NCBI GenBank assembly: GCA_025963185.1
Contig: JAOPVE010000472.1
Location: 1-64,000, forward strand
Reading direction: 5' to 3'
DNA length: 64,000 bases
Source of the DNA: Actinomycetes bacterium
GTDB taxonomy: Bacteria > Actinomycetota > Actinomycetes > Mycobacteriales > Cryptosporangiaceae
In this document: positions 1-64,000 of the stretch, piece by piece
Position numbering within the stretch: the first letter of the stretch is position 1
How the letters are laid out: each line of letters begins with the position of its first letter
Notes under the pieces: generated by a model
What the model saw: only the letters and a program-made list of their open reading frames with translations
The model's database searches: none
Told to the model about the DNA's origin: nothing
Position numbers and translations under genes: made by a program

Positions 1-1
1 G

Positions 2-1141
2 CTGGCGGACAAGCGCCTCGGCAACGTCGCCCTCTCGGTGATCGACCTGGAGTCCGGCAAGGCGCTGTTCGGCCGCCGTGACACCGAGACCGTCACCCCG
101 GCCTCGACCACCAAGATCGTGACCGCCGCCGCCGCGCTCGCCGCGCTCGGTCCGTACCACCGGTTCACCACCGCCGTCGTGGCTGGTCCGGGCGCTGGCG
201 AGGTCGTGCTCGTGGGCGGGGGAGACCCGACACTGGCTGTCGGGCCGAACGCCACCTACGCGGGCGCCGCGCGCCTGGACACCCTCGCCAAGCAGGTCAC
301 CGCCAAGGGCAAGGTCACCAAGCTGATCTACGACACCTCGCTGTTCACCGGCCCCGCGCTCGCGCCCGGCTGGGACAGCGACACGGTCAGCGGCGGTTCC
401 GGATCCCCCGTGAGCGCCCTCGCCGTCGACGGCGGCCGCAAGAAGCCGGCGGCGGATCCGGAGTCCGAGACGCCGGGCATCCGGTCCGCCGATCCGGCGA
501 AGGACGCGGCGGTCAAGTTCGGCAAGCTCCTCGGCCTCGGGCCGGGCCAGGTCGTTGCGGGTACGGCCACGGCGGGCGCCCAGCCGATCGCCTCGCTGCC
601 CTCCCCACCGGTGCAGTGGCTGGTCGACCAGATGCTCGGGTTCTCCGACAACGTGATCGCCGAGGCGCTGCTTCGCCAGGTCGCGATCGCCAAGAAGCAG
701 CCCGCCACCTTCACCGGGGGCGCGGCCGCGCGGCACCAGGTGCTCCAGGAACTCGGCGTGGACGTGGCCGGCGACCAGCTTCAGGACGGCAGCGGGCTGT
801 CCCGGCTGGACAAGCTCACCCCGCAGTTCCTCACCGGGGTCCTCAAGGCCGCGGTCAGCCCCGACCACGCGGGCCTGCGCGGGATCGTGTCCGGCCTCCC
901 CGTCGCCGGCTACAGCGGCACACTGGCGACCCGGTTCGGATCCGACGCGGCGGCGGCCGGTATCGGCGAGGTCCGGGCCAAGACCGGCACCCTCTCTGGC
1001 GTGGACGCGCTCGCCGGTGTGGTGATGACCAAGGACGGCACCCAACTGGCGTTCGCGCTGGTCGCCAACGGCACGGCCGGCAGCGCCCGGCCCGTCATGG
1101 ACAAGCTCGCAGCCAAGCTCGCGGCCTGCGGTTGTGCGTAA
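2..1141 (+). CDS. dacB: D-alanyl-D-alanine carboxypeptidase / endopeptidase, PBP4 (S13) family, 5' truncated
   Basis: Penicillin-binding-protein-type serine peptidase that trims peptidoglycan stem peptides outside the membrane. The reading frame is open from base 2, so the signal peptide and first residues lie outside the window. All three active-site motifs are visible: STTK (SxxK, about base 110) with the nucleophilic serine, SDN in GFSDNVIAE (about base 645), and KTG in AKTGTLSGV (about base 980). The SxxK-to-SDN distance is long, as expected for S13/PBP4 enzymes with an inserted domain. It heads the conserved actinobacterial block that continues with the zinc metalloprotease and tilS. The internal GTG at base 38 is not a real start because conserved sequence continues upstream. 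Family assignment is confident; the endopeptidase versus carboxypeptidase balance cannot be told. Confidence 0.93.
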   Translation: MADKRLGNVALSVIDLESGKALFGRRDTETVTPASTTKIVTAAAALAALGPYHRFTTAVVAGPGAGEVVLVGGGDPTLAVGPNATYAGAARLDTLAKQVTAKGKVTKLIYDTSLFTGPALAPGWDSDTVSGGSGSPVSALAVDGGRKKPAADPESETPGIRSADPAKDAAVKFGKLLGLGPGQVVAGTATAGAQPIASLPSPPVQWLVDQMLGFSDNVIAEALLRQVAIAKKQPATFTGGAAARHQVLQELGVDVAGDQLQDGSGLSRLDKLTPQFLTGVLKAAVSPDHAGLRGIVSGLPVAGYSGTLATRFGSDAAAAGIGEVRAKTGTLSGVDALAGVVMTKDGTQLAFALVANGTAGSARPVMDKLAAKLAACGCA

Positions 1142-1166
1142 CCCTGCCGGTCCGCCAGGTGCCACG

Positions 1167-1172
1167 TACGGT
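1167..1172 (+). promoter_or_regulatory. -10 box TACGGT of an apparently leaderless gene
   Basis: TACGGT fits TANNNT and ends 6 nt before the ATG of the zinc metalloprotease gene at 1179. No Shine-Dalgarno sequence is present in that spacing. This is the usual actinobacterial leaderless architecture, where transcription starts at the A of ATG. Inferred from spacing only. Confidence 0.45.
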
Positions 1173-1178
1173 GGATGA

Positions 1179-2237
1179 ATGACGACGACGCAGATGGTGG
1201 ACTGGGATCTGGCGGTCGCGACGGCGGGAGCCCTGGCGAAGACGGGTCCGCGGGTCACGTTCGCCGAGGCGTCCGACGTCGTCGGGCAGCTGCGCACGCT
1301 GACCGCCGAGGCCGAGCGGCACGTGCGGGAGTACACCGGGCTGCACGCGCTCGTCGAGCATCCGCCGGTCCGGGTAGTCGACCGCAAGGACTGGGTCGCC
1401 GCCAACGTCGAGGGCCTGCAGAAGGTGATCGATCCGCTGATCGGGCAGCTCACGGCGGGGCAGACCCCGGGCAACGTGGCCAGGGTGGTCGGATCGAAGG
1501 CGACCGGCGTCCAGGCCGGATCCGTCTTCGCGTACCTCTCGGGCAAGGTGCTGGGCCAGTACGAGGTCTTCGCGGGTGAGCCGGGGCAGTTGCTCCTGGT
1601 CGCGCCCAACATCGTGGAGGCCGAGCGCCGCCTGGAGGTCGATCCGCGGGACTTCCGGCTGTGGATCTGCCTGCACGAGGTGACCCACCGCACACAGTTC
1701 ACGGCGGTCCCGTGGCTGCGCCAGCACTTCATCGACGAGGTCCGCGCGTTCGTCGACGCGGCCGAACTCGACAAGGACGCCCTCGCCGCCCGGCTGCGCC
1801 GCGGCCTGGACTCGATCGCGGAGGCCCTCAAGAACCCCAAGGCCATGGAGTCGGTGATCGACCTGGTCCAGACCCCGGCCCAGCGCGCGGTACTGGCCCG
1901 CCTGACCGCGCTGATGACGCTGGTGGAGGGGCACGCCGAGTTCGTCATGGACGGCGTCGGCCCCGACGTCGTGCCGAGCGTGGCCAGCATCAGGGAGAAG
2001 TTCAACGCCCGCAGGGTGGCCCGTAACCCGCTGGAGCGGATCCTGCGCAAGCTGCTCGGCGTCGAGGTCAAGATGAAGCAGTACGCCGAGGGCAACCGGT
2101 TCGTCGCGGCCGTCGTCGGCCAGGTCGGCATGGAGAAGTTCAACAAGATCTGGGAGTCGGCCGAGACGCTGCCCAAGCCGGAGGAGCTGAAGAACCCCTC
2201 GGCCTGGGTCGCGCGCGTGCACGGCCCCGCCGCCTGA
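1179..2237 (+). CDS. zinc-dependent metalloprotease, DUF2342 / F420-biosynthesis-associated family
   Basis: A 352-residue protein of the actinobacterial family annotated as zinc-dependent metalloprotease or coenzyme F420-associated hydrolase. The key motif is HEVTHRTQF (about residues 164-172), an HExxH zinc site with the catalytic glutamate. There is no signal peptide, so it is probably cytoplasmic. It sits between dacB and tilS, the standard position in this phylum. The substrate is unknown, and the F420 link in the family name comes from gene co-occurrence rather than biochemistry. ATG at 1179 is chosen because MTTTQMVDWDLA is the usual N-terminus and a TANNNT box lies 6 nt upstream. Confidence 0.85.
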   Translation: MTTTQMVDWDLAVATAGALAKTGPRVTFAEASDVVGQLRTLTAEAERHVREYTGLHALVEHPPVRVVDRKDWVAANVEGLQKVIDPLIGQLTAGQTPGNVARVVGSKATGVQAGSVFAYLSGKVLGQYEVFAGEPGQLLLVAPNIVEAERRLEVDPRDFRLWICLHEVTHRTQFTAVPWLRQHFIDEVRAFVDAAELDKDALAARLRRGLDSIAEALKNPKAMESVIDLVQTPAQRAVLARLTALMTLVEGHAEFVMDGVGPDVVPSVASIREKFNARRVARNPLERILRKLLGVEVKMKQYAEGNRFVAAVVGQVGMEKFNKIWESAETLPKPEELKNPSAWVARVHGPAA

Positions 2238-2273
2238 TCCCGTGCGGCCCGAACCCGTGGCAGGCTGATCCCC

Positions 2274-3227
2274 GTGGCCGGTCCGGCGCCCGAGGTGGCC
2301 GCGGTGAGGGCAGCGGTCCGCCGCGCGCTCGCGGATCTGCCCGCGGGCGCGCTCGTGCTCGTTGCCTGCTCGGGGGGCGCCGACTCGCTCGCGCTGGCCG
2401 CCGCCACGTCGTTCGTCGCGCCCCGGTACGGACTGGTCCCCGGGCTGCTGACCGTCGACCACGACCTTCAGGACGGATCCGCCGAGCGTGCTGCTGACGT
2501 GGCCGACTGGGCCGGTGAGCTGTTCGGCCAGGTCGAGATCCTGCGCGTGCACGTCGGCACCGCGGGTGGACCCGAGGCCGCCGCCCGCTCGGCCCGGTAC
2601 GAGGCGCTCGGCGCGGCCGCGGACCGGCTCGGCGCCGCCGCGGTCCTGCTCGGCCACACCGAGGACGACCAGGCCGAGACCGTGCTGCTCGCGCTGGCGA
2701 GGGGGTCCGGGGCACGGTCGCTGGCGGGGATGGCCGCGGTCCGGGGGGTGTACCGGCGGCCGTTGCTGGAACTGCCGAGGGCCGTGGTCCGGGCGGCGGC
2801 CGAGGGGCTGCCGGTGTGGGAGGACCCGCACAACACGGATCCGCGGTTCGCCCGCTCGCGGGTCCGCGCGCTGCTCCCGGCGCTGACCGAGGCCGCCGGC
2901 CCTGGCGCGATCGCGGGCCTGGCGCGCAGCGCGAGACAGCTCAGGGCGGACGCCGACCTGCTGACCGCACTGGCCGCGGAGGTGCTGGTCAAGGCCACCG
3001 TGGACGGCGAGCTGGAGGTGGCCGTGCTCGCCGCGGAGCCCGCCGCCCTGCGCACCAGGGCGCTGCACGCCTGGGCCTTGGAACTGGGCTCGCCGGGCGG
3101 TGCGCTCTCGTCCCGGCACGTGACCGCGCTCGACGCGCTCGTGACCGGCTGGCGGGGTCAGGGCCCGGCGTACCTTCCGTCCGGAATCGTCGTGGAACGC
3201 TCCGGCGGACGCCTGCGACGGGCATGA
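2274..3227 (+). CDS. tilS: tRNA(Ile)-lysidine synthase
   Basis: Attaches lysine to C34 of the CAU-anticodon tRNA-Ile, giving lysidine and allowing AUA decoding; an essential cytoplasmic enzyme. The ATP-PPi synthetase loop is visible as SGGADSLALA near residue 32, followed by the family motifs around DHDLQDGS and GHTEDDQAETVLL. Length is 317 residues, typical for actinobacterial TilS, which has a short C-terminal domain. The GTG at 2274 is chosen; the 36-bp gap from the metalloprotease gene has no clear ribosome site and contains TGGCAGGCT, which recurs before hpt. tilS next to hpt and ftsH is a widely conserved bacterial arrangement. Confidence 0.94.
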   Translation: MAGPAPEVAAVRAAVRRALADLPAGALVLVACSGGADSLALAAATSFVAPRYGLVPGLLTVDHDLQDGSAERAADVADWAGELFGQVEILRVHVGTAGGPEAAARSARYEALGAAADRLGAAAVLLGHTEDDQAETVLLALARGSGARSLAGMAAVRGVYRRPLLELPRAVVRAAAEGLPVWEDPHNTDPRFARSRVRALLPALTEAAGPGAIAGLARSARQLRADADLLTALAAEVLVKATVDGELEVAVLAAEPAALRTRALHAWALELGSPGGALSSRHVTALDALVTGWRGQGPAYLPSGIVVERSGGRLRRA

Positions 3228-3288
3228 GTGCGCACTCTTAAGGAAGCTTGAAAGTTCATCGGCCGGGAGGGCGGGCGTCTGCGGCCCA

Positions 3289-3303
3289 TGGCAGGCTATG
3301 CCA
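3289..3303 (+). promoter_or_regulatory. short inverted repeat overlapping the hpt start region
   Basis: TGGCA-GGCTA-TGCCA lies directly before the hpt GTG at 3305. It may be a -10 region of a leaderless transcript or an operator. The same TGGCAGGCT string occurs just before the tilS start (about 2259). Seen directly; function inferred. Confidence 0.3.
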
Positions 3304-3304
3304 G

Positions 3305-3877
3305 GTGACGACCCGGGATCTTGTGGCCAGCCTGTACGACAACGACATCGAGAAGGTGGTCGTCAGCGAGGATGAGATCCGGTCGCGGATCGCCGAACTG
3401 GCGAAGGAGATCGACGCCGACTACGCCGATCGCGACGTGCTCCTGGTGGGGGTCCTCAAGGGTGCCGTGATGTTCATGGCCGACTTCGCCCGCGCGATGC
3501 AGCGGCCGGTCGAGCTGGAGTTCATGGCGATCTCGTCCTACGGGGCGTCGACGAGCTCGTCGGGCGTCGTGCGGATCCTCAAGGACCTCGACAGGGACAT
3601 CACCGGCAAGCACGTGCTGGTCATCGAGGACATCATCGACTCGGGCCTGACGCTCTCGTGGCTGCTGCGGAACCTGGCGAGCCGCAACCCGGCCTCGGTC
3701 GAGGTAGTGGCGCTCTTCCGCAAGCCGGACGCGATCAGGGTGGCCGTGGACGTGAAGTACGTGGGCTTCGACATCGATAACGAATTCGTCGTCGGCTACG
3801 GCCTGGACTACGCGGAGCGTTACCGGGACATGCCCTACGTGGGGCTTCTCAAGCCCGAGGTCTACCGCAACTCGTGA
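3305..3877 (+). CDS. hpt: hypoxanthine phosphoribosyltransferase
   Basis: Purine salvage enzyme converting hypoxanthine (and guanine) with PRPP to IMP or GMP in the cytoplasm. The PRPP-binding signature [13 protein letters not shown] is present, with the paired acidic residues ED and the DSG loop, as is the flexible-loop sequence SSYGAST. Length is 190 residues, normal for the family. The frame is open upstream to 3248, but those residues are not conserved; GTG at 3305 gives the usual N-terminus [20 protein letters not shown]. It lies between tilS and ftsH, a classic bacterial triad. Confidence 0.95.
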
Positions 3878-4111
3878 CATAAGGTGACGTAACTTCGCCT
3901 CCCCAGATCTGGTGAACGGCTCCGGAACACCAGGCGACTCTGGCACGTTTCCTGTGCGTGGCCGCCTGACCGGGCGCGCCTGCGTTGTCTGGGCTCGCGG
4001 GGTAGGCTCGCTGGAACCGGGAACACCCGGTCCGCGCAGGTCCAATCGGCGCAAATCCGCAGCAGATCGGGAGGGGCCGGGGCTCTCGTTTAGAGGCACC
4101 CCGCACGAAGT

Positions 4112-6133
4112 ATGGAACGTACTCGCTTCGTCCGTAGACCGGTGTTCTGGATCGTGCTCGCGATCCTGGCCGCGCTCCTGCTCGCCTCCTTCTTTACCGG
4201 GGACGGCGACTACAAGAAGGTGGACACCTCTGTCGCGCTGACCCAGATCGAAAGCGGCAACTACGACAGGGTGGTGATGCAGGACAAGGAACAGATCCTG
4301 CAGATCGACCTGAAGCGTGAGGTCCAGGGCAGCAAGAAGATCCAGGCCTCGTTCCCGTACCTCTCCGGCGGAGACGTGTTCAACGTCCTGCGGGCTCAGC
4401 AGAACGACGGCAAGAACGTCAAATTCGACACAAAGGTGACGAAGGAAAGCGTTCTGGTCACATTGCTGATCAGCTTCCTGCCGATCGCGATCGTGGTGGT
4501 CCTGCTCTTCCTCTTCATGAGCCAGATGCAGGGCGGCGGCAACCGGGTCATGAATTTCGGGAAGTCCAAGGCCAAACTGGTCAGCAAGGACACCCCGAAA
4601 ACGACGTTCTCCGACGTGGCCGGCGCCGACGAGGCCATCGAGGAACTTCAGGAGATCAAGGAGTTCCTCCAAAATCCGGCGAAGTTCCAGGCCATCGGCG
4701 CGAAGATCCCCAAGGGCGTGCTGCTGTACGGTCCTCCCGGGACTGGCAAGACGCTGCTCGCACGGCCCGTCGCATGTGATGCCGGGGTCCCGTTATACAC
4801 GATCTCCGGGTCCGACTTCGTGGTGAGGTTCGTCGGTGTCTGCGCGAGCCGGGTCCGCGACCTGTTCGAGCAGGCCAAGGCCACCGCTCCCGCGATCATC
4901 TTCGTGGACGAGATCGACGCCGTCGGCCGGCACCGAGGCGCTGGCCTCGGCGGCGGGCACGACGAGCGCGAGCAGACGCTGAACCAGATGCTCGTCGAGA
5001 TGGACGGCTTCGACGTCAAGGGCGGCGTGATCATGATCGCCGCGACGAACCGTCCCGACATCCTCGACCCCGCGCTGCTGCGCCCGGGCCGGTTCGACCG
5101 GCAGATCGCCGTCGACCGCCCCGACCTCGAGGGCCGCAAGGCGATCCTGCGGGTACACGCCAAGGGCAAGCCGTTCAGCCCCGACGTCGACCTCGACACG
5201 GTCGCGCGGCGTACCCCCGGCTTCACGGGTGCCGACCTGGCGAACGTCGTCAACGAGTCGGCGCTGCTGACGGCGCGCAACGACAAGAAGGCGATCACCA
5301 ACTACTTCCTCGAAGAGGCGATCGACCGCGTCATCGCTGGCCCGGAGCGTAAGACCAGGGCGATGAGCGACAAGGAGAAGAAGGTCACCGCCTATCACGA
5401 GGGCGGGCACGCGCTCGTGGCGTACGCGCTGCCGCACTCGGCGCCCGTGCACAAGGTGACGATCCTGCCGCGCGGGCGGTCGCTCGGGCACACGCTCGTG
5501 CTGCCGACGGAAGACAAGTACACCCAGACGCGATCCGAGATGATCGACACGCTGGCCTACGCCCTCGGTGGCCGGGCCGCGGAGGAACTGGTCTTCCACG
5601 AGCCCACGACGGGCGCCGGCAACGACATCGAGAAGGCGACCGCACTGGCCCGCTCGATGGTCACCGAGTTCGGCATGAGCGCCAAGCTCGGCGCCGTGAA
5701 GTACGGCACGAGTGACTCCGAGCCGTTCCTCGGCCGCGACATGGGCCACCAGCGCGACTATTCCGACTCGATCGCCGCCGAGATCGACGCCGAGGTCCGC
5801 GGGCTGATCGAGGCCGCGCACGACGAGGCCTGGGAGATCCTGGTCGAATACCGGGACGTGCTGGACGACATGGTCCTGGAGCTGATGGAGCGGGAAACCC
5901 TCAGCAAGGACGACATGATCCGGATCGCCTCGCGCGTGGTGAAGCGCCCGCCGCTGGCCCCGTACAACGGGTTCGGCAAGCGCACGCCGAGCGACAAGCC
6001 GCCGATCATGACTCCCGCCGAGATCGCCAAACTCCAGGGCGCGTCGGTCGGCGCTCCGCCGGCCGCCAACGGCTACCACCCTGGCGACGAGCCGGACGCC
6101 GGCGCGTTCAGCCGGTCGGACGGCGAGGGCTGA
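4112..6133 (+). CDS. ftsH: ATP-dependent zinc metalloprotease FtsH with unusual pore-loop residues
   Basis: Membrane-anchored AAA+ protease that extracts and degrades membrane and short-lived proteins. The 673 residues show an N-terminal transmembrane helix (about 10-30), an extracytoplasmic segment, a second helix (about 110-135), Walker A GPPGTGKT, Walker [12 protein letters not shown], the second region of homology, and the zinc motif HEGGH (429-433), the usual actinobacterial form of HExxH. Residues 217-244 depart from the family: the expected ARAVAGEAG reads ARPVACDAG, and the pore stretch normally FVEMFVGVGAS reads [11 protein letters not shown]. The pore phenylalanine (F240) remains. 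Leucine 228 is encoded by the rare codon TTA at 4793-4795. It could be the only FtsH or a divergent paralogue. The C-terminus (about 630-673) is disordered. It precedes folE. Confidence 0.93.
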
Positions 6134-6152
6134 CCCTGAGCGCCGAACCGCG

Positions 6153-6181
6153 GGCCGGCCAGGCTGAGAGCCCGGCCGGCC
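6153..6181 (+). other. possible hairpin between ftsH and folE
   Basis: Two copies of the self-complementary octamer GGCCGGCC (6153-6160 and 6174-6181) flank a 13-nt loop that itself contains GGC and GCC. It could attenuate or process the message between ftsH and folE. There is no U-tract. Weak evidence. Confidence 0.25.
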
Positions 6182-6243
6182 AGCGCGGGAGCCAGGGCAG
6201 CAGCAACGGCCAGAACCGGGTCACCGGCCCTGCCGACGGCCTG

Positions 6244-6819
6244 GTGGAGGCACGCGTCGACTATCCCCGGATCGAGCGGGCGGTCCGGGAGATCCTGCTC
6301 GCGGTCGGGGAAGATCCCGACCGGGCCGGCCTCCGGGACACCCCGGCGCGGGTCGCCCGTGCGTACGCCGAGACGTTCAGCGGGCTGCACGTGGATCCGA
6401 AGTCGGTGCTCACCACGGTCTTCGAGGAGGACCACGAGGAGATGGTCCTGGTCAAGGACATCGAGCTGTACTCCACGTGTGAGCATCACCTCGTGCCGTT
6501 CCACGGCGTCGCGCACGTCGGGTACATCCCGGGCACGCACGGCCGGATCACCGGGCTGAGCAAACTGGCCCGGCTCGTCGACGCGTATGCCCGCCGTCCG
6601 CAGGTGCAGGAACGGCTGACGTCCCAAGTGGCCGATGCTCTGATGGACGTTCTGGATCCGCACGGGGTCATCGTGGTCGTAGAGTGCGAGCACTTGTGTA
6701 TGTCGATGCGCGGAGTCCGCAAGCCGGGCGCGCGCACCGTGACGTCGGCCGTCCGGGGTCTGTTCAACCGGTCCGTGGCGGCCAGAGCCGAGGCGATGAG
6801 CCTCATCATCGGGAAGTGA
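6244..6819 (+). CDS. folE: GTP cyclohydrolase I
   Basis: Catalyses the first step of folate synthesis, GTP to 7,8-dihydroneopterin triphosphate plus formate, as a cytoplasmic decamer. The zinc and active-site motifs are intact: [11 protein letters not shown] and the C-terminal [15 protein letters not shown], supplying the Cys/His ligands. Length from GTG 6244 is 191 residues, matching the family, and the mature start [14 protein letters not shown] is typical. The same frame is open upstream with no ATG, GTG or TTG as far as the ftsH stop; CTG codons exist there, so an extended form cannot be excluded. It starts the fol operon (folE-folP-SnoaL-folB-folK-DUF3180). Confidence 0.95.
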
Positions 6820-6830
6820 GGCGGGCGGGC

Positions 6831-7766
6831 ATGCCGGCAGATCACGAACACGTCCTGCCGCACCCGCAGCGGTGCATCGTCATGGGTGTGGTGAACGTGA
6901 CGCCCGACTCCTTCTCCGACGGCGGCCTCTACGCCGACGAGCGTGCCGCGGTCGAGCACGGGCTGCGGATGGCCGCCGAGGGCGCCGACTACATCGACGT
7001 GGGTGGCGAGTCCACCCGGCCGGGTGCCGAGCGGATCGATCCGGAGATCGAGATCGGCAGGGTCGTGCCGGTGGTCCGGGCGCTCGCCGCCGAGGGCGCC
7101 AAGGTCAGCATCGACACCATGCGCGCCGACGTGGCCGCGGCGGCCCTCGATGCCGGTGCGTACCTGGTCAACGACGTGTCGGGCGGGCTGGGCGATCCGA
7201 AGATGGCCGGGCTGGTCGCCGAGCGCGGCTGCCCGTGGGTCCTGATGCACTGGCGCGGCCACAGCAAGGACATGCAGGCGCTGGCCCGGTACGACGACGT
7301 CGTGGCCGACGTGTGCATCGAGCTGGCCGACCGGGTCAACGCCGCCGTGGACGCCGGGGTCGACACGGCCCAGCTCGTGCTGGATCCGGGGCTGGGTTTC
7401 GCCAAGACCGCCGACCACAACTGGTCGCTGTTGTCGCAGCTCGACGCCGTCCTCACCCTCGGGCTCCCCGTGCTGATCGGCGCGAGCCGCAAGTCGTTCC
7501 TCGGCAGTCTGCTCGCGGATCCGGACGGCACGCCCCGGCCGGTCGGCGGGCGCGAGGCGGCCACGGTCGCGACCAGCGTGCTCGCCGCGGAGGCGGGCGT
7601 GTGGGGGGTCCGGGTACACGACGTGCTCGCCACGGCCGACGCCCTGCGCGTCCAGGAGGAGATCCTGGCGCACCGCCGCAGGCTCGGCCGCGACCGCCGG
7701 GCGGGCGACCGTCGCACGGGTGCCGACCGCCGGACCGGTGACCGGCGCGGAGCGGGGGCGCGGTGA
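6831..7766 (+). CDS. folP: dihydropteroate synthase
   Basis: Condenses 6-hydroxymethyl-7,8-dihydropterin diphosphate with p-aminobenzoate; the sulfonamide target. Conserved signatures include GVVNVTPDSFSDGG (diphosphate loop), GGESTRPGA, SIDTMRADVA, LDPGLGFAKT and GASRKSFLG, giving an ordinary TIM-barrel enzyme. The ATG at 6831, 11 nt after the folE stop, is chosen; the frame is open further upstream inside folE but the sequence there is not DHPS-like. The last 30 or so residues form a strongly basic tail of repeated DRR(A/T)G units not needed for the fold. The stop overlaps the next GTG by 4 nt, so translation is coupled. Confidence 0.95.
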   Translation: MPADHEHVLPHPQRCIVMGVVNVTPDSFSDGGLYADERAAVEHGLRMAAEGADYIDVGGESTRPGAERIDPEIEIGRVVPVVRALAAEGAKVSIDTMRADVAAAALDAGAYLVNDVSGGLGDPKMAGLVAERGCPWVLMHWRGHSKDMQALARYDDVVADVCIELADRVNAAVDAGVDTAQLVLDPGLGFAKTADHNWSLLSQLDAVLTLGLPVLIGASRKSFLGSLLADPDGTPRPVGGREAATVATSVLAAEAGVWGVRVHDVLATADALRVQEEILAHRRRLGRDRRAGDRRTGADRRTGDRRGAGAR

Positions 7767-8185
7767 CGGAGCCGATGACCCACGCGGACCTGGAGAAGGC
7801 CAACCTCGCGCTGTACGCGGCGTTCGAGGAGGCCGACATCGACGCGCTCGAAGAGCTGTGGGACGACGCGGAGGACATCGCCTGCGTCCACCCGGGATCG
7901 CCGCTGCTCACCGGCCGCAGGGACGTCCTGCGGTCCTGGACCGCGCTGCTCGCGAACTCCGGCTACCTCCAGTTCGTGCTGTCCGGGGTCGAGGTCCGGG
8001 TCGAGGGCGAGGTCGCGGTCGTGACCTGCGAGGAGAACATCCTCGCCGACCTCTCGGCCGCGCACGGGCTCGTCGGCGGTACCGCGGTCGCCACCAACGT
8101 GTTCCGGCGCCGCGACGGCCGCTGGCGGCTGTGGATCCACCACTCGTCCCCGGTCGCCACCGCGGAGGCCGACGACGGTGAATGA
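7763..8185 (+). CDS. SnoaL / NTF2-like protein of the folate operon
   Basis: A 140-residue cone-shaped alpha+beta (NTF2-like) protein. The N-terminus reads ADLEKANLALYAAFEEADID, then a segment with ACVHPGSPLLTGRRDVLRSW, and the C-terminus VFRRRDGRWRLWIHHSS, all typical of the SnoaL/DUF4440 fold. It is embedded between folP and folB with overlaps of 4 nt and 8 nt, so it is made with the folate enzymes, as in many actinobacteria. No catalytic role is proven; one possibility is a pterin-binding accessory or a stand-in for a missing folate step such as dihydroneopterin triphosphate dephosphorylation. That is speculation. Confidence 0.8.
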   Translation: MTEPMTHADLEKANLALYAAFEEADIDALEELWDDAEDIACVHPGSPLLTGRRDVLRSWTALLANSGYLQFVLSGVEVRVEGEVAVVTCEENILADLSAAHGLVGGTAVATNVFRRRDGRWRLWIHHSSPVATAEADDGE

Positions 8186-8537
8186 CCGGATCACGCTGAC
8201 GGGCCTGCGGGTCCCCGGCAGGCACGGCGTGTACGACTTCGAGCGCGAGCAGGGCCAGGACTTCGTCGTGGACGTCGCGCTGGAGCTCGACACCACCCCC
8301 GCGGCTACCACCGACGACGTCAGCGACACCGTCGACTACGGCGACCTGGCGAACGCGCTGGCCAAGGTCGTCGGGGGCGAGCCGGTCAGCCTGCTCGAAA
8401 CCCTGGCGGCGAGGCTCGCCGAGGTCTGTCTCGCGGATCCGCGGGTGCTCGCCGCGGACGTGACGGTGCACAAGCCCCAGGCGCCGATCCCGCTGGCGTT
8501 CACGGACGTGTCGGTGTCGATCCGGCGGTCGCGGTGA
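8178..8537 (+). CDS. folB: dihydroneopterin aldolase
   Basis: Converts 7,8-dihydroneopterin to 6-hydroxymethyl-7,8-dihydropterin and glycolaldehyde. The 119-residue protein has the standard start RITLTGLRVPGRHGVYDFE with the active-site region, VDYGDLANAL in the middle, and the C-terminal VTVHKPQAPIP containing the catalytic lysine. The GTG start at 8178 lies 8 nt inside the previous gene, and the stop overlaps the folK start by 4 nt. The product feeds directly into FolK. Confidence 0.94.
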   Translation: MNDRITLTGLRVPGRHGVYDFEREQGQDFVVDVALELDTTPAATTDDVSDTVDYGDLANALAKVVGGEPVSLLETLAARLAEVCLADPRVLAADVTVHKPQAPIPLAFTDVSVSIRRSR

Positions 8538-9019
8538 GCAGGGCGGTGCTGTCGATCGGATCCAACCTGGGCGACCGGCTGGCCTACCTGTCCTCGGCGG
8601 CCGAGGCCCTCGCAGACGTGCTCGTCGTGGCCTCGCCGGTCTACGAGACGCCGCCCTGGGGTCCGGTCGAGCAGGGCGACTACCTCAACGCGGTGCTCAT
8701 CGTCGACGATCCCGGCACGGACGCGCGCGGCTGGCTGGAGCGGGCCCACGAGCTGGAGCGCGCGGCCGGGCGGGAGCGGACGATCCGGTGGGGCCCGCGG
8801 ACGCTCGACGTGGACGTGGTGCACGTCGAGGGCGTGACCTCGGACGATCCGGAGCTCACCCTCCCGCATCCCCGCGCGCACGAGCGGGCGTTCGTGCTCC
8901 TCCCGTGGGCGGACGCCGATCCGGGCGCCGAGCTGCCGGGCTACGGCCCCGTGGCGGCGATCCTGACGGGCCTGCCGGACGAGCTGACCCGGCGGGACGA
9001 CCTGGCGGTGCGCGCGTGA
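8534..9019 (+). CDS. folK: 2-amino-4-hydroxy-6-hydroxymethyldihydropteridine diphosphokinase
   Basis: Transfers diphosphate from ATP to 6-hydroxymethyl-7,8-dihydropterin, making the substrate of FolP. The 161-residue sequence has SIGSNLGDRLAYL at the N-terminus, the pterin-binding YETPPWG and the nucleotide/metal motif WGPRTLDVDVV with the two aspartates, followed by LPHPRAHERAFVLLPW. Start GTG 8534 overlaps the folB stop; its stop overlaps the DUF3180 start. With folE, folP and folB this completes pterin assembly except for the dihydroneopterin triphosphate phosphatase and DHFS/DHFR, which are not in the window. Confidence 0.95.
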   Translation: MSRAVLSIGSNLGDRLAYLSSAAEALADVLVVASPVYETPPWGPVEQGDYLNAVLIVDDPGTDARGWLERAHELERAAGRERTIRWGPRTLDVDVVHVEGVTSDDPELTLPHPRAHERAFVLLPWADADPGAELPGYGPVAAILTGLPDELTRRDDLAVRA

Positions 9020-9501
9020 ATCCCGAGCCGCATCCGCACCTGTCCCCGACGAAGCCGAGCACGCTCGTGCTCACCGCCCTCCTCGCGGGCGTGGCGGGCT
9101 GGTGGCTGGTCGACCACTTCTACGGCGCGTTCGGGCAGCTGCCGTGGCTCGCCCTCGTGACGATGGTCCTGCTGGCGCTCGTCGAGGGGATCACGGCCAG
9201 GTCAACCAAGGCCCGGATCGCCCGCAAGCGCGGCACCGAGCCCATGGATCCGCTGCTCGTGGCCCGCCTCGCCGCCCTGGCCAAGGCGTCCTCGCTCGGC
9301 GGATCGCTGGTCGGCGGACTGTACGCCGGGGTGTTCACCTGGGTCTTCCTGCAGCGGGACCAGCTCGCGGCCGCCGCGTCCGACGTGCCGGTCGCCGGTG
9401 GCGCGGTCGCCTCGGCGGTGCTGCTCGTGGCGGCGGCCCTGTGGCTGGAGTACTCGTGCCGCATACCCCACGATCCGAATGATGACGACCTACCCGATTA
9501 A
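9016..9501 (+). CDS. DUF3180 integral membrane protein
   Basis: A 161-residue protein with four predicted membrane segments (about residues 15-32, 40-57, 92-112, 128-146) and short charged loops. It belongs to the actinobacterial DUF3180 family that regularly follows folK. The function is unknown; its constant place in the folate operon suggests a link to pterin or envelope metabolism, but nothing in the sequence shows a substrate site. GTG 9016 is chosen because it overlaps the folK stop by 4 nt; the longer open frame upstream lies inside folK. Confidence 0.85.
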   Translation: MNPEPHPHLSPTKPSTLVLTALLAGVAGWWLVDHFYGAFGQLPWLALVTMVLLALVEGITARSTKARIARKRGTEPMDPLLVARLAALAKASSLGGSLVGGLYAGVFTWVFLQRDQLAAAASDVPVAGGAVASAVLLVAAALWLEYSCRIPHDPNDDDLPD

Positions 9502-9598
9502 GGGTGCGCGCCGATTGGCGGGCGGAGCGAGGCGAGTGCCAGGGCCACGTGGTTCTGGTGCCGGCCGTAGCCCGCATGGCCCTATCGGGCGCGCACTC

Positions 9599-9604
9599 TA
9601 AACT
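9599..9604 (+). promoter_or_regulatory. -10 box TAAACT of an apparently leaderless gene
   Basis: TAAACT (TANNNT) followed by exactly 6 nt and the ATG at 9611, with no Shine-Dalgarno sequence. Same arrangement as at 1167 and 12109. Confidence 0.5.
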
Positions 9605-9610
9605 CCGCTC

Positions 9611-9898
9611 ATGACCGCTTTCGCCGAGCTCGACCGCCTCAGTACCGAGGAACTGCGTCAGGAGGCGTTCCAGCGCGCCCGGGACCGTCGTGACCCCGGG
9701 TTCTTCTGGGATCTGTTCCGCCACCTGCCGCACGCCGACGAGGCCGAGCGGGTCGACGGCAGCACCGGATCGTTCGGCGCCTCGATCGAGGACGCCATCG
9801 GCCTGTGGCGGGAGTTCACCGGCCACGACTACGGCGACCAGGAGAGCGTGATCCGCGCGAAGTTCATCGACTACCTGCTCACCAACCCCTCCCAGTAG
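9611..9898 (+). CDS. conserved actinobacterial hypothetical protein, 95 residues
   Basis: A small soluble acidic protein, MTAFAELDRLSTEELR onward, with an N-terminal helix, a motif DPGFFWDLFRHLPHAD, and a C-terminal ESVIRAKFIDYLL helix. No known domain or catalytic motif is recognised and there is no signal peptide. Proteins of this kind occur after the folate cluster in other actinomycetes (recalled, not checked). It has its own probable leaderless promoter, so it is not simply the last gene of the fol operon. Function unknown. Confidence 0.75.
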   Translation: MTAFAELDRLSTEELRQEAFQRARDRRDPGFFWDLFRHLPHADEAERVDGSTGSFGASIEDAIGLWREFTGHDYGDQESVIRAKFIDYLLTNPSQ

Positions 9899-10048
9899 CG
9901 GCCGTGCTCGTCCGGTGAGCTCGCGCGCACGGCGCCGGCGTCTAGACCGGAACCCTGACGCGGGGCGAGGGCCAAACGACTCGACCCATTGGCGGGCACT
10001 CTGACCAGCGCTACTCTCGGCCGTACCCCGCACGCCGGAGGAGTCACG

Positions 10049-11056
10049 ATGGCACGGACAGCCCGGTACGGACCCAGTGCCACGTACGCGCCGCCCTCGA
10101 TGCCCGATCCGGGCGATCTGGGCTGGCCTCCGCGCGACCGGGTGGTCGGGAACGTCCTCTGGGAGCTGTTACTCGCCGGCGCGGTGGCTGTCGTGTACGT
10201 CCTGGCCAGTCGCGGCCACCCGGGGCAGTTCGGCACGGCCGATCTCGCGCCGCTCGCCATGCAGGGTGCCGTCGTCGGGTTCGTCGCGGTCGGGTTGTCG
10301 CTGTCGATCCGGGCCGCCGTGCCCAACCTCGCCGTCGGGGCGATCGCCAGTGGCGCTGGCGTACTGCTGACCCGGCTGTCGATCCAGGAGAACTGGGGTT
10401 ATGGCCCCGCGATCGCGGTCTCCGTCGGTGCGGCGATGGCGGCCGGACTGGCGTTGTGGCTGGTCATCGCCATCCTCAACGTCCCGGCGTGGGCCGCGAG
10501 CCTCGGGGCGTCCGTGCTGATCGCGGGGGCGCTGTACGGGATCGCGGACGGATCCGCGCGGCTCGTCGGCAGGTACATCCCCGAGCCGTGGCCGTGGTTC
10601 GCCGCGTTCGCCGTGGCGTCGATCCTCGGTGGGGTGGTCTGGCTCTGGCCCAACGTGCGGCGCGCACTCAGCGGGTTCCGCAGCGACGAGGATCCGGCGA
10701 TCCGGCCGCGCGGATCCTTCGGGGCCCTGATCGCGCTGGTCCTCTCGTCCGGGCTGGCCGGGCTCGGCGGGGTGCTCGCCGCGCTCCAGCTCGGCACCGC
10801 GTCCCCGGTCGCGTTCGACAGCCAGTGGCTGCTGGCCCTCGGCGCGGTCCTGCTCGGCGGGGTGAGCGCGTTCGGCCGGCGGGCGGGCGTGTTCGGCACG
10901 GTCCTCGGCATCGTCCTGCTCCTGCTCGTCCAGCGCTGGCTGCTGCTGGACCAGCACGGGGCGGGCGCGTTCACGATGGTCGTCGGTGCGGCGATCCTGG
11001 TCGGGATGGTCGCCACCCGGTTCACCGAGTCGGCGGGCAACCGCTCCGGCTACTGA
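10049..11056 (+). CDS. multi-pass membrane protein resembling BPD_transp_2 ABC permeases, orphan
   Basis: A 335-residue protein with about 8-9 hydrophobic segments. The arrangement (FVAVGLSLSIRAAVPNLAVGAIASGAGVLL, then GGVLAALQLGTASPVAFDSQWLLALGAVLLGGVSAFG) resembles ribose or branched-chain amino acid ABC permeases. No ATPase or binding-protein gene of that family is adjacent, so it may be an orphan subunit or a repurposed membrane protein. ATG 10049 is chosen for its GGAGGA ribosome site 7 nt upstream; the frame is open to 9989. Codon 41 is the rare Leu codon TTA (10169-10171). It points toward the OpuC-type ATPase gene, but the two are convergent and unrelated in family. Confidence 0.7.
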   Translation: MARTARYGPSATYAPPSMPDPGDLGWPPRDRVVGNVLWELLLAGAVAVVYVLASRGHPGQFGTADLAPLAMQGAVVGFVAVGLSLSIRAAVPNLAVGAIASGAGVLLTRLSIQENWGYGPAIAVSVGAAMAAGLALWLVIAILNVPAWAASLGASVLIAGALYGIADGSARLVGRYIPEPWPWFAAFAVASILGGVVWLWPNVRRALSGFRSDEDPAIRPRGSFGALIALVLSSGLAGLGGVLAALQLGTASPVAFDSQWLLALGAVLLGGVSAFGRRAGVFGTVLGIVLLLLVQRWLLLDQHGAGAFTMVVGAAILVGMVATRFTESAGNRSGY

Positions 11057-11095
11057 GACACCGGCTTACTGAGACGCGGGCTACTGAGTTACCGC

Positions 11096-12118
11096 CTACT
11101 GGGACACCGCCTGCGGGGTTGCCCGTAGTAGCGCCGCGTGCAGGGATCCGGGAGTCAGCACGCCGAGTAGCTGGTCGCCCTCCCGGACGGCCACCCAGCC
11201 GCTCTCGTTCGCCAGCAGCGCCGCGAACGCGTCCTTGAGGCTCGCCCCGACCGGGACCGTGGGGATGCCCTCGGGCGCGTCCTTCGCGGACCTGGGCTGC
11301 GGCATGCCGACCGCGGAGAACGGGAGCACGTCCTTGACGTCCAGGGGGGTCACGGCGAGCCGCCGCAGCGACCGGTCGCCGCCCACGAAGTCCGTGACGA
11401 AGTCGTTGGCGGGGGCCGCCAGCAGTTCCGCCGGACGCGCGTACTGCTGGAGTTCGCCGCCCTGGCGCAGCACCGCGATCCGGTCGGCCAGCCGCACGGC
11501 CTCGTCGATGTCGTGGGTGACCATGACCACCGTCTTGCGGACCTCCCGCTGGAGCCGCAGGAACTCCTCCTGGAGATGGGCGCGCGCGATCGGGTCGATG
11601 GCGCTGAACGGCTCGTCCATGAGCAGCACCGCCGGATCCGCCGCCAGCGCTCGCGCCACCCCGACCCGCTGCCGCTGGCCGCCCGAGAGCTCGTGCGGGT
11701 ACCGGGTGCCGTAGATGCCCGGCTCCAGCCCGACGAGTTCGAGCAGCTCACCGACCCGGCTGCGGACTCGCGCGCGATCCCAGCCGAGGAGCTTGGGGAC
11801 CGTGGCCACGTTCACGTTGACCGTCTGGTGCGGGAACAGCCCCACGTGCTGGATCACGTACCCGATCCGCCGCCGCAACCGCACCGGATCCACGCGGGTG
11901 ATGTCCTCGTCGCCGAGGAAGATCCGCCCCGACGAGGGCTCGATCAGCCGGTTGATCATGCGCAGCGTGGTCGATTTGCCGCAGCCGGACGGCCCGACGA
12001 GCGCCACGACCTCACCGGCCGGCACCTCCAGGCTCAGCCCGTCGACGGCGACCGTGCCTCCCGGATAGACCTTGCGGACATCCTCCAGCCTGATCGCGGA
12101 AGCCGGGGTACCGTCCAC
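11096..12118 (-). CDS. OpuC-type ABC transporter ATP-binding protein with CBS domain
   Basis: ATPase of a glycine betaine / choline / proline-type importer. The 340 residues contain Walker A GPSGCGKST, the Q-loop segment YVIQHVGLFPHQTV typical of ProV/OpuCA proteins, signature LSGGQRQRVGVARAL, Walker B VLLMDEPFSAID and H-loop MVTHDIDEA. The C-terminus (about 270-335) is a CBS-like region that in OpuA senses ionic strength. The GTG start at 12118 has a good ribosome site (AAGGGA 6 nt upstream) that lies inside the oppositely oriented permease gene, whose start is only 2 bp away. Partners are the two permeases at 12121-13556 and the binding protein at 14349. Substrate is inferred from family only. 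Confidence 0.9.
   Translation of the reverse strand: MDGTPASAIRLEDVRKVYPGGTVAVDGLSLEVPAGEVVALVGPSGCGKSTTLRMINRLIEPSSGRIFLGDEDITRVDPVRLRRRIGYVIQHVGLFPHQTVNVNVATVPKLLGWDRARVRSRVGELLELVGLEPGIYGTRYPHELSGGQRQRVGVARALAADPAVLLMDEPFSAIDPIARAHLQEEFLRLQREVRKTVVMVTHDIDEAVRLADRIAVLRQGGELQQYARPAELLAAPANDFVTDFVGGDRSLRRLAVTPLDVKDVLPFSAVGMPQPRSAKDAPEGIPTVPVGASLKDAFAALLANESGWVAVREGDQLLGVLTPGSLHAALLRATPQAVSQ
12109..12114 (+). promoter_or_regulatory. -10 box TACCGT inside the divergent ATPase gene
   Basis: TACCGT is followed by exactly 6 nt and the GTG at 12121, so the permease transcript is probably leaderless. The box lies within codons 2-4 of the opposite-strand ATPase gene. Spacing is seen directly; promoter activity is inferred. 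Confidence 0.5.
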
Positions 12119-12120
12119 GC

Positions 12121-12840
12121 GTGTCCCTTCTCGCTGCCGTCAGTTCCGTGCTCGCGGCCCCACCGGACGCCGCGCCGAACCCGTGGTTCGACTGGTCCTA
12201 CGTGCGGGACAACGCCGACACCATCCTGACCGCTGGCGAGGAACACGTCATCCTGACCGTCCAGACAATTCTCATCGGGACGGTCATAGCGCTCCCGCTG
12301 GCGGTACTCGCGAGCCGGGTCCGGTGGCTTGCCGGGCCGATCCTCGGGATCACCGGGGTGTTGTACACGATCCCGTCGCTCGCGCTGTTCGCCGGCCTGT
12401 ACCCGTTCGTCGGGTTCTCCCGCAACCTCGTGCTGATCGGCCTGGTGCTGTACGCGCTGCTGATCCTCGTGCGCAACACCCTGACCGGGCTCCGGGGCGT
12501 ACCCGACGAGGTCAGGGATGCGGCGCTCGGCATGGGCTATGGGCGCGGCCGCATGTTCTGGCGGGTCGAGTTGCCGATCGCGGTCCCGGCCATCATGACC
12601 GGCGTGCGGACGGCCACCGTGTCCACGATCGGGCTGGTCACCGTGGGGGTCATCGTCGGGTTCGGTGGCTTCGGACAGCTCATCGTGGTCGAGGGCTTCA
12701 ACTCCAACTTCCACCGCGCCCCGATCGTCGCGGGCACGCTGCTGTGCGTGGCGCTGGCGCTGGTGATCGACCTCGCGCTGATCCTGCTCACCCGGATCCT
12801 GGTCCCGTGGGCGCGCGGCCGGGAGGTGGCCGCGTCGTGA
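12121..12840 (+). CDS. OpuCB/ProW-type ABC transporter permease
   Basis: A 239-residue inner-membrane permease of the compatible-solute importer. It has about six membrane segments and the EAA-type loop contacting the ATPase, VPDEVRDAALGMGYGRGRMFWRVELPIAVPAIM (about residues 130-160), as in OpuCB/OpuCD. GTG 12121 is taken as start because of the TANNNT box 6 nt upstream; a later GTG at 12148 is possible. Its stop overlaps the start of the second permease by 4 nt, so the two are coupled and probably form the heterodimeric channel. Confidence 0.88.
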   Translation: MSLLAAVSSVLAAPPDAAPNPWFDWSYVRDNADTILTAGEEHVILTVQTILIGTVIALPLAVLASRVRWLAGPILGITGVLYTIPSLALFAGLYPFVGFSRNLVLIGLVLYALLILVRNTLTGLRGVPDEVRDAALGMGYGRGRMFWRVELPIAVPAIMTGVRTATVSTIGLVTVGVIVGFGGFGQLIVVEGFNSNFHRAPIVAGTLLCVALALVIDLALILLTRILVPWARGREVAAS

Positions 12841-13556
12841 GCGTCGTCGAGCAGGCGATCCGGTGGCTGAACGATCCGGTGAACTGGCAGGGCGAGAACG
12901 GGGTGCTGTACCTGACCGGCCAGCACCTGGCGATCTCGTTCGCCGCGGTGTTCCTCGGGTGCCTGGTCGCGTGGCCGCTCGCGTTCTGGATGGGCCACAC
13001 GGGCCGTGGCGGCGGGGTCGTCGTCGTGCTGTCCAATCTGTCCAGGGCCGTGCCCACCCTCGCGCTGCTCACGCTGTTCGCTGTCAGCCCGATCAGCTAC
13101 GGGCCGAGGGCGACCGTGCTCGCGCTGGCCGTGTTCGCGATCCCGCCGCTGCTGGCGAACGCGTACGCGGGGGTCCGTAGCGTGGATCCAGAGGTGCGCG
13201 ACGCGGCCCGCGGGATGGGGCTGTCCGGCGGCCAGATGCTGTGGCGGGTCGAGCTTCCGCTGGCGGTCCCGCTGATCGCCGCCGGGCTGCGGACCGCCGC
13301 GGTCCAGGTCGTCGCCACCGCCACGCTGGCCGCGCTGGTGAACGGCGGCGGGCTCGGGCTGATCATCGCGGCCGGGTTCGGCCTGCAGGACTACGGGCAG
13401 ACGTTCGCGGGCGGCTTCCTCGTGGCCGCGCTCGCGCTGCTGGTCGAGGGAGTGCTGGCGGTCACGGAGCGCTGGGTCACGCCGAAGTCGGTGCGCCGGA
13501 GCTGGCGCCGCGCCCGCCCGACCGCCGCGGATCCGGTCCCGGTACCCGCCACCTGA
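12837..13556 (+). CDS. OpuCD-type ABC transporter permease
   Basis: The second permease of the importer, 239 residues. The coupling loop is DPEVRDAARGMGLSGGQMLWRVELPLAVPLI, near-identical in pattern to the first permease, and about six membrane segments are visible, including LVNGGGLGLIIAAGFGLQDYG. It starts at GTG 12837 overlapping the previous stop. It ends 3 bp before the convergent PNPOx-like gene, so no terminator fits between them and the transcripts probably overlap. The basic C-terminal tail is cytoplasmic. Confidence 0.88.
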   Translation: MSVVEQAIRWLNDPVNWQGENGVLYLTGQHLAISFAAVFLGCLVAWPLAFWMGHTGRGGGVVVVLSNLSRAVPTLALLTLFAVSPISYGPRATVLALAVFAIPPLLANAYAGVRSVDPEVRDAARGMGLSGGQMLWRVELPLAVPLIAAGLRTAAVQVVATATLAALVNGGGLGLIIAAGFGLQDYGQTFAGGFLVAALALLVEGVLAVTERWVTPKSVRRSWRRARPTAADPVPVPAT

Positions 13557-13559
13557 GAG

Positions 13560-14147
13560 TCACGGACGAGGGGGCAGCGGCAGCGGCAGAGCGGGCAGCC
13601 CGTCGAGGCTCGTGGCGATGTGGTCCTTCCTCTCGCAGTACGCCGAGAACTCCTCGTCGGTCTTGCGTCCGAAGAAGTCCGCGTGCAGGGACCGGTCCTC
13701 GCGGTACTCCATGACCGGGACGGCGTAGCCGCAGGAGTCGCTGATCCGGTGTGCGGTGACGACGACGATCGCCCGCACGGACGGCCCGTCCGCCCCGGCG
13801 AAGGATCCGATGAGCGCGCCGAACCGCGGATCGTCACGGAACACCGGCTCGCCCGTCCCGTGTACCCGCACGATCGACGGCGGACCGGTGAACGCGCACC
13901 ACATCATCGTGATCCGCCCGTTCTCGCGCAGGTGGGCGATCGTCTCCGCGCCACTCCCGCCGAAGTCCAGGTACGCGACGCGATGCTCGTCGAGCACGGC
14001 CAGCGATCCGGACCGGCCCTTCGGCGAGAGGTTCACGTGGCCGTCCCCGGCGAGGGGTGCGGTGGCGACGAAGAACAGCGGCTGGGCCTCGATGAAGGCG
14101 CGGAGCCGCCCGTCGATCCGCTGGAAGGTTTTTCCCATGCCCGCCAT
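13560..14147 (-). CDS. pyridoxamine 5'-phosphate oxidase-like flavin-binding protein
   Basis: A split-barrel protein of about 195 residues. The sequence FFVATAPLAGDGHVNLSPKGRSGSLAVLDEHRVAYLDFGGSGAETIAHLRENGRITMMWCAF is the typical PNPOx-like pattern for FMN or F420 binding (FVATA, VNLSPKG, AYLDFGGSGAETIAHLREN). The family includes oxidoreductases, so pyridoxal chemistry is not implied. Two in-frame ATGs (14147 and 14138) are possible starts. It lies in reverse orientation between the transporter permeases and their binding protein, splitting that set, and is probably an independent unit. Confidence 0.82.
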   Translation of the reverse strand: MAGMGKTFQRIDGRLRAFIEAQPLFFVATAPLAGDGHVNLSPKGRSGSLAVLDEHRVAYLDFGGSGAETIAHLRENGRITMMWCAFTGPPSIVRVHGTGEPVFRDDPRFGALIGSFAGADGPSVRAIVVVTAHRISDSCGYAVPVMEYREDRSLHADFFGRKTDEEFSAYCERKDHIATSLDGLPALPLPLPPRP

Positions 14148-14348
14148 CGTGCGCGCCCCGAACCACCAGGGGCCCGTCATTTCCCGCTCTCTGGACGGCG
14201 CGAAGCAAATCACGCGCTGGTCACGACACGTCGTCTCGCGTTGCACCGCCTGCCGCCCGGGTGTTCGCTGAGTGGCGCGGGTGCATCCACCCGTCGGACA
14301 CGCGCCGGGCCCGACCTCCCGGCGGGACACAGAAGGCGGGTCGATCAG

Positions 14349-15341
14349 ATGCGTGCGCGCGTACTCACCCTGGCGATGGTCGCGGTAGCCCTGTCGGGCT
14401 CCCTCGCGGCCTGCGGCAAGGCCGGATCCTCGTCGTCGGACTCCGCGTCGAGCGGCGGCGGCAAGGGCTGCGCTCCGGCTGCGGGCGACCAGCTGGTGGC
14501 GCTCGACGACGACAAGAAGCTCCAGACCGTGGACAACGTGATCCCCGCGGTGAACGCCAAGCTCGCGCAGGAGCCGCTGCTGGCCGCGCTGGACAAGGTG
14601 TCCGGCGTGCTCGACACCGCCAAGCTCGTCGGGCTCAACAAGGCCACCGACCTGGACCGCAAGTCCTCGAAGGTCGCCGCCGAGGAGTTCGTGGCCGCCG
14701 AGAAGCTCACCGACGGGCTGGCGAAGGGCAGCGGACCTGTCGTGGTGGGTGCCGCGAACTTCCCGGAGAGCGTCACCCTCGCCAACGTGTACGCGCTCAC
14801 ATTGCAGGGCGCGGGGTACGACGCCTCGGTCAAGCCCGCGGGAAACAGGGAGCTGTACCTCAAGGTGCTGGAGAAGGGCGAGCTCGGCGTGGTGCCGGAG
14901 TACCTCGGCACGCTGACCGAGTTCATCAACAAGGCCGTGAACGGTAAGGACGCGGCCACGCTGGCCAGCTCCGACGTGGACAAGACCGCCGCCGAGCTGA
15001 CGAAGCTGGGGGACAAGGTGGGGCTGAAGTTCGGCAAGCCCGCCGCCGCGGCCGACCAGAACACGTTCGCGGTCACCAAGAAGCTCGCCGACGACAAGGG
15101 CATCAAGACGCTGTCGGACTTCGCGGCGAAGTGCTCGGGTTCGGCGACGATCCTCGGCGGTCCGGCGGAGTGCAAGCAGCGCCCGTTCTGCCAGCCGGGC
15201 CTGGAGAAGACGTACGGCATCACCTTCGGCAAGACGGCGGTGTTCGACGCGGCCGGTCCGCTGACGAAGAACGCGATCAAGACCGGCAAGGCGACGATCG
15301 GCCTGGTCCTGTCCTCGGACGCGGAACTCGCCTCGCCGTAA
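14349..15341 (+). CDS. OpuC-type substrate-binding lipoprotein, circularly permuted order
   Basis: A periplasm-side binding lipoprotein (330 residues) for a compatible-solute importer. The signal peptide ends in the lipobox LAAC with lipidated Cys22, then a Ser/Gly linker. The main domain starts at about residue 130 with VVVGAANFPESVTLANVYAL and runs through GNRELYLKVLEKGELGVVPEYLGTLTEF to the end, IGLVLSSDAE. Residues about 48-117 (LVALDDDKKLQTVDNVIPAV... LDTAKLVGLNKATDLDRKS) match what in canonical OpuCC/ProX is the C-terminal piece, so the order looks circularly permuted. Substrate-binding residues cannot be assigned. It is separated from its permeases by the PNPOx-like gene. A palindromic repeat follows the stop. 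Confidence 0.88.
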   Translation: MRARVLTLAMVAVALSGSLAACGKAGSSSSDSASSGGGKGCAPAAGDQLVALDDDKKLQTVDNVIPAVNAKLAQEPLLAALDKVSGVLDTAKLVGLNKATDLDRKSSKVAAEEFVAAEKLTDGLAKGSGPVVVGAANFPESVTLANVYALTLQGAGYDASVKPAGNRELYLKVLEKGELGVVPEYLGTLTEFINKAVNGKDAATLASSDVDKTAAELTKLGDKVGLKFGKPAAAADQNTFAVTKKLADDKGIKTLSDFAAKCSGSATILGGPAECKQRPFCQPGLEKTYGITFGKTAVFDAAGPLTKNAIKTGKATIGLVLSSDAELASP

Positions 15342-15353
15342 CCCCCCCTCGGC

Positions 15354-15403
15354 GAAGTGCGGTAACTGTGACCGGTTCTGACCGGCCGTGGTTACCGCAC
15401 TTC
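15354..15403. repeat. 50-bp palindromic repeat, copy A
   Basis: Outer arms GAAGTGCGGTAAC and GTTACCGCACTTC (13 bp each, perfect), 3-nt spacers, inner arms GACCGGTT and GACCGGCC (two non-Watson-Crick positions) and a 2-nt centre. It lies between the convergent binding-protein and IclR genes. The IclR gene ends inside the right arm, which provides its last codons (Glu-Val-Arg) and TAA. Likely a two-way terminator. Confidence 0.9.
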
Positions 15404-16174
15404 CGGGGGGTTGAGGTGGCGGGTGATGCGGGTGGCCGCCTGGCGGGCCGCCGTCGCGAGGGCCCGGCGGTCCGCGCGGCCAGCGGACGCCGACCGGAAT
15501 GTCACGCCCACGGCGGCTAGCGGGCGTCCGGTGTGGTCGAGCACGGCGGCGGCCACGGACGCGATCCCGTCGGTGACCAGGCCGTCCTCTTCGGCCCAGC
15601 CCCGTTCCCGGTCCTGCGCGAGCGCCGCCCGCAGGGCCGACAGCGACGACGGACCCTGGCCCGTGCGGGACACGAACGCCTCCGCCGACGGGAACAGCGC
15701 CCGGACCTGCGCGTCCGGCAGCCCGGCGAGCATGGCCCGCCCCGAGGCCGTGAGCTGCGCGGGCAGCCGCACCCCCACGGCCGTGACGAGCGCGACCGGC
15801 CGGGCGGGCTCCCGCTTGAGCAGGTACAACGTCTCGCGCCCGTGCAGGATCCCCAGGTGAGCGGTCTGGCGCACGTGGCTCGTCAGCCGGGTGAGCACCG
15901 GATCCGCGACGCGCTCCAGCGGATCGTGGCGCAGGTACGCGGACCCGATCTCGAACGCCGTGACCCCGAGTCCCCACCGGCGCTGTGCGGGCAGGTGGAC
16001 CACGAACCCGTCATCCGCGAGGGCGGCGAGCAGGTGGTAGATCGTCGAGCGGGGCAGATCCAGTTCGCGGGCGATCGTCCCGGCGGGCAGCGGTTCGGCC
16101 CGGCTGGCGAGCAGCCGGAGGATCGCCGCGGCACGGCGGACGGCGGGAACTTGAACGTCTCGGATACCAGACAT
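15392..16174 (-). CDS. IclR-family regulator, probably of the hut genes
   Basis: A 260-residue transcription factor. Residues about 10-70 form the winged helix (VRRAAAILRLLASRAEPLPAGTIARELDLPRSTIYHLLAALADDGFVV) and the rest is the IclR effector domain (LTSHVRQTAHLGILHGRETLYLLKREPARP... LTASGRAMLAGLPD). It is divergent from hutH with a 53-bp gap, the common layout for a local regulator, so control by a histidine breakdown intermediate is inferred. The last three codons and the stop come from palindromic repeat copy A. ATG 16174 gives MSGIRDVQVPAVRRA, a normal IclR start. Confidence 0.9.
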   Translation of the reverse strand: MSGIRDVQVPAVRRAAAILRLLASRAEPLPAGTIARELDLPRSTIYHLLAALADDGFVVHLPAQRRWGLGVTAFEIGSAYLRHDPLERVADPVLTRLTSHVRQTAHLGILHGRETLYLLKREPARPVALVTAVGVRLPAQLTASGRAMLAGLPDAQVRALFPSAEAFVSRTGQGPSSLSALRAALAQDRERGWAEEDGLVTDGIASVAAAVLDHTGRPLAAVGVTFRSASAGRADRRALATAARQAATRITRHLNPPEVR

Positions 16175-16227
16175 AATCGCCGAGTCGGAACCGGATCGGC
16201 AGGCCTTGCGGGCGTGGAATAGAGCCC

Positions 16228-17766
16228 ATGGACACCGTGTACGTGGGGCCGCATCCGCTGAGTGCCGCCGAGGTCACCGCCGTGGCCCGCGGCGGCGCGC
16301 GCGTCGAGCTCACCGAGGACGCCCTCGCCGCCATGAAGCTCTCCCGGGACCACATCGAGGCGCTCGCCGCCGGATCCGAACCGGCCTACGGCATCTCGAC
16401 CGGCTTCGGCGCGCTCGCCACCCGGCACATCCCCGCCGAGGCGCGGACCCAGTTGCAGCGCTCGCTGGTCCGGTCGCACGCGGCGAGCGCCGGGCCGGAG
16501 GTCGAGCGGGAGGTGGTCCGGGGGCTGATGATCCTGCGGCTGCGGACCCTGGCCTCGGGCCGCACCGGGGTCCGGCCGGAGACCGCGCAGACCCTCGCGG
16601 CGCTGCTGAACTCGCAGCTCACGCCGGTGGTCCGCGAGTTCGGATCGCTGGGCTGCTCCGGCGACCTCGCGCCGCTCGCCCACGTGGCGCTGGCGCTGAT
16701 GGGCGAGGGCGAGGTGCACCTGCCGGACGGCACGGTCGCGCCGACGGGACCGGCGCTGGCCGCCGCGGGGATCGCTCCGGTCGAGCTGGCCGCGAAGGAG
16801 GGCCTCGCGCTGATCAACGGCACCGACGGCATGCTCGGGATGCTGGTGCTCGCGTGTACCGACCTGGAGCTGCTGGTCCGGGCCGCGGACATCGGCGCGG
16901 CGATGACGGTCGAGGCGCTGCTCGCCACGGACCGCGTGTTCGCGCCGGACCTGCAGGCCCTGCGCCCCCAGCTCGGCCAGGCCGCGTCGGCGGCGAACCT
17001 GGTGCGGCTGCTCGCCGGATCCCCGGTGATGGAGAGCCACCGGGGCCCGGAGTGCCACCGGGTTCAGGACGCGTACTCGCTGCGCTGCGCCCCGCAGGTC
17101 GCCGGGGCGGTCCGGGACACCCTCGCGCACGCCGAGCTGATCGCCGAGCGGGAGCTGGCCTCGGTGATCGACAACCCGGTGGTGCTCCCGGACGGCCGGG
17201 TCGAGTCCAACGGCAACTTCCACGGCGCCCCCGTCGGGTACGTGCTGGACTTCCTCGCGATCGCGGCGGCCGATCTCGCCTCGATCAGCGAGCGCCGCAC
17301 CGACCGGATGCTCGACGTGCACCGGTCCAACGGGCTGCCGCCGTTCCTCGCGGACGATCCGGGCGTCGACTCCGGTCACATGATCGGCCACTACACGCAG
17401 GCCGGGATCGTCTCCGAGCTCAAGCGCCTGGCCGTGCCCGCGAGCGTCGACAGCATCCCGACCTCGGCGATGCAGGAGGACCACGTCTCGATGGGCTGGT
17501 CGGCCGGGCGCAAGCTGCGCCGCTCGCTCGACGGGCTGACCCAGGTGCTCGCGATCGAGATCCTCACCGCGGCCAGGGCGCTGGACCTGCGGCGGCCGCT
17601 GCTGCCCGGTCCGGGGACGGCCGCCGTGGTGGAGCTGCTGCGATCCGAGGTGCCGGGGCCCGGTCCGGACCGCTGGCTCGCGCCCGAACTCGCCACCGCG
17701 TTCGGGGCGGTCCGGTCGGGGGCCGTCGTGGCAGCGGCGGAATCAGTCATCGGTCCACTGCAGTAG
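16228..17766 (+). CDS. hutH: histidine ammonia-lyase
   Basis: First step of histidine degradation, L-histidine to urocanate and ammonia; cytoplasmic tetramer. The 512 residues carry the MIO prosthetic-group site in [14 protein letters not shown]: the cyclising triad is Cys143-Ser144-Gly145 rather than the textbook Ala-Ser-Gly, a variant I recall from other actinomycete HutH proteins. Other conserved parts are [33 protein letters not shown] and [13 protein letters not shown] 16228 fits the family N-terminus. It is followed 10 bp later by hutU, so hutH-hutU-hutI form one operon. Confidence 0.95.
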
Positions 17767-17776
17767 GGAGAGTGTC

Positions 17777-19417
17777 GTGGAGATCAGGGCTCGCCGGGGC
17801 ACCGAACTGGCCACGCGCGGCTGGCAGCAGGAGGCCGCGCTGCGGATGCTGCAGAACAACCTGGATCCGGACGTGGCCGAGCGCCCCGAGGATCTCGTCG
17901 TCTACGGCGGCACCGGCAAGGCGGCCCGCGACTGGCCGAGCTTCCACGCGCTGGTCCGCACCCTGACCACGCTCGCCGACGACGAGACGATGCTGGTCCA
18001 GAGTGGCCGCCCGGTCGGCGTCATGCGCACCCACGAGTGGGCGCCGCGGGTGCTGATCGCGAACTCCAACCTGGTGCCGGACTGGGCGAACTGGCCCGAG
18101 TTCCGCCGCCTCGAACACCTGGGCCTGACCATGTACGGCCAGATGACCGCCGGATCCTGGATCTACATCGGCACCCAGGGCATCCTGCAGGGCACCTACG
18201 AGACCTTCGCGGCCGTGGCGGCAAAACGCTTCGGCGGATCGCTGGCCGGCACCCTCACCCTCACCGCGGGCTGTGGGGGAATGGGCGGGGCCCAGCCGCT
18301 CGCCGTGACGATGAACGACGGCGCGGTGATCTGCGTGGACGTCGATCCGTCCCGGCTGGCCCGGCGGGTACAGAACCGGTACCTGGACGTGGTCGCCTCC
18401 TCGCTGGACGACGCCGTCGAGCGGGCACTCAAGGCCAAGGCCGACCGGCGGGCGCTGTCGATCGGGCTGGTCGGGAACGCGGCCACCGTGGTGCCCGAAC
18501 TGCTCCGGCGGGGCGTGCCGATCGACATCGTGACCGACCAGACCTCCGCGCACGATCCGCTGTCGTACGTGCCCGAGGGGATCGACCTGGCCGACGCGGC
18601 CGAGTACGCGCGGCAGAAGCCCGCCGAGTACACGGACCGGGCCAGGGCCTCGATGGCCCAGCACGTCGAGGCCATGGTCGGCTTCATGGACGCCGGCGCC
18701 GAGGTGTTCGACTACGGGAACTCGATCCGGGGTGAGGCCAAGCTCGGCGGGTACGAGCGCGCGTTCGACTTCCCCGGGTTCGTGCCCGCGTACATCCGCC
18801 CGCTGTTCTGCGAGGGCCGCGGGCCGTTCCGCTGGGTCGCGCTCTCCGGGGATCCGGCGGACATCGCGGCCACTGACCGGGCGATCCTCGACGAGTTCGG
18901 CGAGAACGAACAGCTCGAACGCTGGATCCGGATGGCGGGCGAACGGGTCGCCTTCCAGGGCCTGCCCGCCCGGATCTGCTGGCTCGGCTACGGCGAACGG
19001 CAGCGGGCCGGGCTGCGCTTCAACGAGCTGGTGGCGCGCGGCGAGGTGGCGGCCCCCATCGTCATCGGCCGCGACCACCTCGACTGCGGCAGCGTGGCGA
19101 GCCCGTACCGGGAGACCGAGTCGATGGCCGACGGATCCGACGCGATCGCCGACTGGCCGTTGCTGAACGCGCTGGTCAACACCGCGTCCGGGGCCTCGTG
19201 GGTGTCCATCCACCATGGTGGTGGCGTCGGTATGGGACGGTCGATCCATGCGGGACAGGTTTCCGTCGCGGACGGCACCCCGCTGGCCGCGCAGAAGCTC
19301 GAACGCGTCCTGACCAACGATCCGGGGATGGGGGTGATCCGGCACGTGGACGCTGGATACGACCGGGCTGCCGAGGTGGCCACCGAGCGCGGGGTGCGGA
19401 TCCCCATGACCGAATGA
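17777..19417 (+). CDS. hutU: urocanate hydratase
   Basis: Converts urocanate to 4-imidazolone-5-propionate using tightly bound NAD as electrophile. The 546-residue protein has [32 protein letters not shown] near the start, [15 protein letters not shown], the NAD-binding [16 protein letters not shown] and the catalytic region around [21 protein letters not shown]. Length and motifs are typical. Start GTG 17777 has a GGGAG-type ribosome site 7 nt upstream and lies 10 nt after hutH. Its stop overlaps the ATG of hutI (ATGA). Confidence 0.95.
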
Positions 19418-20598
19418 CGTCCCTGCTGATCGACCGGATCGGCCTGCTCGTGACCAACGATCCGTGGACCGGCGCCGGCCCCCTGGGGATCCTGCGGAAC
19501 GCCGCGGTCCTCGCCGAGAACGGCCGGATCGCCTGGGTCGGGCCGTCCGGCGAGGCGCCCGAGGCCGACGAGCGCGTCGACGCGGACGGCGCCTGCGTGC
19601 TGCCCGGCTTCGTCGACAGCCACTCCCACCTGGTCTTCGCGGGCGACCGGGCGGCCGAGTTCGCGGCCCGGATGCGCGGCGAGGAGTACTCGGCGGGCGG
19701 CATCGCCTCGACCGTGGCGGCCACGCGCTCGGCCTCGGACGTGGTCCTGACCGCGAACGCCGAGCGCCTGGTGGCCGAGGCCCGCGCGTCCGGCACGACG
19801 ACGATCGAGGTCAAGAGCGGCTACGGGCTGACGGTCGAGGACGAGGAACGCAGCCTTCGGATCGCCGCCTCGGTGACCCGAGAGACCACGTTCCTCGGCG
19901 CGCACGTGGTACCGGCGGAGTACCGGGACGATCCGGACGAATACGCCAAGCTCGTCGCCGGTCCGATGCTGGACGCCTGTGCCCCGCACGCGCGCTGGGC
20001 GGACGTGTTCGTCGAGCGCGGGGCGTTCGACGCCGACGCCGCCGAGGCGATCCTGCGGGCCGCCGCCGCGAGGGGACTGGGGCTGCGCGTCCACGCCAAC
20101 CAGCTCGGCCCGGGACCGGGCGTGCAGCTCGCGGTCGAGTTGGGTGCCGCGAGCGCCGATCACTGTACGTATGTATCAGCGCGCGATCTGACAGCCCTGT
20201 CTTCGTCGGAGACTGTGGCCACCTTGCTCCCGGCCGCGGAATTCTCGACGCGCGCTCCTTACCCGGACGCGCGGCGGATGCTCGATGCCGGTGTCACCGT
20301 GGCGCTGGCCAGCGACTGCAATCCGGGCTCCAGCTATACGACGAATATGCCCTTCTGCATCGCACTGGCGGTCCGTGAGATGGGGATGACGTGCGAGGAA
20401 GCAGTGTGGGCCGCGACGGCCGGTGGGGCGAGGGCCCTGCGGCGCAGCGACGTGGGCTGGCTGACGAAAGGGTCCAAAGCGGACTTGACGATCCTCGCCG
20501 CTCCCTCGTATCTGCACTTGGCTTACCGTCCGGGAACACCTCTGATTCGCGAGGTGATCAGTGGGGGAGAGAGAGACGGCAGACGTGGCGCGGAATAA
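19414..20598 (+). CDS. hutI: imidazolonepropionase
   Basis: Hydrolyses imidazolone propionate to N-formimino-L-glutamate. A 394-residue amidohydrolase-fold enzyme with the metal motif [12 protein letters not shown] (in place of the generic HxH), the family motif [11 protein letters not shown], the middle histidine in HANQLGPG and the catalytic aspartate region [15 protein letters not shown] 19414 overlaps the hutU stop by 4 nt, giving a tight operon. The next enzyme (HutF or HutG) is not in the window, so formiminoglutamate must be handled by genes elsewhere. Confidence 0.94.
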
Positions 20599-20602
20599 TC
20601 GC

Positions 20603-20608
20603 TAGCCT
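20603..20608 (+). promoter_or_regulatory. -10 box TAGCCT of an apparently leaderless gene
   Basis: TAGCCT is followed by 7 nt and the ATG at 20616, with no Shine-Dalgarno sequence. It begins 5 nt after the hutI stop. Confidence 0.4.
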
Positions 20609-20615
20609 TTCCCCT

Positions 20616-22949
20616 ATGCCCGCCTCGTATGAAACTGATCGGGACCGCGGAGGCAGGCGGCGTTTGGCATGGCTCTTCTGGGCCGGGGTGGGGGTGGCCC
20701 CGCTGGCGGCATTGCTGCTGGTGCTGGGCCAGGGCGTTGGGCCGTTGCGTGCAGCCGCCGTGCTTGCCGTGCTTTCTGTAGTCCTCATAGGCCTGAGCGT
20801 TACTCTCCGCGAAGACGCGGGTTCCGTGCGTGACGACTTCTCCGACGCGCTGCAGCGCGAGGTCGAGCAGGTCCGCGCGGATGTGGACACGTTGCGCCGC
20901 GGTGTCGAGCTCACCATGCACCGCGAGCTGGAGCGTGTCCGCGGCGAATTGGAAGCCGCGCGGCACGACGCCCCGCTGCGCGCCGAGGCGACCCGCATCG
21001 GTCAGTTGCCGAGGGTCACCGGCGACGTGCCCGCCCACGACGAGTTCCACACGATCGAGCCGCTCTACGAGGAGTTCCACTCCCGTGCGTCCGGATCCGG
21101 ATCGGGATCGGGCCGGGCCACCGTGCCGCCGCCCCCGCCGGAATACGCGCCCGCCCAGGAGCAGTACCCGCCGGCGCCGGCCGAGTACGCCCCGCCCGCC
21201 GCGCAGACCGAGTACATCCCGGCGGCCAGCTACACGCCCGCCTCGGGCAGCTACAACGGGTCCAACGGATCGTCTCAGTACCCGCAGTCCTCGCCGTACA
21301 CCTCGTCCTCGCGCGCCGACTACGCGCCCGCGCCGGAGTACCCGCCCGCGCGGGACTACGCGCCCGCACCGGTTCGTCGGGAGGAGGACAAGGTCGGCAT
21401 GCGCGGCTCGGCGCTGGAGGACGATCCGATCTTCAGCGACACCTTCGCCACCGACAACGCCTCCGACCTGATCCCGCTGGCGGGGGACGCGATCATCGCG
21501 CCCGGCCCGAGGACGTACGGCGGCAACTCTTACGGCGGCAACGGATCCGCCGGCAACGGGTCGGGTGGGAACGGATCCGGCGGGTATGGGGCCGGCACCT
21601 ACGGGTCCGGCCGGGCGAGTGAGCCCGTTCGCGACGACCCGCCCCAGTTCACCGTCTACGGATCGCCGTCCTCGGCGCCGCCCGCACCGTCGGCTCCCGG
21701 CACCGATCTGGCGCCCCTGCCGGTGTCTGGGCGCTGGTCGCCCCCGGCGTGGGAGTCCGGCGCGAACGAGCCGGCCCCGACGCCCGAGTGGCAGCCGCCG
21801 TCCTGGGAGAACGGATCCGTTCCCGCGGCCGCACCGGTCAGTTCCGAGCCGTTCGCCCCCACCGGCGGGTTCGGCGCGAACAGCGGCTACGGATCGGCGT
21901 ACCAGGCCGCCTCGCCGAGCTACCCGGCCAGCAACGGCTACGACAGCTACAGCAACGCCTTCGGCGGCGGATCGAGTTCACCCGAGGTGATCTCGGGTGA
22001 CGTACTCGCCCCGGACCCCGCTGGCGGCTACGGCACCCCCGGCTACTCGGTCGGCGGATCGGCCCTCAGCGGCGGATCGTTCGGCACACCCCCGGCGAGC
22101 GGCTTCGGATCGTCCCCGAGCGGCTTCGGATCCTCGCCCGCCTCGGCGAGCCCGGCCTACGGCTCGGCGGCGAGCAACGGCTACCCGGCCGCGAGCGCGT
22201 ACCCGGCGAGCAACGGCTACCCGGCCAGTAACGGCTACCCCGCGAGTAACAGCTACCCGGCCAGTAACGGCTACTCGGGCGCCAGCGGCTACCCGTCGAC
22301 CCCGAGCTACGAGCCGGCGCCGACCTACGGCTCGTCACCCTCGCCGAGCTACGGTGCTCCGGCCAGCTACGGCTCGACCCCGCCCGCGGCACCCGGTTAC
22401 GGCGCGACACCGAGCTACCCGTCCGACCCGTACTCCGCCTCCTCGGGCACGAACGGCGGGTACTCGGGAACCAACGGCTACCCCGCGAGCAACGGCTACC
22501 CGGCCGACGCGAACGGGTACGGCTCGTCGGCTGGGTACGGCGGGTACTCCGACTCCGGGCTGTCCAACCCGCCCGCGGTCTGGTCCCCGGATCCGGAGCC
22601 CCGGTACAGCAGCACCCCGCCCGCGAGCTGGGAGTCCTCGGCCGCGAACTCGTGGGAGACGCCCGCCAGCTCGGGCTCGCCTGCCTCGTCGTGGTCGTCG
22701 TCGCCGTCGCCGTCGTCGTCCGGGTACACCCCGTCCGGCGACCAGGCCTGGGTCGACGCGAACTACCGGCAGACCGCGTTCATCCAGGACTACACCCCGC
22801 CGGCGGCGAACGGGTACAACAGCTACCCGCCGGAGCCGCCGGCGCCCCAGTACCCGTCCGACTTCGAACTGCCCAGCCTCGATCACCTGCCGAAGCCGCA
22901 GAACGGCAACGGAAGCGGACGCCATTCGGGCGGCCGTGACGGCTGGTAG
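20616..22949 (+). CDS. membrane-anchored low-complexity Tyr/Ser/Pro/Gly-rich protein
   Basis: A 777-residue protein with a basic N-terminus, two membrane segments (about residues 18-37 and 45-63), and a predicted coiled coil (about 66-115: DDFSDALQREVEQVRADVDTL, then charged heptads). The remaining 640 residues are disordered and rich in Ser, Pro, Gly, Tyr, Ala and Asn, with repeats such as YPASNG, GGNGSGG, YAPAPE and SYG. The end has a more ordered patch (FIQDYTPPAANGYNSYPPEP, LPSLDHLPKP). The tail faces the cytoplasm if the two helices form a hairpin. No enzyme motif is present. It could scaffold a polar, septal or condensate-like assembly; that is inference from composition. The longer open frame upstream lies within hutI. 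Confidence 0.85.
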   Translation: MPASYETDRDRGGRRRLAWLFWAGVGVAPLAALLLVLGQGVGPLRAAAVLAVLSVVLIGLSVTLREDAGSVRDDFSDALQREVEQVRADVDTLRRGVELTMHRELERVRGELEAARHDAPLRAEATRIGQLPRVTGDVPAHDEFHTIEPLYEEFHSRASGSGSGSGRATVPPPPPEYAPAQEQYPPAPAEYAPPAAQTEYIPAASYTPASGSYNGSNGSSQYPQSSPYTSSSRADYAPAPEYPPARDYAPAPVRREEDKVGMRGSALEDDPIFSDTFATDNASDLIPLAGDAIIAPGPRTYGGNSYGGNGSAGNGSGGNGSGGYGAGTYGSGRASEPVRDDPPQFTVYGSPSSAPPAPSAPGTDLAPLPVSGRWSPPAWESGANEPAPTPEWQPPSWENGSVPAAAPVSSEPFAPTGGFGANSGYGSAYQAASPSYPASNGYDSYSNAFGGGSSSPEVISGDVLAPDPAGGYGTPGYSVGGSALSGGSFGTPPASGFGSSPSGFGSSPASASPAYGSAASNGYPAASAYPASNGYPASNGYPASNSYPASNGYSGASGYPSTPSYEPAPTYGSSPSPSYGAPASYGSTPPAAPGYGATPSYPSDPYSASSGTNGGYSGTNGYPASNGYPADANGYGSSAGYGGYSDSGLSNPPAVWSPDPEPRYSSTPPASWESSAANSWETPASSGSPASSWSSSPSPSSSGYTPSGDQAWVDANYRQTAFIQDYTPPAANGYNSYPPEPPAPQYPSDFELPSLDHLPKPQNGNGSGRHSGGRDGW
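22179..22275 (+). repeat. in-frame 18-nt tandem repeat encoding NGYPAS units
   Basis: About five consecutive degenerate 18-nt units encode (N/S)(G/A)YPA(S) repeats in the disordered protein. A shorter second cluster lies near 22480-22510. Such repeats can change in number by slippage. Confidence 0.7.
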
Positions 22950-22958
22950 CCGCCCGGG

Positions 22959-24113
22959 CTACTTGTCGACGTCTCCGACCACGAAGAACATCGATCCGAG
23001 GATCGCCACGAGGTCCGGCAGGATCGTCCCGGGCAGCAGCGTGACGAGCGCCTGCACGTTCGCGTAGGACGCGGTCCGCAGCTTCATCCGCCACGGCGTC
23101 TTCTCGCCGCGCGAGACGAGGTAGTAGCCGTTGACGCCGAGCGGGTTCTCGGTCCAGGCGTAGGTGTGGCCCTCGGGCGCCTTGACGACCTTCGGCAGCC
23201 GGACGTTGACCGGCCCCGTCACCGAGGCCAGCCGGTTCAGGCACGCGTCGGCGAGGTCGAGCGAGGCGTACACCTGGTCGAGCAGGACCTCGAAGCGCGC
23301 GTGGCAGTCCCCGGCGGTGCGCGTGACGATCCGCAGTGTCTCGCCCAGTTCCCCGTAGGCCAGGTACGGCTCGTCCCGGCGCAGGTCGATGTTCAGCCCG
23401 GACGCGCGCGCCACCGGCCCGCTCACCCCGTAGGCGGCCGCCGTGGCCGGATCGAGCACCCCGACACCGACCGTGCGCGCGAGGAAGATCTCGTTGTCGC
23501 GGATCAGGCCGTCCAGGTCGGGCATCCGCCGCCGGACGTCCGCGACCGCCTGCCGGACCCGGCCGGTCCAGCCCGCGGGGACGTCCTCCTTGATCCCGCC
23601 GACCCGGTTGAACATGTAGTGCATGCGGCCGCCCGAGGCCTCCTCCAGCACGGCCTGCAGGGTTTCCCGCTCGCGGAAGGCGTAGAACACCGGCGTGATC
23701 GCGCCGATCTCCAGCGGGTACGAGCCGAGGAACATGAGGTGGTTGAGGATCCGGTTCAGCTCGGCGAGCAGCGTGCGGATCCACACCGCCCGCTCGGGCA
23801 CCTCAAGGCCCATCATCCGCTCGACGGCGAGCACCACGCCGAGTTCGTTGCTGAACGCCGACAGCCAGTCGTGCCGGTTCGCCAGCACGATGATCTGCCG
23901 GTAGTCCCGCACCTCGAACAGCTTCTCGGCGCCCCGGTGCATGTAGCCGATGATCGGCTCAGCCGAGATCACCCGCTCGCCGTCGAGCACCAGCCGCAGC
24001 CGCAGCACCCCGTGCGTCGACGGGTGCTGCGGTCCGATGTTGAGCACCATGTCGGCGGTCGCAAGCTGGTCGGCGCCAGCCCCGACCCCCACGGTCACCT
24101 GCCGGGTATCCAC
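22959..24113 (-). CDS. nuoD: NADH-quinone oxidoreductase subunit D-type protein, stand-alone
   Basis: Homologue of the 49-kDa subunit of respiratory complex I, part of the quinone-binding site. The 384 residues show [28 protein letters not shown], the NHLMFLGS region, and the C-terminal half ending in [17 protein letters not shown], with no [NiFe]-hydrogenase cysteines, as expected for NuoD. No other nuo gene is nearby, so this is an isolated copy; actinomycetes often carry a second, partial nuo set (nuoD2). Whether it joins complex I or has another role is open. The GTG at 24113 is the only reasonable start. It ends 10 bp from the convergent low-complexity gene. Confidence 0.88.
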
Positions 24114-24183
24114 GCGCCCATGGTGTCACGCCCCCTTTCCACCCCCGAAGGCACGCGCCCCTCCGCCCCGCCCGCACCTCGCC

Positions 24184-24233
24184 GAAGTGCGGTAACTGTG
24201 GCCGGTCATAGCCGGTTCCAGTTACCGCACTTC
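24184..24233. repeat. 50-bp palindromic repeat, copy B
   Basis: Outer arms GAAGTGCGGTAAC and GTTACCGCACTTC are perfect; inner arms GGCCGGTC and AGCCGGTT pair imperfectly. It lies between the APC permease (61 bp downstream of its stop on the minus strand) and the start of nuoD. This is the only copy not between convergent genes; here it would end the permease transcript before nuoD. Confidence 0.9.
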
Positions 24234-24293
24234 CCGAAGTTCGCCCCACCCCGCCGACACCCCGCCGAAGCTCGCCGTCCGCGTGAGGGTGGG

Positions 24294-25997
24294 TTAGGGG
24301 CGGCGGCCGGGGCGGAGGCGGCGGGGGTTGGCTACCGGGTGGGCGACCGTCGGGTCCGGGGACGTGGTGGCCGCGGGAACGGGCCGGGCGGGGGAGGGAT
24401 CCGGGACGTCGGGGGCCTGGCCGATCGAGGGCCGCGGATCGATGACGACGGGATCCGCGACCGTCCGCCGTGGACCGGTGAACCAGTGCCGAGCCGACAC
24501 GAACCACCAGATCGTGATCCCGATGAGCACCGCGCCAGTCAGGATCGGCGCGTAGTTCACCGCGGACCAGGTGAAGTCGCTGTGCCAGGGCACCGCCGAG
24601 GGCAGGAACGGCAGGCAGAAGTAGATCGAGATGACGATGATCTCGGCGACCGCGACGATGTTCATCCACTTGTAGTGGCGGCCGAGGGTCCACGGGCCGG
24701 GGGTGAACGACGATCCGGCGCGTAGCCGCAGGTAGATCGGGATGAGGAAGGCCAGGTAGAGGCCGATCACGGCGATCGAGACGACGGCGTAGAAGGCGAC
24801 GGGCACGCCACCCGGTCCGCCGTAGAGGGCCGGCAGGGTGATCAGCAGCGCCGCGACCGTGGAGATGAGGACCGCGTTGACGGGCACCCGGGTCCGCGGG
24901 CTGATCGTCGCCCAGAGCCGGCTGCCGGGCACCGCGCCGTCCCGCGAGAACGCGTAGAGCATCCGGGAGGTGCTGGTCATGCACGCGATCGAGCAGAAGA
25001 TCTGGCCGACCGTGGCGACCAGCATGACGGTCTCGAAGGCGGCCCTGGGCAGCGCGGACGCGAAGATCGCGTAGACCTGGCCCTGCCCGTAGCCGTTGCC
25101 GGGGTCGTTGATGAACTTGGTGTCGGTGGCGACGAAGAGGAACGCGAGCAGCAGGATCCAGCCGCCGATGGCCGAGTAGAAGATGGACTGCCACAGTCCG
25201 CGCGCCGCCGACTGGGACGCGCCGCGGGTCTCCTCCGACAGGTGCGCCGAGGCGTCGAACCCGGTGATCGTGTACTGGGTGAGCAGGAAGCCCAGCGGCA
25301 GCACGTAGAACCAGTACCAGCTGTTGGAGAAGCCGGAGTTGTTGATCCGCTCGGTGAACACGAACGACGGGGTCTGGTAGTTCTTCGCGGTCAGCAGGAT
25401 CAGCAGCACGATCGCGGCCGCGCCGAACACGTGCCAGTACGCGGAGATGTTGTTGACCAGGGCGAGCAGGTGCGAGCTGAAAATATTGACCAGCGCGACG
25501 ATCACCATCAGCACGACGAACAGCACGAACGAGCGGGTGAGGAAGCTACCGCCGAACGCGTGGGTCCAGCTTCCGGAGAACAGCCCGATCGTGACGTTCA
25601 TGAAGGTGGCGCACGCGTAGTTGACGGACGCGGTGACCGCGACGAGCCCGACCAGGTTGAGCCAGCCGGTGTAGAAACCGGCCATCGGCCCGCCGAGCCG
25701 GGCGGCCCACCAGTAAATGCCCCCGGCGGTGGGGAACGCGGACAGCAACTCGGACATGCACAAGCCGATGACCAGGATGAACGCCGAGATCAGGGGCCAG
25801 CCCCAGGTGATCGCGATCGGCCCGCCGTTGTTCCACGCCTGCGCGAACGTGGTGAAGCACCCGGCCAGGATCGAGATGATCGAGAACGAGATCGCGAAGT
25901 TCGAGAACCCGGACCAGCTGCGGTTGAGGTCCTGCGCGTAGCCCAGTTCGGCCAGGCGCTGGGAGTCGGAGTCGGCGTCGGTGTGCGTACGCGCCAC
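24294..25997 (-). CDS. APC-superfamily amino acid permease
   Basis: A 567-residue secondary transporter with 12 predicted membrane segments. The first helix region FSNFAISFSIISILAGCF and the early AFPTAGGIYWWAARLGGP are typical of the amino acid / choline / GABA permease branch. Further features are SEETRGASQSAARGLW in a cytoplasmic loop and TSTSRMLYAFSRDGAVPGSRLW. The C-terminal 60 or so residues are a Pro/Arg-rich cytoplasmic tail. The GTG start at 25997 has a strong GAGGAGG site upstream. Substrate (GABA, amine or amino acid) cannot be told; no metabolic gene is adjacent to decide. Confidence 0.88.
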   Translation of the reverse strand: MARTHTDADSDSQRLAELGYAQDLNRSWSGFSNFAISFSIISILAGCFTTFAQAWNNGGPIAITWGWPLISAFILVIGLCMSELLSAFPTAGGIYWWAARLGGPMAGFYTGWLNLVGLVAVTASVNYACATFMNVTIGLFSGSWTHAFGGSFLTRSFVLFVVLMVIVALVNIFSSHLLALVNNISAYWHVFGAAAIVLLILLTAKNYQTPSFVFTERINNSGFSNSWYWFYVLPLGFLLTQYTITGFDASAHLSEETRGASQSAARGLWQSIFYSAIGGWILLLAFLFVATDTKFINDPGNGYGQGQVYAIFASALPRAAFETVMLVATVGQIFCSIACMTSTSRMLYAFSRDGAVPGSRLWATISPRTRVPVNAVLISTVAALLITLPALYGGPGGVPVAFYAVVSIAVIGLYLAFLIPIYLRLRAGSSFTPGPWTLGRHYKWMNIVAVAEIIVISIYFCLPFLPSAVPWHSDFTWSAVNYAPILTGAVLIGITIWWFVSARHWFTGPRRTVADPVVIDPRPSIGQAPDVPDPSPARPVPAATTSPDPTVAHPVANPRRLRPGRRP

Positions 25998-26136
25998 GGG
26001 AACCTCCTCGAAGGGGTGGTCCGCACGAAGGCACAGCGCGGAGCCGGATCCGCTGGTTTCCCCGTGCGCTCGTTATAACGGACGGGTACTCCGCCGGGAA
26101 GCGTTCTCGGAAATCCCCTGGTGGCAGGGGGTGCCG

Positions 26137-26147
26137 AAGTGTCACTT
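26137..26147. promoter_or_regulatory. 11-bp inverted repeat upstream of malQ
   Basis: AAGTG-T-CACTT, 60 bp upstream of the malQ ATG. Possible operator; no other support. Confidence 0.2.
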
Positions 26148-26206
26148 GATAGGTGGAGTGCCGCGTTGAGGCGTTAACGACGGATCTTTTGGGGAGACTG
26201 TCCGGC

Positions 26207-28204
26207 ATGACCGAGCTTGCGGCGCTGGCCGCTGCCGAGGGCGTCGCCACCGAGTACGTCGACTGGGAGGGCAATCCGGTCGTCGTGGCCGAGTCCACGC
26301 TGCGGGCGGTGCTGGACGCGCTGGGGCCCGGATCCGGGCGGGAGGGTACGGTCCCGCCGTTCGTCATGGCGAGGGCGGGCCGGGCGACGGAGGTGCCGGT
26401 CCGGGCCGATCCGTCCCGGGTTGGTTCTGTGCGGATCGAGTTGGAGGGCGGCGGGTTCCGGCAGGCCGAGGTCCGCGACGGGGTGGCCACGATCCCCGGT
26501 GATCTGCCCCCGGGCTGGCACACCCTGCGCGCCGGGGATGCGGTGGCTCCGCTCGCCGTCGCCCCCGCCAGGCTCGGCCTCCCGCCTGGCCGGGAGTGGG
26601 GGTTCATGGCGCAGCTGTACTCGATCCGCTCGGACCGGTCTTGGGGTTTCGGCGACCTCGGTGACCTGCGCGAGCTCGCCACCTGGAGCGGCCGGGACCT
26701 GGGCGCCGGGTTCGTGCTGGTCAACCCCCTGCACTCGGGGCCGGTCGTGCCGCCGCTGGAGAACTCGCCGTACCTGCCGAGCAGCCGCCGCTACGCCGAG
26801 CCGCTGTACCTGCGGGTCGAGGACGTCGAGGAGTACGCGGCGCTCCCGCCCGAGGCGCTGCGGGCCGCCGAGAAGCACGCGGGGCCGCTGCGGGAGACGA
26901 ACGGATCCGGCGAGCTGATCGACCGGGAGGCCGTCTGGGCGGTGAAGCGGCCGGTGCTCGAAGCGGTGTTCCGGATGCCGCGCGGCCCGGAGCGGGAGGC
27001 CGCGTTCCGGGCCTACGTCGGATCCGAGGGCGAGCCGCTGCGGAACTACGCCACCTGGGTCGCGCTCGCCGCCGAGCACGGCCACGACTGGCACGCCTGG
27101 CCCGAGGACCTGCGCCATCCCGGCTCGACCGCGGTCGCGGAGGCGCAGACCAGGCTCGCCGCTGAGATCGAATTCGTGCAATGGCTCCAATGGCTGCTGG
27201 ACGAGCAGTTGCGGCGCGCGCACGAGGCGGCGAAGGCGGCCGGGATGCCGATCGGGATCGTCCACGACCTCGCCGTGGGGGTCTCGCCGCACGGCGCGGA
27301 CTCCTGGGCGCTGCAGGACGTGCTCGCGCTCGGCGTCACCGTGGGCGCGCCTCCCGACGCGTTCAACCAGCAGGGCCAGAACTGGGCCCAGCCGCCGTGG
27401 TCGCCCCGGGCGCTCGCCGAGGCCGGGTACGCGCCGTACCGGGACCTGATCCGGACGCTGTTGCGGCACGCGGGCGGGATCCGGGTGGATCACGTGCTCG
27501 GCCTGTTCCGGCTGTGGTGGGTGCCCGAGGGGCAGGATCCGCTGGCCGGGACCTACGTGCGGTACGACGCCGAGGCGCTGGTGGGGATCCTCGCGCTGGA
27601 GGCCTACCGGGCGGGCGCGGTCGTGATCGGCGAGGACCTGGGCACCGTGGCACCGGGGGTGCGGGAGACCCTGGCCGACTTCGGGATCCTCGGGAGCTCG
27701 GTGCTGTGGTTCGAAGTGGACGACGAGGGGGATCCGCTGCCGCCGGACGAGTGGCGCGAGCTGTCGCTGGCCTCGCTCACCACGCATGACCTGCCGACCA
27801 CGGCCGCCGCGCTGACCGGCGAGCACGTGAACCTGCGGGCCGAACTGGGCCTGCTGACCCGCCCGGTGGCCGAGGAGCGGGAGGTCGACGCGGCCAACCG
27901 GCGTCGGATCGCGGACCAGCTCGCCGAGTATGGACTGCGCCCGGGCAGCGAGCAGGAGGCGATCGAGGCCATGCACCGCTACCTCACGCTCACCCCGGCC
28001 CGGCTGATCGGCGTGAGCCTGCCCGACGCCGTCGGCGACCGGCGCCCGCAGAACCTGCCCGGCACCAGCACCGAGTACCCGAACTGGTGCGTGCCGCTGA
28101 CCGACGGCGACGGCGAGCCCGTGCTGCTCGGTGACCTGTCGGCCCATCCGCAGGTGAAGGCGCTGGTCAAGACCCTCACGGACGGGCTGCGGCGGCCGCG
28201 CTAG
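26207..28204 (+). CDS. malQ: 4-alpha-glucanotransferase (amylomaltase)
   Basis: GH77 disproportionating enzyme that transfers maltodextrin segments in maltose/glycogen metabolism, cytoplasmic. The 665 residues include the actinobacterial N-terminal extension (residues 1-130) and then the barrel: GFMAQLYSIRSDRSWGFGD, NSPYLPSSRRYAEPLYL, GIRVDHVLGLFRLWWVPEG with the nucleophilic aspartate, VIGEDLGTVAPGVRETL with the acid/base glutamate, and TTHDLPTTAAAL with the third carboxylate. ATG 26207 matches the common start; GTG 26153 would add 18 residues including one rare TTA codon. It stands alone between the permease and the MarR gene. Confidence 0.93.
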   Translation: MTELAALAAAEGVATEYVDWEGNPVVVAESTLRAVLDALGPGSGREGTVPPFVMARAGRATEVPVRADPSRVGSVRIELEGGGFRQAEVRDGVATIPGDLPPGWHTLRAGDAVAPLAVAPARLGLPPGREWGFMAQLYSIRSDRSWGFGDLGDLRELATWSGRDLGAGFVLVNPLHSGPVVPPLENSPYLPSSRRYAEPLYLRVEDVEEYAALPPEALRAAEKHAGPLRETNGSGELIDREAVWAVKRPVLEAVFRMPRGPEREAAFRAYVGSEGEPLRNYATWVALAAEHGHDWHAWPEDLRHPGSTAVAEAQTRLAAEIEFVQWLQWLLDEQLRRAHEAAKAAGMPIGIVHDLAVGVSPHGADSWALQDVLALGVTVGAPPDAFNQQGQNWAQPPWSPRALAEAGYAPYRDLIRTLLRHAGGIRVDHVLGLFRLWWVPEGQDPLAGTYVRYDAEALVGILALEAYRAGAVVIGEDLGTVAPGVRETLADFGILGSSVLWFEVDDEGDPLPPDEWRELSLASLTTHDLPTTAAALTGEHVNLRAELGLLTRPVAEEREVDAANRRRIADQLAEYGLRPGSEQEAIEAMHRYLTLTPARLIGVSLPDAVGDRRPQNLPGTSTEYPNWCVPLTDGDGEPVLLGDLSAHPQVKALVKTLTDGLRRPR

Positions 28205-28259
28205 GGCGGTCCGCCTGCCGTGCTGCTGGGACGCCGGTGGTTCAGTTGCCGGGGCTCGT

Positions 28260-28697
28260 TCAGCTGCCCGAAGGCAGGGCGGCGATCGCGGCGAGGACCC
28301 GGCGGACCACCTCGTAGTCGGTGTCGGGGATCGATCCGAACAGCCGGCCGGCCACCTCGTCGGCCGCGGCCCGGGCGGATCGCAGCAGCTCGCGCCCCGT
28401 GCCGGTCAGCTCGACGAGGCGTGCGCGCCGGTCCCCCGGGTCGGGCTGGCGGACTGCGGCCCCGATCCGTTCGAGGTCGTCGATGGTGCGGACCATGCCG
28501 GACTTGTCGGCCCCCAGGGCGTCCACGAGCTGGGTCTGGCTGAGCTTGCCGCGAGCGTCGAGCACCAGCAGGACGCCCAGGTGGCGGGCCTCGATGCCGA
28601 GCGGCGAGAGGGCCTCGCTGGCCTCCTTCGCGGCACGCCGGTGCGCGACCCGCAGCAGCAGGCCGAGCTCGGACCGGGACTCGAAGGGCACCCGCAT
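28260..28697 (-). CDS. MarR-family transcriptional regulator
   Basis: A 145-residue winged-helix repressor. The DNA-binding core is LSPLGIEARHLGVLLVLDARGKLSQTQLVDALGADKSGMVRTIDDLERIGAAVRQPDPGDRRARLVELT, including the wing motif DRRARLVELT. Start ATG 28697 (MRVPFESRSELGLLLRVAHRRA) is chosen; the frame is open upstream but crosses the divergent gene. The 55-bp gap to the membrane-protein gene contains two inverted repeats, so it probably represses itself and the membrane protein / multicopper oxidase pair. The ligand is unknown. Confidence 0.9.
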   Translation of the reverse strand: MRVPFESRSELGLLLRVAHRRAAKEASEALSPLGIEARHLGVLLVLDARGKLSQTQLVDALGADKSGMVRTIDDLERIGAAVRQPDPGDRRARLVELTGTGRELLRSARAAADEVAGRLFGSIPDTDYEVVRRVLAAIAALPSGS

Positions 28698-28709
28698 ATC
28701 GTAGCGACA

Positions 28710-28737
28710 GTGAGATAGTCTCACGTGAAACTGTTTC
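28710..28737. promoter_or_regulatory. candidate MarR operators
   Basis: Two inverted repeats in the MarR / membrane-protein divergent gap: GTGAGA-TAG-TCTCAC (28710-28724) and GAAAC-T-GTTTC (28727-28737). Both have perfect arms. Spacing and location fit a repressor acting on both genes. Binding is inferred. Confidence 0.5.
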
Positions 28738-28752
28738 GAATGGGAGATTCTT

Positions 28753-29160
28753 GTGACCCGACGATGGCCGCTCTGGCTGCTCCGTGTCGTCCTCACGGCG
28801 GCCGTGATCCAGTTCGCCGACCAGGCCGTCCTCGCCGGGCAGTTCCTCGGTGGCACCTACTCCTCGCTCCAGGGGCACCGGGACAACGCGACCGGGGCGG
28901 GGCTCACGATCCTCGCGGCCGTCGTGCCCGCGGTCCTGGTCCGGTGGCCGGGGCGCGGTCCGTGGTGGCCGATCGCCGCGTGCCTGGGGCTGTTCGCGCT
29001 CACGGGGGCGCAGATCGCGGTGGGCTTCGCGCGGATCCTGCCGCTGCACCTGCCGCTCGGGGTGGCGATCATCGGGCTCACCGCGTGGCTGACCATCTGG
29101 TCGTGGCGGTACCGGCCCGCCGCCGTACTCGCGCCGGTTCCCGCGGAGGCCGCCGCGTGA
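28753..29160 (+). CDS. small four-helix membrane protein paired with a multicopper oxidase
   Basis: A 135-residue integral membrane protein with four hydrophobic helices (about residues 6-26, 46-64, 72-92, 100-119). A motif RILPLHLPLGVAIIG contains a histidine within a helix, which might bind heme or metal, but this is not shown. GTG 28753 with a GGGAGA site is the start. Its stop overlaps the GTG of the multicopper oxidase gene by 4 nt, so the two are made together. It may anchor or donate electrons to the oxidase, or handle copper; no family name is recognised. Confidence 0.75.
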   Translation: MTRRWPLWLLRVVLTAAVIQFADQAVLAGQFLGGTYSSLQGHRDNATGAGLTILAAVVPAVLVRWPGRGPWWPIAACLGLFALTGAQIAVGFARILPLHLPLGVAIIGLTAWLTIWSWRYRPAAVLAPVPAEAAA

Positions 29161-30578
29161 ACAGACGGCACGTCCTCGGGCTGATCGGCGGGGCCGCCGT
29201 CGCCACCGGGATCGGCGTGCCGTTCGCCACCGGGATCGCCGGATCTACCTCGACGGGCCGCCAGTTCCGCAGCGCGCTCCGGCTGCCGAAGCCGTTCACC
29301 AGGCCACTCACCGTGCCGCGCGTGCTCGACGCGGCGGCGGGCCCCGTGTCGATCGTGCAGCGGCCGGGGATGGCCGAGATCCTGCCCGGGATCCAGACGC
29401 CGATCTGGGGGTACGGCGGCGAGTTCCCGGGTCCGACGATCCGTGCGCGCAGCGGCCGTCCGGCGATCGTCGAGCACCACAACGACCTGCCCGTTCCCGT
29501 CGTCGTCCACCTGCACGGCGGCCACACCCCGCCGGGCGACGACGGCTACCCGACGGACGTGCTGCCGCTCGGCGGGATCCGCCGGTACACCTACCCGGGG
29601 CAGCAGCGCGCGGCCACGCTCTGGTACCACGACCACCGGATGGACGCGACCGGCCAGTCCGTCTGGCGCGGGCTCGCCGGGTTCCACCTGATCGGCGACG
29701 ACGAGGACGACGCGCTCCCGCTCCCGCGCGCCGAGCGGGACCTCCCGCTGCTCATCGCCGATCGCGCGTTCGCCGCCGACGGATCCCTCGCGTACCCGCA
29801 GGCTGCCGAGGGGGTACTCGGGGACGTGATCACGGTCAACGGGCGCGCCTGGCCCTACGCCGAGGTGGCCGGGGCCAGGTACCGCGTCCGGCTGCTCAAC
29901 GCGTCGAATGCGCGGCGGTACCGGCTCGCGCTGGATCCGCCCGGCGCGATCGTGCAGATCGGGAGCGACGGCGGACTGCTCGGGCGCCCGGTGACCCACG
30001 ACGCCGTCGAACTGGCGCCCGGCGAGCGGGTCGACGCCGTGGTGGACTTCGGGCGCTACCGGCCCGGATCCGCGGTGCGGCTCGTCAACACCTTCGGTTC
30101 CGGATCCACCCGGGACGTCATGCGGTTCCAGGTCGGATCGAGGGCCGCCGACGACTCCACCGTCCCCGCCCGGCTCTCGACCGTGGATCCGCTGCCGACC
30201 CCCACCCGCACCCGGACCTTCCGCTTCCACGCCGGCGGGGTACACGGCATGAAGGGCTGGCTGGTGAACGGCGAGCCCTTCCGGCCGGGCGTCCCGGTGG
30301 CGCGCCCGCGGCTCGGCGACACCGAGGTCTGGGAGCTCACCTCGGATCTGCATCACCCCGTCCACGTGCACCTCGGCCAGTTCCAGGTGCTCGGCAGGGG
30401 GATCCGCGGGCCCGGCGCGCACGACGCCGGCTGGAAGGACACCATCGACCTGCGGCCCGCCGAGCAGGCCCGGATCGCGGTCCGCTTCACCGACTACACC
30501 GGCCGCTACCTGCTGCACTGCCACAACCTCGAACACGAGGACATGGCGATGATGGCCGAGTTCGAAACGACCCGCTAA
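29157..30578 (+). CDS. Tat-exported multicopper oxidase
   Basis: A 473-residue laccase/CueO-type enzyme that oxidises substrates and reduces oxygen to water outside the membrane. The N-terminus MNRRHVLGLIGGAAVA has a twin-arginine signal, fitting export of a folded copper protein. All four copper motifs are seen: HLHGGH (HxHG), WYHDHRMD (HxH), HHPVHVHLGQF (HPxHxH) and HCHNLEHEDMAMM, where HCH supplies T2/T3 and T1 ligands and Met is the axial T1 ligand. Substrate is unknown; copper or phenol oxidation are options. GTG 29157 overlaps the preceding stop. Regulation by the divergent MarR protein is likely. Confidence 0.93.
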   Translation: MNRRHVLGLIGGAAVATGIGVPFATGIAGSTSTGRQFRSALRLPKPFTRPLTVPRVLDAAAGPVSIVQRPGMAEILPGIQTPIWGYGGEFPGPTIRARSGRPAIVEHHNDLPVPVVVHLHGGHTPPGDDGYPTDVLPLGGIRRYTYPGQQRAATLWYHDHRMDATGQSVWRGLAGFHLIGDDEDDALPLPRAERDLPLLIADRAFAADGSLAYPQAAEGVLGDVITVNGRAWPYAEVAGARYRVRLLNASNARRYRLALDPPGAIVQIGSDGGLLGRPVTHDAVELAPGERVDAVVDFGRYRPGSAVRLVNTFGSGSTRDVMRFQVGSRAADDSTVPARLSTVDPLPTPTRTRTFRFHAGGVHGMKGWLVNGEPFRPGVPVARPRLGDTEVWELTSDLHHPVHVHLGQFQVLGRGIRGPGAHDAGWKDTIDLRPAEQARIAVRFTDYTGRYLLHCHNLEHEDMAMMAEFETTR

Positions 30579-30638
30579 CCCCCACCCAGCCCCGCCAAAG
30601 CCCCGCCCCGCCCCGCGCCTGCCGGGCCCCACGTCGCC

Positions 30639-30688
30639 GAAGTGCGGTAACTCCGGCCGGTCAGGACCGGTCGCGGTTACCGCACTTC
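30639..30688. repeat. 50-bp palindromic repeat, copy C
   Basis: Perfect 13-bp outer arms, inner arms GGCCGGTC and GACCGGTC. It lies between the convergent multicopper oxidase and ung genes (60 bp after the oxidase stop, 30 bp after the ung stop). Neither gene ends in the repeat here. Confidence 0.9.
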
Positions 30689-30717
30689 GGGTAGGTGCGG
30701 CGGGTGCGGCGGGTCGG

Positions 30718-31395
30718 CTAGGGGAGTTTCCAGTCGATCGGGTCGGCGCCGAGGTCTTCGAGTTCGGCGTTGATGCGGCTGAAGGGGCGGGATCCGAAGA
30801 AGCCGCGATCGGCCGACATCGGGCTCGGGTGGGCGGACTCGACGATCGGCACGTCCTGGAGCCACGGCCGCAGGTTCTGCGCGTCGCGTCCCCACAGGAT
30901 CGCCCCGAGCGGCTCGTCACGGGAGGCCAGCGCCCGGATCGCCTGCTCGGTCACGGCCTCCCAGCCCTTGCCGCGGTGCGAGCCGGACAGCCCGGGAGCG
31001 ACGGTGAGGACCCTGTTGAGCAGCAGGACTCCGCGCTCGGTCCACGGGGTGAGGTCGCCGTTCGAGGGCATCGGGTGGCCGAGATCCTCGGTGTACTCGC
31101 GGAAGATGTTGACCAGGCTGCGCGGCAGCGGACGGGTTTCCGGCGCGACCGAGAACGACAGCCCGACCGGGTGGCCGGGAGTGGGGTACGGATCCTGGCC
31201 GACGATCAGCACCCGGACCTCGTCGAACGGCTGCTGGAACGCGCGCAGGACGTTCGCCCCGGCCGGGAGGTAGCTGCGCCCGGCGGCGATCTCCTCGCGC
31301 AGGAACGAGCCGAGGGTGGCGATCTGCTCCTCTACGGGCGCCAGCGCGCGGGCCCAGCCCGCCTCCACGACGTCGGCCAGCGGACGGGCGGCCAT
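30718..31395 (-). CDS. ung: uracil-DNA glycosylase, family 1
   Basis: Removes uracil from DNA to start base-excision repair. The 225 residues carry the catalytic water-activating loop [20 protein letters not shown] (Asp in GQDPY), the SNGDLTPW region, the [12 protein letters not shown] strand, and the DNA-intercalation loop [21 protein letters not shown]. Position 6 of the first motif is Pro rather than the His of E. coli GQDPYH, common in actinobacterial Ung. ATG 31395 (MAARPL) is preferred over the GTG three codons earlier. Confidence 0.95.
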
Positions 31396-31493
31396 CAGCG
31401 GCACTCAACCATCGACATGCCACCCGAGCCTAGTGCCACCCACCCGTCCCGCGCGGACCGGGCGGGTGGCACCAGAACGAGCTACAGCACGAT

Positions 31494-32597
31494 CTACAGC
31501 GCCACCAGGCGGGACAGCGTGCGCGGGTCGACGACGCCGTCCGAGGGCAGTGCGGAGGCGGTCTGGAACTGCTTGACCGCGGACTCGGTGCCGGGGCCGA
31601 ACCCGCCGTCCACAGTGAGCGGGAAGCCCTTGGCGACGAGCCGGGTCTGCACGGCCTTCACGGCCTCGCCGGACGCGCCCTTGGACAGCTCGTTGGCGAG
31701 CTGTCCCCAGGTCTGGCCGCCCGCGACGCCGTCGACGATCGCGGTCTTCTCCTTCTGGAAGGCCCGGACCGCCGTGTCAGTGCCGCCGCCGAAGTCGCCG
31801 TCGGCCACGATCACCGATCCCCAGGCGCGGAGCAGGAGCTGGAGGATGACGACCTGGTCGCCCTTCGAGCCCTTCTTCAGGGAGGTCCACACCGGCTGGG
31901 TGGGATCGCCGCCGATGCGCGCTGCGATGTCGGCGCGCAGCTGGGGAAGCAGCGCGTAGAGCTGGTCGCCGGGGCAGTCGGTGTCGTTGAAGTTGCGGTG
32001 CCCGTAGACCTGGTACGGGCGGATCCGGTACTGCCAGCAGATGTAGGTCGAGAGGTCGACCAGCGCGGCGTAGTGCTCGGCGCTGGGGGCGACCTGCATG
32101 TAGTTGCCCTCGTTCTCCATGCCGATCGCCTTGTCGTTCTGGCCGACGCAGTGCGCGGACAGGACGTCCTCGTGGCCGTTCTGGAGCGCCTCAAGGCTGC
32201 GGTGTCGGCCCTCCATGATGTGGCCGCCGCGGCTGAGCGTGAAGTGCTGGCCGGTGTCGATCCAGGTGGGGCGGGTCATGTGGTCGGCCTGGATGTCACG
32301 GGCGAGCTGGAAGGCGTGCTGGAGCGAGTAGTCGGTGGAGTTCGCGGACGCGGTGTGGTGGATGAACAGCTTCGTCGGTGGCTTGTTGACGACGGTGACG
32401 GGCACTGAGGACGGAACGGCGCCCCACTCGCTGGTCGGGTGGATCAGGGGCACGGCCGGCGTGCCGTCCGCATACGCGGCCTGCGAGACCGTGAGTGTCG
32501 TGATGCCGGGCAGCAGCAGTCCCGCGCCGGTGGCGGCGGTCAGCCCGAAGAACTTGCGGCGGCTTAAGCCAGCCTGGACCCCGTTGTTGTCGTTCAC
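31494..32597 (-). CDS. Tat-exported N-acetylmuramoyl-L-alanine amidase with peptidoglycan-binding domains
   Basis: A 367-residue secreted peptidoglycan hydrolase. The N-terminus contains the twin-arginine motif SRRKFFG followed by a hydrophobic stretch. Residues about 75-225 form a PGRP/amidase_2 domain: LFIHHTAS with the first zinc histidine, HFTLSRGGHIMEGRH, SAHCVGQNDKAIGMENEGNY, and YGHRNFNDTDCPGDQLY with the last zinc ligands. Two PG_binding_1 domains follow (about 235-300 and 305-365; GDFGGGTDTAVRAFQ and GGFGPGTESAVKQFQ). GTG 32597 with a GGAAGG site is chosen. Probably acts in wall remodelling. Confidence 0.92.
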   Translation of the reverse strand: MNDNNGVQAGLSRRKFFGLTAATGAGLLLPGITTLTVSQAAYADGTPAVPLIHPTSEWGAVPSSVPVTVVNKPPTKLFIHHTASANSTDYSLQHAFQLARDIQADHMTRPTWIDTGQHFTLSRGGHIMEGRHRSLEALQNGHEDVLSAHCVGQNDKAIGMENEGNYMQVAPSAEHYAALVDLSTYICWQYRIRPYQVYGHRNFNDTDCPGDQLYALLPQLRADIAARIGGDPTQPVWTSLKKGSKGDQVVILQLLLRAWGSVIVADGDFGGGTDTAVRAFQKEKTAIVDGVAGGQTWGQLANELSKGASGEAVKAVQTRLVAKGFPLTVDGGFGPGTESAVKQFQTASALPSDGVVDPRTLSRLVAL

Positions 32598-32780
32598 GTC
32601 CCATACCTTCCGCTCGGCGCCCCCGGCTGTTGGTACTACGGGCGTCAAGAGGCCCGGGCACCGGTGAGCGCCGCCATCGTGGCAGGGCCGGGAACGGGCG
32701 GGCAACGGTCTGGGACACCTGGGACGTAAGCACCGCGCTGACCTGCGGCTATGGGTCAACGAGGGGACGCTGGTGGGACG

Positions 32781-33548
32781 TCAGGACGGCGGGTTCTCCG
32801 CGAGCTGCATGATGCTGAACGAGGCGCCCGACGGATCCGACAGGACGGCGATCCGGCCGTAGGGAGAGTCGAAGGGGCCCTGGTCGACGGATCCGCCGAG
32901 TTCGGCCACCTTCTCGGCTGCCTTGTCGCAGTCGTCCACCGCGAAGTAGTTCATCCACTGCGCGGGAGCGTCGGAGTCCTCGCCCGTGCGCAGGTGGCCC
33001 GCGACCTGGCGGCCGTCCACGAGGAACACGGTGTAGTCGAAATTGACGCCGTCGCCGATCTGCTCGGTCTTGACGCCGAACACCGCGGGGTAGAAGTCGT
33101 CGTTGACCGGGCTGCTGACCTCGTTCCAGCAGAGCGTGCCCGGCTCGTTGACCTTCTCCGCGCCGACGAGTTGCCCGGCCTCCCAGACGCCGAAGACCGC
33201 TCCGGACGGATCCTCGGCGACGCACATCCGGCCCGCGCCGAGCACGTCCATCGGGTCGGTCCGGATCTGGCCGCCGTGGTCGCGGATCCGCTGGGCGGTC
33301 TCGTCGACGTCCTCGCTGGCCAGGTAGCAGATCCAGCCGGTGGGCTGGCCGGGGCCGGTCGCCGCGGTCAGGCCCGCCACCTTCGCCCCCTGCACGGACG
33401 CGGTCGGGTAGCCGTACTCGTCGTCGTCGCCGGTGCTGAATTGCCAGCCGAACAACTCGCCGTAGAACCGCTGCGCGTTCTCGGGGTCGGGCGTGGTCAG
33501 GTCCACCCAGCAGGGCGTGCCCTGGGCGTAGACGGTCCGGTCGGCCAT
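32781..33548 (-). CDS. two-domain VOC (glyoxalase / bleomycin-resistance) family protein
   Basis: A 255-residue cytoplasmic protein with two vicinal-oxygen-chelate modules. The first reads GTPCWVDLTTPDPENAQRFYGELFGWQF... DPSGAVFGVWEA, the second GTLCWNEVSSPVNDDFYPAVFGVKTEQ... DPSGASFSIMQL. This tandem form is common in Streptomyces and relatives and is often annotated as hydroxylase or glyoxalase-like without proven activity. ATG 33548 (MADRTVYAQG) with a GAGGGAG site upstream is the start. It is a single-gene unit divergent from the PaaK-like operon. Confidence 0.87.
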   Translation of the reverse strand: MADRTVYAQGTPCWVDLTTPDPENAQRFYGELFGWQFSTGDDDEYGYPTASVQGAKVAGLTAATGPGQPTGWICYLASEDVDETAQRIRDHGGQIRTDPMDVLGAGRMCVAEDPSGAVFGVWEAGQLVGAEKVNEPGTLCWNEVSSPVNDDFYPAVFGVKTEQIGDGVNFDYTVFLVDGRQVAGHLRTGEDSDAPAQWMNYFAVDDCDKAAEKVAELGGSVDQGPFDSPYGRIAVLSDPSGASFSIMQLAENPPS

Positions 33549-33740
33549 GTCCGCTCCCTCTTGTTCCCTATGGCGGCTCTTTGCGGCGGCTCTGCACCGA
33601 TTCCCGCCACCGTCCACTTCAACACCTCCGGGCTCGCCTCGCGTTGAGGCAGAGGTGGCGTGTCTTGCCTTCGGGAGGCTCGGATATCGTCCGGCAGGCG
33701 CGGGTCGCCTGGGCGGGTTCCGGGTGCGGAGGAGGACGGT

Positions 33741-35039
33741 GTGCCGTATTGGAACCCTAAGACAGAAACTCTTTCCCGGGATCGACTCCGGGCACTGCAG
33801 CTATCCAAGCTCCGCAGCGTCGCCACCTGGGCGCAGGCGCGCAGCCCGTTCTACCGGCGCTCGTTCGCCGCTGCCGGGTTCGCCCCGGAGCAGCTCCGCG
33901 GGTGGGACGACCTGCGCCGGATCCCGCTGCTGACCAGGGACGAGTGGATGGCCTCCCAGGCCCAGCACCCGCCGTACGGGGACCTGCTCGCCGTGGATCC
34001 GGCCCGGGCGAGCCGCCTGCACACCACGTCGGGCACCACCGGGGCGGATCCGCTGCGCGCCCTCGACACCCGGTCCGACTGGGCGTGGGCCGCCGAGCTG
34101 TGGTGCTACGCGATCTGGGGCTGCGGAATCCGGCCGGGCGATATCGCGTACCTGGCGTTCGGCTACGGATCCTTCATCGGCTTCTGGGGGCTGCACTACG
34201 GGTTCGAGAAGGCGGGGGTACTCACGATCCCGGGCGGTGCGCAGAACACCGAGCAACGGATCCGCCAGCTCGTGGCCTTCGGGGCGACCGTGGTGGCCTC
34301 GACGCCGACCTACGCGCTCCGGCTCGCCCAGGAGGCCGCCCGGATCGGGGCCGACCTGCGCGGATCGGCGGTCCGCACGCTGATCCTCTCCGGCGAGCCG
34401 TGCCCGCCGCAGACCCGGGCGCTCATCGAGGACGCCTGGGGCGCGCGCACCTTCGACACGGCGGGCATGACCGAGATCGGCACGATCTTCCTGTTCGAGT
34501 GCGCGGACCGTCCCGGCGGCGGCCACGTCATCGAGGACCACCTGATCGAGGAGGTCGCGGATCCGGAGACCGGCGATCCGGTGGGCTACGGCGAGCTGGG
34601 GGAGCGGATCGTGACCTCGTTCGGCCGATCCGCCGTGCCGTTGCTGCGCTACCGGACTGCGGACCTGGTGCGGAAGGTCCCCGCAGGCACGTGCTCGTGC
34701 GGGCGGACCTTCGATCTCTACGAGGGCGGGGTGCTGGGGCGCACCGATGACATGAAGCTGGTCCGGGGCACGAACGTGTACCCGCGGGCCGTGGAGGGGA
34801 TCGTCCGGGAGTTCGCGTCGGTCGGCGAGTTCCAGATCCGGCTGTTCACCACCCCGGACCTGCGGGACGAGATCACCGTCCGGATCGAGGCGCCCGAGGA
34901 CCCGGACCTGTTGGGCGACTTGCGGCGGCGGCTCGCGGCGGCGCACGAGGGCCTGCGCTTCCAGATCGAGCGGGTACCTGGCGGCTCGCTGCCGCGCTTC
35001 GAGCTGAAAGCTCGGCGGGTGGTGGACGCCCGTGCGTGA
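33741..35039 (+). CDS. PaaK-like aryl-CoA ligase (AMP-forming)
   Basis: A 432-residue adenylate-forming ligase of the phenylacetate-CoA ligase type. Motifs: HTTSGTTGADPLRA (P-loop), FDTAGMTEIGTIFLFECAD (aromatic-acid site region), LLRYRTADLVRKV and GRTDDMKLVRGTNVYPRAVEGIVREF (C-terminal domain), plus a Cys-rich hairpin CSCGRTFDLYEG. It starts at GTG 33741 with GGAGGA upstream; the longer frame is not conserved. It is translationally coupled through the 62-residue gene to a fused monooxygenase that acts on anthraniloyl- or salicylyl-CoA, so the substrate is probably anthranilate or salicylate (inference). Confidence 0.88.
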   Translation: MPYWNPKTETLSRDRLRALQLSKLRSVATWAQARSPFYRRSFAAAGFAPEQLRGWDDLRRIPLLTRDEWMASQAQHPPYGDLLAVDPARASRLHTTSGTTGADPLRALDTRSDWAWAAELWCYAIWGCGIRPGDIAYLAFGYGSFIGFWGLHYGFEKAGVLTIPGGAQNTEQRIRQLVAFGATVVASTPTYALRLAQEAARIGADLRGSAVRTLILSGEPCPPQTRALIEDAWGARTFDTAGMTEIGTIFLFECADRPGGGHVIEDHLIEEVADPETGDPVGYGELGERIVTSFGRSAVPLLRYRTADLVRKVPAGTCSCGRTFDLYEGGVLGRTDDMKLVRGTNVYPRAVEGIVREFASVGEFQIRLFTTPDLRDEITVRIEAPEDPDLLGDLRRRLAAAHEGLRFQIERVPGGSLPRFELKARRVVDARA

Positions 35040-35220
35040 CCTCATGGGGAACGAGCTGACCCCGCACGAGATCCGGCTGCTCGCCGTGCACCGGGAGCTC
35101 GTGGCGCTGGCTGGCGAGCCGCTGGCGCCGGTGGCCGCGGCCGGGGTCCGGGCGGCGCTCGCGCAGATCGCGCAGGTCACGGGCTCGCTGGGGCTGGTGC
35201 ACGAGCCGCGGGATCTCTGA
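35032..35220 (+). CDS. 62-residue protein linking ligase and fused monooxygenase
   Basis: A small helical soluble protein (NELTPHEIRLLAVHRELV, then an Ala-rich helix and LGLVHEPRDL). The start is GTG 35032 (overlapping the ligase stop by 8 nt) or ATG 35044, and the stop overlaps the ATG of the next gene by one base, so it is tightly coupled on both sides. That positions it as a real operon member, possibly a subunit or chaperone of the ligase or hydroxylase. No domain is recognised. GC-rich DNA makes chance ORFs common, so the overlaps are the main evidence. Confidence 0.65.
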   Translation: MRDLMGNELTPHEIRLLAVHRELVALAGEPLAPVAAAGVRAALAQIAQVTGSLGLVHEPRDL

Positions 35221-37361
35221 TGCGGGTCGCTGTCGTCGGTGGTGGTCCGGGTGGGCTCGCGGCGGCGGTCCTGCTGGCGCGGGGCGGGCACGAGGTGGCG
35301 CTGTGGGATCGCGGATCCGCCCCCGGCCTCGGCCTGGTGCTCTCCGGGGACGCGCTGGACACCGTCCGGGGGGTGGACGCCGAGATCCATGCCCGGGTGC
35401 TCGGCCAGGCGGCCCGCTGGGACACGATCGAGACCGCGCTCGGCGGCGAGCTGTACCGCGCCGGCGGGCACGTCTTCGCCGGGATCGGCAGGGACGCGCT
35501 CGCGGCGATCCTGCGGGACCGGGCTTCAGCCCTGAGGGTCCGGCTCGGCGCCGAACCACCGCCGCTGGACGAACTCGCCGCCGGGTACGACGTGGTGGTG
35601 GCGGCCGACGGGGTGCACAGCGCGATCCGCGACTCGGGGCCGTACGGCGTGACCAGGCAGGACGGCCGGAATGCCTACGTCTGGCTCGGCACCGACGCGC
35701 CGCTCCCGGCGTTCCGGTTTGTGCTCGGTCCGGACGGGGTCATCGTCCATGCGTACCCACACGGCCCGGGGGTGGGAACGGTGGTGCTAGAGGCGCCCGA
35801 GCCGCTCGCGGATCCGCTGGGGGTGGCGGGCGCGCTGCTCGGCGGGGCGCGGGTGTGGGGCGATCCGGTGTGGCGGTCGTTCAGCACGATCTCGGTGGGC
35901 ACCTGGCGGGCCGGGAACGTCGTGCTGCTCGGCGACGCCGCCCACACCACGCACTACTCCACGGGATCCGGCACGAAGCTCGCCATCGAGGACGCGATCG
36001 CGCTGGCCTCGGCGCTGGCCTCCGAGCCGTCCGTGCCGGCCGCGCTCAAGGCCTACGAGGACGCCCGCAGGCCCGCCGTGGCCTCGGCACAGCGGGCCGC
36101 GCTCGCCAGCCAGGGCTGGTTCGAGGATCTGCGGTGGCGCCTCGGTACTGATCCGGAGGAGCTGGTGTTTGGCCTGCTCACGCGCTCGCGCCGGATCACG
36201 CACGCCAGCCTTCGGGCGAGGGACCCGGAGTCGACCGCGGCGGTCGAGAAGCGCTTCGGCGGATCCCCGCCCCTGCTCGCCCCGTTCACCGTGCGCGGAC
36301 TGACCCTGGAAAACCGGATCGTCGTCTCGCCCACCGCGCTGTACTCGGCGGACGACGGCGTCCCCGGCGACTTCCACCTGGTCCACCTAGGCGCGCGGGC
36401 CCTCGGCGGGGCCGGGCTGGTCATGACCGAGATGGTCGCGGTGAGCCCGGACGCGCGGATCACCCTCGGCTGCCCCGGCCTGTGGACGGACCAGCAGGCA
36501 ACGGCCTGGCGCCGGATCACCGAGTTCGCGCACGCCCAGGGCACCCGGATCGGCGTCCAGCTCGGACACGCCGGCCGCAAGGGATCCGCGCACCGGCCCT
36601 GGGACGGCGGTGGTCCCCTCGCCGAGGGCGGCTGGGGCACGCTCGGGCCGTCGGCGATCCCGTTCGGATCGTTCCCGACGCCCCACGAGATGACCCCGGG
36701 TGACCTTCGGGTGGTCCGGCAGGATTTCGTGGCCGCCGCGCGGAGGGCCAGCGAGGCGGGCTTCGACCTGCTCGAACTCCACCTCGCCCACGGCTACCTG
36801 CTCTCCAGCTTTCTCACCCCGCTCTCCAACCACCGCACGGACCATCACGGCGGATCGCTCCCGAACCGGGCCCGGTTCCCCCTGGACGTTCTCGCCGCGG
36901 TCCGCGAGGTCTGGGACGGCCCCCTCTCGGCCCGGATCTCGGCGACCGACTGGGTGGACGGCGGGTTCACCGCCGATGACGCCGTGGAACTGGCCCGCCT
37001 GCTCGCCGCCGCCGGGGCGGACCTGATCGACGTGTCCACGGGCCAGACCAGTTCGGACGCGCGCCCCGCCTACGGCCGGACGTACCAGGTGCCCTTCAGC
37101 GAGCGGATCCGCAGGCAGGCCGGGGTCCCGACGATCGCGGTCGGGGCGATCTCGTCGGCCGACGACGTGAACACGATCCTGCTGGCCGGGCAGGCGGACC
37201 TGTGCGCGCTCGGCCGCCCCCACCTGCACGATCCGGCGTGGACCCTGCACGCCGCTGCCGAGAACGGCTGGGACGTGCCGTGGCCGGTTCAGTACCGAGA
37301 GGGCCGGGCGTCGCGCCCGCCCGTGAGCCGTCCGGCCGTGGTTCATCGAAAATCACGCTAA
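35220..37361 (+). CDS. fused FAD monooxygenase / old-yellow-enzyme, anthraniloyl-CoA or salicylyl-CoA type
   Basis: A 713-residue two-domain flavoenzyme. Residues 1-345 are a PHBH-fold hydroxylase: FAD motif VVGGGPGGLAAAVLLARGG and GDAAHTTHYSTGSGTKLAIEDA. Residues about 350-700 are an old-yellow-enzyme barrel: FTVRGLTLENRIVVSPTALY, GVQLGHAGRKGS, ELHLAHGYLLSSFLTPLSNHR, and GAISSADDVNTILLAGQADLCALGRPHL. This fusion is known from 2-aminobenzoyl-CoA monooxygenase/reductase and from salicylyl-CoA 5-hydroxylase. The first ring-hydroxylates the aryl-CoA, and in the anthraniloyl case the second domain reduces the ring. Which substrate applies here cannot be decided. It ends within an inverted repeat. 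Confidence 0.87.
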   Translation: MRVAVVGGGPGGLAAAVLLARGGHEVALWDRGSAPGLGLVLSGDALDTVRGVDAEIHARVLGQAARWDTIETALGGELYRAGGHVFAGIGRDALAAILRDRASALRVRLGAEPPPLDELAAGYDVVVAADGVHSAIRDSGPYGVTRQDGRNAYVWLGTDAPLPAFRFVLGPDGVIVHAYPHGPGVGTVVLEAPEPLADPLGVAGALLGGARVWGDPVWRSFSTISVGTWRAGNVVLLGDAAHTTHYSTGSGTKLAIEDAIALASALASEPSVPAALKAYEDARRPAVASAQRAALASQGWFEDLRWRLGTDPEELVFGLLTRSRRITHASLRARDPESTAAVEKRFGGSPPLLAPFTVRGLTLENRIVVSPTALYSADDGVPGDFHLVHLGARALGGAGLVMTEMVAVSPDARITLGCPGLWTDQQATAWRRITEFAHAQGTRIGVQLGHAGRKGSAHRPWDGGGPLAEGGWGTLGPSAIPFGSFPTPHEMTPGDLRVVRQDFVAAARRASEAGFDLLELHLAHGYLLSSFLTPLSNHRTDHHGGSLPNRARFPLDVLAAVREVWDGPLSARISATDWVDGGFTADDAVELARLLAAAGADLIDVSTGQTSSDARPAYGRTYQVPFSERIRRQAGVPTIAVGAISSADDVNTILLAGQADLCALGRPHLHDPAWTLHAAAENGWDVPWPVQYREGRASRPPVSRPAVVHRKSR

Positions 37362-37376
37362 ACACGTTTATCGTGA
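37353..37376. promoter_or_regulatory. 24-bp inverted repeat upstream of a histidine kinase
   Basis: The core TAAACACGTTTA (37359-37370) is a perfect palindrome; one mismatched pair then separates it from flanking TCACG (37353-37357) and CGTGA (37372-37376). It is AT-rich compared with its surroundings and overlaps the stop codon of the fused monooxygenase. Likely an operator controlling the kinase gene. Confidence 0.5.
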
Positions 37377-37439
37377 CGCTTCGTGCGAAACTGGTACAGC
37401 CAGGAGGTCATGCGAGCGCCCTGGCAGAGAGGTCTGGCC

Positions 37440-39401
37440 ATGACCGGCGGGCAGGTGCGCGGGGGCGACACGCCGCCGCGACCCGTCACGTCCGAGGTCG
37501 ATCCGATCATCGCGCTGGTCAGCCTCGTGGGGACCAGCGTGCGGTCCTGGGATCCGCGGGACGCCACCGTCGACGCCGTGGTCGAGCGGATCATCCGGCA
37601 AATCTGGGGAGTGGGCGGGGTCTACGGGGCCTGGCTGCGCAACCTCGCCGCCGAGCGCCCGGACGTGCCCCGCGCCGCCCCCCGCGATCGGCCCCCCGAG
37701 GACTACGAGGAGTTGTCCTGGCCGATCGGCACCGGGCTGGCCCGCCGCCAGCTCATCGTGCACATCGCCCCGCTACTGCAGAACGACACCGCCCGGACGG
37801 CGCTCGGTGCGGTCGCCAGCACCCTGGACACGATGTTGCGCTGGCACGCGACCGGCGAGGCGCGGCCCGCGATCCCGCCCGAGGCCACCGCCGAGATCGA
37901 GTCGTTGCGGCGGACCTGCGTCCAGCGTGGGGTGCTGCTGGAGAACAACAGGGCGATCGTGCTGGTCATCCAGTCCGACTGCGTCTGGTCGAGTGTCTCG
38001 GCCGCGTTCACCCGGGTGCTCGGCTACCCCCGGCACGTCGCCACCACCCACCGCCTGGACTCGTTCATCCACCCCGAGGACCTGCCGCTCGCCCAGGGCG
38101 GGTTCGGCGAGTCGCTCGCGGGGCGCTCTCCCGCGGATCCGATCGACGTGCGGGCCAGGGCCGCGGACGGCCGGTGGGTCACCCTGTCCGTCACGTTCCG
38201 CGACCTCACCGGCGAGCCCGGCGTCGACGCCGTCGTCGCGTACTGCCAGGACGTGACGGTCCAGCGGCAGGTCGAGCGCGGCTGGCAGACCGAGCGCGCC
38301 CGGCTCGCCAAGCTCGTCCAGACCCTGCACAGCGGCGTCGTCGTCGAGGACGGGAGCGGCCGGATCGCCATCGCCAACGAGGCGGTCGGACAGCTCCTCG
38401 GGCTCCCGGAGGCCGATCCGGCCGCGCTGCTCGGCGTGGAATGGTCCAAGGCCATCGTGGATCTCGCCGAGGTGTTCGCCGATCCGGCCGGGTTCGCCGC
38501 GCTCGCCGAGCACCTGATCGGGATCCGGCGGCCCGTGATCGGCGAGGAACTGGCGCTCGCCAACGGGCGGGTCCTCGAACTGGACTTCGCCCCGATCACC
38601 GACGCGCAGACCGAACTGGGCGCGCTCTGGCACTTCCGCGACATCACCGAGCGGGCGGCCGCACAGCGCAACCTCGAAGAGCGCAACAAGGACCTCGCGG
38701 AGCTCGCCGAACTGCGCAACGTCTTCGTCGCGACCGTCTCCCATGAGCTGCGGACCCCGCTGACCTCAGTCGTCAGCTTCGCGCACCTGCTCCAGGAGGA
38801 CACGGCCGAGACCCTCACCAGCTACCAGCGCCAGTGCCTCGACGGGATCGACCGGAACGCCAACCGGCTGCTGCGGCTCATCGAGGACCTGCTGCTGCTG
38901 GTCCGGCTGGAGACCCACAACCTGCCGCTGAAGTTCACGATCGCCGATCCGCCGGAATTGGTGGCGGCCGCCGTGACCGACCGCGAGCCGCTCGCCGCCG
39001 AGCGCGGGATCGAACTGCGCTTCGAGACCCGCGAGGGACCGCCGCTCGAATGCGACGAGCTGCGGCTGCACCAGGTGCTCGGGAACCTGCTCGGCAACGC
39101 GCTGAAGTACACCCCGGCCGGCGGATCCGTCACCGTGCGCGCGGCGGCCGACGCGTCCGGCTGGCGGTTCGACGTGGCCGACACGGGCATCGGGATCCCG
39201 GCCGCGGACGTCGACCGGGTGTTCTCCAGCTTCACCCGCGCGTCGAACGCCGGGGTCCACGGGGCGCCGGGCACCGGCCTCGGGCTGGTGATCAGCCAGG
39301 CCATCGTGAACCGCCACGGCGGATCCATCGCGCTGCAGAGCACCGAGGACGTCGGGACCACGGTGACGGTCCACCTGCCGTATCGCCAAACGGTGGTGTG
39401 A
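37440..39401 (+). CDS. PAS-containing sensor histidine kinase (intact)
   Basis: A 653-residue soluble sensor kinase without membrane segments. The N-terminal 150 residues look GAF-like (IIALVSLVGTSVRSWDPRDATVDAVVERII). Two PAS domains follow (about 160-270 and 285-415), then HisKA with FVATVSHELRTPLTSVVSFAHLL and a full HATPase domain: N box LLGNALKYTPAGG, G1 VADTGIGIP, F box and G2 GTGLGLVISQAI. No response regulator is adjacent. Possible starts are GTG 37383, ATG 37410 and ATG 37440; the last has the best-spaced GAGAGG site. It is a paralogue of the degenerate kinase at 44724. Confidence 0.88.
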   Translation: MTGGQVRGGDTPPRPVTSEVDPIIALVSLVGTSVRSWDPRDATVDAVVERIIRQIWGVGGVYGAWLRNLAAERPDVPRAAPRDRPPEDYEELSWPIGTGLARRQLIVHIAPLLQNDTARTALGAVASTLDTMLRWHATGEARPAIPPEATAEIESLRRTCVQRGVLLENNRAIVLVIQSDCVWSSVSAAFTRVLGYPRHVATTHRLDSFIHPEDLPLAQGGFGESLAGRSPADPIDVRARAADGRWVTLSVTFRDLTGEPGVDAVVAYCQDVTVQRQVERGWQTERARLAKLVQTLHSGVVVEDGSGRIAIANEAVGQLLGLPEADPAALLGVEWSKAIVDLAEVFADPAGFAALAEHLIGIRRPVIGEELALANGRVLELDFAPITDAQTELGALWHFRDITERAAAQRNLEERNKDLAELAELRNVFVATVSHELRTPLTSVVSFAHLLQEDTAETLTSYQRQCLDGIDRNANRLLRLIEDLLLLVRLETHNLPLKFTIADPPELVAAAVTDREPLAAERGIELRFETREGPPLECDELRLHQVLGNLLGNALKYTPAGGSVTVRAAADASGWRFDVADTGIGIPAADVDRVFSSFTRASNAGVHGAPGTGLGLVISQAIVNRHGGSIALQSTEDVGTTVTVHLPYRQTVV

Positions 39402-39438
39402 CGGGGCGTCACGGCGATCCGCCGCACGCGATAAACCG

Positions 39439-40212
39439 GTGACGTCGGTGGTCATCCCCGCGACAATGGCCGGCGTGGAAGAGGTCGAGGTCGTCGTCGC
39501 CCACAACGAGCGCGCGACCCTGCGCGTCGGTGACGTGTTCCTGAAGATCGACGCTGATCAGACGCGCACCGACGCCGAGGTCGAGGCGATGGCTATGGCG
39601 CCGATCCCGACTCCGGAGGTCCTGTGGCGCAAGCCCCCCGTGCTCGCGCTCGCCGCCGTCCCAGGCACGGCGCTCGGCCACCTTGGTGAGCCGTCGGCCG
39701 CGTCGCCGGCCGCGTGGGCCGCGGCGGGTGCCGCCACCCGAAAGCTGCACGACGCCCCGCTGCCGCCATCGCCCGGCAAGAGCCTCGGCGAGATCGCATC
39801 GCGCCTCGACGGCGAATGCGAGTGGCTCGTCGCCAACGACGTCCTTCCCGCTGACGTGGTCGCGCGCAACCGCCGGGTTGCCGAGGCCGCGCTCCGGCCG
39901 TGGACACCGGTGTTCACGCACGGCGACCTGCAGGTCGACCACGTGTTCGTCGACGGTGACGACGTCAACGGCGTGATCGACTGGTCCGAGGCGTCCCAGG
40001 GCGATGCCCTGTTCGACCTCGCCATCTTGACGCTCGGACACCAGGAGCACCTTGGCGACGTCATCGCCGGCTACGGCACCGACTTTGACCGCGACCTCAT
40101 CCACGCATGGTGGTCGTTGCGATGCCTGACCAGCGTCCGCTGGCTGGCCGAGCACGGCTACGGCTCGCCGGACGAGTTCCCCGAGGTCGCCGTGCTGAGA
40201 TCCCGGCTGTGA
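39439..40212 (+). CDS. aminoglycoside-phosphotransferase-fold small-molecule kinase
   Basis: A 257-residue kinase-fold protein of the APH family. The catalytic loop is FTHGDLQVDHVFVDGD, in which the usual Asn of HGDxxxxN is His, and the metal loop is GVIDWSEASQGDALFDLA (DFG-like Asp). This HGDLQVDH form is shared by an actinobacterial subgroup of unknown substrate (recalled). The gene has no GGATCC site, unlike most of the window, which may mean a different history. It could be an antibiotic kinase or a sugar/choline kinase; resistance should not be assumed. Confidence 0.8.
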   Translation: MTSVVIPATMAGVEEVEVVVAHNERATLRVGDVFLKIDADQTRTDAEVEAMAMAPIPTPEVLWRKPPVLALAAVPGTALGHLGEPSAASPAAWAAAGAATRKLHDAPLPPSPGKSLGEIASRLDGECEWLVANDVLPADVVARNRRVAEAALRPWTPVFTHGDLQVDHVFVDGDDVNGVIDWSEASQGDALFDLAILTLGHQEHLGDVIAGYGTDFDRDLIHAWWSLRCLTSVRWLAEHGYGSPDEFPEVAVLRSRL

Positions 40213-40352
40213 GGCGGCAGGAGCCCGACGGCTACGAGTGGCCGCATCGAGTGGGCCATCTCCTGAAGCCCCCGTTCCCCGCGCCTGTGCGCCGGTCGGC
40301 CCGTGGGGGACCCGGCCGGCCGTCGTCGACGCCATCGAGCGCCGCTGACGGA

Positions 40353-41285
40353 TCACACCGCGGCGCGCAGGTCCGGGTCGAGGGTGGTGGATTCGCCGAA
40401 CCGGGCCGGCCGGAGCTGGTCCACGGTTGTGCCGGTGCCCGTCAGGTCCGCGTTCGTGAGGTCCGCCGCGGCGAGGTTCGCTCCGGTGAGCGTCGCGCCG
40501 CGCAGGTCCGCGCCCGTCAGGTCGGCCCAGGCCAGGACCGCGTTGTCGAGCCGCGCTTCGGCGAGGTAGGCGTGCTGGAGGCCGGCGTAGTTCAGGCGGG
40601 CGCCGCGCAGGTCGGATCGGTGCAGGTGGGCGTCTCGCAGATCCGCGTCATGGAGGTTCGCACCCCGCAGGTCGGCGCCGTCGAGTGCCGCGCGGGCCAG
40701 CCTGGCGTCGTTGAGGTCCGCACCGGCGAGGCTGGCGCGCGCGAGGTCGAGGCGCCGCGACTCGGGCCGGACCGGCCGCCGCCCCAGCACAGTCAGCGCG
40801 GCCTGCACGTCGGACGCCAGCGAGGGCGGATCCGCCGTGGGAGAACCGGCGGGCGCTCGTTCCCGGACGAACGCGGCGAGCACCTCGACCACCGTCTCGT
40901 GGTCCACCGTGGACTCGCGCAGGACGTGTTCGAGTGCGTAGACCCCGCCGATCCGCTCGGCGAGCTTGTCCGAGGCGAGCTGGCTGATCGCCCTGCCGTA
41001 GCGCTCGGTGAGCTGGCCGCGGCGGGCCAGCAGGTACGTGCGGGCGGTGAAGGTCAGCCCGGCCGCGGTGGCGAGCCCGGCGATGGCGGCGAGCAGGGTC
41101 TGCCGGACGGCGTTGACGGCGTCCGCCCGGTCCTTGAGGTTGGTGATCCGCGCGACCGAGTCGCCGGCCGCCCAGTCGCCGACGGGACCGAACACCAGCC
41201 ACACCAGGGCACCGGCCGCCAGGACGAGGGCGAGGCCTGTCGCGGTGCGGGCGTAGCTACTCCGAGAGACGCGCATGCCTCCCAT
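40353..41285 (-). CDS. membrane-anchored pentapeptide-repeat protein
   Basis: A 310-residue protein with two N-terminal membrane helices (about residues 12-34 and 60-80), a charged central region (LTERYGRAISQLASDKLAERIGGVYALEHVLRES), and a C-terminal run of about 20 A(D/N)Lxx repeats (SLAGADLNDARLARAALDG onward) forming a right-handed quadrilateral beta-helix. The linker LASDKLAERIGGVYALE is a common companion of pentapeptide repeats in actinobacteria. Function unknown; some soluble relatives mimic DNA and protect gyrase, but the membrane anchor argues against that here. Start is ATG 41285 or 41276. Confidence 0.85.
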   Translation of the reverse strand: MGGMRVSRSSYARTATGLALVLAAGALVWLVFGPVGDWAAGDSVARITNLKDRADAVNAVRQTLLAAIAGLATAAGLTFTARTYLLARRGQLTERYGRAISQLASDKLAERIGGVYALEHVLRESTVDHETVVEVLAAFVRERAPAGSPTADPPSLASDVQAALTVLGRRPVRPESRRLDLARASLAGADLNDARLARAALDGADLRGANLHDADLRDAHLHRSDLRGARLNYAGLQHAYLAEARLDNAVLAWADLTGADLRGATLTGANLAAADLTNADLTGTGTTVDQLRPARFGESTTLDPDLRAAV

Positions 41286-41344
41286 CACAGCGGATCGGGC
41301 GGCCCGGCGCGCGCACGCCGGGCCGCCCGCCGGGGCGCGCGGGA

Positions 41345-42463
41345 TCAGCAGCCGGTGCCCAGGGTGTAGCAGCGCACCGCGCCGAGGGCCGGCTTGGGCG
41401 AGAAGTCGCGGCGCATGAGGCCGCGGTTGTCCGGGTGGATCGAGCCGGTCGCGAGGTCCCGGCTGGTGTACCAGAACACATTCGTGACCTGCGCGTACCG
41501 GTTCTGGACCATTCCGAGGGTGCGCTTGAGGTAGTCCGCCTGGGTGGCCTCGTCGACGCCGAGGTACCACACCGGGGTCGTCGCGGTGTTCGCGTGCGTG
41601 GACCAGCCGAACTCGGTGAACCAGATCGGCTTGGCGCTGTCGCCCTTGGCCTTCATCAGGTCCACCAGCACGGCCGTGTGGGTCATCCGCTCGCGGCCGC
41701 GGTCGATCGCCTCGGGTCCGTAGTTCGCGTAGCCCATGTACGGGTGGACGCCCATGACGTCGAACGATCCCTGGGCGCCGGCGGCGTACGCGGCGGAGAT
41801 CCAGTCGGTGTCGACGAACATCGTGCCGCCGAAGACGACCTTGGCGTTCGGGTTGCCGGCGTGGACGGCGGGGTAGGCGGCCTTGAGCAGGCCCGTGTAG
41901 TTGGCGGCGCTCGGCGGCGACAGGAACTCGGACGCGTTCGGCTCGTTCCAGACCTCCCAGGCCTGCACCTGCGTCTTCCAGCGGTTCGCCGCCCACTTGA
42001 TCGCGTTCGCGTAGTCGCTCAGGTTCGTCGGCAGGACGTGGTTGTTGGTGCTGCCGCTGGCCCACTTCGGGGTCTGCCAGAAGGTGGCGAGCACGTTCAG
42101 GCCCCGGCTGTGGGCCATGTTGACGATCTTGTCGACGAACGGGACGCCCCAGGCCATGTCGTACTGGCCGCGCGCGTTCGGCTGGATCGTCGTCCAGCCC
42201 AGGTCGAGCCGCACCCAGGTCGCACCGTTGGCCGCGAGCGTGTTGAGGATGCAGACCCGGTCCGCGTCGGACAGTTCCGCCCACGTTCCGTGGAACTGCG
42301 CGCCGACCGCGAGCTTGGCGCGCTGCGGGGTCGCGTTCACCTGGGTGGCGCAGGAGGCGGGGGGAGCGATCGTCGCGGCGTGGGCGGACGATCCACTGAG
42401 GAACCCGGCGAGGATGGCCGAGACGAGAACCGCGGCGGCGGCGAGGCGGGCAGTGGTGCGCAT
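41345..42463 (-). CDS. secreted clan GH-A glycoside hydrolase (cellulase/GH39-like)
   Basis: A 372-residue exported enzyme with a Sec signal peptide (residues 1-30, ending SSAHA). The barrel carries AWEVWNEPNASEFL, where NEP gives the acid/base glutamate, and PIWFTEFGWSTHAN, where the second glutamate is the nucleophile; both are typical of clan GH-A. GVHPYMGYANYGPE lies between them. There is no carbohydrate-binding module. Substrate cannot be fixed: xylosidase, mannanase or arabinan-type activity are possible. Palindromes upstream at 42554 and 42598 resemble LacI-type operators, fitting sugar induction. Confidence 0.87.
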   Translation of the reverse strand: MRTTARLAAAAVLVSAILAGFLSGSSAHAATIAPPASCATQVNATPQRAKLAVGAQFHGTWAELSDADRVCILNTLAANGATWVRLDLGWTTIQPNARGQYDMAWGVPFVDKIVNMAHSRGLNVLATFWQTPKWASGSTNNHVLPTNLSDYANAIKWAANRWKTQVQAWEVWNEPNASEFLSPPSAANYTGLLKAAYPAVHAGNPNAKVVFGGTMFVDTDWISAAYAAGAQGSFDVMGVHPYMGYANYGPEAIDRGRERMTHTAVLVDLMKAKGDSAKPIWFTEFGWSTHANTATTPVWYLGVDEATQADYLKRTLGMVQNRYAQVTNVFWYTSRDLATGSIHPDNRGLMRRDFSPKPALGAVRCYTLGTGC

Positions 42464-42553
42464 GGGGTTCCCCTGATCCGTGGGTTGGGGCGGTGACGTC
42501 CTGTCGAGACCTAAGGTCGGTCCGCACTGGTCCCATCGGGGGATCCGCGGTGG

Positions 42554-42568
42554 TGCAACCCGGTTGCA
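42554..42568. promoter_or_regulatory. LacI-type palindromic operator candidate
   Basis: TGCAACC-C-GGTTGCA, a perfect 15-bp palindrome 91 bp upstream of the glycosidase start. The TGCAA...TTGCA outline is frequent in LacI-family operators. Binding inferred. Confidence 0.5.
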
Positions 42569-42597
42569 TGGGGCTCGGCCGTTCGGCGGATCCGGGG

Positions 42598-42614
42598 GTT
42601 GCGGGCCTCGCAAC
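42598..42614. promoter_or_regulatory. second inverted repeat upstream of the glycosidase
   Basis: GTTGCG-GGCCT-CGCAAC, perfect 6-bp arms. It shares GTTGC with the operator candidate 30 bp away, so it may be a second, weaker site or a hairpin. Confidence 0.35.
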
Positions 42615-42986
42615 TGATCCGTCGAGAGGGCGGCTGAACAGGGCATTCGCCGTCCGTCCGGGCGGCAGCGGGTCACCCCTGCCGGCGCGGGCGGGGTGCG
42701 GCAAGGGTCCGCCCCGCGCGCGATCCGGGGGTGCGGGCCGGTAGCCCCCGGGTTCCCGCCGGGTTGCGAGAACCGCATTCAGCGGATCCGCGAGAAGCCC
42801 CTCCCCGGCCCCCGCGGTCTCTCCGAACTGGACTCACGGGCCACCAGCGAACCCACCAAGGCCGCTCGTCTCGCGGGCAAGAGCGGACTGGCGCTGTACA
42901 GGTGAATCACCATCGGCCGGACCGCGGTGCCATAGATCCGGAGGGGCTGTCGCGTCTGAAGGGGTGGATACCGAGAAAGGGGTGGC

Positions 42987-43508
42987 ATGGACGCACACGC
43001 GAAGCAGCGCTTCCATGAGTTCGTGGTCGCGCGCACGCCGGCGCTGATCCGCGTGGCGTACCTGCTCGCCGGGGACCAGCACCGGGCCGAGGATCTGCTG
43101 CAGACCGCGCTCACCAAGACCATGGTGCGGTGGCGGACCCTGCAGCACGGCGATCCCGAGGCCTACGTGCGCAGGGTCCTCTACCACGAGCAGGTGAGCT
43201 GGTGGAGGCGGGCGTCCCGCCGGCGGGAGACCACCGTCCACCAGCTTCCGGACACCCCTCTCGCGGATCCGAGCGGCGACACCGACCTGCGGCTGCAGAT
43301 GCGGCAGGCCTTACAGCAGCTGACCCCGAAACAGCGGACCGTGCTCGTACTGCGCTACTTCGAGGACCTGTCGGAGACCCAGGTCGCCGCGGTTCTCGGC
43401 TGCTCGATCGGCACTGTCCGCAGCCAGACGCACCGAGCCATCACCCGGCTACGCAGCCTCGCCCCCGAACTCGTCCGCTTCACCGAACTCCAGGAGGTCA
43501 ACCGATGA
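42987..43508 (+). CDS. SigE-family (ECF) RNA polymerase sigma factor
   Basis: A 173-residue group 4 sigma factor. Region 2 is FHEFVVARTPALIRVAYLLAGDQHRAEDLLQTALTKTMVRW, region 4 is LQQLTPKQRTVLVLRYFEDLSETQVAAVLGCSIGTVRSQTHRAITRLR, joined by a short linker. This is the actinobacterial SigE family. Codon 109 is the rare Leu codon TTA (43311-43313). The next gene starts inside its stop and probably encodes its regulator. Target promoters are unknown. Confidence 0.92.
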   Translation: MDAHAKQRFHEFVVARTPALIRVAYLLAGDQHRAEDLLQTALTKTMVRWRTLQHGDPEAYVRRVLYHEQVSWWRRASRRRETTVHQLPDTPLADPSGDTDLRLQMRQALQQLTPKQRTVLVLRYFEDLSETQVAAVLGCSIGTVRSQTHRAITRLRSLAPELVRFTELQEVNR

Positions 43509-44611
43509 CGGGACCCATGGAAGACGCGATCCGGGCGGTACTGCGTGACCTATCCCAGGAGGCAGTCCCCTTGAATCTCACCCAACAGGCCATCCGCGGC
43601 GCAGCCCGCCGCCGGATCGCCCTGACGGCCGCCGGCGTTGCCGCGGTGACCGCCATCGGCCTCGCGGCCGCGCCCCTCGCGCTGGCCGCCGCCTCCCGCG
43701 AGCCGACAGTGACCACGACGCCAGCCAGTCCCACCACGCACCCGTCGCCGGTCCGCCAGTTCGATCCGGGGGTCCGCTCGATCGCCGTCGGCTGGCTGCC
43801 GTCGCCATTCCGCGCCGGGACCACCGAAGTGGACGTCTCGGCGGGGAGCCAGCGCTTCGAAGCGGACCGGCCGGGGGGCCGGCAAGGCGACGGCGTCTAC
43901 GTCACCGCGATGGCGGCCGGGGCGAAGTTCCCCACCCCACGGCCGAGCCCGTCCGTTCCGCCGACCGTCACCCACGCGGCTCCGCCGGTCAACGGGCACC
44001 GGGCGCTGTGCGTCGACTTCGCGCCGATCCACTGCGTGAGCCTCCGGGTGGAATACGCGACCGACGCCTGGTTCGAGGCGGGCTACACCAGCACCTACCC
44101 GAACGAGAGCCCGGGGGAAGCCTCCGCACGGATCGCGAACCTGCGGAAGATGGCGGCGTCGGTGCGGATGGACGACACCAAGCGGGTCCGGCTGCCCTTC
44201 CGCGTCAGGCAACTGCCGAAGGCGCTGCACCTGACCTCGACCTCGGTCAGGTGGCCAGGGACCCCCAGGTCGCCGTGGTGGGCAACCGCCAGCTTCCTCG
44301 ACAGGGACACGCCAGTCACCCGCACGTTTCCCGGGTCGCCGTCGGTGGATGTGGTCGTGGCCCCGGCCAGCACGCAGCACCAGCCGTCGAACACCACCGT
44401 TGACGGGCACCCGGCGCGGCGCGTCCACAACACACTCGGTGACACGCTGGACGTATTCGGGGTCGACGGCGTGGACATCACCGTCCGGGCACGCCCGGCG
44501 AGCCTGGCCGCACTGCTCGGACCCGACGGGGCGGTGTCGATGTACCACCAGCTGAAGCTCGTCCCGCATCCCGGGTCGCTGGCCGGCTGGACTGATCACC
44601 CGCTCGGCTGA
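43505..44611 (+). CDS. single-pass membrane protein, putative regulator of the SigE-type sigma factor
   Basis: A 368-residue protein with a short cytoplasmic N-terminus (MEDAIRAVLRDLSQEAVPLNLTQQAIRGAARRR), one membrane helix (about residues 38-60) and a large extracytoplasmic domain rich in Pro/Thr with two cysteines (ALCVDFAPIHCVSLRVEY). This topology and its 4-nt overlap with the sigma gene suggest an anti-sigma factor, but the zinc-binding HxxxCxxC motif of classical ZAS anti-sigma factors is missing. It might instead be a co-regulated surface protein. Function is inferred from position only. Confidence 0.7.
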   Translation: MTGPMEDAIRAVLRDLSQEAVPLNLTQQAIRGAARRRIALTAAGVAAVTAIGLAAAPLALAAASREPTVTTTPASPTTHPSPVRQFDPGVRSIAVGWLPSPFRAGTTEVDVSAGSQRFEADRPGGRQGDGVYVTAMAAGAKFPTPRPSPSVPPTVTHAAPPVNGHRALCVDFAPIHCVSLRVEYATDAWFEAGYTSTYPNESPGEASARIANLRKMAASVRMDDTKRVRLPFRVRQLPKALHLTSTSVRWPGTPRSPWWATASFLDRDTPVTRTFPGSPSVDVVVAPASTQHQPSNTTVDGHPARRVHNTLGDTLDVFGVDGVDITVRARPASLAALLGPDGAVSMYHQLKLVPHPGSLAGWTDHPLG

Positions 44612-44625
44612 TCACGTTCCGGCTC

Positions 44626-44656
44626 CGGGGTCCCGGCCGCTACGGCCGGGGCCCCG
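44626..44656. terminator. strong GC hairpin between convergent genes
   Basis: Arms CGGGGTCCCGGCCG and CGGCCGGGGCCCCG pair over 14 bp with one G-T wobble and a CTA loop. It lies between the convergent sigma-partner and kinase genes. There is no U-tract, as is common for actinomycete terminators. Confidence 0.65.
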
Positions 44657-44723
44657 CGCCGCTGCTCCGGATCCGCGACGGCATCCCGGCCGGCTCACGC
44701 GACCGCTCGGCGTCCGTGCTGGA

Positions 44724-46205
44724 TCAGTCCAGGCCGGAGGCGTTCGGGGGTGGGACCAGGGGCAGGCGGACGAGGATGCCCGTGTCGTCCGGCGAGATCA
44801 TCTGGCCGCCGTGCCGAGCGACCACCGCGCGGCTGAGCAGGAACGCGAGCGCGTTGCTGTGCGCGGCCGACGGATCGTCCTGCCGGCCGGGCCTGGTGAA
44901 GATGTGATCGCCGCCCGCGGCCGTGGTCCCGCTGGACGATCTGGACAGCTCGATCGTCCAGTACGGATCCTCGAACCCGGCCGCGACCTCGACCGCCCCA
45001 CCCCGGGGAGTGGTCGCCAGCGCGGTCCCGAACAGGGTTTCGACGAGCTGGTGCAGGTGGCGGGAGTCCGCGGACAGCCGCGGCCCGTCGCCGATCGTGC
45101 AGGCGAGCTTGACCCCGGCCTTGGCGGCGACGGGATCCCACGTCTCGATCGCGGAGCGCACGAGGGCGGAAAGGTCGACGGGCATGAGCCGCAGCGGCGC
45201 GGTCCCGGCTTCGAGGCTGGCGAGCAGGATCAGGTCGTCCACCAGCCGCAGCATCCGGTCGGCGTTGCGGGTGATCGCGCCCATCGCATGCTCCCGCTCG
45301 TGCGCGCCGCACCCGGGCTCCTCCATGAGATGCGCGAATGTGAGGATCGACGTGAGCGGGGTCCTCAGTTCGTGCGACGCGGTGGCGATGAACTCGGTCT
45401 TGAGGCTCGCGAGTTCGGCGAGCGAGCGGTTGCGTTCCTCCAGTCCGCGCAGGATGAGCCGCTGCTCGGTGACGTCCCGGAACACCCACAGATGCCCGTG
45501 GGTGGCGCCGTCGAGGTGGACCGGCACGTAGTCGCACTCGGCGATCCGGCCGTCGGCGAAGAACACCTCCTCGGCGCTCGCCGGCTGCCCGATGGCCACG
45601 ATCTCGTCGGCGCGCGACTCGTCGGGATCCGCGCCGCCGGCGGCGTCCCCGGCGACGAGCTGGGCGAGGGCGTGCGCGGACAGGCCGATGAGGCTGCGGG
45701 GGTCGGCCGCGATCCCGAACATCTCGGTGAAGACCCTGTTGACGAGGATCGTGTCGCGGTTCTCGTCCTGAAGCAGGATCCCGCTGCTCAGGGCGGCGAT
45801 GAGGGTGTCGAGCCTGGCGCTCTCGATCCGGACCCGCTGCCTGGTCTCGTACAGCCTGGTGGTGTCGGTGGCATAGAGGACGATCCCGTTGACCTCGGGG
45901 GCGTCGAGCATGTTCTCGGCCGAGACGGTGAGCGAGTGCCAGCGGCCGTCGATCCCGCGCAACCGCAGGTCGACGGGCTCCCGTGCGGTGTCGGACCGGG
46001 CCGCCTGGCCGATGAGCCCTAGCAGGGCCGACTGGTACTCGCCGGGGAAGACCTCGTCGATCCGGGTGCCGGGTTCGAGTGATCCGTGCAGGCGGTTGCC
46101 GGCCTCGGAGGACCAGCGCCAGGTGCCGTCGGCGTCGACGAGCGTGAGGGCGATCGGTGACCGCTCCGTGAGGTGGCGGAAGAACGCACCCTCGTCGGCG
46201 GTCAT
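44724..46205 (-). CDS. PAS histidine-kinase-like protein with degenerate ATP-binding domain
   Basis: A 493-residue cytoplasmic protein: two PAS domains (about 10-120 and 125-255) and a normal HisKA segment EFIATASHELRTPLTSILTFAHLM with the phospho-acceptor His. The HATPase part is eroded. Where the paralogue at 37440 has LLGNALKYTP, this has LFGTALATTP, losing the Mg-binding Asn; where the paralogue has DTGIG, this has SRSSSG; and no GTGLGL box exists. It therefore probably cannot autophosphorylate, and may act as a phosphatase, a sensor scaffold or a substrate of another kinase. It is divergent from an OmpR-type regulator. ATG 46205 is preferred; GTG/ATG further up are possible. Confidence 0.82.
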   Translation of the reverse strand: MTADEGAFFRHLTERSPIALTLVDADGTWRWSSEAGNRLHGSLEPGTRIDEVFPGEYQSALLGLIGQAARSDTAREPVDLRLRGIDGRWHSLTVSAENMLDAPEVNGIVLYATDTTRLYETRQRVRIESARLDTLIAALSSGILLQDENRDTILVNRVFTEMFGIAADPRSLIGLSAHALAQLVAGDAAGGADPDESRADEIVAIGQPASAEEVFFADGRIAECDYVPVHLDGATHGHLWVFRDVTEQRLILRGLEERNRSLAELASLKTEFIATASHELRTPLTSILTFAHLMEEPGCGAHEREHAMGAITRNADRMLRLVDDLILLASLEAGTAPLRLMPVDLSALVRSAIETWDPVAAKAGVKLACTIGDGPRLSADSRHLHQLVETLFGTALATTPRGGAVEVAAGFEDPYWTIELSRSSSGTTAAGGDHIFTRPGRQDDPSAAHSNALAFLLSRAVVARHGGQMISPDDTGILVRLPLVPPPNASGLD

Positions 46206-46344
46206 GGCGGTCCCCGGTCGTTGCTGGTGGTACGAATGCCTCATTATGTACAGAATGTGCGAGTAACGGGCGTTTTAGGTAGTAGCGTCGCGGTGGGCGC
46301 CGTGGGTTGCCGCCCGTGGATCCGAGCCGGGGTGGGGGTAGCGG

Positions 46345-47028
46345 ATGAGTCGGCTGCTGGTCGTGGAGGACGACGCGGACATCGCGCTTGCCCTGAGTCT
46401 GCTCCTGCAGCGGGCCGGGCACGAGGTCGAGCACGCCAAGGACGGCAGGGAAGGACTGCGGGCGATCCATGATCACCGTCCTGACCTGCTTCTTCTCGAC
46501 ATCGGGCTGCCCGGGCTGGACGGCTGGCAGGTGCTCGAGCGGGTGCGCGACATCAGCGACCTGCCGATCCTCATGCTCACGGCGCACGGCCAGGAGAGCG
46601 AGAAGGTGCGCGGCCTGCGCGGCGGCGCCGACGACTACCTGACCAAGCCGTTCACCAACTCCGAGCTCGTCGCGAGGGTCGAGGCGCTGCTGCGGCGGGC
46701 CGGGCCGGCCAGCTGGACCGACGACGTGTACGACGACGGGATCCTCCAGCTCGACCCCGCCCGCCGGACCGTCCACGTCAACGGCGGCGAGATCGGCCTG
46801 ACCCCGACCGAGTTCCGGCTGCTCAACGTGCTCGTCCGGCACCAGGGCGCGCTGTTGAGCCCGGCCCAGCTCCTGGCCCACGCCTGGGACGATCCCACGG
46901 GCATCGCCCCCGAGCGGGTCAAGTTCGCGGTGCTGCGGCTGCGGCGCAAGCTCGGCTGGTCCGACCCGGACACCTCGCCGATCGAGTCGGTCCGCGGCTT
47001 CGGCTACCGTTACCGCCGCCCGGCCTGA
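46345..47028 (+). CDS. OmpR/PhoB-family response regulator
   Basis: A 227-residue regulator with an intact receiver domain (VVEDDADIALAL acidic pocket, phospho-acceptor in LLLLDIGLPGLDG, MLTAHG, and YLTKPF with the conserved lysine) and a C-terminal winged helix (GEIGLTPTEFRLLNVLVRHQG... RVKFAVLRLRRKLG... VRGFGYRYRRP). It is divergent from the degenerate kinase. Because that kinase lacks ATP-binding residues, phosphate must come from another kinase or from a small donor. ATG 46345 follows a GGGGGTAGCGG site. Confidence 0.92.
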   Translation: MSRLLVVEDDADIALALSLLLQRAGHEVEHAKDGREGLRAIHDHRPDLLLLDIGLPGLDGWQVLERVRDISDLPILMLTAHGQESEKVRGLRGGADDYLTKPFTNSELVARVEALLRRAGPASWTDDVYDDGILQLDPARRTVHVNGGEIGLTPTEFRLLNVLVRHQGALLSPAQLLAHAWDDPTGIAPERVKFAVLRLRRKLGWSDPDTSPIESVRGFGYRYRRPA

Positions 47029-47047
47029 GCCGCCACCGTCCTGTTGC

Positions 47048-47097
47048 GAAGCGCGGTAACCGCGGCCGGTCCTGACCGGCCACAGTTACCGCACTTC
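47048..47097. repeat. 50-bp palindromic repeat, copy D
   Basis: Outer arms GAAGCGCGGTAAC and GTTACCGCACTTC (one mismatch), inner arms GGCCGGTC and GACCGGCC perfect. It lies between the convergent response regulator and SipW genes. The SipW gene ends inside the right arm (Glu-Val-Arg-stop). Two extra GAAGTGCGG half-motifs abut it at 47102-47119. Confidence 0.9.
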
Positions 47098-47601
47098 GCG
47101 GGAAGTGCGGGAAGTGCGGGGGTTGCGGCGGCGGCGGGCGCGGAGGGCGGGGATGAGGAACGTCAGCTCCTCGACCAGGATCACGCCGAACAGCACCGCC
47201 AGTGCCAGCTTGAGCCCGACCTGCGTGAACCAGTACAGCCCCGGGCCGGAGTGCGGGAGGTCGGCGACGACCCGGCCGTAGACCGCCGAGGTGGGGACGA
47301 GGGTGGCGTCCGGGGTGCGGTTGGCGTCGCCCTTGACCCGGTAGTACGGATCCCCGCCGGTCTCCCGCACCTCGACCACCCGGTGCGCGATCCGCCGTGG
47401 CGAGCCGGGGCTGGTGTAGACGAGCACGTCCCCGATCCCTACCCGGCCGTGGTCGCGGTGGACTACCAGGGCGTCCCCGGCCTCGATCGCCGGGTGCATG
47501 CTTCCGCTGGTCACGGCCACGACCTGGTACCCGAGCACGAGCCCGCCCAGGGTGACCGCGGCGGAGGCCCCGGCGACGCCGATGAGCACCCAGCGGACCA
47601 C
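47086..47601 (-). CDS. SipW-type signal peptidase I
   Basis: A 171-residue membrane signal peptidase of the archaeal/SipW branch, which uses Ser-His instead of Ser-Lys. Visible parts: an N-terminal helix (residues 3-25), VTSGSMHPAIEAGDALVVHRD with the catalytic serine, GDVLVYTSPGSPRRIAHRVVEV with the catalytic histidine, YRVKGDANRTPD, and a second helix near the C-terminus (about 130-150). In Bacillus, SipW matures the matrix proteins TasA and TapA. Here the gene upstream in the same operon encodes a TasA-like protein, and the divergent giant protein has a similar signal, so both are probable substrates. The last codons and stop derive from repeat copy D. Confidence 0.9.
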   Translation of the reverse strand: MVRWVLIGVAGASAAVTLGGLVLGYQVVAVTSGSMHPAIEAGDALVVHRDHGRVGIGDVLVYTSPGSPRRIAHRVVEVRETGGDPYYRVKGDANRTPDATLVPTSAVYGRVVADLPHSGPGLYWFTQVGLKLALAVLFGVILVEELTFLIPALRARRRRNPRTSRTSREVR

Positions 47602-47654
47602 TCCGGCGATCCGCCGGATGCGGGTGGATCTGGCGGTTTCGCCGCCCCCGGCAG

Positions 47655-48314
47655 TCAGTTGTTCGCCGTCTGCTCGGCGACCAGGTCGAAGGTCGCGGTG
47701 GTGGTCGTGTTCTGGGCCGTCGGGTTGACGTAGGTCGGCAGGCTCGCCTGCAGGCAGAGCGTCTCGTTGGCGCCGCCGGCCAGGGTCCGGTCGCCGGCCT
47801 GGGCGCCCTGGACCGAGCTGCCCACCAGGGCCATGCCCGTGGTCGAGCCGAGGTCGCCCGGCCCGTAGATCACGGTGCCGGTCGAGGCGAATCCCGAGGT
47901 CGTGCAGCTCGTGACCCCGGACTTGACGGTCAGGTCGATCGCGGCGGCGAGCACGTTCTCGGTGGTGGTGCTCCGGATCGCGTACCGCAGCGTCAGCGAT
48001 CCGGCGTTGTTGACCTGGAGGGAGCCGACGACGGTCCCGCCGGGCCGCAGGCTGGACGAGGTGAGCACGGCGCTCGTGGGTGTGGACGAAATGTCCAGAG
48101 TGCCGATCGAGAACGTGTTGGTGGGGATGCTCGTCGTGTCCGTGTACAGCGCGGAGACGACGAGCACGGACACCGAGGCGCCGGAGAGCAGGGTCACCAG
48201 GATTGATCGGCGCAGCCGCCGCAGGCTGTGCCGGTCCGCGCTGCCGGCTGCTGCGTCGGCGCTGGTCACGGGGGTTGCGCCGGCGGCCTGAGGGGAGCGA
48301 GAGGTGATGTTCAT
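47655..48314 (-). CDS. TasA/camelysin-like secreted protein with SipW-type signal
   Basis: A 219-residue exported protein. After a basic stretch (SLRRLRRSILVTLLSGASVSVLVVSALYTD) comes the mature start TDTTSIPTNTFSIGTLDI, matching the TasA/camelysin pattern NTF-x-x-GTLDL after a SipW-type signal. The body has LRPGGTVVGSLQVNNAGSLTLRYAI, like the TasA strand preceding its donor-strand region, and a Cys pair. B. subtilis TasA polymerises into matrix fibres; fibre formation here is inference from family. ATG 48314 is preferred over an ATG at 48344, which has no ribosome site. Transcribed with the SipW gene 53 bp downstream. Confidence 0.82.
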   Translation of the reverse strand: MNITSRSPQAAGATPVTSADAAAGSADRHSLRRLRRSILVTLLSGASVSVLVVSALYTDTTSIPTNTFSIGTLDISSTPTSAVLTSSSLRPGGTVVGSLQVNNAGSLTLRYAIRSTTTENVLAAAIDLTVKSGVTSCTTSGFASTGTVIYGPGDLGSTTGMALVGSSVQGAQAGDRTLAGGANETLCLQASLPTYVNPTAQNTTTTATFDLVAEQTANN

Positions 48315-48370
48315 CGCCAGCTCGCTTTCGCCAAAATCGCCCATCGGGGCAGTCAGAGGTAGTTACTCTC

Positions 48371-48400
48371 TAGAATGGCACAGTCACTCCTTGTGATTAG
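48371..48400 (+). promoter_or_regulatory. promoter region of the giant-protein gene
   Basis: An AT-rich patch in the 124-bp gap between the TasA-like and giant-protein genes. It contains TAGAAT (48371-48376), a -10-like box, and GTGATTAG (48393-48400), related to the GTGATTAC upstream of flp at 55607. Confidence 0.3.
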
Positions 48401-48438
48401 TAAAACCCGCAAACGAGCAGGGGCAGGTGATAATCCCC

Positions 48439-51400
48439 ATGCGGTCCCGCTCCCCGTTTCTCACTGGCCCGGGGGAGGGGCCGATCCGCCTCCTGCTCAC
48501 CGTCGTGCTCTCGATCAGCCTCCTGACCGCCATGCCGGGGATCAGCGCGATCTTCTCGGACACCCAGTCGGTCCCCGGTAACTCGCTCACCTCGAGCTGC
48601 TTCTCGGCCTCGGTCAACACCGTCCAGTCCGGAACCGCCACGAACACGGCGAACGGCACTCAGACCGTCACGATCACGTCCGTCGACACGACCAAGGCGT
48701 TCCTCCAGTTCACGAGCTCGTCCAACCTGAACAGGCCGGTCGGATCCTCGATCGGCGGCCGGATCGCCACCGCCACCACGATCCAGTTCATCCGCTCGAC
48801 CGACGAGGTCACCCCGGCCACGATCACGATCCGCTGGACCGTCACCGAGTACACCTGCGGCGTGCGGGTCCAGCGAGGCAGCACCACCCAGACCGCGGCG
48901 ACGACGAACGTCGGCATCACCCCGGTCGCCTCGCGCAACCAGGCGTTCTTCACCTGGTCGAAGGTCACCGACGCCAGCGCCACCGATTACGACGCCTCGG
49001 TGCAGACCGCGGCCTCGCTGGCCAGCCCCACCAACCTCCAGTTCCGGTCCGAGACCGGGGCCGGGATCACGGCCCCTGGCTGGTACAACACGAGCTGGAG
49101 TTACCGCAAGCTCGTCACCGTCGACTCCACCAAGGTCGGTACCGGCGGGGTCTCGGGCTTCCCGGTGCTGGTCAGCGTCACGGATCCGGACCTCGTGAGC
49201 GCCACCGGCAAGGTGCAGTCGACCGGCAACGACATCCTGTTCACGGACTCCGACGGCACCACGAAGCTCAGCCACGAGATCGAGTCGTTCAACAACACCA
49301 CCGGGACGCTGGTGGCCTGGGTGAAGCTGCCGACCGTCCCGAGTACCGCGGACACCCTCTTCTACCTGTACTACGGCAACGGCGCCGCGGCGAGCCAGCA
49401 GAACGTGGCCGGGGTGTTCACCGACGCCGGCGTCTGGCACCTCAACCAGACGCCCTCGACGTCGCTCACCGATTCCAGCCCCAACGGCAACACCGGCACG
49501 CCCCAGAACATGGCGGCCGGGGCGCAGGTCAGCGGACTGGCCGGCGGCAGCCTCACCCTCGACGGCACGAACGACTACATCTCGACGACCAGCGCGTACA
49601 CGATGGCCACGATGACGGACGTCACCGTCGAGGGCTGGGTGAAGACCACCACCACCGCCGGCACCAAGGTGGTGGGGTTCGAGAACGCGCAGACCGGTAC
49701 CGGCGCCACACACGCCGACCTCCAGCTCTGGCTCGGTACCGACGGCAAGCCGCGCTTCGGCAATTACACCGGCTCGCTCGCCGAGGTCGCGGCGTCCAGC
49801 GTCGCGGTCAACGACGGCATCTGGCACTACCTCGTCGGCACCCGCAACTCCGGTACGAACATGCTCACCCTGTACGTCGACGGCACGTCCCAGGGGACCT
49901 CGGCCACGAGCGGCCGGGACACCTACAGCGGGTACCTGCGGATCGGCTCGTACTCGAACTCGGCCTGGGCGTCCGGGGCGAACGGCTACTTCGCCGGCAG
50001 CGTCGACGAGGTCCGGGTCAAGGGGACTTTCCACGACGCGGCCTGGATCACCACCAACTACAACTCCATCAAGAACCCGTCGACGTTCCTGTCCTGGGGA
50101 AACGAGGACGCCCGCTGGTACAACACCAGCTGGATGTACCGCAAGCGGATCACGATCGACAACACCAAGGTCGACGCCGACCTGACCAACTTTCCCGTCG
50201 AGGTCTCGCTCACCGATGCCGACCTGCCCAACCACGCGCTGGCCAGCGGTAACGACATCCTGTTCACCGCGTCCGACGGCATGACCAAGCTCGACCACGA
50301 GATCGAGACGTACACCTCGGCCACCGGGGCTCTCACCGCCTGGGTCGAGGTGCCGACGGTCTACGACGCCGTCAACAGTTTCTTCTGGATGTACTACGGC
50401 AACCCCGCGGCGGCGAGCCAGCAGAACGCGACCGGCGTGTGGAACAGCCAGAGCGCCTGGCACCTGGACGAGACGCCCGCGGCCACCCTCGCGGATTCGA
50501 GCAGCAGCGCCAACAACGGCACCCCGCAGAGCATGGCGGCGGGCGCGCAGTCCGCCGGCGTCGCGGGCGGCAGCCTGACGTTCGACGGCACGAACGACTA
50601 CGCGTCGACCACGAGCAGCTTCACGATGAGCTCGATGACGACCTACACGCTGGAGGCCTGGTTCAAGACCACCTCCACCGGCGGCTACAAGTTCCTCGGC
50701 TTCGAGGACACCCAGACCGGCACGGCGGCCACCACCGGCGACCGGCAGTTCTGGGTCGGTACCGACGGCAAGGTGCGGTTCGGCGCGTGCCTGAGCGCGT
50801 GCGGCACGTACGTGGGCGTGGCGAGCTCGGCCGCCGTCAACGACGGCAACTGGCACCAGATCGCGGTGTACCGCGCCGGCGGCACGCCGTACTCCGTCTA
50901 CGTCGACGGGGTGCTCCAGGGCACCGGCAGCAGCGCGACCGTCGCCAGCTACACCGGGTACCTCCGGATGGGCAGCTACCGGAACGCCGGCGCCAACTGG
51001 ACCAACGCGGCGACGGGCTACTTCAACGGCAGCGTGGACGAGGTCCGGCTCTCACCCGCCACCGCGCGCGCCCCGGAGTGGATCAAGGCCGAGTACAAGA
51101 ACATCAGCTCACCCGCGACGTTCTACTCGGTGACCGCCGAACAGCGCCGCACCGGCCTGCCCGCGACGATCTACTGGGAGGTCGTCGAGTTCACCAACGC
51201 GGCCGACGTGTGGGTACAGCACGGCACGACCTCGCTGGCCAGCGGATCGGCGTCGGTGGCCGCCACGATCGCCTCGGTCGACCTGACGCGCACGTTCGCG
51301 CAGGTCAGCTTCTCCTCCAGTGGATCCAGCGTGGCGATCGGCCGCCGCCTGCTGAGAGCCCAGCTCACGTCCGCGACGGCCCTGACGATCACCCGAGACG

Positions 51401-54400
51401 TCACCGGCGACGCCATCGAGACGATCGACTACCAGGTTGTCGAGCTGAGGGAGGGATCCAGAGTCCAGTCCGGACTGTCGACGTTCGCGAACGCCACCGC
51501 GACGGCCGCGCCGGCCATGACGAGCCCGCTGGACACGACCAGGGCCAGTGTCCTCACCTCGACGCAGAACGGGGCCGGATCCTCGGGCGGCAGCGGCGCG
51601 TACGTCACCGACGACATCGTCGGCGTCTCGTCGTTCTCGATCGCCGTGACGAACTCGACCACCATCACGCTGACCAGAGCGAACACCAGCGGCATCTCGT
51701 ACGCGGTGTGGTTCGTGGTCGAGTGGGGCGGACCCCGCACGTTCAGTTCCGCGTACGCGTTCCGGCGCGCGCTGTCGGTGACGACCACGACGGCCGCACC
51801 AACCGGCTACACCCTGTCGGTGACGTTCGACCACGCCTCGCTCGTCGCGGCCGGGGACTCACTGGCCTCGGGCGACGACGTGCGGATCGCCCGCTGGACC
51901 GGCAGCGCCTGGACCGAGCTCGACCGGGTGGTCGACGACGCGTCGTCCTGGAACGCGAACACGACCAAGGTGTGGTTCGCGAGCCAAGCCGCGATCGCCG
52001 CCAGCACCACCGACCAGAGCTACTACGCGTTCTACGGCAACCCGTCCGCGACGAGCCCGCCGGCCAGCCAGGGCAACGTGTACCTGCTGGCCGACGGCTT
52101 CGAGTCCGGCGCGGTCACGACGAACTGGGCCCAGCAGACCCAGGCGGCGGGGACCCTGCGGTCGGACTGGTACAACGCCAACTGGAGCTACCGCAAGACG
52201 ATCACGATCGACCACACGCAGGTCTCCAGCACGCTGACGAACTTCCCGGTCGGGGTGTCGCTGACCAGCGACGCGAACATCGGGGCGGCCGCGCGGGCCG
52301 ACGGCTTCGACGTCATGTTCACCTCGTCCGACGGCCTCACGGCGATCCCGTACGAGCGGGAGACGTTCAGCATCGCCGGGAGCGCCGCGACGCTGCTCAT
52401 GTGGGTCAAGCTGCCGTCGATCTCGAACACCGTCGACACGACGTTCTTCCTCTACTACGGCAACTCCAGCGCCACCGACCAGTCGCTCCAGAACGGCGGG
52501 CCGACCGCGGTGTGGGACGCGAACTTCGCGGCGGTCTACCACCTCAACGAGGCCACCGCCGCGGGCACGTACGCGGACTCCACGTCGAACGCCCGCAACG
52601 GCACCTTCAACGGGACGGGAAACATCGTCCGCACGACCGGACAGCTCGGCGGTGCCCAGAGCTTCGACGGTGTCAACGACAAGGTCGACGCCTCGGACTT
52701 CGCCGACAACATCACCGCCCTGACGGTGACCGCGTGGGCGAAGAAGAGCGCCAACACCAACGACGATGCCCTCGTCGGCAAGAGCACCACCTCGAACACT
52801 CCGACGTCGTGGTCGCTCGACACCAACACCACGACGGCTCAGGGCCAGGTCAACACGGGGTCCGTCACGAGCGCGTCGGACGGCACGGTCGGCACCGGCA
52901 CCTGGAACAGGTTCGCGATGACGTTCGGCGGATCCAGCCTGCGGATGTACCTCAACCTCAGCGCCGGCACGGCGACGGCCACCGGCGGCGCGACCATCGC
53001 CCACACGGCGACGCCCGTCCGGCTCGGCAGCATGCAGACCAACGGCAACTACTACCAGGGCGAGCTCGACGAGGTGCGGATCTCGACGGTCGCCCGCTCC
53101 ACCGCGTGGCTCCAGGCCGAGTACTACAACCAGATGTCCGGATCGACGTTCCTGTCGGCCGGCACCGAAACCGCCTCGACCATCAGCACCTGGTACAGCA
53201 CGTCGTGGAACTACCGCAAGCAGATCACCATCGACCACACGCAGGTCCCCAGCACGCTGACGAACTTCCCGGTCGGGGTGTCGATCGCCAGCGACGCGAA
53301 CATCGGCGCCAACGCCCGCGCGGACGGCTACGACGTCGTGTTCACGTCGTCCGACGGCCTGACGGCGATCCCGTACGAGCGGGAGACCTTCAGCGTCGCC
53401 AGCGGCAACGCGACCCTGATGATGTGGGTCAAGCTGCCCTCGATCTCGAACACAGTCGACACGACGTTCTACCTCTACTACGGCAACGCATCCGCCACCG
53501 ACCAGTCGCTCCAGAACGGCGGCCCGACCGCGGTGTGGGACGCGAACTTCGCGGCCGTCTACCACTTGAACGAGGCCAGCGCGGCGGGCACGTACGTGGA
53601 CTCGACCTCCAACGGACGCAACGGCACGTTCAACGGCACTGGCGGACTCGTCCGCGGCACTGGCCGCCTCGGCGGAGCGCAGCTGTTCGACGGCACCAAC
53701 GACAACGTCGACGTGTCCGACTTCGCCGACAACATCACCACCCTCACGGTGTCGGCGTGGATCAACAAGACGACGGTGAACAGCCAGGACGTGGCGGTGT
53801 CGAAGAGCAACACGGCCAATACGCCCTCGTCGTGGGACATCGAGACCGACAGCACGACCCCGTGGGGCGGGGTCAACGCCGGCGGGGTGCAGTACGTCTC
53901 GGACGGCACGGCCTCGGCGAGCACGTGGTCGAAGCTGACGATGACGTTCAGCAGTTCGACGGTCGCGACCAGGTTCAACGGGAATTCGGGTAGCTCGCAG
54001 GCCTCGTCGGGCGCCACGGTGTCGAACAACGCCTACCCGGTGCGGATCGGCAGCATGAACGGCACCGGTAACCGCTTCAAGGGCTACATCGACGAGGTGC
54101 GCATCTCCACCACCGCGCGGTCGGCGGCCTGGCTGACCGCGGAGTACGACAACCAGATGTCCGGATCGACGTTCCTCACCGTTGCCGCGCAGGAGGTTGC
54201 CGTCACGGCCAACCCGTTCACGATCGCGACGGACCAGGTGCACAGCGGCACCTACTCGCTCAAGGCCGCGACGAACATCGGCGGCGACGACTGGCTCGTC
54301 GCGAACGGGCTGTCGACCGAGACCGGCCTGCGGATCGACGGGTACTGGCGGGCCTCGAACCCCACCACGCTGGGCGCCTCGATGGGCGTGCGGGCCGGAT

Positions 54401-55176
54401 CCACGAGTACGGCGAACGCGTACGAGCTGAACCACTCGAACGCGGGCGGCTGGTCCGTCGGCAAGAACGTGGCCGGCACCTACACGTCGTTCAGCTCCGT
54501 CGCCGAGGGGTCCTGCCTGGCCGCGAACACCTGGACCAAGATCTCGATGCTCGTGCAGTCCAACCTGGTCAGGGCCTACTGCAACACCTCGACCGGGCTC
54601 GTTCCGGCCGCCTCCTGGTACACCGACGCCGGATCGACGTTCGCGTCCGGATCCGCGACGATCATGAACCACGCGCTGGTGGCCGGACAGAACTGGTGGG
54701 TCGACGACGTGACGGTCCGGCGGCTCGTCGATGCCGAGCCCGTCGTGGCGATGGCCCCGAGGACGTTCGCCGATCCGCTGGACGACTGGACGATCGTCAA
54801 CAGCCACGACGCGAACCTGAGCTTCACGACCACCAACCCCGACCTGCACGACAACGACAGTTCGCGGGCGACGCGCAGCACGACGTCGTCGGTGAACATC
54901 ATCTGGTACCGGCCGGGGATCACGGGCTACCGAATGGTGATCGACCACTGGGTCAGCGAGACGGTGACCAATCCGACGTTCGCGTATTCGGTGGACGGGT
55001 CCTCGTGGGGTGCCATCGCGGGCGCTCCGCTGAATCTCGGCGGCGCGAGCTGGCTGCGGTACGAGTATCGGTGGATCGGGCTCCCGGCGGGCACGAACTA
55101 CATCCGCATCACGCTGAACGGCACGGCGGGACAGATCTGGGCGCAGCAATTGTCGAGAGCCGAGTTCTACTACTGA
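48439..55176 (+). CDS. giant secreted DUF2341-LamG modular protein
   Basis: A 2,245-residue exported protein. The N-terminus has a membrane helix (LLLTVVLSISLLTAMPG) followed by SAIFSDTQSVPGNSLTS, a SipW-type cleavage context. Four DUF2341 plus LamG modules begin at residues 215, 560, 1244 and 1585; each starts W-Y-x-x-x-W-x-Y-R-K and has YLYYGN, then a jelly-roll with FDGTNDY and SVDEVRI-type strands. Residues about 40-190 and 905-1100 hold another repeated beta domain (VQSG, ELREGSRVQSG). The last 330 residues are a further beta-rich region without LPXTG or a membrane helix, so it is not sortase-anchored. LamG folds bind glycans or proteins, so an adhesin or matrix role is likely. ATG 48439 is chosen; GTG 48427 is possible. 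Confidence 0.88.
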   Translation: MRSRSPFLTGPGEGPIRLLLTVVLSISLLTAMPGISAIFSDTQSVPGNSLTSSCFSASVNTVQSGTATNTANGTQTVTITSVDTTKAFLQFTSSSNLNRPVGSSIGGRIATATTIQFIRSTDEVTPATITIRWTVTEYTCGVRVQRGSTTQTAATTNVGITPVASRNQAFFTWSKVTDASATDYDASVQTAASLASPTNLQFRSETGAGITAPGWYNTSWSYRKLVTVDSTKVGTGGVSGFPVLVSVTDPDLVSATGKVQSTGNDILFTDSDGTTKLSHEIESFNNTTGTLVAWVKLPTVPSTADTLFYLYYGNGAAASQQNVAGVFTDAGVWHLNQTPSTSLTDSSPNGNTGTPQNMAAGAQVSGLAGGSLTLDGTNDYISTTSAYTMATMTDVTVEGWVKTTTTAGTKVVGFENAQTGTGATHADLQLWLGTDGKPRFGNYTGSLAEVAASSVAVNDGIWHYLVGTRNSGTNMLTLYVDGTSQGTSATSGRDTYSGYLRIGSYSNSAWASGANGYFAGSVDEVRVKGTFHDAAWITTNYNSIKNPSTFLSWGNEDARWYNTSWMYRKRITIDNTKVDADLTNFPVEVSLTDADLPNHALASGNDILFTASDGMTKLDHEIETYTSATGALTAWVEVPTVYDAVNSFFWMYYGNPAAASQQNATGVWNSQSAWHLDETPAATLADSSSSANNGTPQSMAAGAQSAGVAGGSLTFDGTNDYASTTSSFTMSSMTTYTLEAWFKTTSTGGYKFLGFEDTQTGTAATTGDRQFWVGTDGKVRFGACLSACGTYVGVASSAAVNDGNWHQIAVYRAGGTPYSVYVDGVLQGTGSSATVASYTGYLRMGSYRNAGANWTNAATGYFNGSVDEVRLSPATARAPEWIKAEYKNISSPATFYSVTAEQRRTGLPATIYWEVVEFTNAADVWVQHGTTSLASGSASVAATIASVDLTRTFAQVSFSSSGSSVAIGRRLLRAQLTSATALTITRDVTGDAIETIDYQVVELREGSRVQSGLSTFANATATAAPAMTSPLDTTRASVLTSTQNGAGSSGGSGAYVTDDIVGVSSFSIAVTNSTTITLTRANTSGISYAVWFVVEWGGPRTFSSAYAFRRALSVTTTTAAPTGYTLSVTFDHASLVAAGDSLASGDDVRIARWTGSAWTELDRVVDDASSWNANTTKVWFASQAAIAASTTDQSYYAFYGNPSATSPPASQGNVYLLADGFESGAVTTNWAQQTQAAGTLRSDWYNANWSYRKTITIDHTQVSSTLTNFPVGVSLTSDANIGAAARADGFDVMFTSSDGLTAIPYERETFSIAGSAATLLMWVKLPSISNTVDTTFFLYYGNSSATDQSLQNGGPTAVWDANFAAVYHLNEATAAGTYADSTSNARNGTFNGTGNIVRTTGQLGGAQSFDGVNDKVDASDFADNITALTVTAWAKKSANTNDDALVGKSTTSNTPTSWSLDTNTTTAQGQVNTGSVTSASDGTVGTGTWNRFAMTFGGSSLRMYLNLSAGTATATGGATIAHTATPVRLGSMQTNGNYYQGELDEVRISTVARSTAWLQAEYYNQMSGSTFLSAGTETASTISTWYSTSWNYRKQITIDHTQVPSTLTNFPVGVSIASDANIGANARADGYDVVFTSSDGLTAIPYERETFSVASGNATLMMWVKLPSISNTVDTTFYLYYGNASATDQSLQNGGPTAVWDANFAAVYHLNEASAAGTYVDSTSNGRNGTFNGTGGLVRGTGRLGGAQLFDGTNDNVDVSDFADNITTLTVSAWINKTTVNSQDVAVSKSNTANTPSSWDIETDSTTPWGGVNAGGVQYVSDGTASASTWSKLTMTFSSSTVATRFNGNSGSSQASSGATVSNNAYPVRIGSMNGTGNRFKGYIDEVRISTTARSAAWLTAEYDNQMSGSTFLTVAAQEVAVTANPFTIATDQVHSGTYSLKAATNIGGDDWLVANGLSTETGLRIDGYWRASNPTTLGASMGVRAGSTSTANAYELNHSNAGGWSVGKNVAGTYTSFSSVAEGSCLAANTWTKISMLVQSNLVRAYCNTSTGLVPAASWYTDAGSTFASGSATIMNHALVAGQNWWVDDVTVRRLVDAEPVVAMAPRTFADPLDDWTIVNSHDANLSFTTTNPDLHDNDSSRATRSTTSSVNIIWYRPGITGYRMVIDHWVSETVTNPTFAYSVDGSSWGAIAGAPLNLGGASWLRYEYRWIGLPAGTNYIRITLNGTAGQIWAQQLSRAEFYY
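52168..54190 (+). repeat. tandem near-identical DUF2341-LamG modules 3 and 4
   Basis: Two consecutive units of about 1.02 kb, the second starting at 53191. Long stretches match at DNA level, for example around the segment encoding DQSLQNGGPTAVWDANFAAVYHLNEA. Modules 1 and 2 (from 49081 and 50116) are clearly more diverged. This points to a recent duplication and a hotspot for recombination. Confidence 0.8.
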
Positions 55177-55663
55177 TAGCGCGGCGCCTGGCTGGCGGGG
55201 GACCGTGGCAGCGGACGACGCTGCCGCCGGCCGGAAACGAATCCGCCGACGGCAGCGCCCGGCTTCGGGCGGGCACGAATCCTGCGCTGAATTAATTGCG
55301 GTCCTGGCCCCACACCGGTGTCCGCCTTGCGCGGCAATGCTCCGCCCGGCAGGAAAAACCTATCAGGACCGTGGCCGCGGGGAGCGTTTATCCCGCGTCC
55401 GCTAGGGCCCTTTTTCACGCCGGGAAATCAGGGCACTGAAGCACGTCAGCGGCTATTTACCGCGTTCGGCGGCGGCCGGAAAGGGGGCGGCACGGACCGC
55501 GGTCTGACCGAACGGCTGACCGACTCCGGCCGGATGGCGCCCGGAGGCCACACCGTACGGCCGTGTCTCGAAGTAAGCACTGTAAGTAATCATAAAGCTA
55601 CCCACAGTGATTACCAGTACAGCCGCCGTGCCCCAGGATGGGCCGTCACGCAAGGAGACACGG
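55177..55663. other. 487-bp intergenic region before the Tad operon
   Basis: No credible gene. The last 100 bp are much more AT-rich than the surroundings (about 55565-55620) and probably hold the promoter of the pilus operon. A GGGCCC followed by TTTTT near 55405 has no real stem-loop. No copy of the 50-bp repeat is present. Confidence 0.6.
55586..55614. promoter_or_regulatory. spaced inverted repeat upstream of flp
   Basis: GTAATCA (55586-55592) and TGATTAC (55608-55614) are exact reverse complements with 15 nt between, 22 bp centre to centre, about two helical turns. It sits in an AT-rich island 50 bp before the flp start. Candidate binding site for a dimeric regulator. Confidence 0.45.
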
Positions 55664-55861
55664 ATGCTCAACCTCGTCATCGGCTACCTCGCCACCAGCG
55701 CCTCGCGGATCGCCCGGCGCGACGGCTCGGACAACGGTGCGACCGCCGTGGAGTACGGCCTGATGATCGCGCTGGTCGCGGCCGTGATCGTCGTCGCCGT
55801 CACCGCGCTCGGCGGCACCCTGTCAGGGATCTTCAACTCGGTCGTGGGCGCCATCAGCTGA
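55664..55861 (+). CDS. flp: Flp/Fap-type pilin
   Basis: A 65-residue prepilin. The class III processing site is NGATAVEYGL: cleavage after Gly leaves ATAVEY with the conserved Glu+5 and Tyr+6, followed by the hydrophobic helix GLMIALVAAVIVVAVTALGG and a short tail. ATG 55664 has an AAGGAG site 7 nt upstream. It is the structural subunit of the pilus built by the following genes. A prepilin peptidase (TadV/CpaA) is needed but is not in the window. Confidence 0.92.
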   Translation: MLNLVIGYLATSASRIARRDGSDNGATAVEYGLMIALVAAVIVVAVTALGGTLSGIFNSVVGAIS

Positions 55862-55991
55862 CGGACCGCCGTGCGCTCGCCGCGGCCACCGGGTCTCGGC
55901 GAGCGCGGTCACGTGCTGAGCGGTCAGATCCGGTCCGGACGTGCCGATAGGACACGCGCAACCGCCCCGCACCGGACAGGAGACCGCCCCG

Positions 55992-56828
55992 ATGACCCGC
56001 CGCATCGCGCCCATCCTGCTGGCGATACTGCTCGCGGGGCTCGGCACGGTCGCGGTACTCGCCTACGTCAAGGGCGCCGACGCTCGCGCGCTCGCCGGGA
56101 AGAAGGCCGTCACCGTCGTGGTGGCAGCCAAGCTGATCCCCGCCGGCACCCCAGCCGGGCAGGTGCGGGACGGCGGGTTCACCGCGCGGGTGCAGATGCC
56201 GGCCGGGACCATCCCGGCCGGGACCCTCGGCGAGATCCCCGCCAGCCTCGACAGCCTCGTCACGACCGCCGACATCCAGGCCCAGCAGCTGCTGGTCAAG
56301 GGCATGTTCGGCGTCGAGAAGCAGGCCGTCGCCGGGCTGCCGGTGCCCGAGGGGAAGATCGCGGTCAGCGTCCAGCTCCAGACGTCCGCGACCGTGGCCG
56401 GGTACGTCGTGCCCGGCTCGCAGATCGCGGTCTTCGACACGTTCAACCGGATGGAGGGCAAGACCGCCAAGGTGCCCGCCGGGGACGGGATCACGCAGCG
56501 GCACGAGTACGTCCAGGCCACCCGGGTGCTCCTGGCGAAGGCGCTGGTCGTGGCGATCGGATCCAACGGGACCGACGGCACCACCCAGGCGCCCGCGCCG
56601 GATCCGGCACCGAGCCCGTCGGCCGCTGCGGGCGGTGCCGCCGGATCGTCCGGTGCCGCGCCCACGCAGTCCACCGGGATGCTCATGGTCACGCTCGCCG
56701 TCAGCCAGTCCGAGGCCGAGCGGCTGATTCAGGGTGCCCAGACCGGGACGCTCTACCTTGGCCTGCTCAACGACACGTCCGTGGTCAAGCCCGGCCCCGG
56801 CGTCGACAACGACTCGATGTTCCCGTGA
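55992..56828 (+). CDS. cpaB: Flp pilus assembly protein CpaB/RcpC
   Basis: A 278-residue protein with an N-terminal membrane helix (residues 6-26), a SAF domain (about 40-105: VTVVVAAKLIPAGTPAGQVRDGG... PAGTIPAGTLGEIPA), and a CpaB/RcpC C-terminal region (VSVQLQTSATVAGYVVPGSQIAVFDT). An Ala/Pro/Ser-rich insert lies near residues 200-225. It resides outside the membrane facing the wall, probably guiding the pilus. ATG 55992 follows GGAGACCGCCCCG. Its stop overlaps the tadZ start by 4 nt. Confidence 0.88.
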   Translation: MTRRIAPILLAILLAGLGTVAVLAYVKGADARALAGKKAVTVVVAAKLIPAGTPAGQVRDGGFTARVQMPAGTIPAGTLGEIPASLDSLVTTADIQAQQLLVKGMFGVEKQAVAGLPVPEGKIAVSVQLQTSATVAGYVVPGSQIAVFDTFNRMEGKTAKVPAGDGITQRHEYVQATRVLLAKALVVAIGSNGTDGTTQAPAPDPAPSPSAAAGGAAGSSGAAPTQSTGMLMVTLAVSQSEAERLIQGAQTGTLYLGLLNDTSVVKPGPGVDNDSMFP

Positions 56829-58021
56829 CCCTGGTCTACGAGCGCCGCGGGTCGGCGGCACAACAGCTCGCCGACATCCTCGGACCGGCCACCCGCGTCG
56901 TCGGCAGCCTCGACGAGCTGTCCGCGCTGCTGGCCGGCAACCCCGAGGAACTGCTCGTCGTGCTCGGTGCCGGTACCGACCTGGCGGACGCCGTTCGCTT
57001 CGCCGTCGCGCACCGGATCACCCACCCGGCGCTCGGCGTCGTGCTGCTGCGCGAGGAAGTCGACGCCACGGTGCTCGCCGAGGCGCTGCGCGCCGGGATC
57101 CGCGAGGTGGTGGCGAGCGCGGAGATGCTGACGGTCCGGGCGGCCTGCGAACGGTCCCTCGCGCTGTCCCGGCTGCTCGCGAAGCCGACCTGGGCCAGCG
57201 TGCCCGAGCCGGAGGCCACGGCCCCCGAGGGCGGCGAGGCCAAGATCGTCACGGTCTTCGCGCCGAAGGGCGGGTGCGGCAAGACCACGCTCGCCACCAA
57301 CCTCGCCGTCGCGCTGTCGGCTGGCGGCGCGCACCGGGTCTGCCTCGTGGACCTCGACCTGGCGTTCGGCGACGTGGCGATCATGCTCCAGCTTCCCCCC
57401 GACCGGAACATCGGCGAGGCCGTGTCGATCGTGGACCGGCTCGACGAGACGGCCGTGCGCTCGATGCTGACCCGGTACCGGCCCGGCGTCGACACCCTGC
57501 TCGCGCCCCCGACCCCGGCCGACGGCGAGAAGGTCACCCGCGGGGTCGTCACCGAGGTACTGCGGATCGCCCGCTCGATGTTCGACTACATCGTCATCGA
57601 CACCGCACCCGCGTTCAACGAGCAGGTGCTCGCCGCCCTCGACGCCTCGCACAAGTACGTGCTGCTCGCCGCCCCCGACATCCCCACGCTGAAGAACCTG
57701 CGGGTGGCACTCGACACCTTCGACCTGCTCGGCTTCCCCGCCGACCGGCGGCTCGTCGTGCTCAACCGGGCCGACGCCAAGGTGGGCCTGACGGCGGCCG
57801 ACATCGCGCGGATCCTGCGCACGCCGATCGCCGCCAACATCCCGTCGAGCCGGGACGTGCCCGTCTCGATCAACCGTGGCGTGCCGATCGTCGCGGACCA
57901 GCCGAACCACCCGGTCGCCAAGGCCGTGCGCGACTTCGCGCAGGTCAGCCTGTTGCGGGAGCCCGCCACGGCCGCCCGCACCCCCGGCCGCCGCCTGTTC
58001 GGGCCGAGGAAGCAGAAGTGA
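56825..58021 (+). CDS. tadZ: Tad pilus localisation ATPase TadZ/CpaE
   Basis: A 398-residue MinD/ParA-like protein. Residues 1-125 form a receiver-like domain lacking clear phosphorylation residues, followed by a deviant Walker A APKGGCGKTTLATNLA, DLDLAFGDVAIML (Walker A') and YIVIDTAPAFNE (Walker B). TadZ marks the cell site where the pilus machine assembles. GTG 56825 overlaps the cpaB stop; its own stop overlaps the tadA start by 4 nt. Confidence 0.9.
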   Translation: MTLVYERRGSAAQQLADILGPATRVVGSLDELSALLAGNPEELLVVLGAGTDLADAVRFAVAHRITHPALGVVLLREEVDATVLAEALRAGIREVVASAEMLTVRAACERSLALSRLLAKPTWASVPEPEATAPEGGEAKIVTVFAPKGGCGKTTLATNLAVALSAGGAHRVCLVDLDLAFGDVAIMLQLPPDRNIGEAVSIVDRLDETAVRSMLTRYRPGVDTLLAPPTPADGEKVTRGVVTEVLRIARSMFDYIVIDTAPAFNEQVLAALDASHKYVLLAAPDIPTLKNLRVALDTFDLLGFPADRRLVVLNRADAKVGLTAADIARILRTPIAANIPSSRDVPVSINRGVPIVADQPNHPVAKAVRDFAQVSLLREPATAARTPGRRLFGPRKQK

Positions 58022-59397
58022 ACCTCGCCGACCGGATCGCCCAGCGCCGGCCCGCCGATCCGCCGCCCGCCGAGGCCCCCGCGCGCCAGACCGCGAGTGA
58101 GCCCGCGCGCCGGGCCACCGATCCGCTCGCGCCGATCCGCAGGCGCGTACACGCCGAGCTGATGGGGGTGCTCGGGTCGCAGCTGCACCACGATCCGGCC
58201 GAGGAGGACGAGTTCGAGGAGCGGGTGCGGACCGCGCTGTCCGAGGTCCTGGCCAGGGAGGAAGCGCCCCTCACGGCGGCCGACCGGGCCAAGGTGGCCG
58301 CCGACGTGGCCGACGAGGTGCTCGGGCACGGGCCGATCGAGCCGCTGCTGCGCGATCCCGAGGTCAGCGAGATCATGGTCAACGGCCCGCGGCGGATCTT
58401 CGTGGAGCGCAAGGGCAAGCTCACGATGGTCGACGCCGAGTTCGTCGACGAGAACCACCTGCGCAGGGTCATCGACAAGATCGTGTCGCGGATCGGCCGC
58501 CGGGTGGACGAGGCCAGCCCCATGGTCGACGCGCGGCTGCCCGACGGGAGCCGGGTCAACGCCGTGGTCCCGCCGATCGCGCTGGACGGGTCGTCGCTGA
58601 CGATCCGGAAGTTCTCCGAGGATCCGCTGACCGTCGAGGACCTGATCACGTTCGGCACCCTCACCAGGGCGACGGCGGACCTGCTCGACGCGTGCGTCCG
58701 GGGCAGGCTGAACATCGTCGTGTCCGGGGGCACCGGATCCGGCAAGACGACGACCTTGAACGTGCTCTCCCGGTTCATCCCGTCCGACGAGCGGATCGTC
58801 ACCATCGAGGACGCCGCCGAACTCCAGCTCGGGCAGGACCACGTGCTGCGGCTGGAGTCGCGCCCGGCCAATGCCGAGGGGCGCGGCGCGATCACGATCC
58901 GGGACCTGGTGCGGAACTCGCTGCGGATGCGCCCCGACCGGATCGTCGTCGGGGAGGTCCGCGACGGGGCCGCGCTCGACATGTTGCAGGCGATGAACAC
59001 CGGCCACGACGGATCCCTCACCACGGCCCACGCGAACACCCCCCGGGACTGCCTGGCCCGGCTGGAGACGATGGTGCTCATGGCCGGCATGGACCTGCCG
59101 GTGCGCGCGATCCGCGAGCAGGTCGCCTCGGCGGTGGACCTGATCATCCAGGTCGCCAGGCTCAAGGACGGCAGCCGCAAGATCACGCACGTCACCGAGG
59201 TGGCCGGCATGGAGGGTGACATCGTCACGCTCCAGGACCTGTTCGTCTTCGACTACAAGGCCGGCCAGGACGCGCTGGGCCGCTTCCAGGGCACCCTCGT
59301 CTCGACCGGCCTGCGGCCGCGGTTCCTGGAGAAGATCGGGGACGTCGGGGTGACCGTGCCGTCCGAGGTGTTCTCCTTCCCCGGGGACGTCCGGTGA
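58018..59397 (+). CDS. tadA: Tad pilus assembly ATPase TadA/CpaF
   Basis: A 459-residue secretion ATPase that powers pilus extension (and probably retraction). It has the N-terminal domain with GPIEPLLRDPEVSEIMVNGP, Walker A GGTGSGKTTTLNVL, an Asp box TIEDAAELQL, Walker B RMRPDRIVVGEVRDGAALDML, and a His box TGHDGSLTTAHANTPRD. All catalytic motifs are intact. The first 50 residues are a Pro/Arg-rich leader. It is coupled on both sides by 4-nt overlaps. Confidence 0.94.
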   Translation: MNLADRIAQRRPADPPPAEAPARQTASEPARRATDPLAPIRRRVHAELMGVLGSQLHHDPAEEDEFEERVRTALSEVLAREEAPLTAADRAKVAADVADEVLGHGPIEPLLRDPEVSEIMVNGPRRIFVERKGKLTMVDAEFVDENHLRRVIDKIVSRIGRRVDEASPMVDARLPDGSRVNAVVPPIALDGSSLTIRKFSEDPLTVEDLITFGTLTRATADLLDACVRGRLNIVVSGGTGSGKTTTLNVLSRFIPSDERIVTIEDAAELQLGQDHVLRLESRPANAEGRGAITIRDLVRNSLRMRPDRIVVGEVRDGAALDMLQAMNTGHDGSLTTAHANTPRDCLARLETMVLMAGMDLPVRAIREQVASAVDLIIQVARLKDGSRKITHVTEVAGMEGDIVTLQDLFVFDYKAGQDALGRFQGTLVSTGLRPRFLEKIGDVGVTVPSEVFSFPGDVR

Positions 59398-61277
59398 GAG
59401 CCCGCCTCGCGATCCTGGCCGGGCTCGCGCTGGCCCTCGCTCCCGCGGCCGCGCAGGCAGCCCCGGCCGCCGACCTGGCCGTCAGCGGGGTCCGCTCGCA
59501 GGCCGGATCGGTGAGCTTCCTGGTCTCGGCCCGCGGACTCCCGGCCGGGGCCTCGCTGGCCGACGCGCGGCTGACCGTCCGCGCCGGGACCGTCGACCTG
59601 CCCACCCGGATCGGCACCGCCGAGCCCGCCATCCGGACCGTCCTCGTCGTGGTCGACACCAGCGGATCCATGGCCGGTACCCGGATCGCGGCCGCCCGCT
59701 CAGCAGCCACCGCCTACGGCCGGACCCTGCCCGCCGACGTCCGGATCGGCCTGGTCACGGTCGCCGACCACGCCACGACAGCGCTCGCCCCCACCACGGA
59801 CCGGTCCGCGTTCGCGGCCGCGGTCGGCAGGCTCACCGCCGCCGGGGGCACCGCGCTCTACGACGGGGTCGCCCAGGCCGCCCGCCTGCTCGGGACGGCC
59901 GGGCTCGCCCAGACCCGGCTGCTCGTGCTCTCGGACGGGGCGGACACCTCGTCCCGGACCGGCGCCGGCGGGGCGCTCGCCGAGCTACTCGCCGCCGGGG
60001 CGCCCGCCGACGTGGTGGGTTTCCAGATGCAGCCGGGCGCGCAGGTCAAGGAGCTGGCCGAGGGGTCCGGGGGCCGCCTGTTCTCGGCCGGGGACGCAAC
60101 GGCGCTCGCCGACGCGTTCCGGTTCGCCGCCGGATCCTTCACCGCCCCGGTCCGGATCACGGCCAGTGTGCCCGCCGCCCTCGACGGCCGGACCCTGGCG
60201 ATCAGCGTCCAGGCCAACCTCGCGGGCCGGACCGTCACCGCCCAGACTCCGCCCGCCCACCTCACCGGCGAGCGGATCGACGCCGCACCCCGGCCCGCGA
60301 TCGTTCGGACGCCGCCCGGCTGGCAGGTCAGGGCGGTCGGCCTGCTGGTGTTCAGCGGGCTGTTCCTGCTGCTCGCGGTGGGCCTGCGCCCGGCGCTCGC
60401 CCGAGTACACCAGCGCCGCCGACTCGGCGAGATCGGCCGCTTCACCGTCGCCGCCAGCGGCACCACGGGCGGCGGACGCGGCCCGGTCGTCCGGAGCGCC
60501 CTGCAGCTCAGCGAGCGGATCATCACCAAGCGCGGCAGCGGCGACCGGACCGCGGCCGAACTGGACCGGGCCGGACTCACCCTGCGCCCGCACGAGTGGC
60601 TGGTCCTGCGGGCCGTCGCCGCCGCCGCGGGCGCACTGCTCGGCGTGCTGGCCGGAGCCGGGATCGGGCTGCTCGTGGGCGCGGCCGGCGGCTGGCTCGC
60701 CACCCGCTTCTACCGGACCCAGCGCACCGCCCGCCGGGCCAAGAAGTTCGGCGCCCAGCTCCCGGACGCGCTCCAGCTCGTCGTCGGATCCCTGCAGTCC
60801 GGCTTCTCGCTGTCCCAGGCCATGAGCACGGTCGTGCGGGACACCCCGGATCCGCTCGGCCCCGAGCTCGGCCGCGCGCTGGCGAGCACCCGGCTCGGCG
60901 GCACCCTCGAAGACGGCCTCGACGCGGTCGCCGAGCGCGTCGGCAGCCAGGACCTGGGCTGGGCCGTGATGACGATCCGGATCCAGCGGGAGGTCGGCGG
61001 CAACCTCGCCGAAGTGCTGGAGACCGCCGTGGTCACCATGCGCGAGCGCGAGGGGCTGCGGCGGCACGTGCGGGCGCTGTCCGCCGAGGGCCGGCTCTCG
61101 GCGTACGTGCTCACGGCCATGCCGATCGGGGTGGCGGGCTGGATGTTCATGATCCGCCGGGAGTACCTGGCGCCGCTGTACACGACCGGCCTCGGGATCG
61201 TCATGCTCGTCGCGTCCGTCGTCATGGTGTGCTTCGGCGCCTGGTGGATGAGCAAGCTGGTCAAGGTGGACGTCTGA
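59394..61277 (+). CDS. tadB: TadB platform protein fused to an N-terminal von Willebrand A domain
   Basis: A 627-residue protein. Residues 1-23 are a Sec signal peptide. Residues about 80-260 form a VWA domain with a complete MIDAS: DTSGSM (DxSxS), the Thr in GGTALYDGV and the Asp in VLSDGADTSS. A membrane helix (about 315-338), a cytoplasmic linker, two more helices (about 400-440) and the T2SSF/GspF domain (about 455-590: QLVVGSLQSGFSLSQAMSTVV and IQREVGGNLAEVL) follow, then two C-terminal helices. The T2SSF part is the inner-membrane platform; the VWA part faces outward and could bind a metal-dependent ligand or the pilin. VWA-TadB fusions occur in actinobacteria; function untested as far as I know. 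Confidence 0.9.
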   Translation: MRARLAILAGLALALAPAAAQAAPAADLAVSGVRSQAGSVSFLVSARGLPAGASLADARLTVRAGTVDLPTRIGTAEPAIRTVLVVVDTSGSMAGTRIAAARSAATAYGRTLPADVRIGLVTVADHATTALAPTTDRSAFAAAVGRLTAAGGTALYDGVAQAARLLGTAGLAQTRLLVLSDGADTSSRTGAGGALAELLAAGAPADVVGFQMQPGAQVKELAEGSGGRLFSAGDATALADAFRFAAGSFTAPVRITASVPAALDGRTLAISVQANLAGRTVTAQTPPAHLTGERIDAAPRPAIVRTPPGWQVRAVGLLVFSGLFLLLAVGLRPALARVHQRRRLGEIGRFTVAASGTTGGGRGPVVRSALQLSERIITKRGSGDRTAAELDRAGLTLRPHEWLVLRAVAAAAGALLGVLAGAGIGLLVGAAGGWLATRFYRTQRTARRAKKFGAQLPDALQLVVGSLQSGFSLSQAMSTVVRDTPDPLGPELGRALASTRLGGTLEDGLDAVAERVGSQDLGWAVMTIRIQREVGGNLAEVLETAVVTMREREGLRRHVRALSAEGRLSAYVLTAMPIGVAGWMFMIRREYLAPLYTTGLGIVMLVASVVMVCFGAWWMSKLVKVDV

Positions 61278-62188
61278 TGCTGGCCATCGGGCTGTCGGCC
61301 CTGTTCACGGCGATCCTCGTGGTCAGCCTCAGCGTGTCGGCGGCGCGCGCCGGGCGGGCGGACGTGGCCCGCACGATGGCGCTCGCCGAGCGCCTGGTGC
61401 CCGCCGCGGGCGAACCGGCGGACCGCTCCTTCACCGACCGGATCATCGTCCCGCTCACCGCCAGGCTCGGCGGCCTCGGGCGCGCGCTCACCCCGTCCGG
61501 AGCGGTGGCCCGGCTGCGCCGTCAGCTCGACTACGCGGGCAACCCGGTCGACTGGACGGCCGAGCGGGTGGTCCGGATCAAGGGAGTCGCCCTCGTCATG
61601 CTGGGCGCCGGCGCCGGACTGTTCGCGAGCGTCTACACGGGACCGCCCCGGGTGGCGCTCGCCGTGGCCGGCGGCGCGGTCTTCGGCTTCTTCCTGCCCG
61701 ACCTGCTCGTCTACAACAACGGGCTCAAGCGCCAGGAGTCGATCAAGCGGACCCTCCCGGACGTGCTCGACATGCTCACGGTCTGCGTCGAGGCCGGACT
61801 CGGGTTCGACGCGGCCACGGCCCAGGTGGCGCGCAACAGCCGTGGTCCGCTGGCGGGGGAGTTCACCCGGATCCTGCGGGAGATGCAGATCGGCAAGTCC
61901 CGCGCCGAGGCCCTGCGCAGCCTCGGCGAGCGGACCACGGTCCCCGAGCTGCGCAGCTTCTCCTCGGCGATCGTGCAGGCCTCCGAGCTGGGGATCCCGG
62001 TCGCCAAGGTGCTCCGCGAGCAGGCCAAGGAGATGCGGATCAAGCGCCGCCAGCACGCCGAGGAACTGGCCCAGAAGGTCCCGATCAAGATCCTGTTCCC
62101 GATGCTCTTCTGCCAGTTCCCGGCCCTGTTCGTGGTGATCATGGGCCCAGGCGTCCTCCGCATGGTCCACATGTTCTCCGCCAGCTGA
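61277..62188 (+). CDS. tadC: Tad pilus platform protein TadC
   Basis: A 303-residue membrane protein, partner of TadB. It has an N-terminal helix, two helices near residues 100-140, the T2SSF domain (DVLDMLTVCVEAGLGFDAATAQVARNS, EFTRILREMQIGKSRAEALRSLGERT), and a C-terminal helix FPALFVVIMGPGVLRMV. The start ATG shares its A with the tadB stop. It ends the operon: no TadE/TadF minor pilins or TadV peptidase follow. Confidence 0.92.
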   Translation: MLAIGLSALFTAILVVSLSVSAARAGRADVARTMALAERLVPAAGEPADRSFTDRIIVPLTARLGGLGRALTPSGAVARLRRQLDYAGNPVDWTAERVVRIKGVALVMLGAGAGLFASVYTGPPRVALAVAGGAVFGFFLPDLLVYNNGLKRQESIKRTLPDVLDMLTVCVEAGLGFDAATAQVARNSRGPLAGEFTRILREMQIGKSRAEALRSLGERTTVPELRSFSSAIVQASELGIPVAKVLREQAKEMRIKRRQHAEELAQKVPIKILFPMLFCQFPALFVVIMGPGVLRMVHMFSAS

Positions 62189-62201
62189 GACGCTCGGTCC
62201 C

Positions 62202-62441
62202 ATGCGCTCGATCACGGTCCAGCTCGACGCCGAGGCACAAGCCGCGCTGGCCACCCTCACCGCCGACGGCACGAGCCAATCCGCCGCAATTCGGGAGGCG
62301 ATTCTGGACGCCTACGACTGCAAGCGCAGCGCTCAACCTCGGACCGAGACCGCGCCCCTGGCAGCCGACCCGGAGGACCAGGCGGAGGCCCGCGCCGTAC
62401 TTGCAGAGCTGGACTCGCCGCCCCTTCGCGAAGTGCGGTAA
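62202..62441 (+). CDS. ribbon-helix-helix (antitoxin-like) protein
   Basis: A 79-residue protein whose first 45 residues form an RHH DNA-binding fold (ITVQLDAEAQAALATLTADGTSQSAAIREAILDAY), as in VapB/CopG-type antitoxins. The acidic C-terminal tail would normally bind a toxin, but no toxin gene follows: the next gene is a convergent XRE regulator. Its last residues (Glu-Val-Arg) and stop come from palindromic repeat copy E, so the repeat may have replaced the original 3' end. Possibly an orphan antitoxin or a plain regulator. Confidence 0.75.
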   Translation: MRSITVQLDAEAQAALATLTADGTSQSAAIREAILDAYDCKRSAQPRTETAPLAADPEDQAEARAVLAELDSPPLREVR

Positions 62442-62479
62442 CCGCGGCCGGTCGGGACCGGCTCCAGTTACCGTACTTC
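62430..62479. repeat. 50-bp palindromic repeat, copy E
   Basis: Outer arms GAAGTGCGGTAAC and GTTACCGTACTTC (one G-T pair), inner arms GGCCGGTC and GACCGGCT. It lies between the convergent RHH and XRE genes and supplies the terminal Glu-Val-Arg codons and TAA stop to both. Confidence 0.9.
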
Positions 62480-62821
62480 GCCAGGGGTGCTCGGCAGCGG
62501 CGCCGTCGCTCGGCGGTTGGCGGTTGATGCGTGCCCCAACCGCACGATGAGCTCGGTGCCCAGCGCCGCCGCTAGCCGTTGCAGAACCGGAATCGTCGGC
62601 ACGGTGCCTCCTCCTTCGAAGCGGGCGACTGCGGACTGCGTCATACCGGACTCGCCGGCAAGCTGCGCCTGACTCCATCCGCGCTGTTCTCGGCGAGCAC
62701 GTACCGCGGCGCCGAGCTCGGAGGCGAGCCTGGCAGCGTCGTACGCCGCGGTGGCTCCGCTCTCGCCGAGACGCTGATCGCGCAGCTCGGACCAGCGTCC
62801 GTCGTCAGCCGTTCTCGCCAT
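62468..62821 (-). CDS. XRE-family transcriptional regulator
   Basis: A 117-residue DNA-binding protein. The helix-turn-helix is VRARREQRGWSQAQLAGESGMTQSAVARFEGGGTVPTIPVLQRLAAALG (about residues 40-90). The N-terminal helix DAARLASELGAAV resembles HigA-type antitoxins. No toxin partner is adjacent. An inverted repeat overlaps its start codon, so it probably represses itself. Its C-terminal Glu-Val-Arg and stop derive from repeat copy E. Confidence 0.85.
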   Translation of the reverse strand: MARTADDGRWSELRDQRLGESGATAAYDAARLASELGAAVRARREQRGWSQAQLAGESGMTQSAVARFEGGGTVPTIPVLQRLAAALGTELIVRLGHASTANRRATAPLPSTPGEVR

Positions 62822-62835
62822 AGCAACGATGCTAT
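62820..62835. promoter_or_regulatory. operator candidate over the XRE start codon
   Basis: ATAGCA-ACGA-TGCTAT, perfect 6-bp arms, covering the ATG of the XRE gene and the bases just upstream. Typical position for autorepression. Function inferred. Confidence 0.5.
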
Positions 62836-62858
62836 AGGGAGGGCGTCCGGTGGGTGGC

Positions 62859-63629
62859 TTAGCGGAAGGGGGAGTAGTCCGGGGGGCGCTTGGTGGTGAA
62901 GGCCTGGGCGCCCTCGATTGCCTCGGGCGTGTGGGAGAACAGGTCGAGGGCGTCGAAGGCCAGGTGGCTGACCCCGGCGAGGTGCTCGGTGTCGGCGTTG
63001 AACGAGTGCTTGAGGAAGCGCAGTGCGGTCGGGGACAGGCCGCTCATCCGCTCGCCCCAGGCCAGCGCGGTCGCCATCAGCTGATCCGCCGGGACGACGG
63101 CGTTGACCAGTCCCCAGCGCTCGGCGGTCTCGGCGTCGAACTGCTCGACGAGGAACCAGATCTGGCGGGCGCGCTTCTCCCCGACGATCCGGGCGAGGTA
63201 GGCGGTGCCGAAGCCGGCGTCGAAGGATCCGACCCGGGGCCCGGTCTGGCCGAAGGTGGCGTGCTCGGCGGCCACCGTGAGATCGCACAGCACGTGCAGC
63301 ACGTGCCCGCCGCCGATCGCGGCCCCGTTCACGGCGGCGATGACCGGCTTGGGGACGTCCCTGATCAGCCGGTGCAGGTCCTGGATCGCCGCGCTGTCCA
63401 GCCCGCCGGTCTCGGCGCGCTCCTTGACATCCCCGCCGGCGCAGAAGGCCTTGTCCCCGGATCCGGTGAGGACGACCGCGCCGACCTCCCGCGCGGCCCA
63501 GGCGGCCCGGAACGCCTCGGTGAGCTCACCGACCGTGTGGGCGCGGAAGGCGTTGCGGCGCTCCGGACGGTCGATGGTGATGACGGCGACGGATCCGCTG
63601 ACCTGGTACTGCACATCGGTGAGTTCCAC
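62859..63629 (-). CDS. MenB/BadI-like crotonase (enoyl-CoA hydratase superfamily)
   Basis: A 256-residue crotonase-fold enzyme. Its motifs match the DHNA-CoA synthase branch more than common hydratases: ITIDRPERRNAFRAHTV, GSGDKAFCAGGDVK, AAIGGGHVLHVLCDLTVAAEHA, FGQTGPRVGSFDAGFGTAYLARIVG and the ending FTTKRPPDYSPF. MenB itself, or the related ring-opening hydrolase BadI, are the main candidates; no other men gene is nearby. The GTG at 63629 is preferred because it keeps a 25-bp gap to the divergent RidA gene and has a TAACGT box 7 nt upstream; the ATG at 63668 would overlap that gene. Confidence 0.82.
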   Translation of the reverse strand: MELTDVQYQVSGSVAVITIDRPERRNAFRAHTVGELTEAFRAAWAAREVGAVVLTGSGDKAFCAGGDVKERAETGGLDSAAIQDLHRLIRDVPKPVIAAVNGAAIGGGHVLHVLCDLTVAAEHATFGQTGPRVGSFDAGFGTAYLARIVGEKRARQIWFLVEQFDAETAERWGLVNAVVPADQLMATALAWGERMSGLSPTALRFLKHSFNADTEHLAGVSHLAFDALDLFSHTPEAIEGAQAFTTKRPPDYSPFR

Positions 63630-63636
63630 CGCGCGC

Positions 63637-63646
63637 ACGTTAGCGT
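63637..63646. promoter_or_regulatory. overlapping divergent -10 boxes
   Basis: On the minus strand TAACGT (63642 to 63637) lies 7 nt before the crotonase GTG. On the plus strand TAGCGT (63641-63646) lies 8 nt before the RidA ATG. The two share two bases, so only one may be used at a time. Confidence 0.35.
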
Positions 63647-63654
63647 GTCCAAGC

Positions 63655-64000
63655 ATGCAGCGGATCAACCCCGCCGGGCTCCCCGAGCCCCGCGGCTACA
63701 GCCACGCCACGGTCGCGTCCGGGCGGTACGTGTTCCTCGCCGGGCAGACAGCGCAGGACAGCGCGGGGGTGGTCGCGGGCACCCTCGCCGAGCAGTTCGG
63801 CCGGTCGCTGGCGAACCTGCTGACCGCGCTCGCCGCGGCCGGGGGCAGCACGGCCGACCTCGCCAGCCTGACGATCTACGTCACCGACATCGTGTCCTAC
63901 CGGGAACAGGGATCGCTGCTCGGCGAGATCTGGCGGCGGCTCGCCGGGGTCGACTACCCGGCGATGGCCGTGGTCGAGGTGAGCGCCCTGTGGGATCCGT
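63655..64000 (+). CDS. RidA (YjgF/UK114) family protein, 3' truncated by the window
   Basis: The first 115 residues of an enamine/imine deaminase-family protein: NPAGLPEPRGYSHATVASG, YVFLAGQTAQDSAG, then LAEQFGRSLANLLTALAAAGGSTADLASLTIYVTDI and YPAMAVVEVSAL. The frame runs off the window before the usual end. The conserved Arg of catalytic RidA near the C-terminus would fall in the missing part. ATG 63655 is the first start. Divergent from the MenB-like gene. A role in hydrolysing an enamine intermediate of aryl-CoA breakdown is possible but unproven. Confidence 0.87.
   Translation, partial: MQRINPAGLPEPRGYSHATVASGRYVFLAGQTAQDSAGVVAGTLAEQFGRSLANLLTALAAAGGSTADLASLTIYVTDIVSYREQGSLLGEIWRRLAGVDYPAMAVVEVSALWDP

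Follow-up and report, generated by a model that had tools for sequence, protein, structure and literature searches.

The TasA fibres of Bacillus have been worked out, and the question that we address here is where such fibres might obtain adhesive specificity. It is raised by a locus in a fragmented actinomycete genome assembly (547 contigs), of which we analyzed a stretch of 64,000 nucleotides, hereafter called the window. A gene for a SipW-type signal peptidase and a gene for a TasA/camelysin-like protein are found there next to the divergent gene of a giant secreted protein with DUF2341 and LamG domains (Table 1). We consider it rather probable that this locus encodes a SipW-matured extracellular fibre system of the TasA type with a LamG lectin-domain adhesin as its partner, present here in a giant DUF2341 version.

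Table 1. Coordinates of the features of the window and of the SipW-LamG fusions found in related genomes.
Feature	Position	Strand	Product or content	Basis
SipW-type (ER-type, Ser-His) signal peptidase I	47086..47601	(-)	171 aa, two membrane segments	TIGR02228, family alignment
TasA/camelysin-like fibre subunit candidate (P0002)	47655..48344	(-)	229 aa	PF12389; TasA structures by profile
Intergenic region between divergent TasA-like and giant starts	48345..48426	.	82 bp	
Giant secreted protein	48427..55176	(+)	2,249 aa	Pfam DUF2341 x4, Laminin_G_3 x4; hydrophobicity scan
SipW-type signal context of giant, SAIFSDTQSVPGNSLTS	48544..48594	(+)	residues 40-56	signal HMM, shuffles
tad/Flp pilus cluster	55607..62188	(+)	Flp pilin, CpaB, CpaE, CpaF, VWA-TadB, TadC	Pfam, NCBIfam, small-ORF list
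SipW-LamG fusion	L211 706-2418		beside TasA-like gene	
SipW-LamG fusion	L215 1492-3159		beside TasA-like gene	
SipW-LamG fusion	L194 739-2349		beside TasA-like gene	

An earlier note on this DNA had claimed a Ser-His peptidase of the SipW type, and this is borne out by a TIGR02228 match of 76.5 bits (cut-off 51.85) and by active-site motifs of the Ser-His instead of the Ser-Lys kind (Ser34 in SGSM, His73 in IAHR) in an alignment with other SipW proteins. The KGDAN...D motif is present as well. With the Bacillus-specific SipW model NF046067, the window peptidase scores well below the cut-off of 190; by path length in a tree, it is nearest to the SipW proteins associated with LamG proteins, a placement without support. 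Its gene lies 53 bp 3' of the TasA-like gene on the same strand. Divergent genes for a histidine kinase and a response regulator adjoin the SipW gene (44724-47028 of the window). Two-component genes occur within 5 kb of 6 of the 45 other TasA-like loci, none of them in the window's clade, and were rejected as a general partner of SipW/TasA on these counts.

The earlier note had also described the neighbouring protein as TasA-like, counting its 229 residues as 219 from an internal ATG. This description stands: Pfam model PF12389 matches at 29.3 bits (gathering score 22.5), over residues 65-125 only, and the solved structures of TasA come up with E 1.2e-8 when a profile built from 31 actinobacterial relatives is used for the search. 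The single sequence matches the TasA structures 8aur and 5of1 of the PDB with E about 0.002, and PF12389 recognizes 23 of the 31 relatives at E 0.01. A second collinear stretch near the C-terminus (consensus ntlqgktttatfsftAtq) matches TasA, by itself not significantly. In the equivalog model of B. subtilis TasA, NF046066, the window protein reaches 24.7 bits against a cut-off of 450, and the detectable likeness of the actinobacterial proteins to B. subtilis TasA is limited to the N-terminal region and the short C-terminal motif. Judged by these sequence comparisons, the window protein is best regarded as a distant relative of TasA and not as TasA itself. In a test for a TasA-like jelly roll, the single-sequence model of its fold had a pLDDT of 34.

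The fibre interface of TasA, with its donor strand and proline box, is built by F29, P62, and Q232 (PMC10151520). These residues correspond to Y67, P101, and Q225 of the window protein, and the respective columns of the TasA-like family hold an aromatic residue in 60 of 64 sequences, Pro in 60 of 64, and Gln in 43 of the 57 that are ungapped; a counterpart of TasA F200 was not identified in the window protein. The N-termini of the same family (n=64) share an Ala (63/64) followed two residues on by an aromatic residue (60/64), an Asp (47), and then a Gly (60). Since B. subtilis TasA carries Phe at P2' of its SipW-type cleavage site (PMC10269814), the conserved Ala would be the -1 residue and the aromatic residue P2' in this family. 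SipW is thereby predicted to cut the window protein after Ala65, with LYTDTTSIPTNTF as the mature start. A paralogue with 45% identity is encoded on another contig of the genome (L030, G000:C532, 4021-4653), and this short contig carries neither a SipW nor a LamG gene.

To compare the genomic surroundings of such proteins, we searched the class with the TasA-like profile, which matched 51 of 395 genomes, and retrieved the flanking DNA, up to 20 kb, of 46 actinobacterial TasA-like loci. A scan of genome contigs with the window's SipW protein alone gave no match, and the TasA-like alignment contains no stretch of sufficient conservation for such a scan. At 43 of these 46, a SipW gene lies within 1.1 kb, and at 39 within 250 bp; the contig of one of the three loci that have none is very short. 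Together, the TasA-like and SipW genes form a genuine, stable conserved unit. In the genomes examined, no other such pair was seen to have the giant DUF2341 form beside it. Of the co-occurrence suggested by the earlier note, the SipW and TasA-like part therefore held up and the giant did not, and a conserved trio of DUF2341 protein, SipW, and TasA was rejected, as no such trio was seen at the other loci examined. In two genomes of family f119 (L166, 1-5850, and L167), three TasA-like genes are accompanied by a SipW gene and by a gene for a large protein; that of L166, with about 1,950 residues and no Pfam match above cut-off, is a second large protein beside SipW/TasA.

The giant protein of the window has 2,249 residues (2,245 counted from the ATG at 48439) and is laid out as a SipW-type signal, beta-rich linker regions, four DUF2341-LamG units, and a C-terminal region, in which neither the sequence nor a hydrophobicity scan revealed an LPXTG-like motif or a membrane segment at the C-terminus. 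The domain matches and the shuffle tests described below agree with its previous annotation as a giant DUF2341-LamG protein with a SipW-like export signal. Its gene is outside the operon of the TasA-like/SipW pair, and the region between the divergent starts is possibly a shared promoter region; no sigma-70-like consensus was found in it. One DUF2341-LamG unit was modelled as a ConA-like lectin fold at pLDDT 91, and Foldseek returned generic ConA-like folds only, among them binding domains of unrelated clostridial proteins, which share 9-14% identity with the unit and reach query-normalised TM-scores of no more than about 0.5. Such matches of a model would tell fold and not function, and glycan binding by the giant is not proven by them.

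DUF2341 matches that exceed the cut-off occur in 2 of 399 genomes from the order and in 17 of 397 from the phylum. The closest relatives of the giant's repeat unit, at about 50% identity, are those of DUF2341-LamG proteins from three Lentzea species (L080-L082). The Lentzea proteins have about 1,565 residues and ordinary Sec signals, and the flanks fetched around their genes hold no SipW, TasA-like, or tad genes; the window giant, in contrast, is larger, carries a SipW-type signal, and has SipW, TasA-like, and tad genes beside it. At the other actinobacterial DUF2341 loci, several of which are short contig ends, we likewise saw no SipW, TasA-like, or tad genes nearby. Next to the Lentzea genes are two small surface-protein genes, one of them weakly WxLIP-like.

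What links the giant to its neighbours is its N-terminus (SAIFSDTQSVPGNSL), which resembles that of the TasA-like protein (SALYTDTTSIPTNTF). The signal scored 12.7 bits with the signal HMM of the family and 16.5 bits with the clade model, values that were reached by 1 and 2 of 3,000 segment shuffles, respectively. The Lentzea relative that was tested scored about 0 on the signal HMM. With Ala before an aromatic P2' residue, the context in the giant fits SipW-type cleavage (PMC10269814); the giant would be cut after Ala41, with Phe at P2', and the mature starts would be alike, A/IFSDTQSVPGNSL in the giant and A/LYTDTTSIPTNTF in its neighbour. The match spans about 15 residues past the cleavage site, and the score of the giant against the window's TasA-like N-terminus was reached by 1 of 20,000 shuffles and surpassed by none of 27,075 18-mers from the other ORFs of the window. 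Among the 64 TasA-like N-termini, the six that match the giant best are those of L166, L167, L149, the window, L152, and the paralogue on C532, and all six fall within a supported set of 13 members around the window. In B. subtilis, the N-termini of TapA and TasA are near-identical (AFHDI and AFNDI), alongside the donation of a strand by TapA to TasA (PMC10151520, PMC9674648). The likeness between the giant and its neighbour may reflect shared peptidase recognition only, and since it would arise equally if both proteins merely needed one peptidase, docking of the two is a step that we infer.

A LamG protein accompanies the SipW/TasA pair in relatives of the window as well. At five loci (L149, L152, L153, L157, and L160), the operon order is TasA-like gene, SipW gene, and a gene for a LamG protein with a SipW-type signal; this third protein has roughly 300-350 residues and one Laminin_G_3 domain above the gathering score. 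Its N-terminus best matches, of all 64, that of the TasA-like protein from its own operon in three of these five cases and not in the other two. In a tree of the 64 TasA-like proteins, the five LamG-operon members form one group, which is sister to the window protein and its C532 paralogue (97/88 support). The same search detected no LamG neighbour at the other approximately 40 TasA-like loci; the corresponding Fisher value, 8e-7, is overstated, as a single origin would be enough. Searching in reverse, from a single LamG protein, we uncovered a sixth TasA-SipW-LamG operon (G796, L191). Beside the TasA-like gene of three further genomes from three families (G812, G866, and G952), SipW and LamG are fused in one polypeptide, in which the second membrane segment of SipW is followed by a linker, a second SipW-type signal, and then the LamG domain, an arrangement to be expected if a peptidase and its own substrate are joined. 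With the third gene of the sister clade and the fusions taken together, a LamG partner for the fibre thus appears to recur as a design. At the sequence level, LamG proteins recur as predicted substrates of SipW and companions of TasA, and in the window this partner is represented or replaced by the divergent giant.

In the fibre system that we propose, SipW would cleave both the TasA-like protein and the giant, a co-maturation that is well supported by their signals. The freed N-terminus of the TasA-like protein would serve as donor strand, so that the subunits could polymerise into a thin fibre as in Bacillus, and the near-copy of this strand on the giant would plug into an exposed TasA-like subunit as TapA does. 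Attachment of the giant by its N-terminal strand is probable on the analogy with TapA and TasA of B. subtilis, from which docking on the fibre is proposed; fibre assembly and strand docking we infer from the same comparison. The long arm of four DUF2341-LamG units would thereby be held at an end of the fibre, or cap it, and by binding polysaccharide or some other surface it might act as an adhesin or cross-link the matrix. Among the relatives, this role would fall to the roughly 300-residue single-LamG protein, encoded by the third gene or fused to SipW. The role of accessory or adhesin partner that the earlier note gave to the giant is in part upheld, by the SipW-type signal matched to the neighbour and by LamG as recurrent third gene or fusion partner; it is weakened by the divergent orientation of the giant gene, by the Sec signals of the Lentzea relatives, and by the finding that no other examined genome has the giant form beside a SipW/TasA pair.

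Instead, SipW might process independent surface proteins that never assemble with each other: the giant would then be a separate secreted adhesin that has only the export route in common with the TasA-like protein, which would itself form fibres or a surface layer. Proteins other than TasA that carry SipW-type signals, Ig-like and FnIII-like ones among them, are often encoded next to SipW. In this genome, a second SipW-type peptidase gene (L031, G000:C333, 1232-4812) adjoins that of a protein with an F5/8 type C domain and a signal of this type; cleavage recognition by itself could account for similar N-termini. However, the match runs on for about 15 residues past the cleavage site, the TasA-like proteins that it fits most closely are from the same clade, and a LamG protein is specifically recurrent in the window's sister clade. 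We regard co-maturation without physical assembly as unlikely, though still a contender. Two further small proteins at L031 have N-termini that look alike.

Missing from the earlier note was a complete tad/Flp cluster that starts about 430 bp 3' of the giant gene and runs in the same direction. Its VWA domain is fused to TadB, and no TadE-like gene was recognised in it. Since archaeal type IV pilus loci also encode DUF2341 proteins, which are proposed tip adhesins there (PMC4858521), the cluster is a serious rival partner of the giant, which could be the adhesin of this pilus and stand beside SipW/TasA only incidentally. A transformation screen in Methanococcus also picked up a DUF2341 gene along with pilin genes (PMC10133366), and the SipW/TasA pair of genome G013 is likewise next to tad genes. 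Against this, the giant has a SipW-type signal, no tad genes were seen in the stretches examined around other actinobacterial DUF2341 loci, and the giant is absent from nine other tad clusters whose flanks were fetched (around L242-L250), namely those of eight related genomes and the second cluster of the same genome (contig C303); it is thus no conserved member of tad clusters. The pair in G013 is the only 1 of 46 near tad genes, and the cluster was rejected as a conserved partner of SipW/TasA on this count. We hold a tad adhesin to be quite improbable. A chance neighbourhood, in which the giant would be an independently acquired modular surface protein functionally unconnected with either neighbour, would agree with the rarity of DUF2341 in the order, with the different surface-gene context of the nearest relatives in Lentzea and their weak WxLIP-like match, and with a gene that is not co-directional with the pair, but is hardly credible given the SipW-type signal in place of the plain Sec signal of the Lentzea proteins, the specific match to the neighbour's N-terminus, and the recurrent LamG partner of the sister clade.

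The locus is a variant of the SipW/TasA kind and not a new kind. It resembles the tapA-sipW-tasA operon of B. subtilis in that a SipW-type peptidase gene adjoins that of a TasA-like protein, and in that the N-terminus of a partner resembles that of the fibre subunit (AFHDI in TapA, AFNDI in TasA; PMC10151520); unlike in that operon, the partner is a divergently encoded DUF2341-LamG protein of 2,249 residues unrelated to the Ig-fold TapA. As in the sipW-tasA-capP(bc1280)-calY locus of Bacillus cereus, SipW and TasA-like genes occur with a third, non-TapA protein. CapP governs filament assembly and is described as chaperone-like (PMC13082335), and the giant, with its four lectin-fold units, is set apart from it by this description. 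With the actinobacterial TasA-SipW-LamG operons (L149, L152, L153, L157, L160, and L191) and fusions (L194, L211, and L215), the window has in common the clade of its TasA-like protein, a SipW peptidase, and a LamG protein whose signal is of the SipW type; their LamG protein, however, has about 300 residues and one LamG domain and is encoded co-directionally or fused to SipW, and that of the window is a divergent DUF2341 giant. The archaeal pilus proteins (PMC4858521) share with the giant the DUF2341 domain, a large surface protein, and a pilus cluster nearby, and differ from it in that the giant has a SipW-type signal and SipW/TasA neighbours, next to a pilus of the tad/Flp type whose relatives are found without a giant.

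Literature searches that combined SipW, TasA, or camelysin with either actinobacteria or LamG, in a collection with subscription papers mostly outside it, brought up no account of such a system. Tentatively, and with more doubt than we attach to our reading of this one locus, we suggest that actinobacteria have a distinct class of TasA-SipW-LamG fibres, in which a lectin protein would be built onto TasA-type fibres by an N-terminal mimic of the donor strand, sometimes as a SipW-LamG fusion with an internal SipW-type signal, and here grown into a DUF2341-LamG adhesin of 2,249 residues. If true, this would be a Gram-positive counterpart of the tip adhesins of donor-strand pili, without usher or sortase. 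The recurrent LamG partner with its subunit-like N-terminus offers a directly testable model of an adhesin-bearing donor-strand fibre in Gram-positive bacteria. Inspection by eye of the region 3' of tadC (62202-62821 of the window) revealed a small ribbon-helix-helix-like ORF and a convergent helix-turn-helix ORF, which are possibly related to toxin-antitoxin systems.
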